In this document: positions 1 through 64,000 of the stretch, piece by piece
How the letters are laid out: each line of letters begins with the position of its first letter
Position numbering within the stretch: the first letter of the stretch is position 1
IMG/VR virus record: IMGVR_UViG_3300047388_000211
Span: 1-64,000 of that record
Length of the DNA stretch: 64,000 nt
Direction: 5' to 3' (one strand)
Source of the DNA: a virus
Made by a program: the position numbers and the translations under genes
The notes under the pieces: model-generated
The model's database searches: none
Seen by the model: only the letters and a program-made list of their open reading frames with translations
What the model was told of the DNA's origin: nothing

Positions 1-443
1 CCGGCTGCCATGTTGGTACCTGCGGAATCCTTGAAGCCAATCGCAGTGCCTGGGGTCGGGAAGGCCGAACCAAAGTTCGATGACGTTCCACCAAAGGCAA
101 TACTGGACGCCACCATATTGACACGTATCGCTTTATTGGTGACATCCCCAGGTTTGACGATGGCGTTCGTGTCATCAACGGTGGTGGTGGGCCATGCGGA
201 GGACCCGGCTGCGGGCGCTCCCTGGTTGGCAGTGACCGTGCCGCTAACAGGGATCGTACCCGAAATACCGACCGTCCCCGTCACCGCCACCGTGCCGGAT
301 ACCGGCAACGTGCCGGTGACCAGCTGCTCTCCAGCCTGACCGCCGATATCCAGCTGCATGACCTGGGTCTTCGCAGCCCCCCGGTCGATGGTCCGGATGG
401 TATTGCCACCAGCGCCGGTATTCAGGACGGTGTTGTCCGCCAT
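1..443 (-). CDS. Virion protein with GTV repeats, 3' end cut by window
   Basis: The first 147 codons are visible and the gene runs off the left edge without a stop. The ATG directly follows the portal stop codon and has an AAAGGAG ribosome site 7 bases upstream. Residues 46-75 form a short repeat of G-T-V/I-x-V/I-S/T units (for example GTVAVTGTV and GTIPVSGTV). Such Gly-Thr-Val ladders are common in phage decoration and fibre-base proteins. Being next to portal in the late operon also suggests a structural role. The exact family is not recognised. Confidence 0.7.
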   Translation of the reverse strand, partial: MADNTVLNTGAGGNTIRTIDRGAAKTQVMQLDIGGQAGEQLVTGTLPVSGTVAVTGTVGISGTIPVSGTVTANQGAPAAGSSAWPTTTVDDTNAIVKPGDVTNKAIRVNMVASSIAFGGTSSNFGSAFPTPGTAIGFKDSAGTNMAA

Positions 444-2369
444 CTAGCTCTCCTTTGTCACCAAGCGGGGCGATGACTGACCCGACGCCTTGCGGCCTGC
501 GGGGTTGACTTGCATCCCCAGGCCCATCTGTTGCTCTTGAACCAACCGATCGGTAATCGAATTCGCTCCCGGAGGCGGGGTCCCCACATTCGGGATACCC
601 AGGACATCCAGAAGGGTCCAGTGATCAATCAGACCCGCTCGCGATAGCTGCAGGTACATCAGCTTCCGCTGGATTTCGGAAGCGGCCAGGAGACTGCCCG
701 GAGCCACATGAAAGGAGAATTGGCGGAGAAATTCGCGTGCCCGGTCATAGCGTGGGAGTGGCCCCCGCATCAACGAGCCCGACACGATGTTACCATCTCT
801 GTCAAAGTCTTCTGGGTCCACGAAGTCCGGGATCATGTTTCCAGGATCGAAATCGAAATCCTGCTGGGTCACGCCATCGCCACCCAGGATCTGTAGCCGT
901 CGGGGAGTGGTGTAGAACTGGGCGTAGTTATAGGCCATCATTGTGGCGTACTCGCGCATGAAGACTTCGATCACGCGGGAGCGCATACGCCATGTGAGCG
1001 ACATCGACTCCATCAGCTGCTCCACGGTATCCGGGGATGGCATCTGGTTCAACTTCATCAGGTTCGAGATATCTTGAGTCCCGGAAAGTTCTTTGATCTT
1101 GGCCTCGTAATACTCAATCCCTTTCCAGAAGTCGGCGGGTAGGGGATCGGGACCGACAATCTCCAGGCCCTTCCCCATGGAGGGGTTGATCCTGAACTTC
1201 TTCCCCGCGCGGCGGGTATCGGTCCGATCCACCAGATGCTGTGAGATGGAGTTCTTGTCCGCAATGATATCGGGACGGGCCAGCCGCTCGGACCAGTCAT
1301 CAAAGACACGCAGCAGTTTGTTCAGCGCTTTATTCAGCGAGATGAGATCCCAGAGTGGGGCTTTACCGAGATAGGACCATGGCACCGGGTCGAGTGTCAG
1401 CTTCGGATACGGAAACAGCCCATGCCACCAGGGCGACGGCCCGTCATAGAGAGGCTCCGGCAGCCCATTCACGAACACGATCATCCGTTTGCGGGGATAG
1501 AGGCGGTCGCCTCTCTTCACCTTATAGGACCAGTTGTTCAGCGGCTTATCGCCATCGAAGGAACCCATGCGGGTATCGGTGGAAGCCTCGGACTGGTCAT
1601 CAATATAAACGGTGTAGAGATCGGTGGTGGGGATGCGCGGGATCTCTTTCTGGGCCTGCTCGCCGAACAGGCGCTGCTTGAAGGGGGAGTTGCCCATCTT
1701 CTCCAGGAGCGCGCCCACGCGCGTATTCCGCAACGAAGCTCCGGAGGTCGAACCATCCCGGTCGGCCTGGATGTATTTCAGGAGATCCGGGCGTTCATAG
1801 ACGGTCTTGGTCAGATAGCGGATGTAATTGGTCGAGCGCGCTTTGCGCGAGATCACCCCATAGCAGTCCTGGATGGACGGGGAAGATGTCGGTCGTATAG
1901 GGAGCACATCCCGTGGGTCCCAGGCTTCCGCCTTAAAATCTTCAATCTGGGTATCCCAATAGGGTTCTAAGTAGGACGTGCCGCAGGCGATGGCATACTG
2001 CGCCCCATAGAAGAACGACATATCCATCTGGCGGCTGATCCAGGAATGTTCCGACAAATGCCCATAGATGGCGCAATGTTGCTCAAAGCGCTTGTTGTAG
2101 GTGCGGTACTCCCAGAAGGGCTTGACATCGGTCAGCCCGGAGGCCATATCGAAGAACACTTTTGAAAGCTGGTTGCACTCGGTAGAGGAGAGGGTGGCGG
2201 AGCGCATGTCAGAGGTGAGACCCATGATCGCATTCACAGCCTCATCGCATTTGTTATAACCGTGTTGCGAGCGAAGGAAGTCGTCGGATTCGGTGATCGC
2301 TTCCTTACACCATCCAATCACCCGGTAGCCGTAACTGTCCGTGCTTTGCGGTACCTTGTCATCGGGCAT
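444..2369 (-). CDS. Portal protein
   Basis: A 641-aa protein predicted to form the dodecameric ring at one capsid vertex through which DNA is packaged and ejected. The length fits portals. The middle (about residues 330-520) has the typical helical stem/wing pattern: a run near SLNKALNKLLRVFDDWSER, a GKKFRINPSMGKGLE stretch, then SGTQDISNLMKLNQMPSPDT and a long amphipathic helix, as in podovirus/siphovirus portals. The end is Gln/Met/Pro rich and probably disordered. It lies downstream of the terminase genes and upstream of a virion protein, the standard order. The stop of the upstream 118-aa gene and this start share one base. Portal identity is inferred from pattern and position. Confidence 0.82.
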   Translation of the reverse strand: MPDDKVPQSTDSYGYRVIGWCKEAITESDDFLRSQHGYNKCDEAVNAIMGLTSDMRSATLSSTECNQLSKVFFDMASGLTDVKPFWEYRTYNKRFEQHCAIYGHLSEHSWISRQMDMSFFYGAQYAIACGTSYLEPYWDTQIEDFKAEAWDPRDVLPIRPTSSPSIQDCYGVISRKARSTNYIRYLTKTVYERPDLLKYIQADRDGSTSGASLRNTRVGALLEKMGNSPFKQRLFGEQAQKEIPRIPTTDLYTVYIDDQSEASTDTRMGSFDGDKPLNNWSYKVKRGDRLYPRKRMIVFVNGLPEPLYDGPSPWWHGLFPYPKLTLDPVPWSYLGKAPLWDLISLNKALNKLLRVFDDWSERLARPDIIADKNSISQHLVDRTDTRRAGKKFRINPSMGKGLEIVGPDPLPADFWKGIEYYEAKIKELSGTQDISNLMKLNQMPSPDTVEQLMESMSLTWRMRSRVIEVFMREYATMMAYNYAQFYTTPRRLQILGGDGVTQQDFDFDPGNMIPDFVDPEDFDRDGNIVSGSLMRGPLPRYDRAREFLRQFSFHVAPGSLLAASEIQRKLMYLQLSRAGLIDHWTLLDVLGIPNVGTPPPGANSITDRLVQEQQMGLGMQVNPAGRKASGQSSPRLVTKES

Positions 2370-2725
2370 CAGTCCGTCTTTCCATTACGGTCGTAGTGAC
2401 GGCGTTCATTCATGACTTGGTGTTTCTTTTCGAAAGCACCCAGTTCTCGGGGTGAGATAGATACTCGTTCATAGCCTCGGCGTAGGAGTCGCTCCGGCAC
2501 AGGCTGATCAGCCCTTCCCGGATATTGGATACGCCCTCCTTCAGCGTGGGAAATGTAGACGACAGCATTCTCAGCTGCTGATCCACCTGGAGATGGAGCA
2601 GCAGTAAGCGTGTAGACTCTTTCTTTCGTGCCGCCGCAGATACACGGCGTGCCGTCTTCGGTCGACCAGACGTCTTCATAGAGTTCCTCACATTGGTTGC
2701 AGCGGACGTCAACGTAGACCGACAT
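2369..2725 (-). CDS. Small zinc-ribbon protein (FmdB-like N-terminus)
   Basis: 118 aa from the internal ATG at 2725, chosen because GGAAG lies just upstream; the reading frame also stays open for 15 codons further upstream. Residues 8-32 resemble an FmdB-type zinc ribbon: a CNQC knuckle followed about 20 residues later by CICGG. The C-terminal half is charged, with a helix near ELGAFEKKHQVMNERRH. It overlaps its upstream neighbour by 17 bases and portal by one. It may regulate or assist head assembly, but no function can be assigned. Confidence 0.68.
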   Translation of the reverse strand: MSVYVDVRCNQCEELYEDVWSTEDGTPCICGGTKERVYTLTAAPSPGGSAAENAVVYISHAEGGRIQYPGRADQPVPERLLRRGYERVSISPRELGAFEKKHQVMNERRHYDRNGKTD

Positions 2726-3041
2726 ATTCTTCCAGTTGCCTCTTGATGATCCAGGGGAGGAAGCGGTCAAAGGACATGCCGATCGCGCGGGTCTTGAGAC
2801 GGTCCAGGAGATAGGGAGTCAGCGCGATGGGAGTCGAGTCAATCTCAAATTCGAGCGCATGTTCCACATTGCGGATGAGATCCGCCGCGCTATTCAGGTT
2901 CTTGCCAAAGAGGGTTTCGAGTTTCCTACGGGATTCCCCGTCAATGAGAATGGATTTCTCGACTCCATCGGCTCCAGTCGATGCCAGAAGTTTCTCGATC
3001 TCCTGGCGTGCTTCCGGGGATAGCTGGTCCAGTAGATTCAT
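2709..3041 (-). CDS. Hypothetical protein, 110 aa
   Basis: Acidic, helix-rich protein with no recognised family. The first 15 residues form an amphipathic helix, and residues 90-108 (FDRFLPWIIKRQLEEYVG) another. No ribosome site is visible before the ATG. A TATGAT box 12-17 bases upstream suggests a near-leaderless internal promoter. Coding status is supported by its position inside the co-directional late operon and its short overlap with the next gene. Confidence 0.6.
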   Translation of the reverse strand: MNLLDQLSPEARQEIEKLLASTGADGVEKSILIDGESRRKLETLFGKNLNSAADLIRNVEHALEFEIDSTPIALTPYLLDRLKTRAIGMSFDRFLPWIIKRQLEEYVGLR

Positions 3042-3052
3042 GCGATGACTGT

Positions 3053-3081
3053 ATCATAGTGCTGCAAGCGCTATATGGAGA
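3053..3081 (-). promoter_or_regulatory. Candidate internal promoter
   Basis: On the minus strand a TATGAT -10 box (3058-3053) is preceded, 17 bases upstream, by TCTCCA (3081-3076), a weak -35. The start codon of the 110-aa gene follows within 12 bases, so a transcript would be almost leaderless. It would allow portal-side genes to be expressed independently of the terminase genes. It lies in the only gap over 100 bases in this part of the operon. The -35 is poor. Confidence 0.3.
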
Positions 3082-3179
3082 ACCGTCCAAATGTCTGGGA
3101 TTCAATCCCCCAGGCTGGTCGGCAATGAGGGTCTCGTGGCAGTAATAACAGGTGGTGCTGCGTCCCTGTAAGTTATGGT

Positions 3180-4070
3180 CTATGCGCTGCCTTGGTCCAC
3201 GTCGCTCGTGAGTTCGTCCCATCGCTCGTCAAAAGCCTCAATCAAACGGTCACTGGAAATATCGGTCGCCTGCCATTCCACAATCGGTCCCTGCTCCACC
3301 CGGGATTTGACATTATCGGTGGAGAAGGTCCAGTTGTGACCCGCCCAGAGGGCGAGAAGGCACGCCGTGGCCCGGTCGTCCTTGCCTGCGGCAGAACCGG
3401 CTTGGCCGCGCTGGCGCACCATATCCATTTCACAGTCGGCCAATTCTTCAGTCAGATACGGGGATTTGAAGATCAGCTGCTTCCGGTGAATGAGCCGGAG
3501 TCCCCGGGTCCACAGATGCTGCATCGACTGTTTGGTGGAGTACCAACCATAGTCGAATTTGGAGTGCTCGGAGGGCATCCCGGTATCCAAGAACTGCCAC
3601 CTATAGAAGTTCGAATAGCCATAGGTCTCCATCATGGAGCGCTGGGTCGGGCCTCCGGGGCCGGGGTAGACCTCAATAATGGCCAGGGCCTGCCCGTCTT
3701 CATTCTTGCCGCCATACATCCGACCTAAGGCGTTTGCCACCTTCGCGAGATCATAGGGATCGATCGGGGCCGCATACTCCGCCACCTGATAATCCGGACG
3801 GAAGGCTTCTTCCCCCGGCTCCCCGCGCCCCAGGCGAATCACTTCAATCGCGCCATTATCGGTATCGGTATCGTCGTCAATGCGGGTGTAGCGGTTCCAG
3901 CCGGTTCTTCCTTGCGCAGCGTCCACCCCCATCACATAACGGGCTCTCGGGTTCGGGGGTTCCCAGAGAAAGATCAGACCCCGGGGATCGCCATCGTAGG
4001 CGTCATCGGTGGATTTCGCGATGCGGGTGTTCCCGCCAATGCGAAATTCCGAGGGCGGCTCCATCTTCAT
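3180..4070 (-). CDS. Terminase large subunit, nuclease part (separate ORF)
   Basis: 296 aa from the ATG at 4070, which overlaps the upstream zinc-finger stop as ATGA. It matches the RNase H-fold nuclease half of TerL. An early strand has the first catalytic Asp (VMGVDAAQG, about residue 42), a second acid sits in AIIEVYPGP (about 130), and a late Asp lies in GKDDRATACLLALW (about 230). This domain cuts concatemeric DNA at headful or cos sites and works with the ATPase. Usually ATPase and nuclease are one chain of 450-700 aa. Here they are separate genes with a 64-aa ORF between them, so they must associate as subunits. A longer frame is open to 4229 but would overlap the zinc-finger ORF almost entirely. 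Confidence 0.8.
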   Translation of the reverse strand: MKMEPPSEFRIGGNTRIAKSTDDAYDGDPRGLIFLWEPPNPRARYVMGVDAAQGRTGWNRYTRIDDDTDTDNGAIEVIRLGRGEPGEEAFRPDYQVAEYAAPIDPYDLAKVANALGRMYGGKNEDGQALAIIEVYPGPGGPTQRSMMETYGYSNFYRWQFLDTGMPSEHSKFDYGWYSTKQSMQHLWTRGLRLIHRKQLIFKSPYLTEELADCEMDMVRQRGQAGSAAGKDDRATACLLALWAGHNWTFSTDNVKSRVEQGPIVEWQATDISSDRLIEAFDERWDELTSDVDQGSA

Positions 4071-4261
4071 TCCGTGATCCGGTGAGACACTAATGCGCGA
4101 TAGGAGGTCACGTAAGTCAATCGTGACGGCGTCGTGCATGGGCCACAGACAAAGGAGCCGTCGTCGTAGGCCCGACCCTCGCGCAGGATGTCCCTGAAGG
4201 AACGGCGAATGTCGCCACAGATCTGACAACGGGCCGGTGATACCTTAAACCAGCGTCTCAT
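4067..4261 (-). CDS. 64-aa zinc-finger protein between terminase halves
   Basis: A basic 64-aa protein with two knuckles, CQIC at residues 12-15 and CGPC at 39-42, probably one treble-clef or ribbon zinc site. It starts inside the ATPase stop codon (ATGA) and ends inside the nuclease start (ATGA), so the three ORFs are translationally coupled. Its place between the two TerL halves suggests a packaging accessory, for example a bridge or a DNA-binding element. It does not contain the DDE/HNH residues of a homing nuclease. Function is inferred from position only. Confidence 0.66.
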   Translation of the reverse strand: MRRWFKVSPARCQICGDIRRSFRDILREGRAYDDGSFVCGPCTTPSRLTYVTSYRALVSHRITE

Positions 4262-5472
4262 AAGCCATCGACCTCATAGGCAATCCCCTCGGTGGAGGTG
4301 GTTCGCATCCAGTCGAGGATGTCGCTCCGCACGGCGGATTGCGTTGTGCTTTGAAAGGACTGTTCCGGGGTGATCGAATAATTCGAGAGGAACAGGTTTA
4401 AGGAATTGTTCTCCAGCGCCTCGTTATACATCGATTCCCACCAATAGAGCTGATCGCGTTCCAGGGTCACGGGCTTTCCAACCAGCTCTTCGGAGGTATT
4501 GTAAACCTTCCAGGCGGTTTGCAGCGTCTGTTCATTCGGTTTCCAGCCGTCGGGAGGATGGCGGCGGTACTTCTTCGGTTCCGCATAGAAGGGCACGAAC
4601 ATATAGGACCAGCGCGGCATCCTCTTCTTGCGGCAGCGTTCGGCAAAGGCATACCACCAGTTCTTGCGTCCCTGGGGTGTGGTTTCCAGAATACAGAAGG
4701 AATAGGGGTGCTGGGGAATGGTCGGGAGAAAGTCCAATTCAATCTGACGGGGGTAGGGAAACTGGGAGACCTCCGTCAAGTGAGAGACATCAAACTGACG
4801 CCCGGTACCAATCCCGGACTGCTGCTTGCCATGCTGGTAGAGAATGCGCGATCCGTGCTCTTCGCCAAATTGGATGTGCTCGGCTTTCTTATCGAAGCCA
4901 GTCGAACGGTCGCCCCAGCCTGCGGGCTTCAGGAAGAACGGCAGGTGGTCGAGGATCAACTTATCGCGGCTGTAGAGTTCTAAGGTTTTGTCTTCATCGA
5001 CCGACGCCGACATGGCGCGGGTATGGGGCCAGAATACGAGCCGATGGCAGATGATGGCCCTGGCGATCATCGTATGGCCGAGCTGTCGGCCTCCTTTATT
5101 ATCCGCGATCAGGATGCCATCGCAGGGGTAGCCCTTGTCGTAGTAGTCGATATTCTTCTCTTCGAGCTTCGCGATGAGGTTCAAGAGAATCTGCTGGGAC
5201 TCCCAGAAAGTTTGGGAGAAGGGGCCCACCCCTCCGCCTTCCACCCCATCGCGCTCAATCTGGAAATAGCGCAAGGCGTAATAGAAATCCTGCTGGGAGA
5301 GGACCTGTTCATTGCGGATGAAGGCCAGATCGTCATGGGTGGGACGGAGCTTCCGCTTCTCGACATAGGCCGCCAGTTCCCAGGATTCCTCCTGGGTGTA
5401 GCGGTGGAGCTTGACGCCCAGCTCGGCTTCAATCTTTTCGCAATGCTTCGTCGTTATCGTCGCGCTGTACAT
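4258..5472 (-). CDS. Terminase large subunit, ATPase part
   Basis: 404 aa resembling the N-terminal packaging ATPase of TerL. A Walker-A-like loop NKGGRQLGHT lies near residue 127. It fits the viral variant (K/R)xRQxGxS/T rather than a classical P-loop. HLTEVSQFP (about 233) fits the Walker B/catalytic Glu position, and LETTPQG (about 265) fits coupling motif III. The motor drives DNA translocation into the prohead through the portal. The chain stops just where the nuclease domain should begin. The first codons overlap the upstream 88-aa gene by 44 bases. Confidence 0.8.
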   Translation of the reverse strand: MYSATITTKHCEKIEAELGVKLHRYTQEESWELAAYVEKRKLRPTHDDLAFIRNEQVLSQQDFYYALRYFQIERDGVEGGGVGPFSQTFWESQQILLNLIAKLEEKNIDYYDKGYPCDGILIADNKGGRQLGHTMIARAIICHRLVFWPHTRAMSASVDEDKTLELYSRDKLILDHLPFFLKPAGWGDRSTGFDKKAEHIQFGEEHGSRILYQHGKQQSGIGTGRQFDVSHLTEVSQFPYPRQIELDFLPTIPQHPYSFCILETTPQGRKNWWYAFAERCRKKRMPRWSYMFVPFYAEPKKYRRHPPDGWKPNEQTLQTAWKVYNTSEELVGKPVTLERDQLYWWESMYNEALENNSLNLFLSNYSITPEQSFQSTTQSAVRSDILDWMRTTSTEGIAYEVDGL

Positions 5473-5695
5473 CTTCTCTTCGATAGCGGTCCACGGTCTC
5501 GCGGATGAAATCCTCTTCTTCGTCCGTATAGGAGAGGGTGGGGGGCGGGCCGGACGTATCGGTCTTGGGCGGTCTCAGGTAGATCCGCTTTTCAGCGAGT
5601 TCGGCTTCCCAGCACTCGGCTAGTCTCTCTAACTGGTCTCGGATCAAACGGAGTTCCTTGACGACGGGCTTTAACCTCAGGAAGGTGACATTCAT
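5429..5695 (-). CDS. Hypothetical protein, 88 aa
   Basis: Highly charged small protein. Residues 8-38 form a predicted amphipathic helix or coiled coil (VKELRLIRDQLERLAECW), followed by a Pro-rich linker and an acidic C-terminus ending in a DDNDEALRKD tail. It overlaps the genes on both sides: about 104 bases with the upstream zinc protein and 44 with the ATPase. No family recognised; the helix could mediate oligomerisation. Confidence 0.55.
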   Translation of the reverse strand: MNVTFLRLKPVVKELRLIRDQLERLAECWEAELAEKRIYLRPPKTDTSGPPPTLSYTDEEEDFIRETVDRYRREDVQRDDNDEALRKD

Positions 5696-5948
5696 AGTGG
5701 TGGTTCCAATCCTTACTACACGTCAGGCAGACCGAGAATACCGGAGGAGCCCGCCGTATTTCCACCTTCGTGATCCGGATATTGTCCTGCATGCAGGAGC
5801 ATTGGGGGGAATCGGCCCAGTGCCAGATGTTATCCCAGGAGCGGACCCATTCGCGGCCTTCGTGGAGGCGACTCAGCTCATCGTGGAAGCTTAGTGGCAA
5901 GTCCGGTGTCCACGTCGTAGATTTCTTTGGATCGCTCATATCGCTCAC
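5592..5948 (-). CDS. Zinc-knuckle protein, 118 aa
   Basis: The frame is open further upstream, but the likely start is the GTG at 5948, with GAGG nine bases before it; ATGs at 5963 and 5939 are alternatives. The centre has a CSC pair (SPQCSCMQD) and, about 25 residues later, CLTC followed by WNHH, together a plausible zinc site. The last 35 residues overlap the next gene in another frame and look basic and unstructured. Function unknown. It sits with several other Cys-pair proteins in the packaging cluster. Confidence 0.5.
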   Translation of the reverse strand: MSDMSDPKKSTTWTPDLPLSFHDELSRLHEGREWVRSWDNIWHWADSPQCSCMQDNIRITKVEIRRAPPVFSVCLTCSKDWNHHYECHLPEVKARRQGTPFDPRPVRETSRVLGSRTR

Positions 5949-6375
5949 GGGGTTTGTCCTCATATTGTTTGATCTCGGGGGGCGGGAGGAATCGGGGGGA
6001 GACGAGAACCCAGGCATGGGTTGAGAGTCCGGGGACCTTGCCGGAATAGGGGACACCCAGCATCCCGATAAAGTGAGGCGCATCGCCATTGAAGATGGTA
6101 TCGGCAATTCCCTGGTAGAGGGGGTTCGGCCCCAGTCCCGGCATGGGCAGCCCGGAATGGGGGTTCTTGGTGGACCAGGGGTGCCAGTAGCACCAACGTC
6201 CGGCGACCTTGCCGGAGACAATATCGATGCGCTGCCAGACGCGGGGTGGCTCGTTTGCGACTTCCTGGATATACTTGCCCCCGAGGGGATACTCCGTGGG
6301 AAGGTCCGCCGTCAGGGAAGCGACGTCGGACTGATCCGACGCTTGCTGCCAGTCCTTAACTTTCAGATTTTCCAT
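5878..6375 (-). CDS. Hypothetical protein, 165 aa
   Basis: A soluble protein with a Trp/Pro/Gly-rich centre (RWCYWHPWSTKNPHSG, residues about 61-76) and a C-terminal charged stretch. No membrane segment or known motif. It overlaps both neighbours (20 bases upstream, 71 downstream). Its position between the terminase-small-like gene and the TerL cluster makes a packaging or head role possible, but this is only context. Confidence 0.6.
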   Translation of the reverse strand: MENLKVKDWQQASDQSDVASLTADLPTEYPLGGKYIQEVANEPPRVWQRIDIVSGKVAGRWCYWHPWSTKNPHSGLPMPGLGPNPLYQGIADTIFNGDAPHFIGMLGVPYSGKVPGLSTHAWVLVSPRFLPPPEIKQYEDKPRERYERSKEIYDVDTGLATKLPR

Positions 6376-6994
6376 CGCTAGACACTACCTCTGCTTCAAT
6401 CGTTTTGTCGAGCACAATAGATCGAGTGCGCTTCAGCATCTGTTCCAGTTTCGCATCCCCAATATGGATGTTGGTCTGGACGGCGACATTGGGGGCCTGA
6501 CCGGTGAGCTTCGCGGATTCAAACACCAGATCCCGGGCATGGCGGTCGCCGACCTTCTTGATATAGCGCTGCCCCTCGCACAAAGGACACTCGCGGCCTT
6601 CCTCCTCATTCACGGCAATGGTTCCCAGCGCGTCACACCTTGGGCAGGGTTGGACGGTCGTTTTTGCATCCTCGGCCACATCCGACATGATCTGGGGCAG
6701 CTCATTCATCATCTTCAAGAGGCCGATATGTCTCATACCGTCGGAATAGAGGGCCTGGATCTCCTGGAGGGGGATCTGCGCCTTGCGGAGAAGCGAGGAG
6801 AAGGAGTACTTCCGGTAGGCGGGATCGACCATGAGTCCAAAGAGGATTTGATACTTGGGGAGGTCGTTGGAATCGAGGAATAGGCGGAGGGCTTCCATAT
6901 TGATGGATTTCTCAAATCTCTTCACGGCCTTGTCGGCGGGAGGGTAGGCCGGAACCTTTCTACCGTACCTATCTTTCTTCGCTTTCTTCTTCAC
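6356..6994 (-). CDS. Putative terminase small subunit with zinc knuckles
   Basis: 212 aa. After a basic start, residues 30-110 form helices compatible with a small-terminase helix-turn-helix region (KYQILFGLMVDPAYRKY, then FSSLLRKAQIPLQEIQALY). Residues 117-145 hold two DnaJ-like knuckles, CPRCDALG and CPLCEGQ. A C-terminal segment (AKLTGQAPNVAVQTNIHIG) resembles TerS C-terminal assembly regions. TerS binds the pac/cos site and loads TerL. The call rests on helical pattern, length and position ahead of TerL; the added zinc knuckles are unusual for the family. Confidence 0.55.
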   Translation of the reverse strand: MKKKAKKDRYGRKVPAYPPADKAVKRFEKSINMEALRLFLDSNDLPKYQILFGLMVDPAYRKYSFSSLLRKAQIPLQEIQALYSDGMRHIGLLKMMNELPQIMSDVAEDAKTTVQPCPRCDALGTIAVNEEEGRECPLCEGQRYIKKVGDRHARDLVFESAKLTGQAPNVAVQTNIHIGDAKLEQMLKRTRSIVLDKTIEAEVVSSDGKSES

Positions 6995-7287
6995 CCGATG
7001 ATCCTTTCAAAGCTGTAAGACTCCCGGATATTCCAATAGAAGTAAGAACCATGGGACGGGGCATCCATCAGACCATTCGCCACTTCCAGGGGAACCTGAT
7101 AATAACGATAGACCGAGCCATCGAGGAAGGCGACATCGAGTTCATTGGTGTCGAGGTTATAGCTCACCGCAGCCAGATTCGAGGATTCGACCTGGAGGAA
7201 CTTGGCTCCCAGGGCCTCAATCTCGGCTGCGGTGGAGGTCCCCATCCACTGGGAGAGCAGATCTCGCATAATGTCATTTCTCGACAT
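6991..7287 (-). CDS. KTSC-domain protein
   Basis: 98 aa. Residues 35-98 match the KTSC domain: a SNLAAVSYN start, LDVAFLDGSVYRYYQVP in the middle and SHGSYFYWNIRESY near the end. KTSC proteins are small and often phage-encoded. Some are linked to tRNA or RNA binding, but the biochemical role is poorly known. A second copy lies at 18275-18544 on the opposite strand. Four-base overlap with the downstream gene. Confidence 0.72.
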   Translation of the reverse strand: MSRNDIMRDLLSQWMGTSTAAEIEALGAKFLQVESSNLAAVSYNLDTNELDVAFLDGSVYRYYQVPLEVANGLMDAPSHGSYFYWNIRESYSFERIIG

Positions 7288-7759
7288 CTAGCCTCAATAT
7301 ACGCTCATTCCCATAAGAGGAGATTCTTTTTCGACACAGCACCCAGTAGGTTTCCGAGCGCCTTCCGGCTTTGAAGTTATGCCCGAATAGGGGTTCCCAG
7401 CCCTCCATGAGGGGGAGGGTGTGATCCAGGCGCACATCATGATCATTCCATTTGAAGGAGAGCATGGCCTGGGGGGTAGAAACCCGGTAGGCTTCCAGGC
7501 TGGATTGATGGATCAGGTCCTTGATCTCGGTTCCGGACAGGGAGCCGTAGTACTTCGCCATCATGGAAGATTCCCCGTGGACCATATGGGGAGGATCGAA
7601 GACGATGAGATCAAATAAGCCGTCCGGGAAGGGGAGATGGTGGGAATCCGCAACCACGTCCGGGAACATCTCCGGACGTTTATCGATGAAGACCGTATCC
7701 GGATAGAGACGCTGGAACCAGATATTCCGTTTCCCGGCGCTCATATCGAGGATTTTCAC
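7274..7759 (-). CDS. Class I SAM-dependent methyltransferase (DPPH type)
   Basis: 161 aa, a minimal Rossmann methyltransferase. It starts MKILDMSAGKRNIWF, equivalent to SAM-binding motif I. FIDKRPE carries the acidic residue for the ribose. LIVFDPPHM (about residues 51-59) is a DPPY-like motif IV, typical of enzymes that methylate an amino nitrogen in DNA or RNA. No target-recognition domain is present, so specificity is unknown. It is close to the start of the leftward operon, a common place for phage DNA methyltransferases that protect against host nucleases. Confidence 0.7.
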   Translation of the reverse strand: MKILDMSAGKRNIWFQRLYPDTVFIDKRPEMFPDVVADSHHLPFPDGLFDLIVFDPPHMVHGESSMMAKYYGSLSGTEIKDLIHQSSLEAYRVSTPQAMLSFKWNDHDVRLDHTLPLMEGWEPLFGHNFKAGRRSETYWVLCRKRISSYGNERILRLDVEK

Positions 7760-7941
7760 TGAGAAAACAGCTCAATGATGGTTGAATCCGAGAGGTCTCC
7801 GCCAAGCGATGGGTCTTTCATAATATAGCGGGCTGTTCCTAATGTCATGATTCCATAGGAAGGCGGGCCATTACTGAGACTGCTATCCAGCGCATCGTGA
7901 TACGCCTTCTCCAGACACGCAAAATCGATTGAATCGCTCAT
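7756..7941 (-). CDS. Small protein at head of late operon, 61 aa
   Basis: First ORF of the leftward operon. It overlaps the methyltransferase start by ATGA. It is acidic, mixed-helical, and contains no recognised motif. No ribosome site precedes the ATG, only an A/T-rich stretch, so translation may be weak or near-leaderless. Confidence 0.5.
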   Translation of the reverse strand: MSDSIDFACLEKAYHDALDSSLSNGPPSYGIMTLGTARYIMKDPSLGGDLSDSTIIELFSQ

Positions 7942-7960
7942 AATGGGTATATTTGTACCA

Positions 7961-7994
7961 TAAAAACACCAAAACCGGAGCTTTTGACCCCGGT
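7961..7994 (-). terminator. Terminator-like hairpin in late leader
   Basis: On the minus strand ACCGGGG pairs with CTCCGGT across a 7-base loop (7 pairs, one G-U), then TTTTGGTGTTTTT follows. The G-U pair is only possible on the minus transcript, which supports that orientation. It lies just before the first late gene and downstream of a candidate promoter, so it may act as an attenuator that needs antitermination. Confidence 0.5.
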
Positions 7995-8039
7995 TTCGAT
8001 GCCGATTTGCATGTGAGAGTTTACTTCAGACTTGCCAAA

Positions 8040-8067
8040 CGTATCTCAAAAGATGTAGAAGTGTCAA
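8040..8067 (-). promoter_or_regulatory. Candidate late promoter, leftward
   Basis: On the minus strand a perfect TTGACA (8067-8062) is followed after 16 bases by GATACG (8045-8040), preceded by TGA as in an extended -10 element. Transcription would begin near 8032 and read through the terminator-like hairpin into the methyltransferase and terminase genes. The -10 hexamer is only partly consensus. Confidence 0.4.
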
Positions 8068-8280
8068 CATGCAATCGATGCTGCATGGTGAGAGTCCATC
8101 CCGCCTGAAGCTGGAAGCCAGAAACCCGACAAGTTTTCTCGGGGATAGAGATCATGGCTACGGTCAAATTGGAACCTTTGGTGTATCGGGTAATAGTCAC
8201 CGTAACCCATTCCTCGGCCCCTGGCCGGGAGATTCACAGGGCGATTCGCTAGACACGCGCTTTAATCCTATAAGAAGCGC

Positions 8281-8330
8281 GAGGCTCTCGTAACTCACGG
8301 AAAGAAATCGGGTTACCCGTGAAGAGCCTC
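8281..8330. other. Hairpin with loop-bulge complementarity
   Basis: An 8-pair outer stem (GAGGCTCT with AGAGCCTC) continues into TCACGG with CCGTGA. The 6-base bulge on the 5' side contains GTAAC, which is complementary to GTTAC in the 16-base loop. The element could therefore fold as a bulge-loop pseudoknot or switch between two pairings. Confidence 0.5.
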
Positions 8331-8734
8331 TGATGCGATCCCAAGCTGTGGGACCCTCCTATAGCCCGTACCTTGTAACGCAGTCATGGATGACGAAGTG
8401 GTTTATTTTCAAATGGATCAAGGACGTCCCGCCTCAGTTCTTCCGGAATATATCGTCAAGATTCTAGATTTTTTTGGTAATAGCGTGGTGATGCGCCCCG
8501 CCCCACACAGGTCTTCAACCCCCTAGACAATGTGAACCAAACCCCAGGTCTATACCCAACTACAGGGTTGGAAATGGGAGAGGGAAAACAATGAAAGTCA
8601 AGGGAAAAGAAGACTCCGGTAGAAATAACGGAATATGCGCTGATTTACATATTGCCTATATACATAGTCACAATGTTTTGAGAGAATATGGGTGTAGTCG
8701 ATAGGTTTGAAGTAGTGAAGTAGTTGAGTCTACT

Positions 8735-8794
8735 TGCACGCGAAGGCGAAACGGTTTTCAGCCCTTTTGGGTACGTTGTCTCTCGCGACCTGCA
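8735..8794 (+). other. Long irregular hairpin upstream of first early gene
   Basis: Nested complementary segments: TGCA (8735/8791), CGCGA with TCGCG (8739/8783), AACG with CGTT (8750/8774) and CCC-TTTT-GGG at the tip. It is preceded by another 6-pair hairpin, AAGTAG with CTACTT (8718-8735). It lies about 120 bases before the first early start codon and may be a leader RNA element. No riboswitch class recognised. Confidence 0.4.
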
Positions 8795-8915
8795 CTCACG
8801 GATATAGCTTGAAACCTCAGAATGCCAGTCATGAATAAGCCTCAAGTGTGCCTTGTGGTTTTTCACTGCCATGAATCGACATTTGCACACAATTCAAAAG
8901 AAAGAGGACATACAA

Positions 8916-9677
8916 ATGTCAAAGAAAAATACAGCGGTTGCATCCAAGTTGAACTACTCGATTACGGAGATTGAAGGAAAGAAGGTCTTTGCTCTCTCCG
9001 CTTCTTTTAAATCGACCTTAGTTCGGGATGCAACAACGATCGGTGAAGCAGTTCACAACATGCGTGCGGCGGCGGCTGGCAAGGCAGAGCTTGCTCTGAA
9101 TATCACGGAAGCCTTCGACGTATGGAAAGATAAGATTGGTGGTTCTGGACTCCCGGAGTTTGTCCATCTGTTCGTGGATACCACATGCCCCGACAAGTAC
9201 GGGAAAGTGGGAAGCGAGCAGAGACGGCAGATTACGACCAACAAGGTCTTTACGGGTATCGAGGCAATGGTCAAGAATGCACGCTCCGCTTTGAAGATAC
9301 GGGCGGAGCGGCAGAAACTCATTGCTTCCGGTAAAGATCCGGATTCAGCCGGTGATACGCGCGATTACAACAAAGATGTGCGAGACGCAAAGGCCGCTGC
9401 TTTTACGAAGGCCTTCACTCGCTCCATCGTCTCATTCGATAAATTCGGTATCACGGAAACCACCATTTCCAATTTCCTCATTCTCGTTCTGAAGAAGAAA
9501 GAAAAAGAGAATGATGAGCTCAACAAGCAAGGCCAGGATTTGAGAGACGCTGCAATTAAAGCCTTGTTTATCAGTCGGGGAATGAAGATTGAAGAGAAGG
9601 AACCGAAGCCTTCCGATACTCCTGAACTGATGGAAACCTTGAAGAAGGCCGCGAAAACAGCAAAGTCCAAGAAGTAA
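8916..9677 (+). CDS. First early protein, 253 aa, unknown
   Basis: Start set at the ATG at 8916 because AGAGGA lies eight bases upstream; the frame is open a little further. It is lysine-rich and mostly helical, with a Lys/Pro-rich tail ending KTAKSKK that suggests nucleic-acid binding. Residues 25-75 contain a repeated Ala/Met-rich helix. It is alone between a long leader and a strong terminator, so it is probably transcribed separately and strongly as an immediate-early protein. No family recognised. Confidence 0.75.
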   Translation: MSKKNTAVASKLNYSITEIEGKKVFALSASFKSTLVRDATTIGEAVHNMRAAAAGKAELALNITEAFDVWKDKIGGSGLPEFVHLFVDTTCPDKYGKVGSEQRRQITTNKVFTGIEAMVKNARSALKIRAERQKLIASGKDPDSAGDTRDYNKDVRDAKAAAFTKAFTRSIVSFDKFGITETTISNFLILVLKKKEKENDELNKQGQDLRDAAIKALFISRGMKIEEKEPKPSDTPELMETLKKAAKTAKSKK

Positions 9678-9684
9678 GACACGC

Positions 9685-9715
9685 GCCGGGTGTGAAAGCA
9701 CCCGGCTTTTCTTTC
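9685..9715 (+). terminator. Rho-independent terminator
   Basis: GCCGGGTG and CACCCGGC form an 8-pair stem around a TGAAAG loop, followed by TTTTCTTTC. It ends the first early transcript 7 bases after the stop codon. Confidence 0.85.
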
Positions 9716-9727
9716 ATGGAGGATACA

Positions 9728-9817
9728 ATGTTTAGAATAAATGGTTTCCGTCTACTCATCTGGATTTACGTGGCAGCTCTGCTCACCTTCGCATGGTTCA
9801 TTAAGGATTTACCCTAG
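9728..9817 (+). CDS. 29-aa single-pass membrane microprotein
   Basis: A clear GGAGG ribosome site sits five bases before the ATG. After a short basic head (MFRINGFR), residues 9-24 (LLIWIYVAALLTFAWF) form one hydrophobic helix, then IKDLP ends the chain. It lies between two terminators, so it is either read through or has its own promoter. It may be a host-membrane effector. Coding is supported by the ribosome site and clean membrane pattern. Confidence 0.6.
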   Translation: MFRINGFRLLIWIYVAALLTFAWFIKDLP

Positions 9818-9822
9818 ATTGC

Positions 9823-9859
9823 ATGCCTTCCGGTGTAACAACCGGATGGCATTTTTTTT
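9823..9859 (+). terminator. Rho-independent terminator
   Basis: TCCGGT with ACCGGA around GTAACA, extended by TGCC with GGCA after one mismatch, then a run of eight T. It follows the membrane microprotein by five bases. Confidence 0.85.
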
Positions 9860-9875
9860 GCCTTCAAATTGATTG

Positions 9876-9881
9876 TAATAT
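9876..9881 (+). promoter_or_regulatory. Candidate -10 box for a leaderless transcript
   Basis: TAATAT lies seven bases before the ATG at 9889, where no ribosome site is present. That spacing fits transcription starting at the start codon itself. No good -35 is visible, partly because the preceding terminator occupies the space. Confidence 0.35.
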
Positions 9882-9888
9882 TTCCGCC

Positions 9889-10257
9889 ATGTATACCAAT
9901 GCCGTCTCACTCCCAGATGGTTCCGAAATCTCACCACGTTTGCCCAGGATCGTACCCAATGGCTTTGTTCGATACTCAGGCCGTCTGGATTGGTGCTGTC
10001 CCTTCTGTGACCATTTGAACATCACCTATTTAAAAGCCCCCTACAAAGCCCTACGCTGTAATGGAGAGGGGTGTCGGGGCATATGGGAGCACGGGATTGT
10101 GCTCTATCAAAGCCCTAGGGGCGTCAAAACCCCTCCACGCGATACCCTATTCATTGCGGGAGGCTTTAGCCTCCGGCGCTTAGTCAACCGCGTCTACTGT
10201 GACCTGTGCTCTGTGTTGATAACAAAGCCCTATGAAAAGAAAGAGAGTGATTTATGA
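9889..10257 (+). CDS. Zinc-ribbon protein, 122 aa
   Basis: Start taken at the second in-frame ATG (9889), because the first lies inside the preceding terminator. Four Cys pairs or singles can bind zinc: CCPFC (about residue 36), RCNGEGC (about 55-61) and CDLC near the C-terminus (about 104). The middle has an SPRGVKTPP turn. Probably a small nucleic-acid or protein-binding early factor. Its stop overlaps the next start (ATGA). Confidence 0.62.
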   Translation: MYTNAVSLPDGSEISPRLPRIVPNGFVRYSGRLDWCCPFCDHLNITYLKAPYKALRCNGEGCRGIWEHGIVLYQSPRGVKTPPRDTLFIAGGFSLRRLVNRVYCDLCSVLITKPYEKKESDL

Positions 10258-10397
10258 CGATGGAATATAAAGTCAGCTTCATTGTTGCGGACCCTACCAT
10301 TCATTCCGAATCCGAAGTGTTGAGCTATATCAAAACCCTGGAGATTTATAACTGGATTGAAGATTTAAAAATAGAGTTGAAAAACTCTGACGAGTGA
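10254..10397 (+). CDS. 47-aa acidic protein
   Basis: Coupled to the preceding zinc protein by an ATGA overlap. One beta-like start (MEYKVSFIVADP), then a single amphipathic helix rich in Glu and Ile/Leu. No motif recognised. Confidence 0.5.
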   Translation: MTMEYKVSFIVADPTIHSESEVLSYIKTLEIYNWIEDLKIELKNSDE

Positions 10398-10411
10398 GCT
10401 AAATAAATAAA

Positions 10412-10471
10412 TGCGGTGGGCTTACTTAGTTCCCACTAAGGACAGCCTACTGGAGTCGGGTGCCCACCGCA
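10412..10471 (+). ncRNA. Candidate small three-way-junction RNA
   Basis: A perfect 10-pair outer stem (TGCGGTGGGC with GCCCACCGCA) encloses a perfect 6-pair hairpin CTTAGT-TCCC-ACTAAG and a short CAG-CCTA-CTG hairpin. The outline is Y-shaped, about 60 nt, with no T-run, so it is not a simple terminator. It is too short and lacks the T-arm of a tRNA. It lies 14 bases after the 47-aa gene and could be an mRNA 3'-end element or an independent RNA. Confidence 0.5.
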
Positions 10472-10504
10472 CGCAAAACCACTGATTCCAGGCGTGATAA
10501 TTGA

Positions 10505-10686
10505 ATGACTCCGATTCAAACCAAACAAATCGGTGAGCCATCTGAAATGACACGCACTCGTGTTTCTAATGCGGCGGAACTGGGTTGTTCGCAAACCCTC
10601 CACGTGTCGCGGAGCTGGGGATACTCAAGAAACGTGGGATAGCGAATCAGGTGACGGGCGACGGGGTATACCGTTCAGTTACTTGA
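10505..10686 (+). pseudogene. Frameshifted small HTH regulator
   Basis: The ATG frame gives an N-terminal half with a helix-turn-helix start (VSNAAELGCSQTLHVSR). It then stops, while the overlapping frame continues with ELGILKKRGIANQVTGDGVY, exactly the recognition helix and wing that should follow. Inserting one G near 10610 (in TCGCGGAGC) would restore a protein of about 60 aa. Either a real inactivating deletion, a programmed shift or a base-calling error. The intact form would be a phage transcription regulator. Confidence 0.5.
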
Positions 10687-10694
10687 AAAAGAAT

Positions 10695-10768
10695 CCTCCT
10701 TTCGGAAGAGAGGAGGAACTCTCACAGGATCAAAGCTCAAAGGTTCCCGTTTCTAAGAGGGGGAGAGT
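10695..10768 (+). other. Hairpin carrying SD and anti-SD sequences
   Basis: CCTCCTTTC pairs over nine positions with GAGAGGAGG around a GNRA-type GGAA tetraloop. The first arm equals nine bases of the 16S rRNA 3' end (the anti-Shine-Dalgarno) and the second contains AGGAGG. No start codon follows within 15 bases. Downstream, ACTCTC (10718) pairs with GAGAGT (10763), closing a second domain. One T-G pair makes the fold better on the plus strand. Confidence 0.5.
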
Positions 10769-10814
10769 GCTAAAACCTTTCACATCGCTCTAAGCTCACA
10801 ATAACATATCAAAT

Positions 10815-10946
10815 ATGAAAAAGCAAGAAGAAGAAAGCTGGCTCGTGATTGATAAGTGTAAGAAATGTAAAATGCACACGCTCATTGACTGGCTCACCCG
10901 TTTATGTTTTGAATGTAGGGCAGATGACCTTCAAAGAAGCCTTTGA
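10815..10946 (+). CDS. 43-aa zinc-knuckle microprotein
   Basis: Two knuckles CKKC (residues 15-18) and CFEC (31-34) separated by 12 residues form a likely treble-clef or ribbon. The start MKKQEEESW is very hydrophilic. No strong ribosome site, only A-rich sequence upstream. It overlaps the next gene by 23 bases. One of many such small zinc proteins in this block. Confidence 0.55.
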   Translation: MKKQEEESWLVIDKCKKCKMHTLIDWLTRLCFECRADDLQRSL

Positions 10947-11490
10947 ATACTCCGGTAAAGTGGCCGGATCGTTTGAACCCGATTGCTGTGAACACCTGTG
11001 GAATGCGGCCATCCAAACCCATGGCACTATGGTTGAGGTTGGGGTGCATTACGGGCGTAGTGCATCACTCATTGTTCAAGCAGCAAGCGTGCATGGCAAT
11101 AAAGTCATCCTCATTGATCCCTGGTCCGATGTCACGATGTATGAAGAAGTAAGGGATCGCTTCGCGAGAGACTTCCCTGAAGTGGAAACCATTTGCTTGA
11201 AAATGAATTCACAGGATGCGCTACTCGATTTGCTTCAACGCAAAGCCATCGATAGCCCACTCGCTCTGGTGCATATCGATGCCTTTCATGCGATTGATGA
11301 GAATGGATACAATCATCCCTGGATGGATGCCCAACACTGGACACCACTCTTAAAGAGGGGCGGCTTTGCCTGCTTTCATGACTATGATCCTGTGATCTTC
11401 CCGGACATTGTTCGGGCCGTCGATCATTTTACTTCTCACTGGAAAGACCTCGGCACCATCGGAACCCTCGCGATTCGACAGAAGCCGTAA
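10924..11490 (+). CDS. Class I SAM methyltransferase, Methyltransf_24-like
   Basis: 188 aa from the ATG at 10924 (AGGG three bases upstream). Motif I is VEVGVHYGRSASL. LIDPW gives the acidic strand-2 end, and VHIDAFH followed by GGFACFHDYD matches the strand-4/strand-5 region of the family. It resembles the protein at 34040-34591 (VEVGVDQGRSAS and GGIACFHDY). That paralogue sits in the glycan operon, so both may methylate sugars, though the substrate of this early copy is unknown. Confidence 0.72.
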   Translation: MTFKEAFEYSGKVAGSFEPDCCEHLWNAAIQTHGTMVEVGVHYGRSASLIVQAASVHGNKVILIDPWSDVTMYEEVRDRFARDFPEVETICLKMNSQDALLDLLQRKAIDSPLALVHIDAFHAIDENGYNHPWMDAQHWTPLLKRGGFACFHDYDPVIFPDIVRAVDHFTSHWKDLGTIGTLAIRQKP

Positions 11491-11523
11491 TACCGAAAAA
11501 CCGCCCGATTTCCACTCACCCCC

Positions 11524-11552
11524 TTGTCCTAAGCCTCAATATACTGTAGAAT
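11524..11552 (+). promoter_or_regulatory. Sigma70-like promoter
   Basis: TTGTCC and TAGAAT separated by exactly 17 bases, followed by a 48-base leader that ends in AAAGGAG before the next gene. It lies in the 110-base gap after the methyltransferase and would start the transcript for the 11.6-13.7 kb gene cluster. Confidence 0.6.
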
Positions 11553-11600
11553 AGTAGTGTAAGGTGATAGTTTGAAGTTAATGAATTTAAAGGAGTTGCT

Positions 11601-11831
11601 ATGAAGAGATTGTTTGAGTATCACTCGGAGTTGGAAACCAAGAGCGAGCCGGACTTTAAGTTCTATGTCATGGCCGAAGATAGCGTGGAAGCGGACACCA
11701 ATGCAGCCAATTGGTTTGAAGCCAACTATGGAACCAACGACAAGTTCCATGGCCGGGACCGGATCATTCAGTGTTGCCGATGGAGTGTGGAAATAGCTCC
11801 GGCGATTGAGCCGGAAGAAAGAAGGAAGTGA
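11601..11831 (+). CDS. Hypothetical acidic protein, 76 aa
   Basis: Strong AAAGGAG site upstream and a sigma70-like promoter before it. The sequence alternates aromatic and acidic residues (FKFYVMAEDSVEAD), looking like a small alpha/beta fold. No recognised family. It is the first gene of a cluster of very small ORFs. Confidence 0.65.
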   Translation: MKRLFEYHSELETKSEPDFKFYVMAEDSVEADTNAANWFEANYGTNDKFHGRDRIIQCCRWSVEIAPAIEPEERRK

Positions 11832-11832
11832 A

Positions 11833-12018
11833 ATGACAGTTTTAGCCGTTATGGATTGTGGTCACGACATGCTCATCCTGAATCTGGAACAGATCCCTCA
11901 GGAGAAGCTGCCATTCGATAAGAAAAAGGCATTAACCAAAGGCACAGCCCATATCCCTGGACCATGCCCTTCCTGTTCGGGTGTCTTCGGAAAGAAACCG
12001 AAAGGAGGAATCAACTAA
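11833..12018 (+). CDS. 61-aa protein with zinc-type cysteines
   Basis: Starts two bases after the previous stop, with GGAAG upstream. DCGHD (residues 8-12) and a CPSC knuckle (about 46-49) could bind one zinc, and the tail is Lys/Gly rich. Its stop shares one base with the next start. Function unknown. Confidence 0.58.
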   Translation: MTVLAVMDCGHDMLILNLEQIPQEKLPFDKKKALTKGTAHIPGPCPSCSGVFGKKPKGGIN

Positions 12019-12182
12019 TGGATCGCTGTCACATTTGCGACGAGAGAAGTGTTCCCACCAATTGTGTGGTGATGGATGGTCGGATTTATCCACTCTGCCC
12101 CGTCCATGTTCTCCAGGTGGCCGACTATCTGGTCACCATGCTTCAGGGTTGGTTACACGACCGACCAAAGGCGGGGCAATGA
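12018..12182 (+). CDS. 54-aa zinc-finger microprotein
   Basis: CHIC at residues 4-7, a further Cys at 15, and CPVH at 27-30 give a CCCH/CCCC-type site, followed by an amphipathic helix (VLQVADYLVTMLQGWL). GGAGG lies upstream. It begins inside the preceding stop codon and ends in an ATGA overlap. Probably a small adaptor binding nucleic acid or a host protein. Confidence 0.58.
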   Translation: MDRCHICDERSVPTNCVVMDGRIYPLCPVHVLQVADYLVTMLQGWLHDRPKAGQ

Positions 12183-12385
12183 ACATTGAAAAGCCTCGCT
12201 GTACAGGATTGATCTGTATTCGGGAAGCTGGGAGAGGCGGCCAGCTGCGCCATACCCATGTCTGTGGCTTAGAAGTGGGCCACGAGGGCAAATGCTTCTG
12301 TAAACGCTGTCAGAAGCCATTCACCTGCTATGAATGGAAACCACGTCCACGCAAGAGCCCGGTCGAAGTACCGGAGAATGGATGA
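12179..12385 (+). CDS. 68-aa Cys/His-rich protein
   Basis: It starts in an ATGA overlap. A CGLEVGHEGKC segment resembles the C-x-L-x-x-G-H-x-G-x-H/C signature also present in the 97-aa protein at 18875. CFCKRCQKPF adds a further zinc knuckle. Function unknown. It belongs to the run of small zinc proteins. Confidence 0.55.
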   Translation: MNIEKPRCTGLICIREAGRGGQLRHTHVCGLEVGHEGKCFCKRCQKPFTCYEWKPRPRKSPVEVPENG

Positions 12386-12702
12386 TTATGAGTCTCAGAG
12401 AAAACATGATTGCGCTCGCGAAACTGAATCGCGAAGCCATCACCCTTCAGGATGAGTTCCTCACCGAACTCGCCGAGATCACCAAAGTCCTGGAACAGAA
12501 GTATTTCCCCAGGCTGAAAGCGATTGAAGAAGCTTCGGCTCAATTGAGAGAGACCATGAAGAATCATGCCAGTCTGGTCGAAGAGATCCACTGGCATGTC
12601 TATGATGCCCAGAACCATGACACGGATGTCGATACCACGAAACGTATGAAAAAGAACTTCAACCTTCAAAAGAAAGCGAGAACTTTATATGAAATTAAGT
12701 GA
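12382..12702 (+). CDS. Coiled-coil protein, 106 aa
   Basis: Two in-frame ATGs (12382 and 12388); the first overlaps the previous stop. Residues 5-75 form a continuous heptad-rich helix (LAEITKVLEQKYFPRLK and neighbouring segments), then a basic C-terminus. It resembles small phage helical-bundle proteins of unknown role. Overlaps the next gene by 14 bases. Confidence 0.6.
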   Translation: MIMSLRENMIALAKLNREAITLQDEFLTELAEITKVLEQKYFPRLKAIEEASAQLRETMKNHASLVEEIHWHVYDAQNHDTDVDTTKRMKKNFNLQKKARTLYEIK

Positions 12703-13090
12703 AGCGATTCGACTCGGTTCGACCATGAAACCTAAAACAGTGGGAGCCATGCGGGACCTTGTGGGAACCTGTGCCATTGGGGCGGCCTTTGATGCGATCG
12801 GAAAGCTCGATATAGCCTCAGGCATTGGACTGGGGCGCTTTTTCGAAGGCGTGCCCGAGGGAACCATTCAGAGCCCTGCCGCCGCGTTCGCCTCTGATTT
12901 GGGAGAGATTATCATGGACCTCAACGACTCTCAGAAATGGACCCGTGAACAGATTGCCGACTGGGTGGAACTCCTGGAAGGCCCGGAGCCTCCGGAAACA
13001 ATACCGGACCCGATACCGGCTCCCGAAGAAGAGCCGATCAAGGTTGGCATGGAGCGAAGCGATTATGCTGAGAACCATCAAACGGAATAA
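12689..13090 (+). CDS. Hypothetical protein, 133 aa
   Basis: The start MKLSEAIRLGSTMKP resembles a group of small phage/bacterial proteins that open with a KLSEAIRLG helix and carry GTCAIGAA and a WTREQIADWVE helix, all present here. The C-terminus is a Pro/Glu-rich disordered tail. Biochemical role unknown. It overlaps the next ORF by 26 bases. Confidence 0.6.
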   Translation: MKLSEAIRLGSTMKPKTVGAMRDLVGTCAIGAAFDAIGKLDIASGIGLGRFFEGVPEGTIQSPAAAFASDLGEIIMDLNDSQKWTREQIADWVELLEGPEPPETIPDPIPAPEEEPIKVGMERSDYAENHQTE

Positions 13091-13589
13091 AGACGGAACC
13101 GTGACCGAAACCGTACGAAAGCTCACAAGGCGCATACGAGCGCTCGATGGCTCTTTCCGCACCATGGTGTCCTTCGATGGTCAATCGTGGTCCTGGGACG
13201 AACGTGAGAAGGATTTGAGGCGTTCCTTGCAGAGTGCCCAGAACCTGCAAGGGAAGCAATGGACCAAAGAGAAGATCAAAGAGTTTGATGCCCGACTCAA
13301 TCCCGGCATCAGGGACGATGCCAAGCATGGAAGACCGGCAGCTTCCCCAATCTTGCTGCCGGTTGTTCAACATGGCGGAGTCATGTTGGGCAAAGCCAAA
13401 GGCAAAGCCCAGAAGTTCCGGAAGAACCTCCGGAGAAAGAAAGAACGCATTGTTAAAGTTGCGAAAGCAGTCCACTTTCACACTTGCCCAGGAGAAAAAC
13501 ATCCGTATGGACGGAGACGCTTCTCCTGCTCGTGTGAACGTCCCCAAGCCCGACACGTCTTGTGTCTGGGCTTTAAATGTCCCTATTAA
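13065..13589 (+). CDS. Basic zinc-binding-like protein, 174 aa
   Basis: Start at the ATG at 13065, with GGAGCG upstream. It may hold two modules: residues 1-95 are charged and helical (WSWDEREKDLRRSL), and 105-174 are strongly basic (KFRKNLRRKKERIVK) with a C-terminal Cys/His set (HTCPGEKH, then CSC and final CPY). An internal ATG at 13384 with GGCGGAG could give a shorter product. Likely nucleic-acid binding. Confidence 0.5.
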   Translation: MLRTIKRNKDGTVTETVRKLTRRIRALDGSFRTMVSFDGQSWSWDEREKDLRRSLQSAQNLQGKQWTKEKIKEFDARLNPGIRDDAKHGRPAASPILLPVVQHGGVMLGKAKGKAQKFRKNLRRKKERIVKVAKAVHFHTCPGEKHPYGRRRFSCSCERPQARHVLCLGFKCPY

Positions 13590-13607
13590 ACCAAAAAGGA
13601 GAAAGTA

Positions 13608-13685
13608 ATGAACTTATCGAAGAAAAAAGCATCCGGTAAAGCAGCCGGAGGTGGAAAGCGAGGTGGTAGGTTATCGGAAAAGTAG
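13608..13685 (+). CDS. 25-aa Lys/Gly-rich microprotein
   Basis: It is preceded by a near-perfect ribosome site (AAAAAGGAGAAAGTA, then ATG), the main support for coding. The product is Lys/Gly/Ala rich (ASGKAAGGGKRGGRL) and unstructured, like small basic nucleic-acid-neutralising peptides. A terminator follows about 40 bases later. Confidence 0.5.
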   Translation: MNLSKKKASGKAAGGGKRGGRLSEK

Positions 13686-13727
13686 AATAAGGAATCAGTA
13701 GCAAACAACCATTTAACAGACTTAAGG

Positions 13728-13795
13728 CCCGTAGGCAGAAGATGATTCCACAATGAGAACCGCGAATCTTCAGATAGCCTACGGGTTCTTTTTTA
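13728..13795 (+). terminator. Rho-independent terminator with extended hairpin
   Basis: CCCGTAGGC pairs perfectly with GCCTACGGG. Inside, GAAGAT pairs with ATCTTC. The hairpin is followed by TTCTTTTTTATT. It ends the cluster that starts at the 11.5 kb promoter. Confidence 0.8.
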
Positions 13796-13805
13796 TTGGA
13801 GATTT

Positions 13806-13907
13806 ATGGGCGAGAGAGAATTGTGCCTCAGCTATGGCATTCAGGAGGATGCCAACAAAAACGATAAGACCATCGACTTAGGTATTACCAGCGAGGAGAA
13901 ACCATGA
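13806..13907 (+). CDS. 33-aa acidic microprotein
   Basis: GGAGATTT precedes the ATG, and the stop overlaps the next start as ATGA, which supports translation as a coupled leader ORF. No motif; one Cys. Confidence 0.45.
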   Translation: MGERELCLSYGIQEDANKNDKTIDLGITSEEKP

Positions 13908-14275
13908 GTAAAAAAGAGAAAGAAGGAAGGAAACGATTAGAGCCCGTCAATGAACTGGAAATCAAAGATCCCGGTACGAGTGGCGAAACCCTGAAACAGC
14001 AGAATATCCGGGCGTTCTTTGACGCTCAGGAGGCTTACAAGGTCGCGAAGCGCCGGTACTACGACGCCTATCGCAAAGTGCAACACATCATCATGGCAGG
14101 AGCGGAGATCCAGCCTGGACGCTTTGGCATCAAGTATGGCGTGATGCTGGTACGACGCAGGAGCTACAAACAGGATTTGATCGATGCCAAAGGTGTCACC
14201 TATCAGCTGAGGCTCCTGGAGTCCACCGCTCCCCATGCCCAGTTCTATGTCCGAATTCGACCACCGAAAGGATAA
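13904..14275 (+). CDS. Hypothetical basic protein, 123 aa
   Basis: GAGGAG upstream. A Lys/Arg-rich start, a long helix (IRAFFDAQEAYKVAKRRYYD) and then a beta-rich end (FGIKYGVMLVRRRSYKQDL) compatible with a small RNA- or DNA-binding fold. No family recognised. Confidence 0.6.
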   Translation: MSKKEKEGRKRLEPVNELEIKDPGTSGETLKQQNIRAFFDAQEAYKVAKRRYYDAYRKVQHIIMAGAEIQPGRFGIKYGVMLVRRRSYKQDLIDAKGVTYQLRLLESTAPHAQFYVRIRPPKG

Positions 14276-14278
14276 TTT

Positions 14279-14815
14279 ATGAACGAACCCTTATCAATCG
14301 ACTTGAATATCGATCGCATGCGCGCGGAAATCTATCTGGAAATCACAGAAGCCTTACGCCCATTCTATCGACGGCTGGAACAGCTGGATAGCGTGGAATC
14401 ATTCCTCAAGGCCAAACAGCCGGGATACGCCAGTCCTCAGAAGCGAGGATGGCTCACGCGACAGAAAGTTCGCCGTCGCGCCAAGATTGTGCGTACAGAG
14501 CGCCCACAAAAGGAGCTGCCTTCCGGCCCAACCGCCGGAATCTACGCGACTGTGCCCCAAGGGGTGGCCATTGTGGATGCCGTCACCAAAGAGCCGGGGC
14601 TTGATCCGAAGGGCGTTGCGGAGCGTCTGGTTGCCGGGGGCTATCCCTTCAAAGGGACGACGCCCATCGATGCGGTCTATGTGGCCATGCGCCATCAGGT
14701 CGTTGCTGGAAAGATCCGCCAAGTGACGCCAAGTGCTGAAGAGCGGGATCAAGGCAAGCGCATCACCTATTACCCCATCCCCAAAAGACTGAAAATCGAA
14801 GCATTTAAGAACTAG
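14279..14815 (+). CDS. Protein with C-terminal winged-helix domain, 178 aa
   Basis: N-terminal helix (residues 10-50), a basic linker (RQKVRRRAKIVR) and a C-terminal region that reads as a winged helix: GVAIVDAVTKEPGLDPKGVA, then PIDAVYVAMRHQVVAGKI and a short wing with QGKRITYY. Such modules occur in DNA-binding regulators. It may control middle genes. Identity beyond the fold is not claimed. Confidence 0.6.
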   Translation: MNEPLSIDLNIDRMRAEIYLEITEALRPFYRRLEQLDSVESFLKAKQPGYASPQKRGWLTRQKVRRRAKIVRTERPQKELPSGPTAGIYATVPQGVAIVDAVTKEPGLDPKGVAERLVAGGYPFKGTTPIDAVYVAMRHQVVAGKIRQVTPSAEERDQGKRITYYPIPKRLKIEAFKN

Positions 14816-14824
14816 GAGTATTTG

Positions 14825-15355
14825 ATGAAACGAGATATTCCAAAGCCATTCCTGCGTGCGCTGCCATTGCCACGCAAATACTTGAAACCGGGCGTGTTAA
14901 CTCTTGAAGTAACGGAGTATTCGCTACGCTCACGCCACATGCCCAATGGCTACTGGGTCACCCTGGCCGCCATTGTGGTGCCCTCCGTGGACCGGACCAT
15001 CTTAGGGGCTTCCGCCTGTTCTCCCGATGATGAGCACCTGTTCGATCGGGCCGATGCGGCCCACCGGGCCTTAGGCCGCGCCCGTCAGGTGGCTTTCCGG
15101 GTGTGGTCGGGAGCGGTGAAGGCCTCTCCGGATATTGCACCGGAGTCCCTCCACGTCACCTTATTCGGGAGAGAACTCGATGCGGTGTTCATGACACCCG
15201 TCGAGCACACCTTGGCCAAGATCCAGGAGCTGGCCGAGCCTCTCTTTGAGAAAGTGGCCCATCATGCCGCGCTCATTGCGGCAGTGCATCTCCAGAAGCT
15301 ACGCAACCAAATGGACAACAGGTTCGAATGGTCCTTCGTGGAAAGGAAGAAGTGA
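14825..15355 (+). CDS. Hypothetical protein, 176 aa
   Basis: ATG at 14825 preferred over an upstream TTG because AGGAG lies six bases away. Mixed alpha/beta pattern with no membrane segment. An SRHMPNGYWVTLAAIVVP strand region and several Ala-rich helices are visible. No family recognised. Its TGA overlaps the next ATG by one base. Confidence 0.6.
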   Translation: MKRDIPKPFLRALPLPRKYLKPGVLTLEVTEYSLRSRHMPNGYWVTLAAIVVPSVDRTILGASACSPDDEHLFDRADAAHRALGRARQVAFRVWSGAVKASPDIAPESLHVTLFGRELDAVFMTPVEHTLAKIQELAEPLFEKVAHHAALIAAVHLQKLRNQMDNRFEWSFVERKK

Positions 15356-15855
15356 TGTCGCAAGCTCGAACACGTTACAACTCGTTCATTCTCGATAAGA
15401 CGGGCAAGTACAGCTGTCCCTCCTGCTACCGTTTGCACCAGGGCAAGATCACGACAGATGGCATCACGTGCGCCTACTGTCTGACAAAGGCTCCCATCTA
15501 CAATCCAGGGCCGGGGGCTCCGGCTGTCATTAGCGGCGGTATTACTGTTACTTCCGAATTTCACATCGTGAAAGTGGATGCGAACTATCACTACTACCAA
15601 TGCCCCAATTGCGGCAAGACCAACGCGGGCCAGAAAGGGCTCTACGCCTTCGCTTGCCCCAACTGCATCTTCGCGGCTCCGGTGTCCTATCGGGAGATCT
15701 GTAATGCCTGCCTGATGGGCGGCCATGGGCTGGCGAAGGCCGAGTACATCTGCTCCAATCCCGCTGGACGCCACAGTCCCGGTCACAACACCGGCCTGAA
15801 GATCGCGGGGAAATGCGCGTCCCATAAGTGTCATTACGACTGCAAGAAAATCTAA
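15355..15855 (+). CDS. Multi-zinc-ribbon protein, 166 aa
   Basis: At least six CxxC pairs: CPSC, CAYC, CPNC twice, CNAC and CHYDC. They are arranged as two or three consecutive zinc ribbons separated by beta segments (for example FHIVKVDANYHYYQCPNC). Repeated ribbons of this kind bind RNA, DNA or proteins. It may act as a scaffold. It directly precedes the PRTase gene by 16 bases. Confidence 0.66.
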   Translation: MSQARTRYNSFILDKTGKYSCPSCYRLHQGKITTDGITCAYCLTKAPIYNPGPGAPAVISGGITVTSEFHIVKVDANYHYYQCPNCGKTNAGQKGLYAFACPNCIFAAPVSYREICNACLMGGHGLAKAEYICSNPAGRHSPGHNTGLKIAGKCASHKCHYDCKKI

Positions 15856-15871
15856 AGAAAGGAAATGATGC

Positions 15872-16705
15872 ATGAAACTCGCGGAGTTACCCAATCTCTC
15901 AGGCAAGCGCAGCTATCTGGAGAGTCCGAATAACTTCAGGCACTGGCTCGATCGCACGCTGAAGTCGGATTCTATCGATAAGACGCGCTCGCTCTTGTAC
16001 TACGGATTCCAGCCGCTGTTCGATGTTCTCGCGGAACAAAGGGTCGAAGGCGATGCACGCAAGCTCGCTCTTGCTCTTCTCAAGAAGGTTGTGAAGTTCA
16101 ATGCCGACTATGTGTCCGGCTATTACACCGGAGGAAAGCTTCCCGATGTGCAGCAATTGGAGGAGCTGACCCCGCAAGTGGACGCACTCGATGAAGCCAA
16201 AGTGCGCTACCAGACCAAGACCCGCAACATCGGGCTCTATGATGGGGATGGCCGGGATCTCTGCACTCCCAACCATGTCCAGCAGTTCCTTGTGGCTCTG
16301 GATGGAGCGGTAGAACAGAATGTGCTTCCTGCTCCGGACTACATTGTGGGTTGTGCCTGTGGCGCATCCGAAATCGTGATGCCCATCGCTCAGATCTTCG
16401 ATGTCCCGCTGGGCTTCATCCGGCGATCCAAACGGCGAGGGGATACCACGCCCCTCGTGATCACGGAGCATGTCGCCACGATCAAGAGGCATGCGAAAGA
16501 CAAGATCGTGTACGTGCTCGAAGATTTTGTCTGCACGGGCCAGTCGATCCATTCGGTGATGGCGAAGGTGGAAGGCTACGGGGCCACGCGGGTCATTGGG
16601 CTCTCCATCGCGCGCAATCACGAAGACTGCCTGACTTCCAAACTCCACATCATTCACACCTTTCCAGGGAGGCATGGATCGTATGCGTATCAAACGAAAA
16701 GTTAA
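15872..16705 (+). CDS. Phosphoribosyltransferase-fold protein
   Basis: 277 aa. Near residues 210-222, VYVLEDFVCTGQSIH is the PRPP-binding loop of type I phosphoribosyltransferases (two acids, then x-TG). Upstream a CACGASEIVMPIAQ strand-loop resembles the pyrophosphate loop. The N-terminal 100 residues are helical and probably determine the base. Such enzymes join a base to PRPP or do the reverse. It overlaps the SLOG gene by 32 bases, suggesting one pathway. Base specificity is not readable. Confidence 0.7.
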   Translation: MKLAELPNLSGKRSYLESPNNFRHWLDRTLKSDSIDKTRSLLYYGFQPLFDVLAEQRVEGDARKLALALLKKVVKFNADYVSGYYTGGKLPDVQQLEELTPQVDALDEAKVRYQTKTRNIGLYDGDGRDLCTPNHVQQFLVALDGAVEQNVLPAPDYIVGCACGASEIVMPIAQIFDVPLGFIRRSKRRGDTTPLVITEHVATIKRHAKDKIVYVLEDFVCTGQSIHSVMAKVEGYGATRVIGLSIARNHEDCLTSKLHIIHTFPGRHGSYAYQTKS

Positions 16706-17492
16706 ATACAAAGAACCGCGCTTCGATTTGATGAAACAGATTGCGGGCGAGATTCGTTCCCGCCATCCCGGGCCCCTCATTGCCGCGATTGGGGCGGGAG
16801 ATCCGGATAAGCCCTACACCATCCCGATGGGGATGAAGGCCGGATACGGCATAGCTGAATACATTGATGATAACTACCATGGAACACTCTTTACGGGAGG
16901 AATGAATGGCGTTGGCGCGGACATTTTTGTTGGGGTGACGCGCTATCGTATGCATGCCAGCCACGGACAGCCTCCAGTTATCAACTTCAGGCATTTCTTC
17001 GTGCTGATCCCAGAGAGAGAAACCCATTCCATTATGGGATTCGGGGAGTTTATTGAGCCCTTCCAGGAATCCTATTCCTATCGGCAGCTGGCGGCATTGA
17101 CGGGGGACGACATCATTCGCGAGAGGGCGGGAGACTCCCTCGAAGAACGGAGGATTTGTCTGGCCCACACCGCTGACTTCGCAGTGTGCCTCAATGGCAC
17201 AGGCGGGACGTTGGATGAGGCCGCCATGATCCTCCAGCACGGGAAGCCTGTGATTACATGCGCGGAGTCGGGAGGCGTATCGGAAGCGCTCCAGACCTAC
17301 AAAACGTATTTGGTGGGCAACTTCAACATGAAGCTGAAGTGGCTGGAGAAGATGATGAATGTGATGCCGTTTGGGATGAATCCAGACTTAATTGTAACGA
17401 CCGATACGGTGGAAGAAGCCGTAGAGGCCGTTAAACGACAAATGAAAGGAGGGACACACGCCTCCGGCAATAAAGCCGGAAGGCTTATTTAG
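16674..17492 (+). CDS. SLOG/LOG-family nucleotide hydrolase-like protein
   Basis: 272 aa with GGGAGG directly before the ATG. NGTGGTLDEA (about residues 182-191) is the GGxGTxxE signature of the LOG/lysine-decarboxylase-like fold, followed by KPVITCAESGG. The family includes phosphoribohydrolases that release a base from a nucleotide and SLOG sensors of nucleotide signals. GGMNGVGADIFVGV is the first Rossmann strand region. Together with the neighbouring PRTase this suggests base exchange or salvage, or consumption of a nucleotide signal. Confidence 0.68.
   Translation: MDRMRIKRKVKYKEPRFDLMKQIAGEIRSRHPGPLIAAIGAGDPDKPYTIPMGMKAGYGIAEYIDDNYHGTLFTGGMNGVGADIFVGVTRYRMHASHGQPPVINFRHFFVLIPERETHSIMGFGEFIEPFQESYSYRQLAALTGDDIIRERAGDSLEERRICLAHTADFAVCLNGTGGTLDEAAMILQHGKPVITCAESGGVSEALQTYKTYLVGNFNMKLKWLEKMMNVMPFGMNPDLIVTTDTVEEAVEAVKRQMKGGTHASGNKAGRLI
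17460..17490 (+). terminator. Weak terminator overlapping SLOG gene end
   Basis: GCCTCCGGC and GCCGGAAGGC pair with one bulge around AATAAA, followed by TTATTT. The hairpin is inside the last codons of the SLOG ORF. Confidence 0.5.
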
Positions 17493-17501
17493 GGTTTCGT
17501 T

Positions 17502-17720
17502 ATGGTGAAAATTGTATTTAGAAACACAGAGAAGAATCCTCCGGGCGAGAAAGTATTTATCGCATCGGGGGTCCACGTTTTTACACGCTCTATCGTCGCC
17601 GTTATCAATGGTAAAGAGCAACTGCTGGCCGTGGGAGGAGCGCATCGCTGGCGGGTGGGACTCCGTCTTTACACGAGCGTCGAAATTCAATCGATCGAAA
17701 CATTCAGAAAGGCGGCTTAA
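17502..17720 (+). CDS. Hypothetical protein, 72 aa
   Basis: Beta-rich small protein (FIASGVHVFTRSIVAVINGK) with a C-terminal helix. No motif. One-base overlap with the next gene. Confidence 0.55.
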   Translation: MVKIVFRNTEKNPPGEKVFIASGVHVFTRSIVAVINGKEQLLAVGGAHRWRVGLRLYTSVEIQSIETFRKAA

Positions 17721-17908
17721 TGACCATCGAGTGGACCATTCCCAAGCTACACCGGTTCACGCGCGCCTATGAACAGGCGCTAACCCAACAACAACCGTCC
17801 TTCCATTTCGAGGAGGTGGAGTTTGATACCGCGTATGCCGGGTATCTCATCGAATGGATGGATCAACGCTTCGAACAAATGGAAATGCAATCGAAAGGAA
17901 ACGTATGA
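17720..17908 (+). CDS. Hypothetical protein, 62 aa
   Basis: Helical protein with aromatic residues (WTIPKLHRFTRAYEQAL), acidic middle and Met-rich tail. No ribosome site except the overlap with the upstream gene, so it is probably translated by coupling. Four-base overlap with the next gene. Confidence 0.5.
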   Translation: MTIEWTIPKLHRFTRAYEQALTQQQPSFHFEEVEFDTAYAGYLIEWMDQRFEQMEMQSKGNV

Positions 17909-18330
17909 CAATTCAAGAAGCCAAGCACCATGTACGATCGTTTCTACAGGACCACTACACCGATAAGAAGCTCGCCCAGGGCCTGGATCATCTGCGCGCG
18001 GGTGACTTCCGGTTCGTCTCTTGCTGCTGTTTCGTTGGGATCGCAACCGCGAAACATCAGAAACATCAACTGCGGGGGTATTGCGACCAGGCCACATGGA
18101 ACAATGCCCATTACAAGAAGGCTAAAGAGCTGCCGGGTGGGGAGATGGCCGAGCAGGCTGCCGTGGTGCTGAGCCGCCCACACCGTAATCCCTATGCCAT
18201 CGACGACGCCAGACTGACTCGTCGTCTGATCCCCATGTTCCTTGCCGAGATCCGCCGAAGAGAGAAGGCACGCCATGGCGCAGTGGAAGCCGCTGCCATC
18301 GTCGAATCTACGCCGAGTCCGGTACTTTAA
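17905..18330 (+). CDS. Hypothetical protein, 141 aa
   Basis: Start at the ATGA overlap. Helical, with a central CCCF cluster (VSCCCFVGIATAKHQ) and a conserved-looking RLTRRLIPMFLAEIRRRE helix near residue 110. The C-terminus overlaps the KTSC gene by 56 bases in another frame. Function unknown. Confidence 0.58.
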   Translation: MTIQEAKHHVRSFLQDHYTDKKLAQGLDHLRAGDFRFVSCCCFVGIATAKHQKHQLRGYCDQATWNNAHYKKAKELPGGEMAEQAAVVLSRPHRNPYAIDDARLTRRLIPMFLAEIRRREKARHGAVEAAAIVESTPSPVL

Positions 18331-18544
18331 GAAGAACGCACTGCTCGCCGTGGAATTTAAATCGGGACGCATCTGGATCTACGGGTGCGTCCCGTGGTCG
18401 CGCTATATGGGGCTTCTATCGGCGAAGTCTTCCCATGGCAAATACTTCAACCGTTATATCCGACTGAAGTACCAGTTTCTGGAGGTTCCATGGCGAGTGG
18501 CCCGCAAGCTTGGTTTGATAACGGGAGGAAAGGAGTCTGAATGA
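18275..18544 (+). CDS. KTSC-domain protein, second copy
   Basis: 89 aa from the ATG at 18275. It contains SSNLRRVRYF, then LLAVEFKSGRIWIYGCVP and SSHGKYFNRYIRLKYQF, the KTSC pattern. It is a distant paralogue of the late-operon copy at 6991-7287 but more basic, fitting RNA binding. Coupled by ATGA to the next zinc-finger gene. Confidence 0.72.
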   Translation: MAQWKPLPSSNLRRVRYFKKNALLAVEFKSGRIWIYGCVPWSRYMGLLSAKSSHGKYFNRYIRLKYQFLEVPWRVARKLGLITGGKESE

Positions 18545-18717
18545 CAGGTTCACGAAATCGGCGCGCTTGGCGCTGCCACGTCTGCCATAAGAAGTTCTAC
18601 AAACGGCAGATATGGACACGCCATACGTGGGCGAAACACCAAATTGCGGTTCTCAGAAGAGTGAGAAAACGATGTCGAAGACCGTTCGAGAAGCCAAGCT
18701 ATCCGGAGAGTCCTTAG
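18541..18717 (+). CDS. C2H2 zinc-finger protein, 58 aa
   Basis: Residues 12-33 spell C-x2-C-x12-H-x4-H with the aromatic and bulky core positions of a classical C2H2 finger (CHVC, then KKFYKRQIWTRH and WAKH). Both flanks are very basic. Classical fingers are common in eukaryotes but rare in bacteria (mainly the Ros/MucR type). It should bind DNA or RNA. ATGA overlap with the KTSC gene. It overlaps the next ORF by 46 bases. Confidence 0.65.
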   Translation: MTGSRNRRAWRCHVCHKKFYKRQIWTRHTWAKHQIAVLRRVRKRCRRPFEKPSYPESP

Positions 18718-18869
18718 CCGTATTCGGCAAGACACTCTACCGGGTTTACTGTCCAGCGTGTGAGGGGCCGCAGTGGCATGGGCAAGGCCTGACCACGTGT
18801 ATCTACTGCGATGCCCCTTATGCCGTCCACCAATACACCGTTATTCCGGGAAACAAGCCGGAGGAGTAA
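18672..18869 (+). CDS. 65-aa zinc-ribbon protein
   Basis: A CPAC knuckle near residue 28 and CIYC near 43 form a simple ribbon. The start follows a GAGAAAACG stretch and overlaps the C2H2 gene. Function unknown. Confidence 0.58.
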   Translation: MSKTVREAKLSGESLAVFGKTLYRVYCPACEGPQWHGQGLTTCIYCDAPYAVHQYTVIPGNKPEE

Positions 18870-18874
18870 GAGTT

Positions 18875-19168
18875 ATGAATACGTGCGAACACTGTGGAGG
18901 GGATAAGCTTCTCCACCTATTTCGATCGGTGGGGCCGGAACCCTGCCCCAAATGCGTGGGTAAATCTGCGCCCGCTAAGAAGAATAAGGAAGTCCAGACT
19001 GGAGCCGTGTATGCGGGACAAGCCGGATACTACATCCCCGCTGTGTCCGGTGCTCCAATGTGCAAGCATCAGCCGTCTTCCGGCTGGCACTGCACCCGGC
19101 CTCTCGGCCACAGCGGCACACACGCCGGTCATGCGGGCGGTGTGCAACATGGCACATGGGAACCATAA
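18875..19168 (+). CDS. Zinc-ribbon protein with C-x-x-P-x-G-H-x-G motif, 97 aa
   Basis: Starts MNTCEHCGGDK with a second knuckle CPKC at about residue 25, then a linker and a C-terminal CTRPLGHSGTHAGH segment. The latter is a recurring phage motif also seen in the 68-aa protein at 12179. It ends just before a promoter-like site. Confidence 0.58.
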   Translation: MNTCEHCGGDKLLHLFRSVGPEPCPKCVGKSAPAKKNKEVQTGAVYAGQAGYYIPAVSGAPMCKHQPSSGWHCTRPLGHSGTHAGHAGGVQHGTWEP

Positions 19169-19189
19169 ATTGTGGTATATATTCACAAT
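19169..19189 (+). promoter_or_regulatory. Operator-like palindrome over an extended -10
   Basis: ATTGTG and CACAAT form an inverted repeat around the GTATATATT core, which includes TGGTATATA, an extended -10 pattern. AAAGGAG and an ATG follow 20 bases later. A protein binding the palindrome would block the promoter of the ParB-like gene. No good -35 is visible. Confidence 0.45.
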
Positions 19190-19211
19190 CTCAAATTAAA
19201 GGAGCCTGCAT

Positions 19212-20240
19212 ATGGGCGAAACAAAAAGTGCTTTGAGCGCGGAAGGAGTGTACACCGAGCGTAAGTTTGTCACGGCAGAAATGGCCCGGACTTTGCTCCG
19301 GTCGAATATTGTGCATAACAGGCCGGTCCAGGAAGGCCGCATCAAGGAGTTCATCCAGGACATGAAGGCGGGCCGCTGGAAGGAGAACGGCTCGACCATC
19401 GTCATCGCCAAGGCCGGGGAGCTGATCGATGGCCAGCACCGGCTTCACGCCTGTATGGAGTGCGGGGTCGGCTTCTGGACCCTGGTGGCCTATAACGTGG
19501 ACCGCGATGCGTTCCTCACCATCGATCGGGGTCAGACCCGTTCCACGGGCCAGCAGTTGCATCTGGCGACCGGCCTCACCGATTATAACGCCGTCTCGTC
19601 GGCCCTCACCTATCTCTACCGCTTCAGGGATGGGATCATGATGGCCACAGGTCGGCCCACGTCTCTTGAAGCCGATGAAATGCTCCAGATGAATCCGGGG
19701 ATACCGGGGTCGGTGGCCTATGCCCGACATCTGGTGCATCGCTTCAAGGCGGGCTCGATCCCGATAGTGGCGGTCTGTCATTACCTGTTCACCCGTCAGG
19801 ATGCGACACTGGCCGAAGCCTACTTCGATGCCTTGGCCACAGGAGCGTCCCTGCGCGAGATCGATCCGGTCTATCAGCTACGATTTCGGATCATTTCGGC
19901 GCATGGGAATCCGTCGAAAACCATCGGAAGTTATGAGCTTCTGGCCCTGTTATTCAAGACATGGATTGCGGAGCGGGAGCAGCGCACGATGAAGCTCCTA
20001 AAATGGCATGCGTCGGAACCGTTCCCCAACATTGGCCCGATTGAGTCGATTCACAAGATCAAGCGGGTCATCGATGAATCGAAATCTCATCCTGGCCGCA
20101 AGAAGCGAAGGGCCGGAGTAATGCCGGATGTCCCGGCCAGCAAGATCCCGGCTCAGCCGAAGCTGACTCCGGCGAAGCAGCCGGAGTCGAAACTCGATCA
20201 ACTGATCGCAAAGCATCAGGGATTGGATAAACGATCATGA
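19212..20240 (+). CDS. ParB/Srx-like domain protein
   Basis: 342 aa. Residues 33-80 read as the ParB N-terminal domain: RPVQEGRIKEFIQDMKAG, then IVIAKAGELIDGQHRLHA, the GxHR box. In classical ParB this fold binds CTP. Phage variants act as regulators or nucleases. The middle is helical without a clear HTH, and the C-terminus is a Lys/Pro-rich tail. Probably a DNA-binding regulator or nuclease. It carries its own promoter-like operator. Confidence 0.7.
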   Translation: MGETKSALSAEGVYTERKFVTAEMARTLLRSNIVHNRPVQEGRIKEFIQDMKAGRWKENGSTIVIAKAGELIDGQHRLHACMECGVGFWTLVAYNVDRDAFLTIDRGQTRSTGQQLHLATGLTDYNAVSSALTYLYRFRDGIMMATGRPTSLEADEMLQMNPGIPGSVAYARHLVHRFKAGSIPIVAVCHYLFTRQDATLAEAYFDALATGASLREIDPVYQLRFRIISAHGNPSKTIGSYELLALLFKTWIAEREQRTMKLLKWHASEPFPNIGPIESIHKIKRVIDESKSHPGRKKRRAGVMPDVPASKIPAQPKLTPAKQPESKLDQLIAKHQGLDKRS

Positions 20241-20326
20241 ACATTTGCAAAGTGTGCGGAAGACAAACAACAAAGAAGCGAAAGTGTTCCAACTGTACGA
20301 AGTTAGCAAAGGAGAAGAAGGTATGA
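20237..20326 (+). CDS. 29-aa zinc-knuckle microprotein
   Basis: CKVC and CSNC are separated by nine residues in a Lys-rich chain, a minimal zinc knuckle. It is coupled on both sides by ATGA overlaps with the ParB-like gene and the next gene, which supports translation. Confidence 0.55.
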   Translation: MNICKVCGRQTTKKRKCSNCTKLAKEKKV

Positions 20327-20784
20327 ATGTAGAGCGAATGAAGCAAGTGCGAGCGTGGGTCGCGATGATGCCGGACCAGTTCTGTGACATGACCGACTGG
20401 CAGCATCTCGCCTGGGATAAAGACAGTGATGGCATTGTCACTTTCGAGATCATGCAGCAGCGGGGCTTTCTCTGTGGCTCTGCCGCATGTATTGCCGGTA
20501 TTACCGAGCTGATGGTTAACCGATGCACCCGGAGGCAACGGGAGAAAATGGAACTCGACGGCCAATACGTCTGGGCGCAGGATTGGCTGGAACTCTCGTA
20601 TTTCGAGAAGAAGGCGTTGTTCTGCAGCATGCCGAGTGACTCACCGCAGGAAGGCTGGAAGGCATGGATGCTCCAGAGGCTCGATGATGCGATCGCATCC
20701 GGCGTCATTACCGAATGGCATGACGAGGAAGAGGAAGAATACAACGAAGACGAACCTGAAGAAGAACTGACCGAAGACGAATAA
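20323..20784 (+). CDS. Hypothetical phage protein with GFLCGSAACIAG motif
   Basis: 153 aa. The GFLCGSAACIAGITELM segment (about residues 48-64) and preceding FEIMQQR resemble a conserved group of small phage proteins with a Cys-Gly-Thr/Ser core. The C-terminus is a highly acidic tail of Glu/Asp. Function unknown. Confidence 0.6.
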   Translation: MNVERMKQVRAWVAMMPDQFCDMTDWQHLAWDKDSDGIVTFEIMQQRGFLCGSAACIAGITELMVNRCTRRQREKMELDGQYVWAQDWLELSYFEKKALFCSMPSDSPQEGWKAWMLQRLDDAIASGVITEWHDEEEEEYNEDEPEEELTEDE

Positions 20785-20796
20785 AAGGAGAAAGTA

Positions 20797-21186
20797 ATGA
20801 GAGACGTAAAAGTGAATGTCGCTTCCATCCTAAAACGGATCAAGGCCAATCGGGAGGAGCACCTGAAGATTGTGGAAGAAGCCTGGGTCGGCTACATCAA
20901 GAACGTAACGGCGGAATTGAGCCGGATGCATAACGCCTTCAAGGAAGGCCGTCGCTTTAGAGCTTACATCGGCTTGACAGCCCCGCAGGACCATACCAAG
21001 GACTATGACGCCGTCATCGACATGCTGGAGTCCTCGACTGAGGCAGAAATCATGCTAAACCAGCAAGACTTCCGGGCATATGTTCGGGACGAATGGAGCT
21101 GGATGGGCCAGTTTTTGCATTCCAACTCTGCTTACAGTCTCAGCGCAACAGAAAAAATGTCTGCTTTGAATATCGAAGACGAATAA
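20797..21186 (+). CDS. Hypothetical helical protein, 129 aa
   Basis: Strong AAAGGAG upstream. Mostly helical with heptad-like stretches in the first 60 residues, then DYDAVIDMLESS and a Trp-rich DEWSWMGQFLH segment. No motif recognised. Confidence 0.62.
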   Translation: MRDVKVNVASILKRIKANREEHLKIVEEAWVGYIKNVTAELSRMHNAFKEGRRFRAYIGLTAPQDHTKDYDAVIDMLESSTEAEIMLNQQDFRAYVRDEWSWMGQFLHSNSAYSLSATEKMSALNIEDE

Positions 21187-21198
21187 AGGAGAAAACAA

Positions 21199-21429
21199 AT
21201 GACGAGAGTAATGAGAAAGATGAGTATGAATGGCGATGACAAAGTGGCCGAGTACGAAGTCGGTGTCACCACACCCGAACGTCTGGCCGAAATTGAAGCG
21301 GAATTCAAGAAATTCCAGAAGGAAGGCTGGCTGGCAGCGGATGTGACCGATAAGAAGGATGAGCTGATACAAAAGTTCGATCCGAAGGCCGACATCCTCC
21401 TGATTCCACGCATGCGGGGCGGGGTATGA
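21199..21429 (+). CDS. Hypothetical protein, 76 aa
   Basis: AAAGGAG upstream. Acidic helical protein (ERLAEIEAEFKKFQKEGW) with a basic end. ATGA overlap with the next gene. No family. Confidence 0.6.
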   Translation: MTRVMRKMSMNGDDKVAEYEVGVTTPERLAEIEAEFKKFQKEGWLAADVTDKKDELIQKFDPKADILLIPRMRGGV

Positions 21430-21812
21430 CCATCTACTCTCAGGAGCGAGCGGTAGCTCTTATGCAGGATGTCACCCCGCTCCGGCAGCACAACGATGGA
21501 TCGGCATGGGTGGATGGCAAGCGCTACCGCTACCATCTGATTCCAGGAGCGAGTGCCTATGTCTTCACCAAAGACAATACGCTGCTGGGAACCGCCTGTA
21601 TCGAGTTCTCCGGCTGGCTCCCCTATGCCGACAAGATGATCGCGGAGTACATCCTGATCAAGAACAATGAGGCGCTCTATCTAAAGATCGCTAAACTGTC
21701 GTTTGGGAGGCCGAAGTTCCGCGATTTTGTCCTTGCCGCCTCTATTACTGGAGTTTGCGGTGGAGCAATCTATATGCTGATCCAGCTGTTCATTGTCCTG
21801 GTTACCAAGTAA
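21426..21812 (+). CDS. Membrane-anchored protein, 128 aa
   Basis: A soluble N-terminal domain of about 95 residues with beta segments, then one hydrophobic helix at residues 102-125 (AASITGVCGGAIYMLIQL). A tail-anchored topology with the domain in the cytoplasm is likely. Function unknown. Confidence 0.6.
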   Translation: MTIYSQERAVALMQDVTPLRQHNDGSAWVDGKRYRYHLIPGASAYVFTKDNTLLGTACIEFSGWLPYADKMIAEYILIKNNEALYLKIAKLSFGRPKFRDFVLAASITGVCGGAIYMLIQLFIVLVTK

Positions 21813-21881
21813 ACACCACTTTCATGGCCTGGACACTTTTCGATCCAGGCTGGACGATCATCCCTCCGGTTAGAATCCCGG

Positions 21882-21895
21882 GGGGAGGTGTCCCC
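21882..21895 (+). promoter_or_regulatory. Ribosome-site hairpin before RNase H
   Basis: GGGGA and TCCCC pair around GGTG, so the GGAGGTG ribosome site lies in the stem and loop, ending directly at the ATG. A second 7-pair hairpin (GCCTGGA with TCCAGGC) lies 32 bases upstream. Translation of RNase H is probably restrained until the hairpin opens. Confidence 0.45.
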
Positions 21896-22318
21896 ATGCA
21901 GAAACTGTTTGCGTACTTCGATGGGTCTTGCGGTCCCAAAAATCCGGGAGGGACCGCAGCCTACGGCTTTGTGATCAAGAATGAAGAAATGGAGGTGATC
22001 GATACCGGATGTGGACGTGTGTGCCGGGGCGCTTTAGCGACGAACAACGTGGCGGAAGTGGAAGGACTCTATCAGGTGATGTTGCTAGTGGCCCAAAAGT
22101 ATCCCAAGGCCAACGTCGAATTCAATGGAGACTCCAGCTTGGTGATTGCCCTGATGCGGGGGGAAGCCAAGGCCAGGAGCGGGAAGTACATTCCCTACTA
22201 TGAAAAGGCGGCTGCATTGGCAGCGCCGTTTATCGAAAAGAGGCTCTGGAAGTTCAGGTGGATTCAGCGAGCCCTGAATTCAGAAGCTGATGAACTGGCT
22301 CAATATCATAGGTTTTAA
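21896..22318 (+). CDS. rnhA: Ribonuclease HI
   Basis: 140 aa, normal for the family. Start chosen at the ATG before the first strand. Catalytic acids fit RNase HI: Asp in YFDGSCGPKNPGG (residue 8), Glu in NNVAEVEGL, Asp in NGDSSLVI and Asp in NSEADELAQ. It lacks the basic handle region, as in many small phage and archaeal forms. It cuts RNA in RNA-DNA hybrids, removing replication primers or R-loops. Confidence 0.88.
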   Translation: MQKLFAYFDGSCGPKNPGGTAAYGFVIKNEEMEVIDTGCGRVCRGALATNNVAEVEGLYQVMLLVAQKYPKANVEFNGDSSLVIALMRGEAKARSGKYIPYYEKAAALAAPFIEKRLWKFRWIQRALNSEADELAQYHRF

Positions 22319-22326
22319 GGAGGTTT

Positions 22327-22497
22327 ATGGCAGAAGCGATGAAAGATTTACTCAAGAAAATGAAAGACGCTACCGACTACGTCCGAGACAGCTGCAAGCC
22401 GCTCATGGAGAAAGAGCCGAAGCTTGGAGAATCGTTCAGGACGTTCGATAAGGCCGTTAAGGAACAAGTCGATCGGGTAGCCGCTGATAGTAAATAA
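22327..22497 (+). CDS. 56-aa helical protein
   Basis: AAGGAGG ribosome site six bases upstream. A single amphipathic helix (AMKDLLKKMKDATDYVRDSC) plus a second shorter one. A terminator follows 15 bases after the stop. No family. Confidence 0.6.
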   Translation: MAEAMKDLLKKMKDATDYVRDSCKPLMEKEPKLGESFRTFDKAVKEQVDRVAADSK

Positions 22498-22511
22498 AGT
22501 TCTCTCCACAG

Positions 22512-22553
22512 CCCGGAGGCGCGACCTCCATCTTTGCCTCCGGGTTCTTTTTC
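22512..22553 (+). terminator. Rho-independent terminator
   Basis: Perfect 9-pair stem CCCGGAGGC with GCCTCCGGG, a 15-base loop, then TTCTTTTTCC. It ends the middle-gene cluster before the next promoter. Confidence 0.85.
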
Positions 22554-22578
22554 CTGCCAAATATTCTCCAATATATTC

Positions 22579-22607
22579 TTGACTCCGCCCATTTTCTTTT
22601 CTATACT
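22579..22607 (+). promoter_or_regulatory. Sigma70 promoter for recombination/glycan operon
   Basis: TTGACT and TATACT separated by exactly 17 bases, the best sigma70 match in the window. It lies between a terminator and the zinc-knuckle/ERF genes. The genes that follow are nearly contiguous to 38558, so this promoter may serve the whole block. Confidence 0.75.
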
Positions 22608-22625
22608 TTCCCTAGAAACCGATTC

Positions 22626-22934
22626 ATGGACAAGATTCACTGCAAGGTCACCAAATGCGATGCCACGACGATCCACCTGAGAGGGCTCTGCCGCAATTGC
22701 TACAACTATGCGGCCTCTCTGGTCCTTCACCGGATCGTGACTTGGGATCAGCTGGAGGCTGCGGGCTGTGTCGGGCCTGCGGGCTATCAGACCCAGTCTC
22801 CGAAACGTCCGGAAAGAACGGAATGGTTTGCCCGGGGTGCGGGGATGAGCCCGGAGACCATGTCGGACACCTTGCGGGAACGCGTGCGTGAATACGGGGT
22901 TCAATTAAGACGATTCAAGCGGAGAGTAAAGTAA
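22626..22934 (+). CDS. Zinc-knuckle protein preceding ERF, 102 aa
   Basis: CKVTKC at residues 6-11 and CRNC at 22-25 in the N-terminus form a knuckle, with a basic, Arg-rich C-terminus (LRERVREYGVQLRRFKRR). The stop overlaps the ERF start. It may cooperate in recombination. First gene after the strong promoter. Confidence 0.6.
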   Translation: MDKIHCKVTKCDATTIHLRGLCRNCYNYAASLVLHRIVTWDQLEAAGCVGPAGYQTQSPKRPERTEWFARGAGMSPETMSDTLRERVREYGVQLRRFKRRVK

Positions 22935-23701
22935 TGAGCCAGATTTTTGAATTGATCCCGAAGGTGATGGCCGATATCGGCGCTGTCGCCAAGACCCGTA
23001 AGAATGAGCAGCAGAAATATATGTTTCGTGGCATTGAGGACCTCTATCAAGCGGCCCACCCGGCGATGGTGAAGCACGGTGTCTTTTGTGCCCCCCAGGT
23101 GATGGAACGCACCGAATATCGCTATGAGAAGACCAATGAGTACGGCAAGACCTCGACATGGCTCCACGTGGCCTTGAAGATCTGCCACAGTTTCTGTGCT
23201 CCCGACGGATCGAATGTCCAGGTCATCACCATGGGTGAGGGGCTGGACAACTCCGACAAAGCCTCGAATAAAGCCATGTCTGCTGCGATGAAGTATGCCT
23301 TGATTGAACTCTTTTGTGTGCCCACTGCCGATGTGGAGGATTCCGATCGCACCACACCGGAACAGGGGATCAAAGAAACGATCGTGCTTACTCCCAAGTC
23401 CAGGATGGAGTCCGTGATTGAGCAGGCTGCGGCCCTCCTTCCGGACAAACTCCCGGATGAAGAGTTTATCGACATCCACCAGAAGAGTCTCCTGTCCCGC
23501 AGGTTCCGGGAGTCGGTACGACCGGAACTGGAACCAGAAGCCAATGTTCTCCGGCATTCGGCATTGCTTGCCATGCAGGAATCCAAGCTCTTCCGTTCTC
23601 AGTTCGTGGATGATAAGGGGAATCCCACCCAGGACCTGATCCTGAAGAGCGAGTATGCCTCCGTCGGGAGAGAATTGGTGAAGGCGGCGAAGTCCCTATG
23701 A
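22934..23701 (+). CDS. ERF-family single-strand annealing protein
   Basis: 255 aa. The N-terminal 150 residues match ERF recombinases: YMFRGIEDLYQAAHPAMVKHG, then SDKASNKAMSAAMKYALIELF and DSDRTTP. ERF proteins anneal complementary single strands during phage recombination and genome circularisation. The C-terminal 90 residues are variable. It sits next to a PD-(D/E)XK nuclease, the usual exonuclease partner. Confidence 0.85.
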   Translation: MSQIFELIPKVMADIGAVAKTRKNEQQKYMFRGIEDLYQAAHPAMVKHGVFCAPQVMERTEYRYEKTNEYGKTSTWLHVALKICHSFCAPDGSNVQVITMGEGLDNSDKASNKAMSAAMKYALIELFCVPTADVEDSDRTTPEQGIKETIVLTPKSRMESVIEQAAALLPDKLPDEEFIDIHQKSLLSRRFRESVRPELEPEANVLRHSALLAMQESKLFRSQFVDDKGNPTQDLILKSEYASVGRELVKAAKSL

Positions 23702-23790
23702 TTGATATTATGATGAAGGCGTGCATGACAATAGTCTGCGTCGTGACGATAGTGATGTTCGTTATCCTTCTACGTGAGATCTGGAAGTAA
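23698..23790 (+). CDS. 30-aa single-pass membrane microprotein
   Basis: ATGA overlap with ERF. Residues 9-25 (CMTIVCVVTIVMFVILL) are a hydrophobic helix after a short head, with a basic tail. Analogous to the 29-aa protein at 9728. Probably a membrane effector. Confidence 0.5.
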   Translation: MIDIMMKACMTIVCVVTIVMFVILLREIWK

Positions 23791-23986
23791 ATACCGTTAT
23801 TACTGCCGCATCTGCTGGCAGGAGTTTGACCATCCTGCTCAGCACAATAAGGGATCGTTTGTCGGAAGCGAGAGACTGAATGGAAACTGCCGTGGAGACA
23901 TTCGGGAAACAGAGCCAGGACATCATTCAGGGGGAGATCCGGTTCCGTCCGTCGACTCACGAGTACTTTCATTCCCCGACGAATAA
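23774..23986 (+). CDS. Possible zinc-finger ORF, 70 aa
   Basis: GTG start inside the upstream gene. YYCRICWQEFDHPAQH and a later Cys could bind zinc, and the first half fills the only gap between the neighbours. The second half overlaps the nuclease gene by 107 bases and looks like a shadow, so the true product may be shorter or absent. Confidence 0.3.
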   Translation: MRSGSKYRYYCRICWQEFDHPAQHNKGSFVGSERLNGNCRGDIRETEPGHHSGGDPVPSVDSRVLSFPDE

Positions 23987-24515
23987 GAAGCTGACCCCGG
24001 TATCACGTGTGATCGAGACTGTCTACAGCGCCAAGTCCTGGGACGGGGTGAAGCCTGAAGTTGTCGAGAATGCGCGGGATCGGGGGATCGCGGTCGACCG
24101 CTACATGGCGGAATACATCCGGACTTCCCTTATCCGGATTGAGCCGGATGAATCGCCCGAGGTACGAGATCGGGTGATTGCGGCTCACCGGATCTGGGAG
24201 GAGGAGTTTTCCGGCTTGCCAGCCGTCAGCCAGAAGATCGTTTATTCGCTCCAGGATGGCATTGCAGGCACGATGGACTTCTGGGTGGACCAAAGTATCG
24301 TCGTGGACCTGAAATGCACCTATAAACCAGAGAAGGCATGGATTCTCCAGCTGGGAGCCTATGCGAACTATTGCCAGGAGCCGCCCCGTCGGATGGGGGT
24401 CATCCATGTCACGAAGGACGGTGGTACGTGGATCGAGTACAACGTGATGTCCTGCGCTGCCTACTGGCGACAGGGTGTCAGCTGGTGGCGAACCACCAAC
24501 GAGATGAAGCGGTGA
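23880..24515 (+). CDS. PD-(D/E)XK nuclease, RecB/Cas4-like
   Basis: 211 aa. The core DGIAGTMDFWVDQSIVVDLK (about 125-144) carries the catalytic Asp and D-x-K pair, followed by LQLGAYA with a Gln, as in RecB/Cas4/lambda-exonuclease-like folds. No iron-sulfur Cys cluster, unlike Cas4. It probably resects ends for the neighbouring ERF annealase. The stop overlaps the next GTG. Confidence 0.8.
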   Translation: METAVETFGKQSQDIIQGEIRFRPSTHEYFHSPTNKKLTPVSRVIETVYSAKSWDGVKPEVVENARDRGIAVDRYMAEYIRTSLIRIEPDESPEVRDRVIAAHRIWEEEFSGLPAVSQKIVYSLQDGIAGTMDFWVDQSIVVDLKCTYKPEKAWILQLGAYANYCQEPPRRMGVIHVTKDGGTWIEYNVMSCAAYWRQGVSWWRTTNEMKR

Positions 24516-24823
24516 GACGAAAGTATCGCGCGGTTCGAACGGAGGTGAACGGTGTCGTTTTTGCCAGCAAAAAAGAGGCGTCTCGGTATATGGAGTTGCT
24601 TCTACTTCAGAGAGCGGGAGAGATCAAAGAGCTTGAACTCCAAGTCAAGTTCTCGATCGACATCAACGGAGTCCATATCTGCAACTACTTCGCGGACTTC
24701 CGGTACAAGCCCAGAAGAGGGGACGCCGTCATCGAAGACGTCAAAGGAATGCGAACCCCGGTCTACAACCTTAAAAAGAAACTGATGCTGGCTTGCCATG
24801 GCATCACTATTTGGGAGACTTAA
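24512..24823 (+). CDS. DUF1064-family protein
   Basis: 103 aa from a GTG that overlaps the nuclease stop. RRKYRAVRTEVNGVVFASKK, then LELQVKFSI and IEDVKGMRTPVYNLKKKLM match DUF1064. This is a small phage fold with an E-D-V-K-G core, often considered a restriction-endonuclease-like or Holliday-junction-type nuclease. Next to ERF and PD-(D/E)XK this fits recombination. Confidence 0.78.
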   Translation: MRRKYRAVRTEVNGVVFASKKEASRYMELLLLQRAGEIKELELQVKFSIDINGVHICNYFADFRYKPRRGDAVIEDVKGMRTPVYNLKKKLMLACHGITIWET

Positions 24824-25090
24824 ATGATTCGGTGTCCGAACTGTAAGGCCGAGATTGAAGTGCGCGCGGTCGCGGCGAATACCACACGCGCGGTGATTCC
24901 GCCCACACCCAAGCCGAATGTGAGCGATGTGGGAGATCTTCTCGCCTCCATCAATCCCGACGCGCTCAATGATTACGAGCGAGAGTTCATTGAAACGACC
25001 CGTGAGCGCTATGAGAAGTATGGGGACGAGATCCGAATGTCCCCGAAACAGATGAACGTCCTTCGCGGCATCGCAGGGAAAGACTTTTGA
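24824..25090 (+). CDS. Small N-terminal zinc-knuckle protein, 88 aa
   Basis: Starts MIRCPNCKAEIEV with one CxxC. A Pro-rich linker leads to a helical C-terminus (YEREFIETTRERYEKYGDE, then MSPKQMNVLRGIAGKDF), a common small DNA-associated phage end. It follows the DUF1064 gene without a gap and overlaps the TTG start of the first glycosyltransferase. Confidence 0.58.
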   Translation: MIRCPNCKAEIEVRAVAANTTRAVIPPTPKPNVSDVGDLLASINPDALNDYEREFIETTRERYEKYGDEIRMSPKQMNVLRGIAGKDF

Positions 25091-26250
25091 AACCCATACC
25101 CATTCTCTTTCTCAGTGATAATCCGGCCCTGCCCACAGGGTTGGCCCGCATCACGAAGGATCTGGCGGTCCACGTGGCCTCGCTCCCGGAGTTCCGGGTG
25201 GGCACTCTGGGCCGGGGTGGCGTCTCCTCCTCGAAGCTGCCGTTCTTCAATGTGGCTTTCGATGAGGCTTACCAGTGGGGTGAGAACTACATCGAAGATG
25301 TCTGGAATGATTTTGCGGGGAGTCAGGAAGGTGTCCTGATGACGGTGTGGGATATGTCCAGGCTGGGATGGTTTGCCCGTCCCCGTATGGGTGGCCGACT
25401 CCAGGAGTTCCTGGAATCCAAGCGCTTCAAGAAGTGGGCCTATGTCCCGGTGGATCATTATGGGGTCGCCGGGAAGATGACTACGGAATGTGCCGATACC
25501 CTCCGGGGTTTCGACCGGATCTTGGCCTACACCATGTTCGGGAAGCAGGTGATTGAGGACACGCTCGGGGTGGAGGATGTGGACTGGATTCCCCATGGGA
25601 TCAATGGCGATGTCTTCCAGCCACGAGATAAGGTTCCGGGACGGATGGCGCTGGGGGTGAAGCCGGACGAACTACTGATCGGCTGTGTCATGACCAACCA
25701 GGAACGAAAGGACTGGGGCACGGCCTTTGCGGCCATGGCTCAACTGAAGACCACGGGGCGACGGTTCTGGGTCCATACCGATGTTCCCATCCGTGCCTGG
25801 AATATGTATGCCCTCGCCCAGGACTTCGGAATGGGCAACAGTATCGTGTTTACTTTCAATGGGGAGTACAGCAGTGAAGAACTCAGCTATCTCTACAGCG
25901 CCTGCGATATTAGCTTCCTGCCTTCTCTTGGTGAGGGCTTCGGATACCCCATCATTGAATCGCTGGCTTGCGGAGTGCCTGTTGTTCATGGCAATTATGG
26001 CGGAGGCGTTGAACTTATTCCAGAACGGGACTGGCTGGTCTCCAGTGTATCGACGCGTCTTGACGGCCCTTGGAATTGCGTGCGCCCGGTATGGAATCCG
26101 CAGGACTGGGCGAAGAAGCTCGAATGGGCCCTGACCCAGTACGGGGATGGGAGCTACCGGGATACCTGTACCAATGCGGTATCGCATCTAACCTGGAAGA
26201 ACCTGTGGCCTGCGGCCTGGAAGAAGTGGTTTCTGGATGGAATCGCATGA
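25087..26250 (+). CDS. Glycosyltransferase, GT-B fold (GT4-like)
   Basis: 387 aa, starting with TTG inside the previous stop. The N-terminal domain has a LSDNPALPTGLARITKDLA nucleotide-fold start. The C-terminal domain contains CDISFLPSLGEGFGYPIIES, followed by GVPVV, the GT4 donor-site E-x7-E. It transfers a sugar from a nucleotide donor. First gene of the glycan operon. Confidence 0.82.
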   Translation: MKPIPILFLSDNPALPTGLARITKDLAVHVASLPEFRVGTLGRGGVSSSKLPFFNVAFDEAYQWGENYIEDVWNDFAGSQEGVLMTVWDMSRLGWFARPRMGGRLQEFLESKRFKKWAYVPVDHYGVAGKMTTECADTLRGFDRILAYTMFGKQVIEDTLGVEDVDWIPHGINGDVFQPRDKVPGRMALGVKPDELLIGCVMTNQERKDWGTAFAAMAQLKTTGRRFWVHTDVPIRAWNMYALAQDFGMGNSIVFTFNGEYSSEELSYLYSACDISFLPSLGEGFGYPIIESLACGVPVVHGNYGGGVELIPERDWLVSSVSTRLDGPWNCVRPVWNPQDWAKKLEWALTQYGDGSYRDTCTNAVSHLTWKNLWPAAWKKWFLDGIA

Positions 26251-26972
26251 AGATGGCGATTGGGGTGGCCACCATGCGGGAAGGCACGGCTCCTCCTGGG
26301 GATATCTCTCTGGCCACCTGTAACGCCACCCACGATATGCAGGTGGTGGTGGTGCGGAATACCCCAGAGGAGAATCTGGGAGTGGTGGGAAGCTACCAGA
26401 AGATCTATGAATCGACGGATGCGGACATCATCTGTTACATGCACGACGATGTGATCGTGAGGGAAAGGGGTTGGGATGAACGAATACTACAACAGTTTGA
26501 TGCGCGGGATACAGGCGTCGTCGGCTTCGGCGGTGCGGAATGGCATGGGACTCCAGAACTCTACAAAACACGTTATACCCTGGGCCAGCTTAGGCGCGGT
26601 GAATACCGTTCGAACGTCGATGATGCCGAAGTCCACGGTGAGCGCTTCGCCGGAGCCTGTGACGTCGCGGTCCTGGACGGCTACTGTCTTGCCGTACGCC
26701 GGTCTTTTCTTGAGCGTAGCGGCGGTTGGGCTTTCCTTCAAGCTGGCGGCATCGACTTCTTCTGTTATGACTACGCTATCTGTGCTCTTGCTCGCCGCTA
26801 TCAGTATCGCGTGCGCTGTGTTGGGATTCGTTGCCATCATCGAGGAGGGGGCACATCGGTCCTCGCGAAGACGGGAATAGCTTCACCGGAAGCCTACGAG
26901 GCTTCCCATCGTTGGTTTTATGAGGAATTCAAGGACGTAATGCCTTGTCGGGTAAACCCACAGTCGTTCTGA
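26247..26972 (+). CDS. Glycosyltransferase, GT-A fold
   Basis: 241 aa from the ATGA overlap. YMHDDVIVRERGWDERIL holds the metal-binding D-x-D equivalent, and VLDGYCLAVRRSFLERSGGW resembles the acceptor-site region of GT2-like enzymes. It would add a further sugar in the same pathway. Overlaps the radical SAM gene by 28 bases. Confidence 0.75.
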   Translation: MKMAIGVATMREGTAPPGDISLATCNATHDMQVVVVRNTPEENLGVVGSYQKIYESTDADIICYMHDDVIVRERGWDERILQQFDARDTGVVGFGGAEWHGTPELYKTRYTLGQLRRGEYRSNVDDAEVHGERFAGACDVAVLDGYCLAVRRSFLERSGGWAFLQAGGIDFFCYDYAICALARRYQYRVRCVGIRCHHRGGGTSVLAKTGIASPEAYEASHRWFYEEFKDVMPCRVNPQSF

Positions 26973-28423
26973 TTACGCCGCCGTCCCCGTTCCTACTGGA
27001 CGAGAGGGTCTTTCCATCCCTCGGCATCCTGAAGGTGGCGGCAGTGGTGGAACAGCTGGGTTATCCGGTAACACATTTAGACCTAAACGGCATTAGCAAT
27101 TATGAGGAGGCAGTAGCAAATCTATGTCAATCAATGATTCAAGAGACACCAACCCCTACGCCGATTTTTGGGTTAACAGCCACAACACCACAAATGGTAG
27201 CGGCTACACGTATCACCCGGGTGATCCGGTTTACGTCACCGTCGGCCAGGATTGTGCTGGGTGGACCACATCCAACACTGGTACATGCGGCAGCGCAGCA
27301 GGGCAGCCTGCGAGCTTTACCACTCCTGAAGGAACTTACGACGAAGTTCAATGTTATTGTTGCGGGGGACGGGGAAGAATCTATCGCCTGCGCCCTGGAA
27401 GCGAACCCCCCAAGTTTGATCGACGCGGACGACCCGAAGACAAGCCTGTTCCTGACGAGCCAGAGGATCGCGGAATTACCCTTCCCTCAGCGTTCCCTGA
27501 TCGACCTCGATAGCTACCACTATGAGATCGATGGGGTCCGAGCCACGCCCTTGATCGCCCAGCTGGGCTGTCCCTTCGGCTGCAACTTCTGCGCCGGGAG
27601 GGACAGTGCCATGCTGCGGCGGGTGCGGATGCGCCCCACATCGAACATCATCGCGGAGATGCAGCACATCTATCTGACCTATGGGATACGGGGGTTCATG
27701 TGGTTTGATGATGAAACCAATGTAAACAAAGGGTTCATGGGTCTCATGAATGCTATCTGCGATCTCCAGTCGGATCTCGGTGTCGAGTTCCGTTGCCGTG
27801 GATTCGTGAAGTCCGAGTTATTCACGGAGGCTCAAGCCGCAGCAATGCACCGTGCGGGATTCAGAAAAATTCTCTGTGGTTTTGAAAGCGGAAACGATCG
27901 CATTTTAAAAAACATTAACAAGCAGGCCACTAAGGACGAAAACACGCGGGCCATGGAGATCTCGCACAAATATGGACTCGGCATGAAAGCTCTGATGAGC
28001 ATTGGGCATCCGGGAGAGTCCCCGGAAACCCTGCAAGATACCCTAGAGTGGGTTATCAGCGTGGCTCCGAACGATGTGGATTACACCATTATTACGCCAT
28101 ACCCTGGCAGTCCATATTTTGACAAATCTAGGCACCTTGGTGGAAAGACATGGGCGTTTGAAGTCAATGGCGACCGTTTGTATCAGGAAGAAATTGATTA
28201 CAGCGTGACGGAAGATTTCTATAAGGGCTCGATGGATTCCTATAAGAGCTATGTCTGGACAGACTTCCTATCTGAGGATGAGCTTGTCGCTCATCGGGAT
28301 TCAATGGAGCGAAAAACCCGAGACACCCTGAAGCTGCCATATTACCAGCCCAGGCCAGGGATCTCTTTTGAGCACAGCATGGGTCAGTCACCTATTCTGC
28401 GAAGATCTGGAGATGGACGATAA
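26945..28423 (+). CDS. B12-binding-type radical SAM protein
   Basis: 492 aa with TTG start (AAGGA upstream). The N-terminal 190 residues match a cobalamin-binding-like Rossmann domain (VVLITPPSPFLLDERVFPSL, then GLTATTPQMVAAT and VLGGPHPTL). CPFGCNFC (near 211) supplies the three cysteines for the 4Fe-4S cluster, followed by MWFDDETNVNKGF and GFESGNDRILKNINKQ typical of B12-radical-SAM enzymes. These methylate or rearrange unreactive carbons, for example on sugars or lipids. No D-x-H-x-x-G lower ligand seen, so B12 binding may be base-off without His or lost. Confidence 0.8.
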   Translation: MSGKPTVVLITPPSPFLLDERVFPSLGILKVAAVVEQLGYPVTHLDLNGISNYEEAVANLCQSMIQETPTPTPIFGLTATTPQMVAATRITRVIRFTSPSARIVLGGPHPTLVHAAAQQGSLRALPLLKELTTKFNVIVAGDGEESIACALEANPPSLIDADDPKTSLFLTSQRIAELPFPQRSLIDLDSYHYEIDGVRATPLIAQLGCPFGCNFCAGRDSAMLRRVRMRPTSNIIAEMQHIYLTYGIRGFMWFDDETNVNKGFMGLMNAICDLQSDLGVEFRCRGFVKSELFTEAQAAAMHRAGFRKILCGFESGNDRILKNINKQATKDENTRAMEISHKYGLGMKALMSIGHPGESPETLQDTLEWVISVAPNDVDYTIITPYPGSPYFDKSRHLGGKTWAFEVNGDRLYQEEIDYSVTEDFYKGSMDSYKSYVWTDFLSEDELVAHRDSMERKTRDTLKLPYYQPRPGISFEHSMGQSPILRRSGDGR

Positions 28424-28883
28424 ACTCATTGCATTCTTCTGGAAAAGAGTAAACAAGACTGCCACGTGCTGGCTGTGGACTGGGGGTAAGGGCATATTCG
28501 GTTATGGAATACTCGGCATAAAGCCTCGGTACCACGCCCATCGATTTTCATGGTATCTGGCTTATGGCCAGATTGCTGATCCATCGCTGTGCGTCCTACA
28601 TAAATGCGATGTCCCGGCATGCGTCAACCCGGACCATCTATTCCTCGGCACACGACAAGACAACATGAAGGACTGCATTGAAAAAGGGAGATTTAATCTT
28701 TCGAAGTATTCGTCGCATCCCGGAGAATCCAACGTTACATCTAAATTGAACAATGAAAAGGTTCGTCGCATCCGACAGCTTCGAGCGGAGGGAATGAGAG
28801 TGAAAGAAATTACCGCAGTGATTGGAGTGTCTCTAGCAGCCATCGAAGATGTTCTTTATGGCAGGACATGGACTCACGTATGA
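28413..28883 (+). CDS. HNH homing endonuclease
   Basis: 156 aa. CWLWTGGKGIFGYGI opens the HNH_3-type domain and CVLHKCDVPACVNPDHLFLG carries the Cys/His metal site. The C-terminal SKLNNEKVRRIRQLRAEGM, then VKEITAVIGVS, is a NUMOD/HTH-like DNA-binding tail. It is a selfish nuclease inserted between glycan genes, overlapping the radical SAM end by 11 bases and the next start by ATGA. Confidence 0.85.
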   Translation: MDDKLIAFFWKRVNKTATCWLWTGGKGIFGYGILGIKPRYHAHRFSWYLAYGQIADPSLCVLHKCDVPACVNPDHLFLGTRQDNMKDCIEKGRFNLSKYSSHPGESNVTSKLNNEKVRRIRQLRAEGMRVKEITAVIGVSLAAIEDVLYGRTWTHV

Positions 28884-29584
28884 GCCTCTTAGTTATCAGT
28901 CGCTGTTACTTTCCACCCCAGGAGGTGGAGCTATTCTCCGGCCACATGATGGCTACTGCCCGACGGGTGGGGCTGGAGCCTCTCCGCTTCGGCATCGGGG
29001 AACAGATGTCCACCCATGGGGGCTCCGGTGAAGGTCCCGGAGCTTTAGCGGTGCTGGAGTCCAGAACGGAGGAGGTTGTCCTCTGCTGCGACTCGATGGA
29101 TGTGGCCTTTCTGGCTGGAGAGGAAGAGATCCTGGAGAAGTTCTCCCATATGAATAGCGACTTCGTGGTGAGCGGGGAGATGTGTGCGCTGCACAACATG
29201 GAGAAGAGTAGCGCGAGGCTTCAGCTCTATCCCGGCTACTTCAAAGAGATCAACGTGGGGCTGTGGATCGGCAAGCGCACCCATGCCATCGAAGTCCTGC
29301 GCTATGCCATCGATCACTACCGCTACCACGACGACACCCATGGCCAGGACACGCTCCAGACATGGCTGCCCCTAATGTACGTGGAAGGCGGCGGCCCGGA
29401 GTTTGAGATTGATCGGGATTGCTATCTCTTCCAATCGATGAACCGGGTGCATCTGGGGGACTTCGTATTCAAAAACAAACGAATGGTCAACATCGTGACC
29501 GGCTCCTATCCTGTCGCTCTTCACTACAACGGGGACAAGAGCCGGTCCAGCTACTTTGAAATGGTGAAGAGGTTAACCGCATGA
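28880..29584 (+). CDS. PLOD-like glycosyltransferase, GT-A
   Basis: 234 aa starting in an ATGA overlap; an upstream in-frame ATG at 28868 is an alternative. CDSMDVAFLAGEEEILEKF matches the collagen-glucosyltransferase/PLOD donor site (D-x-x-D). LYPGYFKEINVGLWIGK and DRDCYLFQSMN resemble the acceptor and second metal regions. A relative lies at 35244. Likely transfers galactose/glucose-type sugars. Confidence 0.72.
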   Translation: MSLLVISRCYFPPQEVELFSGHMMATARRVGLEPLRFGIGEQMSTHGGSGEGPGALAVLESRTEEVVLCCDSMDVAFLAGEEEILEKFSHMNSDFVVSGEMCALHNMEKSSARLQLYPGYFKEINVGLWIGKRTHAIEVLRYAIDHYRYHDDTHGQDTLQTWLPLMYVEGGGPEFEIDRDCYLFQSMNRVHLGDFVFKNKRMVNIVTGSYPVALHYNGDKSRSSYFEMVKRLTA

Positions 29585-30531
29585 AGGCATTTGTAACGGG
29601 CGGTGCAGGCTTTATCGGTTCCCATCTGGTGGATCGACTGTTAGCGGATGGCCACGATGTGACGGTCTATGACCGGATGCTCCGTGGACCACGGTTACTC
29701 CATGACGCGATGAAGAGTGATCGGCTGGAGATCATCGAAGGCGATCTAATGGACCCCGGTAGCATGCTCATGGATGGCGTGGATGTGGTGTTCCATCTGG
29801 CTGCGCGCGCGGATGTGCGGTTCTCTTCCGAGCATCCCGCTGCGGTGTTTAGTCAGAACGTGCAGGGGACCTTCAACGTGGTGGAAGCGGCACGGCGGAA
29901 TAAGGTGAAGACGATTGTCTTCGCATCCACCGGATCGATCTACGGGGAGCCAACGGTGTTCCCCACCCCCGAAGATGCTCCATTCCCGGTCCAGACCTCC
30001 CTCTATGCGGCCTCGAAGCTCGCGGGAGAAGGATTGATCCAGGCCTTCGCGGAAGGCTTCGGGCTCCAGGGGTTCATCTTCCGCTTTGTGTCCAATGTGG
30101 GGGAGCGCTACACCCATGGCCACATCTTCGACTTCTATAAGAAGCTCAAAGCCAATCCCGATACTCTGGATGTCCTTGGCGACGGCAACCAGCGGAAGTC
30201 CTATGTCTATGTCGGGGATACCGTGAATGGAATCCTGACGGCGCTCCGGAAATCCGACCGGAAGATCAACATCTTCAACCTGGGAACCAATGACTCCTGC
30301 ACGGTGAAGGAATCGATCGGATGGATCACGGAATATCTCAACGTGAAACCGGCCCTTCGTTACCAGGGAGGGACACGGGGATGGTCTGGGGATAGCCCAC
30401 TCATTCACTTGGACTGTAAGCGGCTGCGGAACCTGGGATGGGTGCCGCTCGTGAGTATCCAGACCGGCATCGTGAGAACCGTGAAGTACATGCAGGAGAA
30501 CCACTGGCTCCTGGAGCGAGGTGAGCATTGA
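29581..30531 (+). CDS. NAD-dependent sugar epimerase/dehydratase (extended SDR)
   Basis: 316 aa. VTGGAGFIGSHL (residues 5-16) is the G-x-x-G-x-x-G NAD site. STGSIYG and the catalytic SLYAASK (Y-x3-K) near residue 141 match GalE/RmlB-like enzymes. It interconverts or oxidises nucleotide sugars for the operon. Coupled to neighbours by four-base overlaps. Confidence 0.88.
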   Translation: MKAFVTGGAGFIGSHLVDRLLADGHDVTVYDRMLRGPRLLHDAMKSDRLEIIEGDLMDPGSMLMDGVDVVFHLAARADVRFSSEHPAAVFSQNVQGTFNVVEAARRNKVKTIVFASTGSIYGEPTVFPTPEDAPFPVQTSLYAASKLAGEGLIQAFAEGFGLQGFIFRFVSNVGERYTHGHIFDFYKKLKANPDTLDVLGDGNQRKSYVYVGDTVNGILTALRKSDRKINIFNLGTNDSCTVKESIGWITEYLNVKPALRYQGGTRGWSGDSPLIHLDCKRLRNLGWVPLVSIQTGIVRTVKYMQENHWLLERGEH

Positions 30532-31454
30532 TCATCGTGAGGAGTCCGCTCCGGATCACGCTGGGTGGCGGCGGTACCGACATCCCTGCCTACTATGAGA
30601 AGTACGGTGGGTGCTGTGTCGCTGCGGCGATCGACAAGTATGTCTATGTGACGCTGACGCGTCCGTTCTTCAGTGGAATCTACCTAAAATATTCCGAATT
30701 GGAGCACGTGGATCATGTCCAGGACATCAAGCATTCACGGATTCGAGAAGCCATGCGACTCCATGCTACCGATGAACGCATTGAGCTGACGACTCTGGCC
30801 GATATACCGGCAGGCACTGGGCTCGGCTCATCCTCTAGCTTCACCACGGCGTTGGTTCGGGCGCTATCGGTACATTACGGGCTGAATCTCGACACGCCAA
30901 CGCTGGCTGACGACGCTTGCGAGATAGAAATTTATCGATTGCGGGAGCCGATTGGTAAGCAGGATCAATACATCTCAGCGTATGGCGGAGTCCGGTCCCT
31001 ATATTTTGGCACTGGGAACAGGGTGCATATGGAGTCCATCCGTAACACTGTGGGCTTGGAAGAAAACCTAATGTTGTTCTTCACGGGGATCACTCGATCC
31101 ACGACCGACATTCTCCGCCCCCGGAGAGAGATGCTGAAAGATTCCATGGGAGAGACAGCTCAGGCGCTACTGGAAGCGGGGCGACTACGGGACTTTGGCT
31201 CCCTCTTGAATGTCCAGTGGAAGCGGAAGAAAGACATGATGCCGGAAGCGATCCCTCCCGTTATTGAGGAGTATCGGGAAGTTGGGCTGAAGAACGGAGC
31301 CATTGGCGGGAAGCTGGTGGGTGCGGGAGGTGGCGGTTTCCTCCTGTTCTATACCGAAGAGCGCTCCAGGCTACGGGCCGCCATGGCCAAGTGTGGCCTT
31401 GAAGAAGTGCGCTTCCGGTTTGAATTTGAAGGAACAAAGGTGCTGGTGTCATGA
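30528..31454 (+). CDS. hddA: GHMP kinase, HddA-like heptose-7-phosphate kinase
   Basis: 308 aa, TTG start inside the previous stop. RSPLRITLGGGGTDIPAYY at the N-terminus and PAGTGLGSSSSFTTAL (residues 95-110) are the GHMP motifs. GAGGGGFLLFY is the C-terminal motif. This combination is typical of the D-glycero-D-manno-heptose-7-phosphate kinase HddA. It makes heptose 1,7-bisphosphate. The neighbouring GmhA- and HddC-like genes support it. Confidence 0.8.
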   Translation: MIIVRSPLRITLGGGGTDIPAYYEKYGGCCVAAAIDKYVYVTLTRPFFSGIYLKYSELEHVDHVQDIKHSRIREAMRLHATDERIELTTLADIPAGTGLGSSSSFTTALVRALSVHYGLNLDTPTLADDACEIEIYRLREPIGKQDQYISAYGGVRSLYFGTGNRVHMESIRNTVGLEENLMLFFTGITRSTTDILRPRREMLKDSMGETAQALLEAGRLRDFGSLLNVQWKRKKDMMPEAIPPVIEEYREVGLKNGAIGGKLVGAGGGGFLLFYTEERSRLRAAMAKCGLEEVRFRFEFEGTKVLVS

Positions 31455-32035
31455 CGTGGTCGTTCTATACAGAGGATTATCTGCACGACATCGCCGAGAT
31501 TGCGAAGAAGCTGAACCGGAACACCATTGAGCGGATGGTTGAGGGCCTTGCTGAATTGAAGCGCCATCATGGCAGGCTCTTCCTGATCGGTAATGGCGGC
31601 AGCGCGGCCAATGCTTCTCATGCCGTGAATGATTTCAGGAAGATTGTCGGCATCCAGGCTTTCACGCCAACCGACAATGTGGCTGAGCTAACGGCCCGCA
31701 TCAATGACTTTGGCTGGGCTGCCTCCTACGGATCGTGGCTTTCCCAGAGCGGCCTGACGCCAAACGATATGGTGTTCGTATTGTCCGTTGGGGGCGGCGG
31801 AGAACATGTAAGCCAGAACATCGTTCAGGCCCTGAACTACGCTATCGCCATCCGCTGCCCAATTCTGGGGATTGTTGGGAGCCCCGATGGCATGACAGCC
31901 AAAACGGCCAACGCATGTCTGATTATTCTGGACCTTGATGAGGACACCGTTACGCCTTATACCGAGTCCTTTCAGTCCGTGATCCTTCACTTACTTGTGA
32001 CCCATCCAGGACTTCGAGATGAAAATATTCGCTGA
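31451..32035 (+). CDS. gmhA: SIS-domain phosphoheptose isomerase (GmhA-like)
   Basis: 194 aa, the GmhA length. LFLIGNGGSAANASHAVNDF (about residues 38-57) is the sugar-phosphate-binding SIS loop, and VFVLSVGGGGEHVSQN the second. LNRNTIERMVEGLA is the N-terminal helix. The family converts sedoheptulose 7-phosphate to D-glycero-D-manno-heptose 7-phosphate, the step before the adjacent kinase. Confidence 0.85.
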   Translation: MTWSFYTEDYLHDIAEIAKKLNRNTIERMVEGLAELKRHHGRLFLIGNGGSAANASHAVNDFRKIVGIQAFTPTDNVAELTARINDFGWAASYGSWLSQSGLTPNDMVFVLSVGGGGEHVSQNIVQALNYAIAIRCPILGIVGSPDGMTAKTANACLIILDLDEDTVTPYTESFQSVILHLLVTHPGLRDENIR

Positions 32036-32684
32036 CTGCGCCGAACCAAAGACGATGATCGCCCTTGCTCCTGAAGTGGACGGGTTTACTACCAACCCCA
32101 CCTTGATGCGGCAGGCCGGGGTATATGACTATGAGACATTCGCGCGCGGCGTCCTTGAGGCCATCCAAGACAAGCCAATCTCCTTTGAAGTCATAGCCGA
32201 TACCTTCCCGGAGATGGAACGTCAGGCTCATAAGATCCAGTCTTGGGGGCTGAATGCGGTGGTCAAGATCCCGATTACCAATACGAGGGGCGAGTCCTCG
32301 TTTCCGCTCATCGAGCGGCTGGTCGATCGAGGTGTCTCCGTCAATGTGACAGCCGTGATGACAGGGGATCAGGCCACAATGGCGCTGGATGCGGAACCAG
32401 CCATTCTGTCCATCTTCGCGGGGCGTATCGCAGATACCGGCGTGGACCCTCTACCCATCGTCGAAGAGGCAGTCTACGAGGCTGTCGTTACGGAGATCCT
32501 ATGGGCCTCCACTCGGGAGCTTCTCAACATTAAGCAGGCGGAATCCGTCGGTTGCCACATCATTACGCTCTCCCCAGAGCTACTTCGGAAGCGGAGCGTG
32601 ATGGGGAGAAGCCGGGATCTCTACTCTCGGGAGACCGTCCAGCAATTCTACGAAGATGCCAAGAAAGCGGGGTACACCCTATGA
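32019..32684 (+). CDS. Transaldolase family, TalC/FSA-like
   Basis: 221 aa. It starts MKIFADCAEPKTMIALA, close to MxFxDTAxxxxI, followed by DGFTTNPTLMRQAG. NAVVKIPIT contains the Schiff-base Lys, and VSVNVTAVMT plus LSIFAGRIADTG complete the family. Short transaldolases make fructose 6-phosphate or sedoheptulose 7-phosphate. Next to GmhA the second product is attractive, because it feeds heptose synthesis. Confidence 0.85.
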   Translation: MKIFADCAEPKTMIALAPEVDGFTTNPTLMRQAGVYDYETFARGVLEAIQDKPISFEVIADTFPEMERQAHKIQSWGLNAVVKIPITNTRGESSFPLIERLVDRGVSVNVTAVMTGDQATMALDAEPAILSIFAGRIADTGVDPLPIVEEAVYEAVVTEILWASTRELLNIKQAESVGCHIITLSPELLRKRSVMGRSRDLYSRETVQQFYEDAKKAGYTL

Positions 32685-33379
32685 AGGTTTACGTCCATGG
32701 CAATGGCCATCTGGCCGAGATCACGACAGCCCATGTGGCCTCACTGGGGCATGCCTGCCTTGTGGCCCATGAAGCCGACGTCATCTGGTGCTGTGAGGAT
32801 GTGAATAGCGTCCACCACGTCCCGCGCGTCCTGGAAGACATCCACCGTCTGGTTCATATGCGGCCCACGGCCCTGTTCCTGATTTCCTCCCAGCTTCCGG
32901 TCGGTACCATTGGGCAACTGGAAAAAGAGTTTCCGCGTAGCGCGTTCGCCTGCTGCCCGGAGAACTTCAGGGCTGTGGATACCGCTGAGGCCTATCTGGA
33001 GCAGGCGCGATTCGTGGTGGGGGTCCGCGACATGGCACAGGCTATCACCCTGCGTCCTCTATTCCCATTGATCTCCGAGATGGAATGCATGTCGGTAGAA
33101 TCGGCGGAGATGGTGAAGCACACCGTCAATGCCTATCTGGGACTGTGCATCGCCTTCATCAACGAGATCCGGGATGTGTGCGCTGTAGTGGGTGCCGACA
33201 TCGTGGAAGTGGAATCCGGGCTACGCACGGAACCCCGGGTGAGCCCACTGGCACCGCTCCATGCCGGGGAGCCCTTCGGCTGGGGCCATATTGACCGAGA
33301 CCTAACTTATCTCCGGGATCTTCACCGGACTGTACTGATTGAGGCTATCCATGAGAGCAATCATTCTCGCCGCAGGTAA
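32681..33379 (+). CDS. UDP-sugar-dehydrogenase-like protein without catalytic Cys
   Basis: 232 aa, about half the usual length. VYVHGNGHLAEITTAHVA is a Rossmann-like start and SAEMVKHTVNAYLGLCIAF matches the dehydrogenase helix bearing the Lys-Asn pair. The catalytic loop, normally G-G-S/H-C-F/I-P-K-D, reads FGWGHIDRDL here. The Cys is replaced and the last domain is missing. It may be an inactive relative, a sugar-binding partner, or an altered oxidoreductase. Confidence 0.65.
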   Translation: MKVYVHGNGHLAEITTAHVASLGHACLVAHEADVIWCCEDVNSVHHVPRVLEDIHRLVHMRPTALFLISSQLPVGTIGQLEKEFPRSAFACCPENFRAVDTAEAYLEQARFVVGVRDMAQAITLRPLFPLISEMECMSVESAEMVKHTVNAYLGLCIAFINEIRDVCAVVGADIVEVESGLRTEPRVSPLAPLHAGEPFGWGHIDRDLTYLRDLHRTVLIEAIHESNHSRRR

Positions 33380-34043
33380 AGGAGAGCGGCTACAGAGCGT
33401 CGAGCCTAATGTGCCGAAACCCATGGTCCGCATTGCAGATACGCCGGTGCTGGAGTTCACGGTTGAACACCTGAACGACTGCGGCATCCATGGAATCATC
33501 GTTACCACAGGACATTTATCCGAACAAATCATCGATTACTTTGAAGGCCAGTGGGGACTCACGATGCAATACACCGTCGAGAAGGAGCCCCTCGGCACTG
33601 CGGGTGGATTCAAGGAAGCAATGCGACTGTTTGGATGGAATGGGCCAGTGCTCGTATGGAATGGGGATAACTTCTCTACCTGTGATCCCAGGCGGATGCT
33701 GGAGTACCACAAGGCTCATGGTGGGGATGCCACGATGGCAATCTGCTGGAGGAAGAATGCCAGCCAGTCGAGCGTGATTGAATGGAGCTGGGATAACCGC
33801 ATCACCTATTTCCGGGAGAAGGCGGAGCGAAAGCTGGACTACGGCTGGGTGAACGCTGGTATCTACATTTTGAACGAAAGCGTGATGGACTACATCCCAG
33901 ATGTAGGTGACTTTGGCTACGACGTGTTCCCTTCGATGATTCGCGATAGGGATATGTTTGCCTACGGCTTCTCTCAGGATGAATGGCTCTATTGGTATGA
34001 CACTCCGGCAGATTTAGCGGAGCTTCGGAAGAGGTTTCCATGA
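33351..34043 (+). CDS. Sugar-1-phosphate nucleotidyltransferase (HddC/RmlA-like)
   Basis: 230 aa from the ATG at 33351. ILAAGKGERLQS is the nucleotide loop (G-x-G-x-R-L) and PKPMVRIADTPVLE the K-P-M motif. VWNGDNF supplies the metal-binding Asp, and EKEPLGTAGG the sugar loop. In context it activates heptose 1-phosphate as an NDP sugar. GDP versus ADP cannot be read from sequence. It overlaps the preceding gene by 29 bases. Confidence 0.85.
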   Translation: MRAIILAAGKGERLQSVEPNVPKPMVRIADTPVLEFTVEHLNDCGIHGIIVTTGHLSEQIIDYFEGQWGLTMQYTVEKEPLGTAGGFKEAMRLFGWNGPVLVWNGDNFSTCDPRRMLEYHKAHGGDATMAICWRKNASQSSVIEWSWDNRITYFREKAERKLDYGWVNAGIYILNESVMDYIPDVGDFGYDVFPSMIRDRDMFAYGFSQDEWLYWYDTPADLAELRKRFP

Positions 34044-34591
34044 GTCTCGTCGACTTCGGCTTCACCGACAGAATCCCTGGTTCATTCACGAAGATCAATG
34101 CGGAAGCGTATTACAGCTGCGCGATAGAGGTACTGAATCTGCGCGCGCGCCCCACGTTTGTTGAAGTCGGGGTGGACCAGGGCCGAAGCGCCAGCGTGAT
34201 CATGCAGGCCATCAAGACTACAGGAGTTGACGCCTTCATGATTCTAGTGGATAGCTGGGAGAGCGTTCTCATCGGGAACAAGGCAAAAGTGGAGACATTG
34301 GCGCAAGCCAATGGTATCCGCCATGTCATTCTCCATATGACATCGGTGGAAGCGGCAATGGCTGTCGCAGATCAGAGTATCGATATGATCCTGATCGATG
34401 CCAACCATACCGAGAGCCACCCGAATGAGGATTGTGAGGCGTGGCTACCCAAGCTGAAGTCCGGAGGCATCGCCTGCTTCCATGACTATAGCTCCGGATT
34501 CCAGGCCGTGGATGACGCTGTGGATTTCTGGACATCGGCTTATCTGGACCATCAGGTCTATGAAGGGCTGGCGGTTCGGAGGAAACCATGA
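34040..34591 (+). CDS. Class I SAM methyltransferase (Methyltransf_24-like)
   Basis: 183 aa. VEVGVDQGRSASVIMQA is motif I, MILVDSWES the acidic strand end, and ILIDANHTESHP and GGIACFHDYSSGF follow. It is paralogous to the early protein at 10924. In this operon it probably methylates a sugar hydroxyl. Confidence 0.78.
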   Translation: MSLVDFGFTDRIPGSFTKINAEAYYSCAIEVLNLRARPTFVEVGVDQGRSASVIMQAIKTTGVDAFMILVDSWESVLIGNKAKVETLAQANGIRHVILHMTSVEAAMAVADQSIDMILIDANHTESHPNEDCEAWLPKLKSGGIACFHDYSSGFQAVDDAVDFWTSAYLDHQVYEGLAVRRKP

Positions 34592-35247
34592 AAATAACCA
34601 GAGAGGGATTCGCTGTGGTTGAAGGAGACATGCTCCTGTCTCGCTATGTGGAAGAGCAGGGGCGGCTGGATGTGGACTATCCCACCACCGACCTGATGCT
34701 GCCCTATATCCCCGAAGGGGGTATCGTGGTCGATGTGGGAGCCTGTATCGGCGACCACACCGTGGCGTACTCCCAGATGGTGGGGCCTCAGGGGAAAGTC
34801 TATGCCTTTGAACCGAACCCCATTGCCTTTGAATGCCTGCTCTATAACACGAAGGGCTACTCGAATGTGGTGGCCTGTGGCTTCGGTCTGTCGAACTTCA
34901 ACGGCAATGTCAATGTGAAGGTGGATGCCTACAATGTCGGGGCCACGCGCCTTGTGGACTATACCGATGCAGGGCTTCATTCCACCGTCCTCCGCTTGGA
35001 CGATATCGCGAAGGACTGGACACGCCTGGACTTCATGAAGATCGATGCGGAGGGCCATGAACCCTGGATATTGGATGGAGCGAAAGAGACTCTTCGGAGG
35101 CTCCATCCCGTGATGCTTATTGAGATCCAGACCGAAATGCTGGCGCACAATGGTTTCACTCCTAAGGATGTCTATGATCGGCTGGCCAATCTTGGCTTCG
35201 GGTTCAGCGAGGGAGATCGGCATTCCTACGATCTCTTGGTTTTATGA
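34588..35247 (+). CDS. FkbM-family methyltransferase
   Basis: 219 aa. VVDVGACIGDHTVAYSQM is motif I; VYAFEPNPIAFECLL is the strand-2 region; and LDDIAKDWTRLDFMKIDAEG with EPWILDGA is the FkbM signature (K-I-D-x-E-G). Usually O-methylates sugars or polyketides. Four-base overlaps on both sides. Confidence 0.85.
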   Translation: MKITREGFAVVEGDMLLSRYVEEQGRLDVDYPTTDLMLPYIPEGGIVVDVGACIGDHTVAYSQMVGPQGKVYAFEPNPIAFECLLYNTKGYSNVVACGFGLSNFNGNVNVKVDAYNVGATRLVDYTDAGLHSTVLRLDDIAKDWTRLDFMKIDAEGHEPWILDGAKETLRRLHPVMLIEIQTEMLAHNGFTPKDVYDRLANLGFGFSEGDRHSYDLLVL

Positions 35248-35993
35248 AGATCATGTACCTGGGGATCGCGGTATGGCCCTCCTGGGACGTGGCCATGTCG
35301 AAGATGTGGATCTGGCGGAAGTCGATCGATCGCTTCGGCTATGACTTCAAGTACTACGGCATTGGAACCAAGCGCTGGCCCGGGTATCGTGCCCAGAAGG
35401 TGGAGTCCCAGCTGGAGTATTTAGTCAAGAGTGGGACTGGCGGAGCCAGCCACGTGTTCTACACCGACTGCTGTGACTGCCTGATGCTGGCCGATGCCGC
35501 CGAGATTGAGAGTAAGTATAAGGCCATGGGTTCCCCTCCCATGCTTGTCCAGTCTGCGAGCCAGTTGGGCAATGTCAGCGATGGGAGTAAGTATCCATAC
35601 TTTGATGAGCGCTACCCCGGAGTGAAGTTCCGCTACCCCTGTGTCGGTGGCTACCTGATGGAGGTCCCCTTACTGAGACAGTTCTTACAGCGGATGCATG
35701 ATGAGTACCCGGAGAAGGATGGCTGGGGCGATGACTGCTTCATCTGGTACGAAGGATTCCAGCAGGGCTGGTTCCGTCCCCATCTCGATACCAAGTGTGA
35801 GATCTGGACAGTCGGCCATGAAGACAATCTGGAAGTGAAGCGGGGGCGGCTCTACAACCCACTCACCGACTCCTGGCCGTGTCTCTGGCATAACTCCGGA
35901 GGCAGCGCCAATCAGGAGACGTTCAAAGATCACATGATGATCCCGATGGCGCGCAGGCTTGGGATTCTCGGAGAGGATGAGGTGAAGCCATGA
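35244..35993 (+). CDS. PLOD-like glycosyltransferase, second copy
   Basis: 249 aa. VFYTDCCDCLMLADAAEI matches the D-x-x-D donor site of the PLOD/collagen transferase group. YPCVGGYLMEVPLLRQF is the acceptor region and GWGDDCFIWYEGF holds the later acid. Relative of the protein at 28880. It lies between FkbM and a GT2-like gene. Confidence 0.7.
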   Translation: MKIMYLGIAVWPSWDVAMSKMWIWRKSIDRFGYDFKYYGIGTKRWPGYRAQKVESQLEYLVKSGTGGASHVFYTDCCDCLMLADAAEIESKYKAMGSPPMLVQSASQLGNVSDGSKYPYFDERYPGVKFRYPCVGGYLMEVPLLRQFLQRMHDEYPEKDGWGDDCFIWYEGFQQGWFRPHLDTKCEIWTVGHEDNLEVKRGRLYNPLTDSWPCLWHNSGGSANQETFKDHMMIPMARRLGILGEDEVKP

Positions 35994-36700
35994 AGGTCAA
36001 TGTGGTTATGCTTTGCTGCAACAGGCACATGCTCACCCATCAGGCGCTCCGGACACTTCGCCGGAACACACCAGCAGAACTCTTCAATCTCACCATTGTC
36101 GATGACCAGAGCGCGATCCCGCCCATGCTCAAGGAAGGGGATGCCTACCTGAAGATTGAGAACTCAAAACACATCACCGGCCAGGCCCGGAATCTTAGTG
36201 TGTATTGGTCGGAGAAGGTGTTCGGGCGCGGAGACTATCTGTATCTCTCGGATAACGATGTGTATTTTATGCCGGGATGGCTGGACCGTCTCGTGTCGAC
36301 ATTCAATCACGAGGAGCATGTGGGCTTCAAATTGATGGGCGGCTGGAATCACCAGTACATGCAACCTAAGACAGGCATCATGAAGAGCGCTGGCGGTGAA
36401 GGTGGCTATCAGATAGCTGAGCATGACGCGGTGACCGGAGCGTCCCAGCTGATGCGCTGGGAGACCTGGGATAAGTACGGGCCTCTAGACGCTCATGCCC
36501 AGGGAGTATGCCAGGGAGAAGACTGGCAGTTCTGCCAGAAGATCATTAAGGATGGAGGCAGGGTGGGGAGTATCTATCCCAGGGTGGTGTTCAATTGCGG
36601 CCTGACCAACTCCTACGGGGCTCCAAGCGTTGGAGCCGATGTGGTGCTGGCGGAACTGAAGGAAGCGAAGAAGCAGCACCCGGATCTCTATTATGAATAA
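35990..36700 (+). CDS. Glycosyltransferase, GT2-like
   Basis: 236 aa. NVVMLCCNRHMLTHQALRTL is the GT2 start, TIVDDQS and YLSDNDVYFMPGWLDRLV give the D-x-D site, and CQGEDWQFCQKI fits the catalytic acid position (E-D-W). Adds another sugar in the pathway. Eight-base overlap with the next gene. Confidence 0.82.
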   Translation: MKVNVVMLCCNRHMLTHQALRTLRRNTPAELFNLTIVDDQSAIPPMLKEGDAYLKIENSKHITGQARNLSVYWSEKVFGRGDYLYLSDNDVYFMPGWLDRLVSTFNHEEHVGFKLMGGWNHQYMQPKTGIMKSAGGEGGYQIAEHDAVTGASQLMRWETWDKYGPLDAHAQGVCQGEDWQFCQKIIKDGGRVGSIYPRVVFNCGLTNSYGAPSVGADVVLAELKEAKKQHPDLYYE

Positions 36701-37208
36701 GCTCAACATCGGGAGTGGGCAGCGACGGTTTGAGAACGCCTTTGGCTGGGTCAATGTAGATGCCGTATCACGTCCGGGAGAAGAACCGGACCTTATCTGC
36801 GATGTTGGTAAGGAGCCGCTTCCTTATGATGATGGGACGATCGACTGTATCGTGTTGCACCATGTCTATGAGCATTTTCGCCCTGGCGATGGCCACGGCA
36901 TCGTCCTGGAATCGCATCGCGTCCTTCGTGCTGGCGGCAGCCTGATCTTAACGCTACCCAACTGGAGGGCGCTGGCGGAGCGGTGGCTGACTGGTCAGAT
37001 CGACGACTACATCTACTTTATCAATATGTATGGAACCTGGAGAGATGTCGAAGACGCTCACAAATGGGGGTATAGCATGAGCGGGCTGAAGGAAGATTTG
37101 ATGGGCGTGGCTCCATGGAGTCGTATCGCGCCGTTCAACTGGAGAGAGATACATGGGGCATACGTGGCTAAAGACTGGTGGATCAATGGTATAGAGGCAA
37201 TTAAGTGA
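36693..37208 (+). CDS. Class I methyltransferase, Methyltransf_11-like
   Basis: 171 aa. LNIGSGQRRFENAFGWVNVD is motif I, CDVGKEPLPYDDGTID and IVLHHVYEHF are motifs II/IV, and LRAGGSLILTLPNW the strand-5 region. Predicted sugar or small-molecule O-methyltransferase. Confidence 0.8.
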   Translation: MNKLNIGSGQRRFENAFGWVNVDAVSRPGEEPDLICDVGKEPLPYDDGTIDCIVLHHVYEHFRPGDGHGIVLESHRVLRAGGSLILTLPNWRALAERWLTGQIDDYIYFINMYGTWRDVEDAHKWGYSMSGLKEDLMGVAPWSRIAPFNWREIHGAYVAKDWWINGIEAIK

Positions 37209-37597
37209 TGGAATACGTGAAGCAGGATAACAGGAGAATCCGGAGTGACGGAAGCCGCACGAAGGGATCTGTCCGTGGACTACATCGTATTATTGTTGAG
37301 CGGGAGATTGGCCGATCGCTACTTCCAAGCGAAATCGTTCATCATAAGAATACGAATAAGCGTGACAATAGCCCAGACAATCTGGAACTCACAACTCACT
37401 CCGAGCACGCCAAAGAACATAATCGCCTGCGATGGCTTAATGCTATGGCCTGTCGCGTCTGCGATGCTCTCACAATCTCCAGGCTAGGGCTGTGCCATCA
37501 GCACAGCACGATTCAGGGTATCTGGGCACGGAGGCGGGGAGGCAAAACCGGAGACTGGCTTGAAGACTGGATATCCATTTACAGGCCACGAAAGTGA
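37208..37597 (+). CDS. HNH homing endonuclease, second
   Basis: 129 aa starting one base inside the previous stop; GTG at 37205 is an alternative. HRIIVEREIGRSLLPSEIVH, then HKNTNKRDNSPDNLELTTHSEHAKEH, is the HNH_3 core. An additional CRVC and CHQH pair may form a second zinc site. Homing element near the end of the glycan operon. No intron boundary seen. Confidence 0.85.
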   Translation: MEYVKQDNRRIRSDGSRTKGSVRGLHRIIVEREIGRSLLPSEIVHHKNTNKRDNSPDNLELTTHSEHAKEHNRLRWLNAMACRVCDALTISRLGLCHQHSTIQGIWARRRGGKTGDWLEDWISIYRPRK

Positions 37598-37603
37598 GGA
37601 ACG

Positions 37604-37921
37604 ATGCCAAGTCTATTGGACGAAAGGAATTTCATGTCTATTGCCGCATTGGGTAAGTTCTCGATCGACATCACGCCGGTCGAGCATTCCGGTCTCTACC
37701 ACGTCAACATTGGCTCGGAGAACCGGAAAGAGGTGGTCTCCATGCAGACCAACATCGGGGAGACTCCCGATCAGTTTGGGATGCGGATCAAGAGCATGCT
37801 CCGCGCGCTGCTCAATGGAGAACCGAAAGTATTGCCACAGGAGAAGCTCGATGTTCAACCCGATAATAGTCCCGGTAAGAAACAACCTAAGCCTAACAAA
37901 GAAAGCAATCCGAACCTTTAA
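37604..37921 (+). CDS. Hypothetical protein, 105 aa
   Basis: Beta-rich first half (IDITPVEHSGLYHVNIGSE) and a Lys/Pro-rich disordered tail. No family. The tail overlaps the next glycosyltransferase by 71 bases. Confidence 0.55.
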   Translation: MPSLLDERNFMSIAALGKFSIDITPVEHSGLYHVNIGSENRKEVVSMQTNIGETPDQFGMRIKSMLRALLNGEPKVLPQEKLDVQPDNSPGKKQPKPNKESNPNL

Positions 37922-38558
37922 GGCACAGGATATCGGAGACGTCTCCATCCTGGTGATCAACAACGCTTCCACCGATGGAACCACGGAGTACCTGGGAACC
38001 GAGCGGGATATCTATCAGATGTACTACGACCCACCGCTGTCGGTGGCGGCCTCGTGGAACCGTGCCCTGAACTTCTTCTTTATAGCGGGAGCCGAGTATG
38101 CGCTGGTGGTCAATAATGACGTCGAGCTACAGCCCCAGACGTACAGGTATCTCGTGGGGGACGGAGGGGGCTTTGTCACCTGTATCGGGAACCAGCAGTG
38201 GCCGGAGGTGATCAATCCACCGGACCCTGAGAAGAAGCGGGCGCACCCCGACTTTAGCTGCTATCTGATCCGAAAGGAAGTGTATGAAAAGGTTGGGCCG
38301 TTTGATGAGCAGTTCCTTATCGCTTTTGGTGAAGACTGGGATTATCACGTTCGCCTGCATCGATCTGGGATTGCTGCTATGGCTATTGATTTCCCGTTTC
38401 TCCACCACGGATCAATGACCATCAAGAACGCCGATCTCTCCGAGATCCGGAAGATCCAGATGCAGGCGGAAAAGAACCGCATGTACTTCAAGAAGAAGTG
38501 GGGGATGGCGGGAGCCAGCGAGGAGTATTACCGCTACTTCAATAATGAAGCGCCATAA
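37851..38558 (+). CDS. Glycosyltransferase, GT2-like (last of operon)
   Basis: 235 aa from the ATG at 37851 with CAGGAG upstream; the upstream frame is a shadow of the preceding gene. FNPIIVPVRNNLSLTKKAIR and VINNASTDGT are GT2 motifs, ALVVNNDVEL is the D-x-D-like site, and FGEDWDYHVRLH the catalytic region. Last rightward gene before the convergent late operon. Confidence 0.85.
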   Translation: MFNPIIVPVRNNLSLTKKAIRTFKAQDIGDVSILVINNASTDGTTEYLGTERDIYQMYYDPPLSVAASWNRALNFFFIAGAEYALVVNNDVELQPQTYRYLVGDGGGFVTCIGNQQWPEVINPPDPEKKRAHPDFSCYLIRKEVYEKVGPFDEQFLIAFGEDWDYHVRLHRSGIAAMAIDFPFLHHGSMTIKNADLSEIRKIQMQAEKNRMYFKKKWGMAGASEEYYRYFNNEAP

Positions 38559-38588
38559 AAAGAACCCCGCGCCGTGCGATGCGCGGGG
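38555..38588 (-). terminator. Rho-independent terminator of the late operon
   Basis: Read on the minus strand, CCCCGCGC and GCGCGGGG form a perfect 8-pair stem around ATCGCACG, followed by TTCTTTTTAT. It stops leftward transcription from 64 kb just at the end of the convergent glycan operon. Confidence 0.85.
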
Positions 38589-38731
38589 TAAGAAAGTAAT
38601 GAGCGATGGCTCCAGTATAGAACTCTATCGGGTGGAAGGGAAGCGTGGAGTGACCGACCGGTCGGTAGGTCTACCCCAGAGCTTCCTCCACCACAGCAGT
38701 ATCCGCCTCAAGCTTCGCGAGGCGGTAATCC

Positions 38732-38932
38732 TCATCGATGCGGAAACTGGACGGTTTGTAATCCCGCCAAAAGTCCGGCGAGATTCAAAAGCCAAATGAC
38801 GACGCCGACGACCACGACGATGCGCTCCAGGACTAACAGAGGAGCGCTCATATATTTTCCGACCCAGGTTTCCACCAAATACTGCAATACCCCGATCGCG
38901 ATAATCGTCAGGACGACCGCCAGTAACGACAC
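38732..38932 (-). CDS. Two-TM holin-like protein, 66 aa
   Basis: GTG start at 38932 (AAGG upstream), two hydrophobic segments at residues 2-20 and 34-55, and a short positively flanked loop between, a class II holin pattern. Its end is odd. A +1 shift near CTT-TTG in the second segment would join a 35-residue hydrophilic tail (WRDYKPSSFRIDEDYRLA, then KLEADTAVVEEALG) that ends at 38671, so the real protein may be about 85 aa. It lies in the lysis region next to duplicated small membrane ORFs. Confidence 0.6.
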   Translation of the reverse strand: MSLLAVVLTIIAIGVLQYLVETWVGKYMSAPLLVLERIVVVVGVVIWLLNLAGLLAGLQTVQFPHR

Positions 38933-38933
38933 G

Positions 38934-39221
38934 TTAGTGGACCTTTCCCGAAGCTTTACCTGCGGCTGTGCCAGCAACAGGTGTTTGGGCCGCTACGGCT
39001 GCCGCTAGTGCTGCCGTCTGGGCTTCAAGAGATGTATTCAAGTCGGTAATGGCTTGCAGTTCCGCCGGTGTGGCACCTGCCGCAATAGCTGCTGCTACTG
39101 CTGCCGCAATCGCGGCCTGGATTCCATTGATCACAACGATTGCCGAGTCGACCACGTTTTTCTCGGATGAAGCGTCGGTCGCTGCCTGTGCAAGTAGTAC
39201 GTCTAGCTGATTCTGGCTCAT
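38934..39221 (-). CDS. Alanine-rich helical protein, 95 aa
   Basis: Start MSQNQLDVLLAQ at 39221 because GGAG lies seven bases upstream. A long Ala-rich helix (AAIAAAVAAAIAAGATPAEL) follows, with a Gly/Lys tail. It might be a coiled tail/lysis accessory. No family. Confidence 0.55.
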   Translation of the reverse strand: MSQNQLDVLLAQAATDASSEKNVVDSAIVVINGIQAAIAAAVAAAIAAGATPAELQAITDLNTSLEAQTAALAAAVAAQTPVAGTAAGKASGKVH

Positions 39222-39248
39222 GATAGTGCTCCAAATGACCGCCAAGGG

Positions 39249-39437
39249 TCATTTTTCTGTGGCATTCTGTACCACGTTTTTAAGGTTAGCGGTTTCCGTC
39301 TCGTGCTGCTTGTTCAGCTTGGCGAGCGCGTCTATTTCCGACTGCAAATTTGGAGCCGGGGTATTGATGGTAATGTTCGCATCGATCTGAACATGGATAT
39401 TCAACCATGATGATGGATCTTTGTAAGTATCACTCAT
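39249..39437 (-). CDS. Small coiled-coil protein, 62 aa
   Basis: Soluble, with a C-terminal helix (EIDALAKLNKQHETETANLK). ATGA overlap with the preceding small membrane protein. It may be a spanin-like or accessory partner. Confidence 0.55.
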   Translation of the reverse strand: MSDTYKDPSSWLNIHVQIDANITINTPAPNLQSEIDALAKLNKQHETETANLKNVVQNATEK

Positions 39438-39595
39438 GGTGCTGGCGGCGGTGTTGGGGATGCCCCTCCGAACAATTGCGCGAGAATCGGCGCAATCATA
39501 ATAAACAACTGAGCAATTCCCGTAATCAAGGTAATCCAGTTATTGGCATCACCCGCTTTAAAGGATGCGGAATGCGCCTGTAGATCCGATTGCAT
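39434..39595 (-). CDS. Small membrane protein, copy A (53 aa)
   Basis: AAAGGAGATATC precedes the ATG. Residues 21-43 (WITLITGIAQLFIMIAPILA) are one membrane helix, followed by a Pro-rich tail. It closely resembles the 54-aa protein at 40878 (NNWITVITAFAQLFVLIAPL), a duplicated gene. Likely a holin or membrane-anchored lysis protein. Confidence 0.65.
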   Translation of the reverse strand: MQSDLQAHSASFKAGDANNWITLITGIAQLFIMIAPILAQLFGGASPTPPPAP

Positions 39596-39605
39596 GATAT
39601 CTCCT

Positions 39606-40337
39606 TTATCCTGAAACCTTGTGCAAGTCGAGCCGCAATTGGTTGAAGTTGAAACCCGGAGAGAAACCCGTCACGGTCGATTCGATTGGTAATAGAGCAT
39701 AAGCCTCATCAACGCATTCATCCCACCATGCCCAGGTGCCTTTCTGCGTGTTTCCCCAGGTCAACACCGTCACGGTATCGGCATCATAGCCAACTGCATA
39801 GACGCAATGGCCGTCCAGAGTCAAATTTCCCGGTGTCCAGGCTTTTCCAGCCTCGAAGTCGGGGATGGCATTCTCCTGCACCTGAAATCCGATGAAGCAT
39901 CCACCGAATATCGAGATCGCCTGTTTCACGGCCACGTGATTGAGCGGCTGAAGGCCAGCATAGGCCACCAATTGATCATACAGAGCGCGATTCTTCCGCC
40001 AGTAATTCAAGGTGTCGAGGACAATCAAACCATTATCAATGCCGCCCGCGAGCTTGAAATAGAGATCAATCACATCTTGTGCCGGTGCGATTTTTATCTG
40101 TCCAATCAGAGCATGATCCAGCGTTTCCGCATGCGCGAGTGCCGCAACAACGCAATCCCCATATAGATCATTCCCGTCCATTGGAAAAAACGTCGATACC
40201 GAAGGCCCAATCTTCGTCCGAGCGAGCGCGTTGAATGATGGCGGAGGCGGCGGAATCACCGTCATATCGAGATAAGAACCAAACCGCAATGTGCGGTAGT
40301 CGCTCTTTCTCGGGGATTTGCCAAATCGAAGAGTCAT
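39606..40337 (-). CDS. Papain-fold cysteine peptidase-like protein
   Basis: 243 aa from the ATG at 40337. The N-terminus has MTLRFGKSPRK and a second TLRFG copy. GDCVVAALAHAET (about 71-83) contains the nucleophile-type Cys, GHCVYAVGYD the His, and TWGNTQKGTWAWWDE the Asn/Trp region, as in C1/C39-type papain-fold proteins. Flanked by duplicated membrane genes in the lysis region, so cell-wall or host-protein cleavage is possible. Gene order differs from a standard endolysin cassette. Confidence 0.6.
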   Translation of the reverse strand: MTLRFGKSPRKSDYRTLRFGSYLDMTVIPPPPPSFNALARTKIGPSVSTFFPMDGNDLYGDCVVAALAHAETLDHALIGQIKIAPAQDVIDLYFKLAGGIDNGLIVLDTLNYWRKNRALYDQLVAYAGLQPLNHVAVKQAISIFGGCFIGFQVQENAIPDFEAGKAWTPGNLTLDGHCVYAVGYDADTVTVLTWGNTQKGTWAWWDECVDEAYALLPIESTVTGFSPGFNFNQLRLDLHKVSG

Positions 40338-40338
40338 T

Positions 40339-40599
40339 TTAAGAATCACCGCCGCAAATAAGGCCACTACTGGTTAATTTAAATCTTCCTGACTTACCGT
40401 CCGTCTCCGTCGAGATGGCGAGAGACTCCTCGAGATCTGCGGTGGGTAATTCCGATTCAAGTAATCGGATAGTGTTTTCATAGCAAGCAATTTCTGTCTG
40501 ATATTTCTCAATAAGTGATTTTATTGTTCGAATAGACTCAAGGTAATTCTTCGTATTGCATCTACAACGAACATATCCACACTTAGAACAGGTCGTCAT
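40339..40599 (-). CDS. Zinc-knuckle/coiled-coil protein, 86 aa
   Basis: MTTCSKCGYVRCRC at the N-terminus is a knuckle (CSKC, CRC), followed by a 45-residue helix (LESIRTIKSLIEKYQTEIA). Its TAA lies one base before the next ATG. Function unknown. Confidence 0.58.
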   Translation of the reverse strand: MTTCSKCGYVRCRCNTKNYLESIRTIKSLIEKYQTEIACYENTIRLLESELPTADLEESLAISTETDGKSGRFKLTSSGLICGGDS

Positions 40600-40614
40600 T
40601 TAAATATATATTCC

Positions 40615-40881
40615 TTATAAATGGACCAAACTTGTCCCATCGCTTTTGTACTTATCCATTAAAGCGAGAACCGCGTCGGGATAGGTTTGATCGCTGCCGC
40701 CATTGTACTTTAATAAGGAGTTTCGCACATCGTTATGTTCAAGCGTCATGCAGTCGCGAAGTTTTCGACACCCATACATCACGCCCGTTTGCGGGTCACA
40801 AAGAGCCGTCAGAAACTTGCCGTCAAACCCCTTTTCACGTGCGACTTGCCCCATTGGATCTTTGCCAAATCGGAGCGTCAT
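40615..40881 (-). CDS. Truncated SLT transglycosylase-like protein, 88 aa
   Basis: After the MTLRFGKDP leader the sequence resembles the C-terminal half of SLT lysozyme-like lytic transglycosylases: MGQVAREKGFDGKFLTALCD, then GVMYGCRKL and LLKYNGGSDQTYPDAV. The N-terminal half with the catalytic Glu (E-S-x-x) is absent. It may be an inactive fragment, a peptidoglycan-binding piece, or the second half of a split enzyme. Coupled by ATGA to the membrane gene upstream. Confidence 0.55.
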   Translation of the reverse strand: MTLRFGKDPMGQVAREKGFDGKFLTALCDPQTGVMYGCRKLRDCMTLEHNDVRNSLLKYNGGSDQTYPDAVLALMDKYKSDGTSLVHL

Positions 40882-41042
40882 TGGGGTGTCGGCGGTGCCG
40901 GTGGCGTCGACCACAGCTGAGCAATCTGCGCCAGCAGTGGAGCAATGAGTACAAACAGCTGGGCGAACGCCGTAATCACGGTGATCCAGTTGTTCGGGTC
41001 TGTCGCCTTGAAGGCAGCAGGGTGGTTGTTCAAATCGGACAT
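40878..41042 (-). CDS. Small membrane protein, copy B (54 aa)
   Basis: One membrane helix (NNWITVITAFAQLFVLIAPL) and a Pro-rich tail, nearly the same layout as copy A at 39434. GAGGTAAT precedes the start. ATGA overlap with the transglycosylase-like fragment. Confidence 0.65.
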   Translation of the reverse strand: MSDLNNHPAAFKATDPNNWITVITAFAQLFVLIAPLLAQIAQLWSTPPAPPTPQ

Positions 41043-41043
41043 A

Positions 41044-41253
41044 TTACCTCATTTTCTTTAGACGTTTGTAAGACTCCTTTAGAGCCTTCTGGTGTTCCTT
41101 CGCGTGTTCTTTGTTGTAGATAATGGACTTCTCCAGCTTCTCTTTCGGGTTGGTCATCTTTTCGACTTCCCTCCGATGCTCCTTATGGCGCTTCGACATG
41201 GATTTATCGTAGTCCATTTCCGGCTCCGACTTATGGGGGGTGCCCATCGTCAT
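41044..41253 (-). CDS. Lys/Glu-rich helical protein, 69 aa
   Basis: Highly charged single helix (KRHKEHRREVEKMTNPKEKL), probably coiled-coil. ATGA overlap with the upstream membrane protein. No family. Confidence 0.52.
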   Translation of the reverse strand: MTMGTPHKSEPEMDYDKSMSKRHKEHRREVEKMTNPKEKLEKSIIYNKEHAKEHQKALKESYKRLKKMR

Positions 41254-41447
41254 GGCTTTTCCTTGTTCAGCGAACCCAGTATTCCCTCTAGCCTTTCGAT
41301 CTTAATATTGGCCTCCGCCAGTGCAGTCTTCACTGCCGTCAGGTTCGAATTCACCAGGATATGGATCTCCCCCAGCTTCTGTCTATTACCGATCCCAATG
41401 ACGGATGGTACCAATGCAATTAAAGCAAGGTAAACGGCATCACTCAT
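41250..41447 (-). CDS. Spanin/holin-like membrane protein, 65 aa
   Basis: Residues 4-20 (AVYLALIALVPSVIGIG) form one N-terminal membrane segment, followed by a coiled-coil helix (VKTALAEANIKIERLEGIL). The N-in, C-out topology with a periplasmic coil fits an i-spanin or a class III holin. Four-base overlap with both neighbours. Confidence 0.6.
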   Translation of the reverse strand: MSDAVYLALIALVPSVIGIGNRQKLGEIHILVNSNLTAVKTALAEANIKIERLEGILGSLNKEKP

Positions 41448-42511
41448 TTGGCCCTCTTCGGCGGGGTGGGCTTGGGTAGCTTCAGCTTCTCCGCTTCTGC
41501 CGTCGGTTGCTTTGTTACGCCACGGCCAAAGCTCGCCAACCGCGCCTTCATTTCATTCACTGTCTCCAGGCGCATCCGTCCGGGGACTCCACCGGAGCCA
41601 TCTCCGGCAGCAGTGCGTACCACCATAGGACGCTGGGCTACGACATCCTGATGGGGCTTTGGCCCCAGGCCGCTATCCTGGCCCTGAAATGTCTGCGTTC
41701 CCGGTTCCACGGGTGCCAATTGTTTCTGAGGTGCCGGTCCCTCCGCAAGCTTTGGTTTCGGTGCTGTCGGAGCCGGTAGCTGCTTCTGGGTGACTTTACT
41801 CGAAGCCACATCCTGATATTCGCCTTGCGGCGAAGGAGCCTTGGGTGACTCTACAAACTGGGCATCAATGGTTGGCGTTGGCGGTGGCTCCGGAGGGTCA
41901 TAGAGCCGTCGTGCCGCCGCGCGCATAATCGGACGGCCACCCATCACTCTCGCTATTGGGGTATCGGCCACTTCCGACATCAGCTGGGGAATTCCTGCTT
42001 TCGTTGCCGCGCCCTGTATCGCAGAGCCGACAGCGGGCGCGCCTTCGCTGATCGCTTTTGGGCCTAAGAGCCCAGCCGCCATTTTGGTCGCTCCCTGAGT
42101 GGCTTGATCCATCTGTGGCTGGGTAGGGGCCTGGACAGAGTTGGGCGCAACCAGTGCTCCGAACTCACGTCCCATTGTCGCTGCCATATCTTTGACGCCA
42201 CCGATCGTTCCCGCCAGTGTATGCAAAGGGTGGACCATTGCACTCACCGCTTCGGGTACTTCCAGCGTGGGGGAGTCCCAGCCTTCACGGAACCGCAGCG
42301 GGGATACGCTCCCAGCCATCTGCATTAGCCCTTGAGGTACCTGAGCCATCTGATGGGCAGCCTGAGCCGCAGCTGGGAATATCTTCTCGAAGTTCTGCTG
42401 CCAGGATGGAGCAGGAGTGGGCGCATTCGCCGCTGGAGCGGTTTGCATCTCCGCTAAAGCCTGATCGAAGACGTCTTGTTGCTGCTGCTGTGGCATTACG
42501 GTATCTGCCAA
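41444..42511 (-). CDS. Ala/Pro/Gln-rich virion protein, 355 aa
   Basis: Low-complexity start (PQQQQQDVF), then helices with Ala-rich stretches and a Pro/Lys-rich end. Such composition is typical of internal virion or ejection proteins of podoviruses. It follows two similar low-complexity genes. Short overlap with the upstream gene. Confidence 0.6.
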   Translation of the reverse strand: MADTVMPQQQQQDVFDQALAEMQTAPAANAPTPAPSWQQNFEKIFPAAAQAAHQMAQVPQGLMQMAGSVSPLRFREGWDSPTLEVPEAVSAMVHPLHTLAGTIGGVKDMAATMGREFGALVAPNSVQAPTQPQMDQATQGATKMAAGLLGPKAISEGAPAVGSAIQGAATKAGIPQLMSEVADTPIARVMGGRPIMRAAARRLYDPPEPPPTPTIDAQFVESPKAPSPQGEYQDVASSKVTQKQLPAPTAPKPKLAEGPAPQKQLAPVEPGTQTFQGQDSGLGPKPHQDVVAQRPMVVRTAAGDGSGGVPGRMRLETVNEMKARLASFGRGVTKQPTAEAEKLKLPKPTPPKRAK

Positions 42512-44388
42512 CCATCCTTCTGGGCTGCCGCCCGCGCTTTATCTTTATCCAGCCCATTCAGTAAGAGGTACGCTTTCGCGATACCCGGTCCAAATGGAAT
42601 CGATTCCTGTGCGGGGGCCAGGGACTTATTCATCGGCACCATCTGATCGACTACCGATTTCAGGGTGTTCTGGAGCGTGCCCTTAAACACACCGACATCT
42701 CCCAGCAACGCGCCTTTCTGGAGCTGTAAGGCCTGGAAGGCTTGCTGTCCCCGGCTGGGCGCAATCCCATACACCGTTCTCAGGATGTTGATGTCTTCCG
42801 AAAGGGAGGCGTAATCCTTTGCCAGTGATGTCTCGTCCGGCGTGAGCCCCGTCATACGCGAGATCAAAAGCTTCGTCTGGGAGGGGTCCACCGCAAAGGC
42901 TACCTTACCAGCAACAATCAAACTCTTGAGAAGGTCTGCTTTATTGAGCACATTGTCCATGCGCTCCACAGTATTGGTTAAAGCCGTCCCTTGCTTCTTC
43001 ACCTTCAGCACGTCATCTGCGCTCAAGCCTCGGCCTGCCCCCGGAACCACCCGAGCCTCACCCACCTTTGGAACCGAGGTCGGCGGAGGAGTTGGGGCTG
43101 GAGCCTGCTGGGGAACGCCCCCCGCCTGCTGATTCTGCTGTAAGGCCGACTTGACTTGAGCCTCCGTCAAGTTGCGGTTCTGCGACATCACAAACTGAAC
43201 GGCCTCGGGTGTCGGGCCTTGAGTCAGGTCCGGTACCCCGGGAGGCGGTGCTGGGGCCTGCGGCTGTGCTTGCGGAGGAGGCGCAGGCGCACCCGGAAGC
43301 TGAGTTGTGGTGGTCCGCTGGGTTCCGGTAACACCGAGACGTCCTCCCGGCAATGGGACCGTCTGTGTTCCCTCGGTGGTTTTCGGAAGTGTCGTATTCG
43401 CCTGACCTAAGGTCTGAGCCCCAGACAGCGGCTGGCCCGACGGAGGCGTTTGTTCTCGGACTCCGACCTGACCATTAAAAGACGTGCCCTGATATGTCGG
43501 CGACTGGAGATAGATGTTGCCACTGGCGGTATCCGTGCGGGCCACCACTCCAGGCAGTATCTGCTGGATCTCATTTAATAGCTGGGGAGACGGAGCATGG
43601 AGCGGCAGCTGAATCCCAGCTGCGGCCAGTTTTTGCTCATCCTGAATATTTAGGCCCTGGGAGATCAGGCGTGGGGCATAGGCCACCGGTGTCGCGGATT
43701 TGAAGAGCTGCGACTCTCCCGTATAGGGATTGGTCCACTCTTCAATCTTGAATCGGTTCCCTTGCTCGTCCACCGATGTATAGGAATTGGTCATCTTTCC
43801 AATCGTCGGATGGGTCGCCATCGCCTTCGCGCGTTCCCGCTCGATCTGCTGCCCAAACGGCATCATCCCCAGCTGGTGGGGCGGAGGTGCCGGGGCCTGA
43901 AGCGTCTGGTCCGCCATCTGTCCCGTGGGTCCAGTATTCGGCGGAGCCTGTGGTGGCGCAGGAGCCTGCTGCGGAGCCTGTGGCATGGATATCGGTGGAA
44001 CCACGCCTCCCTGAATTGCGGCTAGGCTCGGTGGCTGTTGGGGCGCAGCGGCCTGTCCTGCCGGACCCGACAACTGCTGCCCAATCGGCATATTCTGCGC
44101 CCCCTGGCCACCCGGTGCTCTAACCGGAGGAGGAGCTGGAGGCTGAACGAGTATTTGGGAGATGTCGCTCTCTTTGCTGGAGACCGGCTTCATCGGGTCG
44201 CCACCAATGATGTCTAAGGCCCGATGCTTCAGGGCCATACTGGAGGCTTCATCGAAGCGCGGGTCGTCGGCCATCTTCGCGATGGATGCGGCAATATCCC
44301 GGCGCTGGCCATACTGCATTTCCAGAAGCTTCGAGTAGTGGTCCGAAGCCGCCTGCTCAAACCCTGAAAATACGTCTGCAAAAGCCAA
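42496..44388 (-). CDS. Pro/Gln-rich internal virion protein, 630 aa
   Basis: The N-terminal helix (YSKLLEMQYGQRRDIAASIA) is followed by a long Pro-Ala-Gln linker (about residues 80-200), a beta region with a few short repeats, and a C-terminal helical domain (NKADLLKSLIVAGKVAFAV). Resembles ejected internal proteins that channel DNA into the cell. No enzymatic motif seen. Confidence 0.58.
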   Translation of the reverse strand: MAFADVFSGFEQAASDHYSKLLEMQYGQRRDIAASIAKMADDPRFDEASSMALKHRALDIIGGDPMKPVSSKESDISQILVQPPAPPPVRAPGGQGAQNMPIGQQLSGPAGQAAAPQQPPSLAAIQGGVVPPISMPQAPQQAPAPPQAPPNTGPTGQMADQTLQAPAPPPHQLGMMPFGQQIERERAKAMATHPTIGKMTNSYTSVDEQGNRFKIEEWTNPYTGESQLFKSATPVAYAPRLISQGLNIQDEQKLAAAGIQLPLHAPSPQLLNEIQQILPGVVARTDTASGNIYLQSPTYQGTSFNGQVGVREQTPPSGQPLSGAQTLGQANTTLPKTTEGTQTVPLPGGRLGVTGTQRTTTTQLPGAPAPPPQAQPQAPAPPPGVPDLTQGPTPEAVQFVMSQNRNLTEAQVKSALQQNQQAGGVPQQAPAPTPPPTSVPKVGEARVVPGAGRGLSADDVLKVKKQGTALTNTVERMDNVLNKADLLKSLIVAGKVAFAVDPSQTKLLISRMTGLTPDETSLAKDYASLSEDINILRTVYGIAPSRGQQAFQALQLQKGALLGDVGVFKGTLQNTLKSVVDQMVPMNKSLAPAQESIPFGPGIAKAYLLLNGLDKDKARAAAQKDGWQIP

Positions 44389-44402
44389 GTCGCTATGCTC
44401 CT

Positions 44403-45122
44403 TTAACTAAAGATCACTCCGGGGCCTCCGGTCGTCGCTGTGGTGTTGTCACCGCCACCCCCACCGCCACCGAAGATACTGCCCAGTGTCTTACCCAGCT
44501 GGCCCAGAACGCCCGACTGTTGAAGTTGGGAGAACAATCCCGATCCAATACTCTGTCCCTGCTGCGCGGTCAACTTCCGCATGGCTTCCTGCTGCTCCAG
44601 AATGCCACGGCCTGCAGCGGTCGAGGCATAGAGCGAGTTTGCACCCTGTCCGATCAGCTGGCCTCCGAGCCCTCCCAGTTGCTGTGCAGCCTGAGGGCGC
44701 GCTCCCTGCATCAGCTGGGTCACATCGCGCTGTTGCTGATAAGGCAGTTCCGCATTGAACTGCGCGGATGGGCCTCCGCGTGGATTGAGAGCTGCCGAGG
44801 TCTGGCCTGCCGCTTGATAGCCCTGTCCGATCTGAGAGAGCTGTGGCCCGAGAGCCGATGCCATCTGACCACGGTTCCCGGATAGGATCTGGGACCAGTA
44901 ATTGAGTGGCCCACCCACAGCCTGAGTGCCCATGCCCAGGAGGTTCTGACCCGCGCTCAATCCCGCATTCTGGGCCAGGAGATTGGACTGCATCACCTGA
45001 TTCTCTAGAGGCGTGGGCGATTGCTTCCCCAGGGCACTGCCCAGTAGGGAGGTGCCGACACCGGCACCCAGGTTGAGGCCAAGGTTCCCGAGACTTCCAA
45101 GTAGGCTACCGTTATCTGGCAT
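44403..45122 (-). CDS. Gly/Leu/Gln-rich ejection-like protein, 239 aa
   Basis: Starts MPDNGSLLGSLGNLGLNLGA, with many Gly/Leu repeats in the first 60 residues, then QQ-rich helices and a GGGGGGGDNTT tail. Similar in composition to P22 gp7 or T7 gp14-type ejection proteins. Family not confirmed. Confidence 0.58.
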   Translation of the reverse strand: MPDNGSLLGSLGNLGLNLGAGVGTSLLGSALGKQSPTPLENQVMQSNLLAQNAGLSAGQNLLGMGTQAVGGPLNYWSQILSGNRGQMASALGPQLSQIGQGYQAAGQTSAALNPRGGPSAQFNAELPYQQQRDVTQLMQGARPQAAQQLGGLGGQLIGQGANSLYASTAAGRGILEQQEAMRKLTAQQGQSIGSGLFSQLQQSGVLGQLGKTLGSIFGGGGGGGDNTTATTGGPGVIFS

Positions 45123-45131
45123 ATGTCCTCT

Positions 45132-45923
45132 TCAGCGCCTATAGTACAACGCCGTGGTCTTATTGCGTAATTCTAACGTCGTCATCGCATTCCCCGTGAA
45201 GGTCGGCGTCGATAGGGTTCCAGCCGGGGTGAAGGGATGAGTGTGTGGGTCTGCCGCTACGGTGGTGCCCGCGCCCGACTGGACCGCCACTGATGCGGAA
45301 TCATTCCCCGTGGTCCCCGGTGTTCCTGTAAACGTGGGAGTGGACACCGTACCGGCTGGCGTATTCCCGCTTGCTACCGCAATCGCGGCTGCCGCCAAAG
45401 CGCCCTTCAGGTAGGCTGCCGTCGTTACATCCGGAACCGTCACATTCGTGGTTGTTCCGTCAGCATTAAAACGCGCCACCGTCGATCCATTACAGAGCTG
45501 CCACGCATTGGAACCAAAGCCCGACGGGGCGCTCTCATACATCGCATAGAAGCCGGAACCAGGATCAGCTGGCCCCCAGGTCCAGGCCGAGCCCGTCCAT
45601 TGTAAGAGATGCGAATAGTCCGTCACCCAGGCCAGGGTCCCAACATCCGCCGCCCCGAGACCTCCGGGCAATGCGCCGGAGACAACACTGGGGATGGAGA
45701 AGACGCTCGACGCGGTATTCGGCAATAGGGACTGGAGGTTCAGCGGGGTCTGGCCACCCGCCTGAAGCTGATCCCGTATCTTCGCCGTAATATTCGCGAG
45801 ATCGGCTGCCGTTAATGCTGGAGCTGCCTGAACGATGGGCCGATTCATGGCCTGCTGGAACTGACGCAGCACCCGCTCTGTGGATTCTGGGGTGCGTAGG
45901 TCATCGATGGAAAAGGAGATCAT
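45132..45923 (-). CDS. Tail collar/fibre protein, 263 aa
   Basis: N-terminal helix, then a collar-like core (GFYAMYESAPSGFGSNAWQ, then CNGSTVARFNADG and PDVTTAAYLKG), as in phage tail collar domains. A C-terminal duplicated GTVSTPTFTG/GTLSTPTFTG repeat flanks PHTHPF, common in collar tips. Possible tail fibre or chaperone-bound tip. Confidence 0.7.
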   Translation of the reverse strand: MISFSIDDLRTPESTERVLRQFQQAMNRPIVQAAPALTAADLANITAKIRDQLQAGGQTPLNLQSLLPNTASSVFSIPSVVSGALPGGLGAADVGTLAWVTDYSHLLQWTGSAWTWGPADPGSGFYAMYESAPSGFGSNAWQLCNGSTVARFNADGTTTNVTVPDVTTAAYLKGALAAAAIAVASGNTPAGTVSTPTFTGTPGTTGNDSASVAVQSGAGTTVAADPHTHPFTPAGTLSTPTFTGNAMTTLELRNKTTALYYRR

Positions 45924-48900
45924 CCTTCAATCTCCGCATAGTCCGAGAAGATACGCAATTGCCGGTAGGCATCATCCGTGCCCCAGTCCTTAACCTCAAT
46001 GAAGCTATCCCTGGGGTCCAGTCGGAAGGTCGTGCCCGTCGTGTTCAAGAACAGCTGGCAGATCTTCCCCTTCATCACCGGCACCCGGAAGATGGTCTGC
46101 TTATAGGACCCACCGGAGGCTGGGATGGTGATCGCTGGCTGAGATTGATTATCGATAACAAAGGTCAGGGTAAAGTCCTGGGTCGACACATGTGTGATCT
46201 TGCACAGCCCAAAATGCTTGTAGTTCGACATCCCAAAGGTGGATGGCGAGATGTTCCAGGAAAGGGCCGAGATCGGCGCGGACTCAAAGGTCCACCGGGT
46301 CTCCCAAATAAAAAAGAAGGGCCGATCCGTTCCGGACACATCCATGGTGATGAATACCGAGACATTCTTTGCCGTCTGCCAGCCATTGTTGAAGGCCACG
46401 GGAATCACCGTCTGAGTGCGGCCCGCTGTCGAGAAGCTAGTGGGGACTCCAATATTCGCGTTGTTGTTGAAGAAGGGAGTCGCGGTGGCCACCACAGCCC
46501 CCGTATTGGAATCGATCATCAAGTCGCCATAGAACTTGAACGACCGGGGGTCGCCCTGATCCTTCGAGGGTGTGGTGAACTCCATCAGGATCGGTGAGCC
46601 ATTGTCACTGTTGCCGGTATAGGCATAGAGGTGGGAATCCACCCCGCCAATCAGGAGCAGGTGGACTCCTGGTCCCTCATCCCCATAATGGAACTGGGCG
46701 TTGGGGGTGAAGTCGTCATAGAGCCAGCCCCCCGGCGCTTCCCCGCGCGTGGCGGCTCCCAGATCCAGAGCCAAGACCAGCGTCTTCCGGTCCCCACCGG
46801 AGGCGGGGTAATCGAAATAGACGTAGTCGTCGTAGTAGGTCAGGCGCAGTCCGGCAGCATTGCCGGAGACAATCTGCGGAGCCGCGACTCCATTGACATC
46901 GACACCGAGGTTGCCTTCATTGGGGAACAGGTCGTAGAGATCCGCATCCGTCATTGAGGTGGGGGATTGCCCCATCGACATATTGATGCCGTCTCGGGTG
47001 AGATAGCAAATGACTGGCGCAGGCTCCCGGGTCAGGGCCCAGCGGGAGAACAGTCCCTTACCATTGGGGATGTTCTCATGGCGGAACGGCTGGTTCGGAT
47101 CGCCAGTCTTCAAAAGCTGGATAAAGTTCTCCGAGGAGAAGACGTAGGAGCGGACATTGTACTGGAGCCCGTTCATCAGGGGCTCCGAAGGGGACGTCAT
47201 ATCCAGGGTGTTCGTGGGATTGGTCGTCTCCGAATCTGGGTTTGAATAATAGAGACGTCCCGGGTTGATCGGGTCACCGCAGGCAAAGAAGTTTCCGTCC
47301 CACTCCCAGAGACAGGGGAGCGGTTGGGCCAGGATCGTCGGCTCATTGATCTGCCAAGCCACCGCCGACTGAGACTTCGCATTCTCCACAATCTCCAGTA
47401 GTGATGTCGACTGCACGCGGTAGATGGTGTAGGGCTGATTGTTAATGATGATCCGAGTCCCGGGTGCCCACGATAAATTGAAAGACGTCCCAAAATCTTT
47501 TATGGAGGTTCCGGCCACAATCGCTGTCGTGCCGGACACCGGGAGTCCGATGATCGGCCAGGGTTGGTAATCGTTCATCCCAATCACGGGCTGACCCGCC
47601 ACCGTGAGGTCGTCGTAGATGTCCGCGAAAGATGGCGTGGCCCCATTCGCAACCGTTCCGACGTAATGCCAATCCGGGCCCTGACCTCCAAAGCGTTCGA
47701 TATCCAGGACGAAATCGCCGACGGCATTGGTCGTTCCCGATGGGGCCGCATACTGGGGCGCTGTCACGGTTACCGACTGGCGGTAAGGGTCCATGGACAG
47801 CCGTGTCGCCGGGGACCAGTTGGATGGCACATTGGTCGAGAGCAGGCGCGCGCGATAGCGGTAGTAGTAGGGGCTAGCCGTGGCGTCGAGATCGTCGGGG
47901 CCGTAGCCTCCGCCGATCCACCAGGAATCCATTCCGATGTTGACGGTTCCGGTGCATACAATCACCAGCTGGATGGTGGCTACATTCTGGAGCGTCCGTG
48001 AATCATCGGTACCCACGCGAATCAAGTCGGAGATCCGGAACCGAACATCCACCCATTGACTTGCGCCAGACTCCAATTGTGTCGACTGGACCTGAGGTGC
48101 GTCCGACGGAGTCGTCACGCTATTGGGAAGAAGCTGACCGATCCCTTCCGGGCCAGAGGATGCCGGTCCAAGAAATGCCGGACCCAGGACGTTATTCGGA
48201 ATCGACACACCGCCAGGGATAGGAACTCCATTGGGGTCAGTTAATGGCGGAAGGAAGCCAGTATTCGACGCTGTCCGATCCGGCGAGACCTGCGGACCCT
48301 GCCCGCTACCCTCATCAATAATCTGACGCTGGAGGATGGTGGACCCTGTCGTCACCAATGCCTGAGCGTTCTGGATGTTCGGGGTCAGATCGGATGGCCG
48401 GATTTCACGGTAGTAATAGTTCTTGGTAAAGGGTGCCGCGCCGTCGGACACATCCACATCCAGCTGCACTTTGATGTAGCTCAGGCTTAACGGATTATCC
48501 ACGCGCAGCGAGATATTCATGTAATCATCGGGCTGGGTGGGAACGCCTGTGGCAATCTTCGAGAGATCCAGGGCTGCGGTCTTTGTCAGATATCCCGTAC
48601 CGGTCGTCACCGCAGAGGTCATGGCATCATTTGAGACTGTCTCCGTGGTCGCATGGTTACTGACGAGATAGATCCGCAGCGATGGCAAAGCCGTGATCGT
48701 GTTGCCCACACTGAACGTGCCCACGGTTGTTGCCCGGATAGAGAATGTCCCGTCTGGCCCAAAGATCTTCGCTTTCACCCGGATCAGTTCACTCGCCGTC
48801 GAGTTATTCAGCAGGCTATTCACTTCAATCTGATCCACGGGGGTGGCCAGAAAAATGGAGCAATCTCCCGTCGTTCCGGAATCGTAGAGGATGGCACCGA

Positions 48901-49651
48901 TGGTGGTGGCCGCAGCCCCGGCGAATACATCCTGGACCGTCGCCGTCTCGGCGCTGGTCAGGAAGTTGAGCCGTTCCCCCCGTCCCACGCCCACCATCGA
49001 TGTCAGCTGAACACAGGCCCATCCCGTTGTTCCGGTATCATAGAGGATCTGGGCAATCGTGGTGGTGGTTCCAGAACCTCCGCCAGGGGTACGCGATATC
49101 TGCGTCGGCGCACCTGCCGTACTGGCAGCTGCCCACCCCGTGAGAGCATCGAAAGCATCAATGGTTTTATAGGACGGCGCATCGGTGAGAGCTACAGAGG
49201 GCGCTGCCGCTGGCGCGGGCAGGCCAATCTGATGGAGATCCCCAGTGGGAGACACCTTCCGCATCCGCGCGCTGTCCCCGATGTACATGAAGGAGACGGG
49301 TGAAGCCAGCGGCTTCCAGGGAACCAGGGCCAAGGGGTCGCCACTGTAGCCGGAATCGAGATCCGTATAGGGATTCTTGCCAAAGGCCACATGGCTCCCG
49401 GCTCCCACCACGCGGGTGTAGTTGTTATGGGCGGGATCGTTCAGCCGTCGGGCCGAGTGAACCGGTGTCTGGCCTGCCACGGGTTGGCCAATATCGGTGA
49501 TTCCGTCACGGGGCTCAATCCGGCCTGCCAAATAGGAACGGATGTTCCGGGCATACGGGAGCTTCCCCGGCTTCACGCTGTCCAATGGCCGGTTGAGATC
49601 CAGTCCCACGAAGTCGAAGCGGTTGGTTTCCTTCTGATACTTAACGTCCAT
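45920..49651 (-). CDS. Large virion hub/tail protein, 1243 aa
   Basis: Starts with a conserved-looking FVGLDLNRPLDSVKPGKLPY and ARNIRSYLAGRIEPRDGIT, like tail/hub proteins that bind an array of partner chains. The rest is beta-rich with many Gly/Asn/Trp turns and a C-terminal beta barrel. It is the largest complete gene of the window. Probably a tail hub or nozzle (gp10/gp12-like in function), inferred from position between gatekeeper and fibre genes. Confidence 0.6.
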   Translation of the reverse strand: MDVKYQKETNRFDFVGLDLNRPLDSVKPGKLPYARNIRSYLAGRIEPRDGITDIGQPVAGQTPVHSARRLNDPAHNNYTRVVGAGSHVAFGKNPYTDLDSGYSGDPLALVPWKPLASPVSFMYIGDSARMRKVSPTGDLHQIGLPAPAAAPSVALTDAPSYKTIDAFDALTGWAAASTAGAPTQISRTPGGGSGTTTTIAQILYDTGTTGWACVQLTSMVGVGRGERLNFLTSAETATVQDVFAGAAATTIGAILYDSGTTGDCSIFLATPVDQIEVNSLLNNSTASELIRVKAKIFGPDGTFSIRATTVGTFSVGNTITALPSLRIYLVSNHATTETVSNDAMTSAVTTGTGYLTKTAALDLSKIATGVPTQPDDYMNISLRVDNPLSLSYIKVQLDVDVSDGAAPFTKNYYYREIRPSDLTPNIQNAQALVTTGSTILQRQIIDEGSGQGPQVSPDRTASNTGFLPPLTDPNGVPIPGGVSIPNNVLGPAFLGPASSGPEGIGQLLPNSVTTPSDAPQVQSTQLESGASQWVDVRFRISDLIRVGTDDSRTLQNVATIQLVIVCTGTVNIGMDSWWIGGGYGPDDLDATASPYYYRYRARLLSTNVPSNWSPATRLSMDPYRQSVTVTAPQYAAPSGTTNAVGDFVLDIERFGGQGPDWHYVGTVANGATPSFADIYDDLTVAGQPVIGMNDYQPWPIIGLPVSGTTAIVAGTSIKDFGTSFNLSWAPGTRIIINNQPYTIYRVQSTSLLEIVENAKSQSAVAWQINEPTILAQPLPCLWEWDGNFFACGDPINPGRLYYSNPDSETTNPTNTLDMTSPSEPLMNGLQYNVRSYVFSSENFIQLLKTGDPNQPFRHENIPNGKGLFSRWALTREPAPVICYLTRDGINMSMGQSPTSMTDADLYDLFPNEGNLGVDVNGVAAPQIVSGNAAGLRLTYYDDYVYFDYPASGGDRKTLVLALDLGAATRGEAPGGWLYDDFTPNAQFHYGDEGPGVHLLLIGGVDSHLYAYTGNSDNGSPILMEFTTPSKDQGDPRSFKFYGDLMIDSNTGAVVATATPFFNNNANIGVPTSFSTAGRTQTVIPVAFNNGWQTAKNVSVFITMDVSGTDRPFFFIWETRWTFESAPISALSWNISPSTFGMSNYKHFGLCKITHVSTQDFTLTFVIDNQSQPAITIPASGGSYKQTIFRVPVMKGKICQLFLNTTGTTFRLDPRDSFIEVKDWGTDDAYRQLRIFSDYAEIEG

Positions 49652-51095
49652 GGAAGGCTCCTATTCCCACCGGAGTCTCCAAGCGGCGCGGTATCTGAGA
49701 CTTCTGTCTCTGGGACTGAGCCGCTGCGGATGCGGCATTCCGTACTGCTGCGGAGATACGCTGATTATAGGTGAGGGCCTGAAGCATGAAGTTCTGGGCC
49801 TGACGGTCGGTTGCATGCCACTCCGCGCCCGCCACTTTGAACAGCGCCAGATGCTCCGCATAGTCGAGAATCATATCCAGCTGTTCCCGCCCCACCTGAA
49901 CGAAGCTCGCATTGCCCGTGGGGATCACCGACTTCCGCACCACATCGAGCGTCACGGATGTGATCCCATTGGGAACCGGATTCAGGGCAATCAGATTCGA
50001 TGCGGCGAGAATCAGGTCCTGGGGGACACCTCGGGTATTCTCCCAGAGAGGCGTCGAGGACTCCACTTCCTGGAGCGTGGTGGGGATCAAGGGTTGTCCT
50101 TGGATTTCCGCATGGACCACTACCGGCAGTAGTCGTGCCAGCTGGACATACAGCTGGTAGCGCTGCTCACAGTAGGTGGCCCGTATGGGATCACGCGCGA
50201 TACCGTCCTTACCGAGTAAGTCTGCGAGCGCTCCCCATTTTATTGCTGGAGTCAGGTCGTCCGGTATCCCCACCGGAGTCGCGACTGTCGATGGATTGAG
50301 CGTCGGTCCCGCCGATACAATCAGGAGTTCCAGCTGGCCGCCCAATTGAGGCACAGGCGCGATCTGAACCTGAAGCGGTGGCGGCCCCATAATGGAGTAA
50401 GCTTCCGGCGAGCCCGGGGTCACCGACCATGTTTGATCTCCCGCCGTCAGTTCCCGCTCATCCGATCTCCATAGCGGCGTGTAATAGACGGAACTGGTGG
50501 TACGGCTACTCGATGCGCCACCACCTCCCATATTCAAGCTGAAGGGCAAGGACAGGCCCACCCCAGCGCCACCCCCGGATATTATTTCGGTCACGACGTT
50601 CGTGACATTCCGCCATGCCACCCGCCGCACGTCGATGACGGTATCGACCAACAGCTCCCGCCCGATCGGCGGAGAGAGCATGTTGATGATGGATACCGTG
50701 GTGACGCAGCCGGTATCGGCCAGGAACTGATTTAGTCGATTCTGGACGGCATTGACGATGTCCGCATAGGTGAACATCTCCGTCCCGGTCCAGGATGTTT
50801 GCGAGGATGCCGATTCCAGCAGGTGGTATTGGATCGCCTGGATGATCGACTGGTCGGTGACCGTGTAGTCCAGAAGCCCAGGGCACTGGACGGAGAGGTC
50901 GTAGAAAGGAGTTCCCGTGGATGCTGGGAAGGCGGCACGCTCGCGCCAGAACCCAGAAAGGAGTCCAAACGTACGGAGAGACTCCGTTAATAGAATCGTG
51001 AGTTCGGTATCCGTCCAGAAGACGTTACCGGTATCAAACAGACGGGTGGCTAGCTGAGTCTTGAGCTGCCCAAGCGTGGAATAAGAGTAAGGCAT
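49641..51095 (-). CDS. Gatekeeper/tail-tube-like protein B, 484 aa
   Basis: Starts YSTLGQLKTQLATRLFDTGN; such small-head helices open many neck and tail-tube (gp11-like) proteins. Central beta region and a long C-terminal helical part with DYAEHLALFKVAGAEWHATD. It is similar in design, but not sequence, to the 410-aa protein at 53751. Likely part of the neck/nozzle. It overlaps the hub gene by 11 bases. Confidence 0.55.
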   Translation of the reverse strand: MPYSYSTLGQLKTQLATRLFDTGNVFWTDTELTILLTESLRTFGLLSGFWRERAAFPASTGTPFYDLSVQCPGLLDYTVTDQSIIQAIQYHLLESASSQTSWTGTEMFTYADIVNAVQNRLNQFLADTGCVTTVSIINMLSPPIGRELLVDTVIDVRRVAWRNVTNVVTEIISGGGAGVGLSLPFSLNMGGGGASSSRTTSSVYYTPLWRSDERELTAGDQTWSVTPGSPEAYSIMGPPPLQVQIAPVPQLGGQLELLIVSAGPTLNPSTVATPVGIPDDLTPAIKWGALADLLGKDGIARDPIRATYCEQRYQLYVQLARLLPVVVHAEIQGQPLIPTTLQEVESSTPLWENTRGVPQDLILAASNLIALNPVPNGITSVTLDVVRKSVIPTGNASFVQVGREQLDMILDYAEHLALFKVAGAEWHATDRQAQNFMLQALTYNQRISAAVRNAASAAAQSQRQKSQIPRRLETPVGIGAFHGR

Positions 51096-51099
51096 TCAA

Positions 51100-53517
51100 C
51101 TATTTACCAACCCAACCGGTATTCGTGTTAGTACCGGATTCCTTCACGTAGAGTGTGGTCGCTGATCCACCGGATACGTTCAGGTAGATATCCCCAGGAC
51201 TCCCGGTAAAGGCGCTATTCGGGCTACCCGCGCCCGTATAGATATGGCATCCATGCGCGCCGTTCGTCGAGACCAGCAACCCCGTTGTGGCGCTCAGGGT
51301 CCGAATCACGAAATCGCCAATCTGTGAATTAGCACCAATCTCGTTAGCGGCACCCGGGAACCCAATAATATCCTGAACAACGTGGTTCGCCCGGAACTGG
51401 ATCGTGACGTTTCCGGAATCCGCCCGATCCAGGATCAGCGATGGATCGGCGAGTGGGTAATAGACTAGACCGTCATTTCCAGCAGCATCGAAAATATCTA
51501 AAGAAGGATGCCCTGTTTGACCAGCCCCGCTTTGAATTAAGAGCAGCGTGACGCCTGTCGCTGGTGTGTTATCCAGGATGTGAAGGGTGGCATTTGCCGG
51601 GACTATGAAGTTGGGGCCAATCGCCAACCGGCTATTCGGCGCATCATAAAATGTCCCGTCCAGCGATCGAAATGCCCCGGTCACCGATAGGGGACCCAGC
51701 GTACAATTATCCGCAGCATTATTCAGCCAGTGCGGATTGGTGACGTTGTAGCCGTAGCCGTTAGCGATACTGACGTAGTTGTTCGCGATGAACTCCGCAC
51801 TCCTCGTCACCACGCCGTGAAGTCCGATCGAAAACATGTCATTATTCAGGATGTCCATCTTGCCGGTCGCCGCCGCAGTCTCGATTCCGTTGCCACCCAC
51901 CGATGCAATATAATTACCGGACGCCACGATGTTCGTGGATGCGTCTTCGATGAAGATTCCATCCCGGTCGGTATTCTGTATCGTGTTGTTCGCAATCATT
52001 AACCGCAGCGATCCAGCGACACCGGCAATATCAATACCGTCACCCCGAGAGCTGGGATGGACTGTAATTTGCCGGATGAGATTGTCGCTGATATGGACAT
52101 CGGTTGAGTCGTAAACACGGATACCACCGCCGCCCACCGTATCGACAAGGTTGCCTGCGATGAGAACCACATCGCCAAAAATGACTTGGATTCCTTGCGG
52201 ATTGGTCGCTGTCGAGACGAGACCCGTGTTGTAAACCGTATTTCCAATAATTTGCACGCGCCCGATATGACCATTCGGGTCTGACCCATTGATCGCAATG
52301 CCGCCGCCGCCACAGTTGGAGATGTTGTTGTTGGCGTAAATGGCATCGGTCGTTGCGCCATTCGCGCCTTGAAGGCTAAATGCGGGATATCCAATGGCGA
52401 GGCCAATATTACGGACGGTGTTATTGGCCACAAGGATACGATTGGGTCCACCTTCCGTTGGTTTGCAGGCGGTGCGGTCGACTGTATCGATCAGGTTGCT
52501 GGTGATCACGATGTCGGATGCATCGATGATCATCCCATTGCCGTAGGCCATCCCCACGGTGTTGCCGTAATGGATGTTCTTGATAACGTTGTGGCTGACC
52601 AAAACATATTCCGTGGTCTGCCCGCTGCCGCCATTCGTGAAGATCGGGTCCATGTAGCAATCGACAAAGGTATTGCCTTCGATGTAGACCCGCCCGCAAT
52701 TGTTGAAATTGACGGAAGAGGTCGAGACATTCACGAACCGGTTATCGAGGATATGGACATCGGTCGCGCCTTCGATATCGATGGGCGTGTAATAGATCCG
52801 GGGCGCTCCCGAGTTCCAGGAGCCGCCGACATCCGGCTGAGTCGCAACGCTGGACTTATTGCCATCGAAGACGCAGCCGGTCACCGTGATGAATGTTCCT
52901 GTTAGCCGGAACATCTGAATTCCGATGGCCTGCCCATTCGGGAAAGTGAACGTGGTGCCACTACCAATGATGGATGCGTTGTTCCCGGAGATCGTCGTTA
53001 GCGCCGAGACACTGACCGTGGATGCGCCAAAGAGCAGGGTTACATTGGGCTTGGAGATGACAATCGGGGCCGAGATCGCTTGAAAACCGGTACACTCCCG
53101 GCAGTCAATAATACCTCCTGTTGCCGGAAGTGCCGCATATGCCGCCAGGATTTCCGCGCCCAGTGTTGTGCTGGGGCCACACTTGGTTTTTGTCGAACCG
53201 GACGCGAGGGGGTCAAATGCCTGAACATCGCCGATCGTGAATGGAGCGGATAGGCTGCCCCCAGAGAATTGAATGTCGTACCGCCCATCGGAGGCGTAGA
53301 AGAACCATGTGCCGTCCGCACCTGCGGTGAAAGGATTGGCTTTAGCGGTGCCCGTGTTATCGGCGTAGATCGTGGCGAGAGTGACGGAGTTGGCGATATA
53401 TACCGTAATCGTGGCGGACGGAAACGATCCCTGCACTTTGCGAGAGATCGTTCCCGCTGCGCCAGTGATAGCGAGAACCGTGTTTCCAGCTTCGACCCAG
53501 CCTTGAATGCGCTGCAT
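51100..53517 (-). CDS. Tail spike with right-handed beta-helix
   Basis: 805 aa. A short N-terminal head-binding region (to about residue 110) is followed by about 20 turns of PbH1-type repeats (for example VLVSHNVIKNIHYGNT and IVITSNLIDTVDRTACKP), then a C-terminal beta region. Right-handed parallel beta-helices of this length bind and often cleave capsule or O-antigen polysaccharide. No catalytic residues can be identified by eye. Overlaps the next gene by one base. Confidence 0.82.
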   Translation of the reverse strand: MQRIQGWVEAGNTVLAITGAAGTISRKVQGSFPSATITVYIANSVTLATIYADNTGTAKANPFTAGADGTWFFYASDGRYDIQFSGGSLSAPFTIGDVQAFDPLASGSTKTKCGPSTTLGAEILAAYAALPATGGIIDCRECTGFQAISAPIVISKPNVTLLFGASTVSVSALTTISGNNASIIGSGTTFTFPNGQAIGIQMFRLTGTFITVTGCVFDGNKSSVATQPDVGGSWNSGAPRIYYTPIDIEGATDVHILDNRFVNVSTSSVNFNNCGRVYIEGNTFVDCYMDPIFTNGGSGQTTEYVLVSHNVIKNIHYGNTVGMAYGNGMIIDASDIVITSNLIDTVDRTACKPTEGGPNRILVANNTVRNIGLAIGYPAFSLQGANGATTDAIYANNNISNCGGGGIAINGSDPNGHIGRVQIIGNTVYNTGLVSTATNPQGIQVIFGDVVLIAGNLVDTVGGGGIRVYDSTDVHISDNLIRQITVHPSSRGDGIDIAGVAGSLRLMIANNTIQNTDRDGIFIEDASTNIVASGNYIASVGGNGIETAAATGKMDILNNDMFSIGLHGVVTRSAEFIANNYVSIANGYGYNVTNPHWLNNAADNCTLGPLSVTGAFRSLDGTFYDAPNSRLAIGPNFIVPANATLHILDNTPATGVTLLLIQSGAGQTGHPSLDIFDAAGNDGLVYYPLADPSLILDRADSGNVTIQFRANHVVQDIIGFPGAANEIGANSQIGDFVIRTLSATTGLLVSTNGAHGCHIYTGAGSPNSAFTGSPGDIYLNVSGGSATTLYVKESGTNTNTGWVGK

Positions 53518-53720
53518 TAGAACTGGTCGGGCTCTCCGCCTGGATTCGGCATCGACTTCTCGTAGAACTTTTCCGGCTGACTGTTTGGACCTTTCGTGCG
53601 ACGGAACGTGTTGAATATCGGGCAGTAGTCCTCATCATATTTCCCGGCGCTACCGTCGGGGACATTACCATTCTTCTGGAACCAGTCACCTGTCATTGGA
53701 CTATCAACAAAATCACCCAT
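53517..53720 (-). CDS. Small virion-associated protein, 67 aa
   Basis: Acidic, Gly/Pro-rich with a DYCPIFNTFRRTKGPNSQPE segment. Placed between the connector and the spike, so perhaps a spike adaptor. Function not shown. Confidence 0.55.
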   Translation of the reverse strand: MGDFVDSPMTGDWFQKNGNVPDGSAGKYDEDYCPIFNTFRRTKGPNSQPEKFYEKSMPNPGGEPDQF

Positions 53721-53750
53721 AGTGGTCTCCTTTCCGGTGAGTGTACCGGA

Positions 53751-54983
53751 CTAAATCGCGTGGGACTGCAAGAATCGCATATCCCCAAGAGGCGTTGCCC
53801 AGGCCCAGGACATTGCGGGGTAGGCATAGCTCAAGTTCTGCATGAACACTTCGTCATCCTGGCGCTCCATATCCTGAAGATTCTTCGCGTTGAACTTGGC
53901 ATAACGCTCGGCGTTCATCATGCTGTAGTAGACATTCGGCTTATCCGCCGATGGCCCCGGGTAACTACATACTTCTTCCATGGCCATATCCACCAGCACG
54001 TCCCCACGGATATAGCGCGGCAGTACGGCTCCGGGATCATTCAGGTCGATAGGCCGGGACTCGTAGAGGAACGGATAGACGTGGTTCGCCTGCTGATGGG
54101 GCCAGAGTTCATACCGGGGCAAGCCCGCATTCGAGATCGCGGTGGCCGAGATCGTGAAGATGTCTCCAGAAGTATAGGTACCGCCCAAAGGGAACGCGAT
54201 ATTGATCCCGTCCGCCAGACTCTGGGCCGCCCCTCCGGGGTCGGTCGTCACATTCGTGGTATAGGCCCCATTGTCCTTCGACCACTTATAGATCGCGGTA
54301 CCGGCTGCGCCGCCATTCGTCATCTGGATGGTGTAGATGGCGCTGACCGGAGCGGTGAAGACGCCGGTGGTGGCTGGGATACTACCTGTCCCGTTGACCT
54401 GGACCGGCTGGCCTACAATCCCCACCTGGGAGGTGGTGTAGTCCCGGAAGGACACCACATAGGCATTCCCGATATTGGCCCGCTGGGCATCCCAGATATT
54501 GATCTCCGACTGAGACACGTCCAGATAAAGCTGCCAGTTGAAAGAGGGGTCCCAGAGACAGATGAACTGATGGAAGTCCTGGGGAGGCGTATAGAACGCC
54601 TGATAAATCTGATAATGCTGAAGCGTGCCATTGATTCCGCCCCATGGGGAATCCAGCTCCAGCTGGGTCGTGGAGTCCACAATCGCCACCGTATAGATGG
54701 GATTGGTCAGGCCGAGGCGGAGCTGCTGACCGACCAGAGCATTGTTCCAGGCCGTACCCACACCAGTGACAATGGTGGAGTTCTGGGTAACCGTAATGGT
54801 TCCGGCTGTGGTGGGGACGGGAGCGATGAACTGACCGAACTTCACCAGCCAGGACCAGCGCCGTGCTTCCGCCAAACGACGGAACGCATTGACCACCATG
54901 TCCTGGGCCAGCTTCGGTCCTAAGGCAGGACAGCGGAGCATAACCCTATTCCAACACTCTTGATAAGTGTCTGCCGTTGCCAC
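53751..54983 (-). CDS. Gatekeeper/tail-tube A-like neck protein, 410 aa
   Basis: Starts with helices (CWNRVMLRCPALGPKLAQDM) and a WSWLVKFGQF segment, like T7 gp11/P22 gp4-type neck proteins. It then carries a beta insertion domain of about 150 residues (TGVFTAPVSAIYTIQMTN), and finally VDMAMEEVCSYPG and a Met/Asn-rich helix. The inserted beta domain may be a decoration. Connector between capsid and tail. Confidence 0.68.
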   Translation of the reverse strand: MATADTYQECWNRVMLRCPALGPKLAQDMVVNAFRRLAEARRWSWLVKFGQFIAPVPTTAGTITVTQNSTIVTGVGTAWNNALVGQQLRLGLTNPIYTVAIVDSTTQLELDSPWGGINGTLQHYQIYQAFYTPPQDFHQFICLWDPSFNWQLYLDVSQSEINIWDAQRANIGNAYVVSFRDYTTSQVGIVGQPVQVNGTGSIPATTGVFTAPVSAIYTIQMTNGGAAGTAIYKWSKDNGAYTTNVTTDPGGAAQSLADGINIAFPLGGTYTSGDIFTISATAISNAGLPRYELWPHQQANHVYPFLYESRPIDLNDPGAVLPRYIRGDVLVDMAMEEVCSYPGPSADKPNVYYSMMNAERYAKFNAKNLQDMERQDDEVFMQNLSYAYPAMSWAWATPLGDMRFLQSHAI

Positions 54984-54999
54984 TCCGCTGTCCTCTCTC

Positions 55000-55248
55000 T
55001 TACAGCCCGGTCACGCACCCCTGAAACGTCAATCCTGCCGCCGAAGTCAGCGTGATGACATTTCCAGAAACCGTAAAGCCGTAGGCTGTGTTGGTTGTCG
55101 GCGTCAGATCGATGGTCCGAACCACTTTGATCCCGGCCACCGTTAAGGTATCGCCATTATTGGCAAAGACAACCGAGCTATACGCGACCTCGCGCGTATG
55201 CCCGGTCACATTGCGCCGTCCTTGGTAGACAACGGTTGCCGCTGCCAT
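55000..55248 (-). CDS. Beta-rich virion protein, 82 aa
   Basis: Start MAAATVVYQGRRN at 55248, overlapping the previous stop by one base. Mostly beta strands (VVFANNGDTLTVAGIKVV) with a VTGL end. Possibly a capsid decoration protein, as in the neighbouring gene. Family unknown. Confidence 0.62.
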   Translation of the reverse strand: MAAATVVYQGRRNVTGHTREVAYSSVVFANNGDTLTVAGIKVVRTIDLTPTTNTAYGFTVSGNVITLTSAAGLTFQGCVTGL

Positions 55249-55856
55249 TACTGCACCTCCGGAATATCGACGTCCACTGGGGTGACGTTCGATACCGCAG
55301 GGCCAGCGGCGACACCGAGAACCTTGCACGTGATGGCCGTCCCCGGGTTGATCGCAACGCCCTGAGCTGCCGTTGTCGACGTATCGCCCACGATGGTCTC
55401 ACCACCGGTCACGGTTCCCGTGGTCTTCACCGAGATGGAGCGCCCGCGCTGCAGGATGTCGCAGTAGTTACCTGCGGTTACTGCGCTGCGGAAGACTCCA
55501 GCGATGAAATTGCGGAAGCCGCTATTGAGCATCGCCTGACCTTGCATACCTGCAGCACCGGCCTGAGCCGCGTCATTGGTGACGAGGTACTTGGACTTGT
55601 CTTTCCAGTAAGCGATCTGATTGGCAGCCACAACACCGGAAAGACTTCCGGCGACGGCAGCGGAGTCCAATTGAACGCGCTGATAGGCCCGATCCGGAGG
55701 GGACGCTTCAAAGCGAATACCGAGAGACCCGGGCTGTCCACCCATGCTGACGGCGGTGAGCGATGTCCCGAAGTCGGCGGCGGAGATGTTGGTCGTGTCC
55801 GGATTCCCAGTCGGGAGCCAGATCGTACCGGCAGACTGTCGATTGGCATCAGCCAT
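55248..55856 (-). CDS. Capsid-associated/decoration-like protein, 202 aa
   Basis: Start MADANRQSAGTIWLPTGNPD at 55856. Beta-rich with Ala/Gly segments and a strand pair near the end (GTAITCKVLGVAAG). Located just after the major capsid gene in transcription order, the common site of decoration or head-completion proteins. Not a recognised family. Confidence 0.6.
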   Translation of the reverse strand: MADANRQSAGTIWLPTGNPDTTNISAADFGTSLTAVSMGGQPGSLGIRFEASPPDRAYQRVQLDSAAVAGSLSGVVAANQIAYWKDKSKYLVTNDAAQAGAAGMQGQAMLNSGFRNFIAGVFRSAVTAGNYCDILQRGRSISVKTTGTVTGGETIVGDTSTTAAQGVAINPGTAITCKVLGVAAGPAVSNVTPVDVDIPEVQ

Positions 55857-55867
55857 ATGTTCCTCCC

Positions 55868-56941
55868 TTAACCAGTGATTCCGTACAGTTGCTTGTGGTA
55901 GCGTGGAGCAAAGGTCCACTGGTAAGCCAGTAGCACTTGTCCGGCAACCTTCGTGTTGCCCTGCGCCGGTTTAAATCCTGTGAAGCCCAGCTGGTATTCC
56001 GGGTCATCCGAGATATAAAAGTTGAAGTAGGGTTTCCGTACATTCAACATCCAGAGCGACTCTGCGGTCACCGTGGGGTACGCGGTTAGCGCACCGCCCG
56101 ACATGAACTTGAAGAAGTTCACGGCGTTCGGATCGCCAGAGCCGGAGATGTAAGTCCCTGGCGCATAACGATCGCGCAGGATGATGGCATCATTGAACTT
56201 CATCCCGTTGAATCCAATCTTCGGATCTTGCGTGTCGTTGAAGCGTTGCTGGGTCTGGAACTTCTCTTTGATGTAGGAGTAGCCCAGATAGGTGGTCACG
56301 AGGTGGGTGGGTTCCTTCATGGGTCCAAAGGAACAGGCCCCGTAGTTCTCTTCGAGCGTGGGGTACTCAATGGTACCGTTCACGTTGACGGGAACCGAGT
56401 TCAGGACCGATCCGACCGCACCGCCACGGGTGATGGTGCCGTAGGTCGAATAGGTGGAGCCGTCCCAGCTGGCGACGGAGTTGTCGTTGAGAGCCTCGGC
56501 CAAGCCATTGATATTCTTGATATAGTTGGCTTGCTGGCCATTCAGATATCCCGCGATATCGATGAAGGCTCCCTGGGTCATGTAAGCGGCTGTCGTTCGA
56601 GACTGGATCAGCTTGAACGCAGCGTTGTCACCCTTGTTGATGACCTGAATGTCTTCCTTCGTCAACGTCACGTTCACTTCACTGAACTTGATGTTGAACT
56701 GAAGCTGTTGTTCGATCTGCGGTTCCGAGATATCGAAGTCCTGACCTTTTGCGTAAGGACCACCGATCAAGCCTGCGTAATAGAAGTTTTCTCCAATGAA
56801 CCGACCGCCATCGAAATCCTCACGAACCGTTTGTTTCGCAAGGGCAGCGAGGGCCGCTTCCTGGAAAACCATATCAACAAGCTTTGGCGTCTCTCGGATA
56901 TACCGCTTGGTTGCGGCGTCGATCGCGGATAGTTCAGCCAA
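55868..56941 (-). CDS. Major capsid protein
   Basis: 357 aa, TTG start with AGGAG seven bases upstream. The N-terminal helix (DAATKRYIRETPKLVDMVFQ) and the E-loop/P-domain pattern (VREDFDGGRFIGENFYY, then VNVTLTKEDIQVINKGDNAA) fit an HK97-fold capsid protein without a protease-linked delta domain. The upstream scaffold gene supports assembly with a separate scaffold. An ACGCCGC-GTA-GCGGCGT hairpin lies just before the ribosome site. Confidence 0.8.
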   Translation of the reverse strand: MAELSAIDAATKRYIRETPKLVDMVFQEAALAALAKQTVREDFDGGRFIGENFYYAGLIGGPYAKGQDFDISEPQIEQQLQFNIKFSEVNVTLTKEDIQVINKGDNAAFKLIQSRTTAAYMTQGAFIDIAGYLNGQQANYIKNINGLAEALNDNSVASWDGSTYSTYGTITRGGAVGSVLNSVPVNVNGTIEYPTLEENYGACSFGPMKEPTHLVTTYLGYSYIKEKFQTQQRFNDTQDPKIGFNGMKFNDAIILRDRYAPGTYISGSGDPNAVNFFKFMSGGALTAYPTVTAESLWMLNVRKPYFNFYISDDPEYQLGFTGFKPAQGNTKVAGQVLLAYQWTFAPRYHKQLYGITG

Positions 56942-56972
56942 TGGTTTTCTCCTACGCCGCTACGCGGCGTGA

Positions 56973-57755
56973 TTACGTTTTTTCCGTCAGTCCAGCGAAG
57001 AACGCTTCACGGGAGTGTTGCTCCTGCTCGCGGTCTCCCAGCTTCGCCACTTCTTCCTTGCGGTCGAAGAACGGCGAGAACTGCTTGGCCTGATGGTCGG
57101 TTGGTATCTGCTTGCGGGAGAAACCGTCTCGTATCCCCTCCTGGTATTTCTGTTCCAGGCGGGTATTGAATTCCGTTTCACGCTGCTTTTCCACTTCAGG
57201 GGCAATCCACTTCTCGTAGGCATTAAAGAGATCGCCACCCCATTCGGGATGCTCTTTCCATGTCTTCTCGAATACGACTCGGTCCATGGGCTTATTAAAA
57301 CGCTTCATGTGATCGAAATCCGCATCGCGGAAGGAGAGATAGGCTTGGTCCCGTCGGCTCAACACCGACTCCAGGGAGGCCTGAAGTTTGGCTTCTACCA
57401 ACTTATCAATGTCTGCTTGCGTCATCTGTGTGCCCTCACGTGTGACCGTTGTATTCGGATTGGCCTTTCGGAGCTGATCCAGCTCTGCCAGACTATTGAT
57501 ATAGTCTTGGTATTTGAGCTGCTCCTTGTCGTACCATTCCTTATATTCCGCATCCTTCTTCGCCTCTGCCTTGGTCCGCACATCATCCAGATCGTGCGAA
57601 TAGTCCGGCAACGGTTTAAAGTTTTCCGTGAAAGCCTTCTGCGCTTTCTCGTCATCAAATACCGCAAGCACCTGCTTCAGGACGTCGTCCCCCAGCCCAG
57701 CTTTCGCGAAAATGTCACGAGTGTACGCTTTGATATCATTCACCTTTGGCATCAT
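56973..57755 (-). CDS. Scaffold protein
   Basis: 260 aa, extremely charged and helical with Lys/Glu-rich stretches (YKEWYDKEQLKYQDYINSL) and no globular pattern. It precedes the major capsid gene in transcription order, the usual place of the prohead scaffold. Directs procapsid assembly and leaves or is degraded before packaging. A second ATG at 57752 lies at a better distance from GGAG. Confidence 0.72.
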   Translation of the reverse strand: MMPKVNDIKAYTRDIFAKAGLGDDVLKQVLAVFDDEKAQKAFTENFKPLPDYSHDLDDVRTKAEAKKDAEYKEWYDKEQLKYQDYINSLAELDQLRKANPNTTVTREGTQMTQADIDKLVEAKLQASLESVLSRRDQAYLSFRDADFDHMKRFNKPMDRVVFEKTWKEHPEWGGDLFNAYEKWIAPEVEKQRETEFNTRLEQKYQEGIRDGFSRKQIPTDHQAKQFSPFFDRKEEVAKLGDREQEQHSREAFFAGLTEKT

Positions 57756-57835
57756 CTACTCCCAGACACCTGCGTTTGTTACGGTTTCGGGCTATCGCCC
57801 TCACGCTTCGCTCGCCCAGTGCCCTAATCGACGAT

Positions 57836-58225
57836 CTATTGCATTCCTCCCTGGACTGGAGGCGCGGTCGGGGCAGCACCGGCTTGCGGAGCGCCCATTC
57901 CCGAACCACCCGAACCTGGGGGATTTCCAGCAACCACATCCGCCACCATCTGCGGCACCACCTGCTCAAAGCCACCCATGATTTGCTGGATACCCTGAGC
58001 CAGCGGAGGCAGGAGTGCGGATAGTTTCATCAGATCACGCCGGAGATCGCCCATCGTTGCCATGATCTGGACAGCGGGGTTCGACATATCGACACCTGTG
58101 GAGCCCTGGCCCCCATCCGCCATCGCCATCAGGCTTTTACCCTGACGGGGAGGCTGTGGGGGCGCAGAGTCCAGTTGGCGTCGGTTCCCACCACTGCGAT
58201 CGGTATCGACTACGATATCCGGCAT
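57836..58225 (-). CDS. Pro/Gly/Met-rich protein, 129 aa
   Basis: Start at the ATG at 58225 (AAAGGG upstream). A helical middle (QIMATMGDLRRDLMKLSALL) lies between Pro/Gly/Ala-rich ends. Probably a head or portal-associated disordered protein. Follows a terminator, so it may start a new transcript. Confidence 0.55.
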   Translation of the reverse strand: MPDIVVDTDRSGGNRRQLDSAPPQPPRQGKSLMAMADGGQGSTGVDMSNPAVQIMATMGDLRRDLMKLSALLPPLAQGIQQIMGGFEQVVPQMVADVVAGNPPGSGGSGMGAPQAGAAPTAPPVQGGMQ

Positions 58226-58244
58226 GATCACCCTTTCGCCCCAA

Positions 58245-58290
58245 AGAAAAAGCCTCGATCCCTCTCGCGCGAGATCGAGGCTTTTCTAAC
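58245..58290. terminator. Bidirectional terminator
   Basis: A perfect 10-pair stem AGCCTCGATC with GATCGAGGCT and a 12-base loop, flanked by AAAA and TTTT, so T-runs form on both strands. On the minus strand it ends transcription of the small genes upstream (58332-58849) before the capsid cluster. Confidence 0.75.
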
Positions 58291-58331
58291 TTCTTTGGGT
58301 GAGCCCCAGACTGGCCGGTCCGGGGATTCTA

Positions 58332-58469
58332 TTAATATTTCTTGGACTTGCCTCCGAACTTGACACCCTTGGTGGGTGCATTCATCGGGGTGGTGACAAA
58401 GCCACCTTGCTTGCCGCCCCCGAGAGAGCCGTTCTTGGCCATAATCCCGCTGTTACCTTTCTTTGCCAT
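58332..58469 (-). CDS. 45-aa Gly/Lys-rich microprotein
   Basis: GGAGATTTT lies before the ATG. The product begins MAKKGNSGIMAKNGSLGGGK and ends KFGGKSKKY, a basic flexible peptide. It lies directly before a terminator. Possibly a virion-internal peptide. Confidence 0.55.
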   Translation of the reverse strand: MAKKGNSGIMAKNGSLGGGKQGGFVTTPMNAPTKGVKFGGKSKKY

Positions 58470-58478
58470 AAAATCTCC

Positions 58479-58646
58479 TTATCGTTTCTTGCGATTCTTG
58501 GCGAGCCCAGCTTCCGAGAGACTGATGGCAATCGCCTGTTTGCGGTCTTTGACCAGGGGACCACGGGCAGATCCCGAATGCAGCGTCCCGGCCTTAAATT
58601 TTTCCATCTCCTGTTTGACTCCGGCTTGTCCTTTAGCAACAGGCAT
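58479..58646 (-). CDS. 55-aa protein, DUF6496-like
   Basis: The start MPVAKGQAGVKQEMEKFKAG and the end LVKDRKQAIAISLSEAGLAK match a small phage family (DUF6496), which pairs a Lys-rich head with a helical RKQAIAIALSEAG end. Role unknown. One-base overlap with the upstream gene. Confidence 0.62.
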   Translation of the reverse strand: MPVAKGQAGVKQEMEKFKAGTLHSGSARGPLVKDRKQAIAISLSEAGLAKNRKKR

Positions 58647-58849
58647 TAACGCTTACCCTTCGCCATGCTACTGGATTTCGTGAACTTGTACTGACTGGAT
58701 TTCTGTAAGGGCGATGCCAGTGGGGCTGCGGAGGAGTTGATGGGCTTAACCATGGATTGCTTTTTCATAGCTGTTTTGTCGTAGCCGATGGTCCCCTTCG
58801 CCTCCATGCGCTTTCGGGCATCGTCCAGGTAATTGGGGCTATCGGCCAT
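58646..58849 (-). CDS. Basic Ser-rich protein, 67 aa
   Basis: Lys/Ser-rich with a helical start (YLDDARKRMEAKGTIGY) and a disordered end (KFTKSSSMAKGKR). Next to two other small basic genes. Function unknown. Confidence 0.52.
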   Translation of the reverse strand: MADSPNYLDDARKRMEAKGTIGYDKTAMKKQSMVKPINSSAAPLASPLQKSSQYKFTKSSSMAKGKR

Positions 58850-58875
58850 ATCTAGATCACATCATACAGGCAATG

Positions 58876-59196
58876 TCAACGAATGGCGTAAGTAATGCTG
58901 ACGCCGTCGCCCGATGTTCCAACATCGATGAACAGATCCTGGAGATCCCCATAAGTCACCGCCGAAATGGACGGGATTAAAAGGGTTGTCCCTTTAGCGA
59001 TCTTGGTGCCGACGGTGGTTGAACTCTTAACCAGAGACGTCGACTTCGACGTCGGGTTCACGCCACCAATATAGATATCCGAGGTATTCCCATTCAAGGC
59101 CGTGATCAGGCACCAGTTAAAGGGCGTACGGGCGGACGCTAAGGGGACCGGCGTTCCCGCTGTGGTCGAAGTCACATTCGCAATGGTGTAGATCAT
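58876..59196 (-). CDS. Beta-rich virion protein, 106 aa
   Basis: A tandem beta pattern (ANVTSTTAGTPVPLA) with DLQDLFIDVGTSGDGVSITY at the end. It is a paralogue of the protein at 59459 (DMQNFWVDATNTGEGVIVSY). Likely a head-fibre or decoration subunit. Confidence 0.62.
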   Translation of the reverse strand: MIYTIANVTSTTAGTPVPLASARTPFNWCLITALNGNTSDIYIGGVNPTSKSTSLVKSSTTVGTKIAKGTTLLIPSISAVTYGDLQDLFIDVGTSGDGVSITYAIR

Positions 59197-59462
59197 CTAA
59201 AGAAGCTCCTGGCCCAGTTCATGAGCCGAGTATACCAAGGAGTGGAAATGTGCTCCCGGATCTCGATCAGCAATCGATTGTTGGCCCGAACCATATTTGA
59301 AATCGCGAGAATCTCATAGCCCATACCCTCGATTAACTCCCGCGCAGGATAAGGCTCCGGCTGTTTCGCCGGAGGCGGATATATCACCTCATCCTTAATT
59401 TGAAGCCATGGATCTCCAATTTGGATATGGTCCGTCATGGTCACCAATGGAATCTTATTCAT
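59193..59462 (-). CDS. Hypothetical protein, 89 aa
   Basis: Lies between the two paralogous beta-rich genes with four-base overlaps on both sides. Has an N-terminal strand region, a Pro-rich linker, and a long C-terminal helix (ANNRLLIEIREHISTPW). No family. Confidence 0.55.
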   Translation of the reverse strand: MNKIPLVTMTDHIQIGDPWLQIKDEVIYPPPAKQPEPYPARELIEGMGYEILAISNMVRANNRLLIEIREHISTPWYTRLMNWARSFFR

Positions 59463-59800
59463 ACCAGATATGAGACGATTACGCCTTCTCCAGTATTGGT
59501 GGCATCGACCCAGAAATTTTGCATATCCACTGCCCCGGGCGATGTCGGGTTGCCTCCTGTCGCCGATGGGGGCGTGGCTACGGTGGTTGCTGGAGCGCCA
59601 AGAATCGCCAGGACCGTCCCCGATGGATTCACATTGGAGGCATTGGCCCGGACGGTATTATCAGACCCAATGACCACCCGGGCTGTATTATTCGGGAGGG
59701 CCTGAAATAGAGCCGCCTGGGCTGCCAGATGACTCGCCTGAACCTGGACCGGTGTCCCTGGTGTGGCTACGGTGACGATTGCTAAGAAACGCCACGACAT
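59459..59800 (-). CDS. Beta-rich virion protein, 113 aa
   Basis: Starts MSWRFLAIVTVATPGTPVQV, beta-rich, ending DMQNFWVDATNTGEGVIVSY. Paralogue of 58876. Likely a decoration or fibre-base subunit. Confidence 0.62.
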   Translation of the reverse strand: MSWRFLAIVTVATPGTPVQVQASHLAAQAALFQALPNNTARVVIGSDNTVRANASNVNPSGTVLAILGAPATTVATPPSATGGNPTSPGAVDMQNFWVDATNTGEGVIVSYLV

Positions 59801-59802
59801 AT

Positions 59803-62800
59803 CTATCTCCTGATCCTGCTTCGTCCAGCATGGGTCGTACAGCCGAGCGTCACCTGGCTCGTGCCATTATAGGCCGCTTGCGTTCCGGCTTGATTCTGAA
59901 TCAACACGTTGAAGAATGTCGTGGTTCCACAATTCAGAGCACTGATATTGGCCGTCGCGATATCCGTGGTCAACCCGACCACGATCGTACCGTTCGCCAG
60001 CATGTTGGCGACGGTCGTGATGTTGTTCGTGGTGGACTTGTAGACGGCATACTGAAGCGTGTTTTGCGGGCTGACCGCATCGCTTCCCTTCGTCCAGTTC
60101 AGAGCCAGGGAGTTCTGGGTCACGTTGGTCGTAGGACTGAAGTTTCCCGCGTTGCCGGGTGTCGGTGCGCCGTTGAATTCGTATGCCCCGATATCCAGAG
60201 GCGCAGCCACGGGCCGGACATCACTCATAGCAGGATCGAGATAAATTGTCGTTGGTGTCAGACTGATGCCGTTTGCAGTTCCCGGGTTGGTTCCGGCGTT
60301 GATCTCGCTGGCACCTGCAACAAGCCGATAGTTCCCCGAATCGGAGGCGACAAAGTCTGCGCTTGTGGCCGTGGTGTTGTTATTGGAGGCAAGCGTGGGA
60401 GCCGTGGTGTTATAGAGTGTTCCACCGTTCGCAAAGATATTGTTCTGACTTACAAATGTAGGTGTGGGACCACCCGCAGTGATGACATCCAGGAAATTGC
60501 CGCCGCCATAGTAGTTATAGAAAGTGTTGTTGACGACATAGACTCGATTGGTTGGCGAGTAGCCGCCACCGCAGTTGGAACCGTGCTCTTCGGCACTCTG
60601 GAACAGGCCGTGATAGGAACTGTTCACCCCTTGTTCGACGACGTTACCGATAAAATAAATGTCACCTCCGCAGGGGAAATCTACAGGGGATTCCGATGAG
60701 CCCTCCGCGCCTGTCTGAGAGGTTATAAAGTTGGAGTAGACTTCATTCCTTCTAGCGCGTGATTTTAAGTTGTGCCCTCCAATAGCATTGCTGACCTTGT
60801 TGTAGCGGAAGATGAGGTGGTCCTGCTCGCCGATATACACGTTGTGCTCACTTCCATCTGCTGCACCATTATGGATAATGACGTTGTGATCCGCGGTCGT
60901 CGTTAAAGTATCCGTGAGCGAGTTCCCGCCAAGTACCCCCACTTCATTGTCGTGAAGATATAGATTCGTCAGCGTAATGTCGGTCGTGTTCGCATAGCGT
61001 ACCGCTGCCGTATTCCCAGAAGCACCATATGCACCGGAGACTTCCAAGTTCTCCAAGGTGACCAACTGCGGCAAAACGCACCCCGGAAATATTCGGAATA
61101 TTCCCTGATCATTCGAGACGGGGTTGGTTCCCGTGCCGCCGTTCGCTACCGTGTTGTTGTAGTTGCCTCCGTCCCAAGGGAAGGATGCTCTCGTGCCTGG
61201 AGGTCCGACGCCACGGATGGTGAGGCATTTCGCAATGTCATAGGACGTTCCTGGAGTGGTACTGGTGTTGTAGTCCACCTCGATCGTGTCGCCATTGTTA
61301 GCGGCGGTATAGGCTGCTGCCAGCGTCGTATATTGCTTATCGTTCCCAACCTGAAGTGGCCCCGGACTCTGCGTTGTCGCAGTAACGATGTTGGAATACC
61401 CAGAAAAATTACCTGCTGCATCCGTCGCTTTTACTCGCCAAGAATTGGTTGTTCCTATTGCCAAATTATAATCACTGGCGGCTGGTGTCGGCGGCGTTCC
61501 ACTGACCACTTGATCCAACGCGAAGTTCACACATCCCACACCAGCGCAATTCTCAACAGTATAGCCAGTGACAGCGACGTTATCCGTAGAGGCAGCCCAG
61601 CTACAGTTGACTTGGCGGTAGGAAATCACCGTACAGTTTAATGACGCTGGCGTACTTGGCGCTGTTGCATCACTATTCGTCATTGTCGTTGCGGTCGCCG
61701 TATTCGAATAGCCAGATAGATTAGCCGCTGCATCCGACGCTCGCACACGATAGCCATAGGGCGTATTCGTAGCGAGGCCAGTGTCGGATAGTACGGTTAC
61801 TGGAGGCGCACCGTTGACCGTCGCCACTTGCACCGTAGGGGAACACGCCCCACCGGAACATCGCTCGATTAAATAGGACGTGACTCCAGTTGCATCGGTG
61901 GACCCTGTCCAACTCAGATTGATCTGCGATTGCGTAATGGAGGTAGCGATTAGACTGGACGGATTGGTCGGAGCCGTTACGTCGTTAGACCCAGACGGTT
62001 GCAGTACAATTTTGTCTAAAATGAGAACTTGTTGACCGCCCAATTCGGAAGCAACATTGACTAATGAATAGGTTCCTGTCGATGTGCCGTCTACCGTATA
62101 GCTTGTTGTCCCGGTAGCTCCTGCCGCTATGGTTGCGGAGGTCATCGGAAACCACGGAGCCGTACTATCGCAATTGAACGATCGGTTTTCGCACTTAAAA
62201 CTAATCAGTGGATTCAGTGTGACCGGGATAGTGTCATTGTTGTACCACGTCGCTGTGATGATTTCACCGGGAACAAAAACTCTCGGGTTCGTCGCCGTCT
62301 TGACTCCCTGGAAGTTGTAGCGCTGCGTGTTGGTGTAATACTGGACGGCTCCGCTGACTCCTCCGCGAGTGAACTCGTCGGTATAGTTATCCATGACCGT
62401 CGTCGTCCATCCCGTTAAGGCGTACGTATCGGTGTGGGTCACTGGTCCAATGCCAGCCGTTACCCCGAGAAAATCGACGAGCGTGGTTGTTGCAGGAGCC
62501 ATCTGGGTCGTATCGGTGGCCGTGTTCGAATATCCCGATAGATTTCCGGCGATATCATTGGCCCTAACCCGATAACTGTATGATGTTGAACCGTTGAGGG
62601 CTTGATCAGAAAATGTAGTGACGGGAGGCGCACCGTTGATCTGTGCGACCTCGACAAACGTGCTGCATCCACCACCGGAACAGCGCTCCACGCGATAGCG
62701 CGTGACGCCGACCGCATCCGATGAGGCGCTAAAGCTCAAATTGATCTGTGACGACGATACCGCCGTTGCCGTCAAACTTGATGGCGCAGTCGGTGGCGTG

Positions 62801-64000
62801 GTATCCGGGGCTTGAGTGGTCGCTGTCGCCGTGTTCGAATATCCCGATAGATTTCCAGTGGTATCAAATGTTCGGACCCGATATGAATATGATGTCGATG
62901 CAGTCAGACCAGTAACGCTATACGAATTGGTGGCTGTCGTATTGACCTGTGCGAAATTGGAACAACCGCCGCCAGAGCATTGCTCGACGTTATAACCGCC
63001 AACGGCCACGTTGTCCGTCGATCCAGTCCATGCGAGATTGATCTGTGACGACGAGATCGCGGTAGCCGTCAGGCTCGAAGGATTGGATGGCGGTGTAGTG
63101 TCTGGAGATCCATTGCTCACCCGCAATACAAACTCATCAATGGCCCCGCCGTTATTGACCGCAAAGCACTCGCCACAGGTGGACAGCGCCGCGTTTCCTG
63201 GACCGTACATATATGAGAAGCGTTTAAAGGTACGACCCGACTCTTCTGCCGCTCCTACGGGTGGCCCACCACCAGCAAAGCTTATCGATGTGGATGTGTT
63301 CGTGTCCGGGTTGTAATCGAGGACAGATGCGCCACCGTTCCAGAACACGATATGATGCGATACGGGATCGTATTCCATCCCTGGAGATCCGCCCAGTACA
63401 CCACCTGTCGGCTGCGGGTTCAACACATGGAAGACATTGGCAGTGGCGTTGGAGGTGATGTCCACATATCCCAGCACATTGCAGGTATGCGCGAACAACC
63501 AGAACCTTTTGCGGGATGCGTCAATAGTGCCAACAGTATAGTTGTATCCGCAGGTGGAATTGCCGACCAGATTACTTGCAGATACCTGGGTCAAGGTGTG
63601 GGTGCTTAGGTTGTAGGTGGCGATCATTCCGTCCACCGTGGCCGTCCACATCAAACCGCTGTTGGGATCGTAAGCGAGTACACCGTCTCCGTTGTTGCTG
63701 AAGTTGTTGAGGGTATTATTCGGGTCCCAACCCGATCCTTGAGCCACTTCAAAGCATGGTCCCGATGCGCTCACGTTCACGCAAGTGGTGATGGGGTTGA
63801 GGTAGGTATAGGCTCCAGAGGCGTAAGAAAAATACCACCAATCTCCGTTCGTCTGTCCAATGGTGGATTGCGCTCCACCGTTGATAAACATTCCATCACC
63901 GGGCGGGTAATAGGCAATGATGCTGTAACTATGCCGATCGTTTGGAGTCACACCACCATCACAGCTATACCCGACAACACTAAAATTCGTCGCGCATCCA
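59803..64000 (-). CDS. Giant fibre/adhesin with propeller, FnIII and beta-helix domains (5' end cut)
   Basis: The reading frame is open from its stop at 59803 to the right edge of the window, at least 1399 codons, so the true start lies outside. From the N-terminal side: a kelch- or propeller-like domain (DRHSYSIIAYYP, YDPVSHHIVFWNGG), then four FnIII domains, each with a P-S-S/x-L-x-A/C start and mostly a CSGGGC pair, with a beta sandwich between domains 2 and 3. A parallel beta-helix (NLYLHDNEVGVLGG) follows, and a final FnIII. Such modular chains bind surface polysaccharides or proteins. Likely the phage receptor-binding fibre. Confidence 0.75.
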   Translation of the reverse strand, partial: GCATNFSVVGYSCDGGVTPNDRHSYSIIAYYPPGDGMFINGGAQSTIGQTNGDWWYFSYASGAYTYLNPITTCVNVSASGPCFEVAQGSGWDPNNTLNNFSNNGDGVLAYDPNSGLMWTATVDGMIATYNLSTHTLTQVSASNLVGNSTCGYNYTVGTIDASRKRFWLFAHTCNVLGYVDITSNATANVFHVLNPQPTGGVLGGSPGMEYDPVSHHIVFWNGGASVLDYNPDTNTSTSISFAGGGPPVGAAEESGRTFKRFSYMYGPGNAALSTCGECFAVNNGGAIDEFVLRVSNGSPDTTPPSNPSSLTATAISSSQINLAWTGSTDNVAVGGYNVEQCSGGGCSNFAQVNTTATNSYSVTGLTASTSYSYRVRTFDTTGNLSGYSNTATATTQAPDTTPPTAPSSLTATAVSSSQINLSFSASSDAVGVTRYRVERCSGGGCSTFVEVAQINGAPPVTTFSDQALNGSTSYSYRVRANDIAGNLSGYSNTATDTTQMAPATTTLVDFLGVTAGIGPVTHTDTYALTGWTTTVMDNYTDEFTRGGVSGAVQYYTNTQRYNFQGVKTATNPRVFVPGEIITATWYNNDTIPVTLNPLISFKCENRSFNCDSTAPWFPMTSATIAAGATGTTSYTVDGTSTGTYSLVNVASELGGQQVLILDKIVLQPSGSNDVTAPTNPSSLIATSITQSQINLSWTGSTDATGVTSYLIERCSGGACSPTVQVATVNGAPPVTVLSDTGLATNTPYGYRVRASDAAANLSGYSNTATATTMTNSDATAPSTPASLNCTVISYRQVNCSWAASTDNVAVTGYTVENCAGVGCVNFALDQVVSGTPPTPAASDYNLAIGTTNSWRVKATDAAGNFSGYSNIVTATTQSPGPLQVGNDKQYTTLAAAYTAANNGDTIEVDYNTSTTPGTSYDIAKCLTIRGVGPPGTRASFPWDGGNYNNTVANGGTGTNPVSNDQGIFRIFPGCVLPQLVTLENLEVSGAYGASGNTAAVRYANTTDITLTNLYLHDNEVGVLGGNSLTDTLTTTADHNVIIHNGAADGSEHNVYIGEQDHLIFRYNKVSNAIGGHNLKSRARRNEVYSNFITSQTGAEGSSESPVDFPCGGDIYFIGNVVEQGVNSSYHGLFQSAEEHGSNCGGGYSPTNRVYVVNNTFYNYYGGGNFLDVITAGGPTPTFVSQNNIFANGGTLYNTTAPTLASNNNTTATSADFVASDSGNYRLVAGASEINAGTNPGTANGISLTPTTIYLDPAMSDVRPVAAPLDIGAYEFNGAPTPGNAGNFSPTTNVTQNSLALNWTKGSDAVSPQNTLQYAVYKSTTNNITTVANMLANGTIVVGLTTDIATANISALNCGTTTFFNVLIQNQAGTQAAYNGTSQVTLGCTTHAGRSRIRR

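Follow-up and report, generated by a model that had tools for sequence, protein, structure and literature searches.

A phage operon that joins a glycan-assembly core to a sugar-nucleotide cassette resembling the lincosamide octose pathway

The operon at 25087–38558 of this phage genome raises the question of which sugar it makes and where that sugar is placed. The 64,000-nucleotide window analysed here is part of an IMG/VR entry 68,317 bp long, and the origin of the DNA in an uncultured tailed phage of bacteria is borne out by genes elsewhere in the record for a portal, an SU10-type adaptor, a beta-helix tail spike, an fn3 virion protein and an ERF recombinase. The operon is near-gapless and lies on the plus strand, with all reading frames intact and most genes coupled through overlaps of at least 4 bases (Table 1). 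It is real and far beyond chance, because many matches have E-values below 1e-10 and synteny is kept in other genomes. All protein families named in the original prediction are present by Pfam, although the recount gives 19 genes instead of 20: six glycosyltransferases, three methyltransferases, a B12-radical-SAM protein, six sugar-nucleotide genes, one unknown ORF and two HNH endonucleases that the earlier list omitted. The upstream HNH gene is probably mobile and outside the pathway. The operon has two parts, a soluble glycan-assembly core and a six-gene sugar cassette. A megablast search of the operon region against phages returned no matches.

Table 1. Genes of the operon in order of position in the window
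Gene	Coordinates	Strand	Match or basis
GT1, GT-B glycosyltransferase, opens conserved core	25087..26250	+	Glycos_transf_1 PF00534 1.2e-13; PHROG 2170
GT2a, GT-A glycosyltransferase	26247..26972	+	Glyco_tranf_2_5 PF13712 8e-12; start set by ATGA overlap with GT1
B12-binding radical SAM protein	26945..28423	+	PF04055 2e-22, PF02310 4e-8
HNH endonuclease	28413..28883	+	PF13392 2e-10
PLOD1, PLOD-type glycosyltransferase	28868..29584	+	GT_PLOD PF25342 1.4e-10
SDR epimerase/dehydratase, LmbM-like by context	29581..30531	+	Epimerase PF01370 2e-52
GHMP sugar kinase, HddA/LmbP-like	30528..31454	+	PF00288 + PF08544 (GHMP N+C)
SIS-fold keto/aldose isomerase	31451..32035	+	SIS_2 PF13580 2e-8
Transaldolase, TalC/staphylococcal type, LmbR-like by context	32019..32684	+	TAL_FSA PF00923 7e-37
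Mini-UGD, UDP-sugar-dehydrogenase fold	32681..33379	+	UDPG_MGDP_dh PF00984 4e-14
Sugar-1-phosphate nucleotidyltransferase (NTase)	33351..34043	+	NTP_transferase PF00483 7e-32
MT24 methyltransferase	34040..34591	+	Methyltransf_24 PF13578 3e-18
FkbM-type methyltransferase	34588..35247	+	PF05050 8e-18; TIGR01444 above cut-off
PLOD2, PLOD-like glycosyltransferase	35244..35993	+	PF25342 0.0017, below cut-off
GT2b glycosyltransferase	35990..36700	+	Glycos_transf_2 PF00535 3e-6
MT11 methyltransferase	36693..37208	+	Methyltransf_11 PF08241 6e-7
HNH endonuclease	37205..37597	+	PF13392 3e-14
Unknown ORF, 105 aa	37604..37921	+	no Pfam match
GT2c glycosyltransferase, closes core	37851..38558	+	Glycos_transf_2 PF00535 3e-6; PHROG 29879

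Much of the core is shared with two related phages, G002 and G004. Identity to G002 is 51% for GT2a, 61% for the radical SAM protein, 43% for GT2b and 53% for GT2c; identity to G004 is 40% for GT2a and 48% for MT11, and PLOD2 is homologous to PLOD-like genes in both phages. Relatives of GT1 occur in 23 virus contigs and those of the radical SAM protein in 55. The core set (GT1, GT2a/b/c, MT24, MT11, a PLOD-like gene and sometimes the radical SAM gene) is found in 23 virus contigs, and a pathway transaldolase or kinase is absent from all 23. In related phages with the core only, glycan assembly would have to draw on host-supplied sugars; in the present phage, the core would have acquired a pathway cassette that makes its own donor.

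Five of the six cassette genes match one bacterial operon, at 36–56% identity. This operon, with the order SDR–UGD–SDR2–Gfo–GHMP–NTase–SIS–HAD–TAL, recurs across many phyla. The cassette SDR, kinase, SIS isomerase and transaldolase are 49–56% identical to their bacterial counterparts (49–56% for the SDR against those of Rhizobium and Lawsonia, 49–53% for the kinase) and the mini-UGD 36–44%. The exception is the NTase, whose identity to the operon enzyme is only 21–25%; it belongs to a different branch and is no orthologue. The transaldolase scores 250 bits on TIGR02134, for which the cut-off is 282. In trees the branches leading to the phage cassette genes are long and their placement lacks support, and GC3 gives no sign of the cassette as a recent import. 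Single-sequence searches of virus contigs found no close relatives of the kinase or the SDR.

In gene content the bacterial operon comes closest to the lincosamide (lincomycin/celesticetin) octose pathway of Streptomyces, of which it covers eight of the nine amino-octose genes (gene table in PMC4351081; PMC12945683), with TAL corresponding to LmbR, SIS to LmbN, GHMP to LmbP, HAD to LmbK, NTase to LmbO, SDR to LmbM, UGD to LmbL and Gfo to LmbZ. The octose reading is drawn from gene content. The phage has six of these classes: its transaldolase, SIS and kinase genes are adjacent, and NTase, SDR and a UGD homologue complete the set. It differs in that the mini-UGD replaces a full-length UGD and in that its output would be a glycan, not an antibiotic. 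Against an octose stand the absence from the phage of HAD phosphatase and Gfo oxidoreductase, both in the bacterial operon, and of SDR2 and an LmbS-type aminotransferase, as well as the non-orthologous NTase; a transaldolase can also yield sedoheptulose 7-P. A literature search for octoses in LPS or phages turned up nothing relevant.

From the observed homology and co-occurrence, the intact frames and the catalytic residues that are conserved or altered, we infer the identity of the activated sugar, which would have seven or, more likely, eight carbons. An octose-type product is slightly better than an even bet on this analysis. By homology, the transaldolase would build octulose 8-P by transferring a C3 unit to ribose 5-P from a ketose phosphate, either fructose 6-P or sedoheptulose 7-P; octulose phosphate is the product of LmbR (PMC5854111). 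The SIS isomerase would convert octulose 8-P to the aldose 8-P, and the GHMP kinase would add a phosphate at C1. The terminal phosphate would be removed by a phosphatase, presumably the host's, as the phage has none, and the NTase would form NDP-octose. The SDR and the mini-UGD could then remodel the sugar without net oxidation, through epimerisation/dehydration as assigned to LmbM and LmbL. The soluble glycosyltransferases would assemble a short glycan, which the methyltransferases, and perhaps the radical SAM enzyme as well, would methylate, with a virion protein as the likely acceptor. To this whole explanation, in which a phage glycan core has gained a donor cassette with an octose route and a virion-protein acceptor, we assign a probability of roughly 50%.

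The original prediction was a de novo route to an activated heptose. What is supported is that the phage carries a route to an activated sugar with more carbons than a hexose and that this route supplies glycosyltransferases and methyltransferases; the D,D-heptose route is not supported. For a heptose, the transaldolase would use fructose 6-P and erythrose 4-P to form sedoheptulose 7-P, the SIS isomerase, kinase and NTase would act as GmhA, HddA and HddC, and the NDP-heptose would then be methylated. The folds were called correctly and are shared with the GDP-D-glycero-D-manno-heptose pathway (GmhA, HddA, GmhB, HddC). HddA is the best NCBIfam match of the kinase, the SIS isomerase matches gmhA-type models only, HddC is among the best matches of the NTase, and heptose-type gene sets are carried by Caulobacter phage Cr30 and by a Synechococcus phage. 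All three scores, however, fall far under the equivalog cut-offs: 38 bits against 209.45 for gmhA (TIGR00441), 116.8 against 600 for HddA (NF049969) and 102 against 300 for HddC (NF049965), with mannose-1-P guanylyltransferase higher at 119 for the NTase. By Pfam, no HAD/GmhB-type phosphatase is found among the operon genes.

The cassette SIS isomerase also belongs to a subfamily distinct from GmhA, which splits cleanly across 297 Acidobacteriota (>258 versus <95 bits). Of 20 operon-bearing genomes, 16 also encode a canonical GmhA apart from the cassette enzyme, and it scores strongly (117–216 bits, against 29–63 bits for the cassette SIS). The GmhA metal-site positions persist in the alignment (H57, D61, E172 and H180 in the phage protein) but are altered (E65 to D, Q172 to E); since they are kept, though changed, the idea of an inactive isomerase was dropped. 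The bacterial operon adds a dedicated transaldolase and genes of UGD, Gfo and SDR type, as is also described for the octose pathway of the lincosamides, and of these the phage has the transaldolase, UGD and SDR. Among 80 bacterial and 80 viral loci, SIS and transaldolase genes stand together in 72 and 74, and the GHMP kinase joins them in 54 and 63, respectively; five further viral loci have all six cassette classes. We regard a heptose product as rather doubtful. To our knowledge, no described heptose route has a dedicated transaldolase, UGD or Gfo partner.

The gene first called dehydrogenase-like is a homologue of a dehydrogenase, UGD, but a truncated one of 232 aa, without the catalytic Cys and the C-terminal UDP-binding domain. 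The UGD motif GGxCxPKD is replaced by GWGHIDRD in the phage and by GGTLARD in most bacterial operon members. The catalytic Cys is missing from every cassette UGD, which speaks against a simple conversion to a uronic acid by oxidation. The loss of ∼45 N-terminal residues and of the entire C-terminal domain, the overlap of the mini-UGD 3′ end with the NTase start and the absence of HAD, Gfo and SDR2 would all fit a cassette that is a decaying, host-derived passenger with the mini-UGD as a pseudogene remnant. We consider this very improbable: the frames are intact throughout and overlap-coupled, and the core gene set is shared by many viruses. The mini-UGD is moreover predicted to be well folded (AlphaFold pLDDT 89.6), retaining the N-terminal and central dehydrogenase fold of UGD in the predicted structure, with UGD 3gg2 as the closest fold and Foldseek TM-scores (query) to UGDs mostly 0.75–0.86. 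Four other virus contigs encode mini-UGDs of equal make-up, also without the UDP-binding domain, which cluster together (support 87/83).

Membrane segments are absent from all operon proteins, all the glycosyltransferases are soluble, and neither hydroxymethylase, thymidylate-synthase-like, TET/JBP nor other base-modification genes were found among the phage genes scanned; a cytosolic protein acceptor is therefore favoured. We infer a virion protein as the acceptor at about even odds. The operon has soluble glycosyltransferases with methyltransferases and no export machinery, as would be expected of a virion glycosylation cluster; soluble glycosyltransferases also occur with a methyltransferase in mycobacteriophage virion glycosylation clusters, as tandem glycosyltransferases with an O-methyltransferase (Freeman et al. 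2023, via PMC11600133). PMC11600133 describes no sugar-donor pathway in those clusters, whereas here six glycosyltransferases are accompanied by a B12-radical-SAM enzyme and by the sugar cassette. Sixteen late proteins checked as collagen-like acceptors for the PLOD-type enzymes contain no long GXY repeats. The glycan could instead decorate the host surface (LPS, capsule or O-antigen) and block superinfection: in bacteria the operon adjoins genes judged, by their sequence heads, to encode polyprenol-type GT2 enzymes and surface-polysaccharide membrane proteins, and in Lawsonia a flippase-like gene lies nearby. Such a role is unlikely for the phage operon, which has no flippase, polymerase, ligase or membrane protein and whose core is also found in phages without the sugar cassette. 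Less probable still is anti-restriction hypermodification of phage DNA, which soluble glycosyltransferases would permit and for which Thanatos-like phages encode sugar-activating enzymes (PMC12838424), but which finds no base-modification gene among the phage genes scanned.

Such pathways had been called rare in phages, a statement that needs revision. The cassette SIS subfamily is encoded on at least 192 virus contigs, with no member found among 50,697 phage records, and Cr30 and cyanophages were earlier known to carry HddA/GmhA-like genes. Cr30 and Kyanoviridae (SynMITS9220M01, Bellamy) likewise combine a GHMP kinase with a SIS isomerase or NTase and glycosyltransferases, but their kinases are only 27–36% and their SIS proteins 23–34% identical to those of the present phage, and Cr30 has no TAL or UGD there. 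Scaffolds from the human gut that are labelled ‘phage’ and carry HddA (MT835644 and others) are unverified, may come from bacteria, and do not count here as precedent in phages.

The comparison tells a conserved phage glycan-assembly core apart from the pathway supplying its donor. It also connects an antibiotic octose route that has been characterised with a set of genes that resembles heptose/LPS genes under standard models and is spread over many bacterial phyla and the virus contigs above. If phages do make octoses, straight-chain C8 sugars would occur in nature far more widely than is assumed, and the synthesis of long-chain sugars would be a trait that viruses show repeatedly. More tentatively, tailed phages of many lineages may time and again take up a widespread, apparently undescribed lincosamide-like octose-nucleotide operon of bacteria, trimming and remodelling it, with a virus-specific mini-UGD, and so decorate their virions with methylated eight-carbon sugars.

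The 68,317 bp IMG/VR virus record that contains the window also encodes virion proteins, namely a portal (PHROG 156), an SU10-type adaptor, a beta-helix tail spike and a large fn3 virion protein. Its glycan operon comprises 19 plus-strand genes with intact frames and overlaps of at least four bases in most cases. A Pfam-type domain scan recovered every enzyme family named in the original prediction, and the nearly gapless order holds, with one gene fewer than the twenty predicted. Two HNH_3 endonuclease genes, absent from the original prediction, and one ORF without an assigned family complete the operon; none of the 19 products has a hydrophobic membrane segment. A DUF1064-like gene lies just upstream, and another, recognized by eye, directly precedes the cassette of virus contig L121. 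Elsewhere in the window are a further Methyltransf_24 gene, among the early genes, and a phosphoribosyltransferase-domain gene with a SLOG cluster-4 gene overlapping its downstream end, a pair possibly related to nucleotide metabolism or defence.

Coordinates of the operon and of individual genes in the window and in virus contigs
Feature	Sequence	Coordinates	Strand
Glycan operon	window	25087-38558	+
B12-binding radical SAM gene	window	26945-28423	
HNH_3 endonuclease	window	28413-28883	+
Mini-UGD	window	32681-33379	
HNH_3 endonuclease	window	37205-37597	+
DUF1064-like gene	window	24338-24823	
Methyltransf_24 gene	window	10849-11490	
Phosphoribosyltransferase/SLOG pair	window	15872-17492	
DUF1064-like gene	L121	5411-5887	
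Histidine-phosphatase-like gene	L126	10610-11218	
SIS-HAD fusion	L176	9983-11041	

We examined the whole records of related phages picked by their common portal. Both G002 and G004 encode homologues of GT1, GT2a, GT2b, GT2c, MT11 and the PLOD-like genes, with MT24 and radical-SAM homologues additionally in G002, and neither encodes homologues of the SDR-GHMP-SIS-TAL-UGD-NTP sugar cassette. Scans with GT1 and radical SAM yielded 23 and 55 virus contigs, where GT, MT and PLOD genes repeatedly adjoin the query gene and no transaldolase or kinase lies within 10 kb. Because the glycan-assembly core recurs in phages without these genes nearby, it is a phage trait in its own right, to which this phage has added the sugar cassette. 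GC3 values do not distinguish the cassette from the rest. The phage-type B12-binding radical SAM (also L236-L289) occurs in at least 55 virus contigs at 46-61% identity, some of them 200-393 kb long, often with MT24 or GT genes near.

A plasmid search with the SIS protein matched only Rhizobium and Lawsonia (about 49% identity each), whose loci match five cassette genes (SDR 49-56%, kinase 49-53%, SIS 49-50%, transaldolase 49-50%, UGD 36-38%); the window NTase belongs to another branch (21-25%). An SIS-alignment scan of genomes gave >560 relatives, and at 17 of the 80 loci kept all nine genes of a bacterial operon are within reach, usually ordered SDR-UGD-SDR2-Gfo-GHMP-NTase-SIS-HAD-TAL. Hosts include Acidobacteriota, Chloroflexota, Legionella, Methylococcales and Myxococcota; in 18 of 297 sampled Acidobacteriota genomes the subfamily scores >258 bits, clearly separated from other SIS proteins (<95 bits). 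This operon (L040-L119), with its Cys-less UGD, is distributed over many phyla, and we found no published description of it.

In alignment, the catalytic Cys is missing from every operon UGD (GGTLARD or a similar motif vs GGxCxPKD in UGD), while Lys, Asn and Asp of the central domain are retained. In the phage mini-UGD the C-terminal UDP domain is missing as well, as is part of the N-terminal domain. The same short form without the Cys lies near the kinase and SDR in virus contigs L121, L126, L130 and L161, and the five viral proteins cluster in the tree (support 87/83). The predicted structure (pLDDT 89.6, pTM 0.85) matches UGDs with TM mostly 0.75-0.86 on the query. We read the mini-UGD as a remodelled enzyme that would not perform the usual two-step oxidation. 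Short UGD-like proteins are also found in Campylobacter phage F379 and Microbacterium phage Fireman.

The operon had been predicted to provide a heptose route through GmhA-, HddA- and HddC-like enzymes. The operon itself is confirmed, but the heptose reading is only partly supported, and the pathway does not look canonical: the cassette SIS, kinase and NTase score 38, 117 and 102 bits against NCBIfam gmhA, HddA and HddC cut-offs of 209, 600 and 300, and among 20 genomes carrying the operon SIS (29-63 bits there), 16 encode a separate GmhA at a second locus (117-216 bits). At the positions of the GmhA metal site (H61, E65, Q172 and H180 in E. coli numbering), the residues of the cassette subfamily are H, D, E and H, invariant in 16 aligned members, so that it looks like a functional isomerase with an altered metal site. 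No heptose route known to us uses its own transaldolase together with a UGD homologue and a Gfo protein, and we consider a heptose product less likely than an octose.

The bacterial operon equals the lincosamide amino-octose genes in content, except that it lacks the aminotransferase LmbS and has an extra SDR2; the phage cassette differs from it in having no HAD, Gfo or SDR2. Because of this shared content, and because no such heptose route is known to us, we favour an octose as the sugar made (probability roughly 0.55), the likeness to Lmb proteins being one of gene content. In the lincosamide pathway, Wang et al. (2020) reportedly split the conversion of GDP-octose to GDP-lincosamide into epimerisation and dehydration. 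The lincosamide genes include C8 phosphatase K, dehydrogenase L, epimerase M, isomerase N, oxidoreductase Z, kinase P, guanylyltransferase O and transaldolase R (PMC4351081). LmbR forms the octulose phosphate from ribose 5-P (PMC5854111), and GDP-octose becomes GDP-lincosamide through the action of LmbM, LmbL, CcbZ and CcbS (PMC12945683). Sugar-pathway genes in phages are already known, and so are octose genes of the lincosamide type; what seems new, as far as the literature surveyed shows, is that phages combine the two, how widely virus contigs carry this combination, and the mini-UGD without its Cys.

The glycan may be placed on the host surface, but none of the operon genes encodes a flippase, polymerase, ligase or membrane protein; it may be placed on DNA, but no base-modification gene is present among the scanned phage genes. 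Given these absences and the precedent, described in PMC11600133, of clusters of GT and O-methyltransferase genes whose products modify capsid and tail-tube proteins, a virion protein would be our first choice of acceptor, at about even odds.

The SIS subfamily is encoded by at least 192 virus contigs. In the 80 kept for neighbourhood counts, SIS is accompanied by transaldolase (74/80), kinase (64/80) and HAD (51/80), with SIS, transaldolase and kinase together in 63. IMG/VR may contain some bacterial contigs, but at least part of this set is truly viral because several contigs carry a terminase gene (over the cut-off for L126, L155, L173, L174 and L183, weaker for L121). Among 50,697 deposited phage records, nothing exceeded a generic 30% similarity to the subfamily. 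Bacterial and viral rows interleave in the trees, where well-supported branches force 3 to 6 changes, so transfer took place more than once; supported branches do not fix the placement of the window cassette genes. L126, which has no HAD, carries directly after its cassette a histidine-phosphatase-like gene (phosphoglycerate mutase type, by eye), whose product might stand in for the absent phosphatase. In virus contig L176, a single 352-aa ORF joins SIS to HAD, a fusion that supports consecutive or coupled steps.
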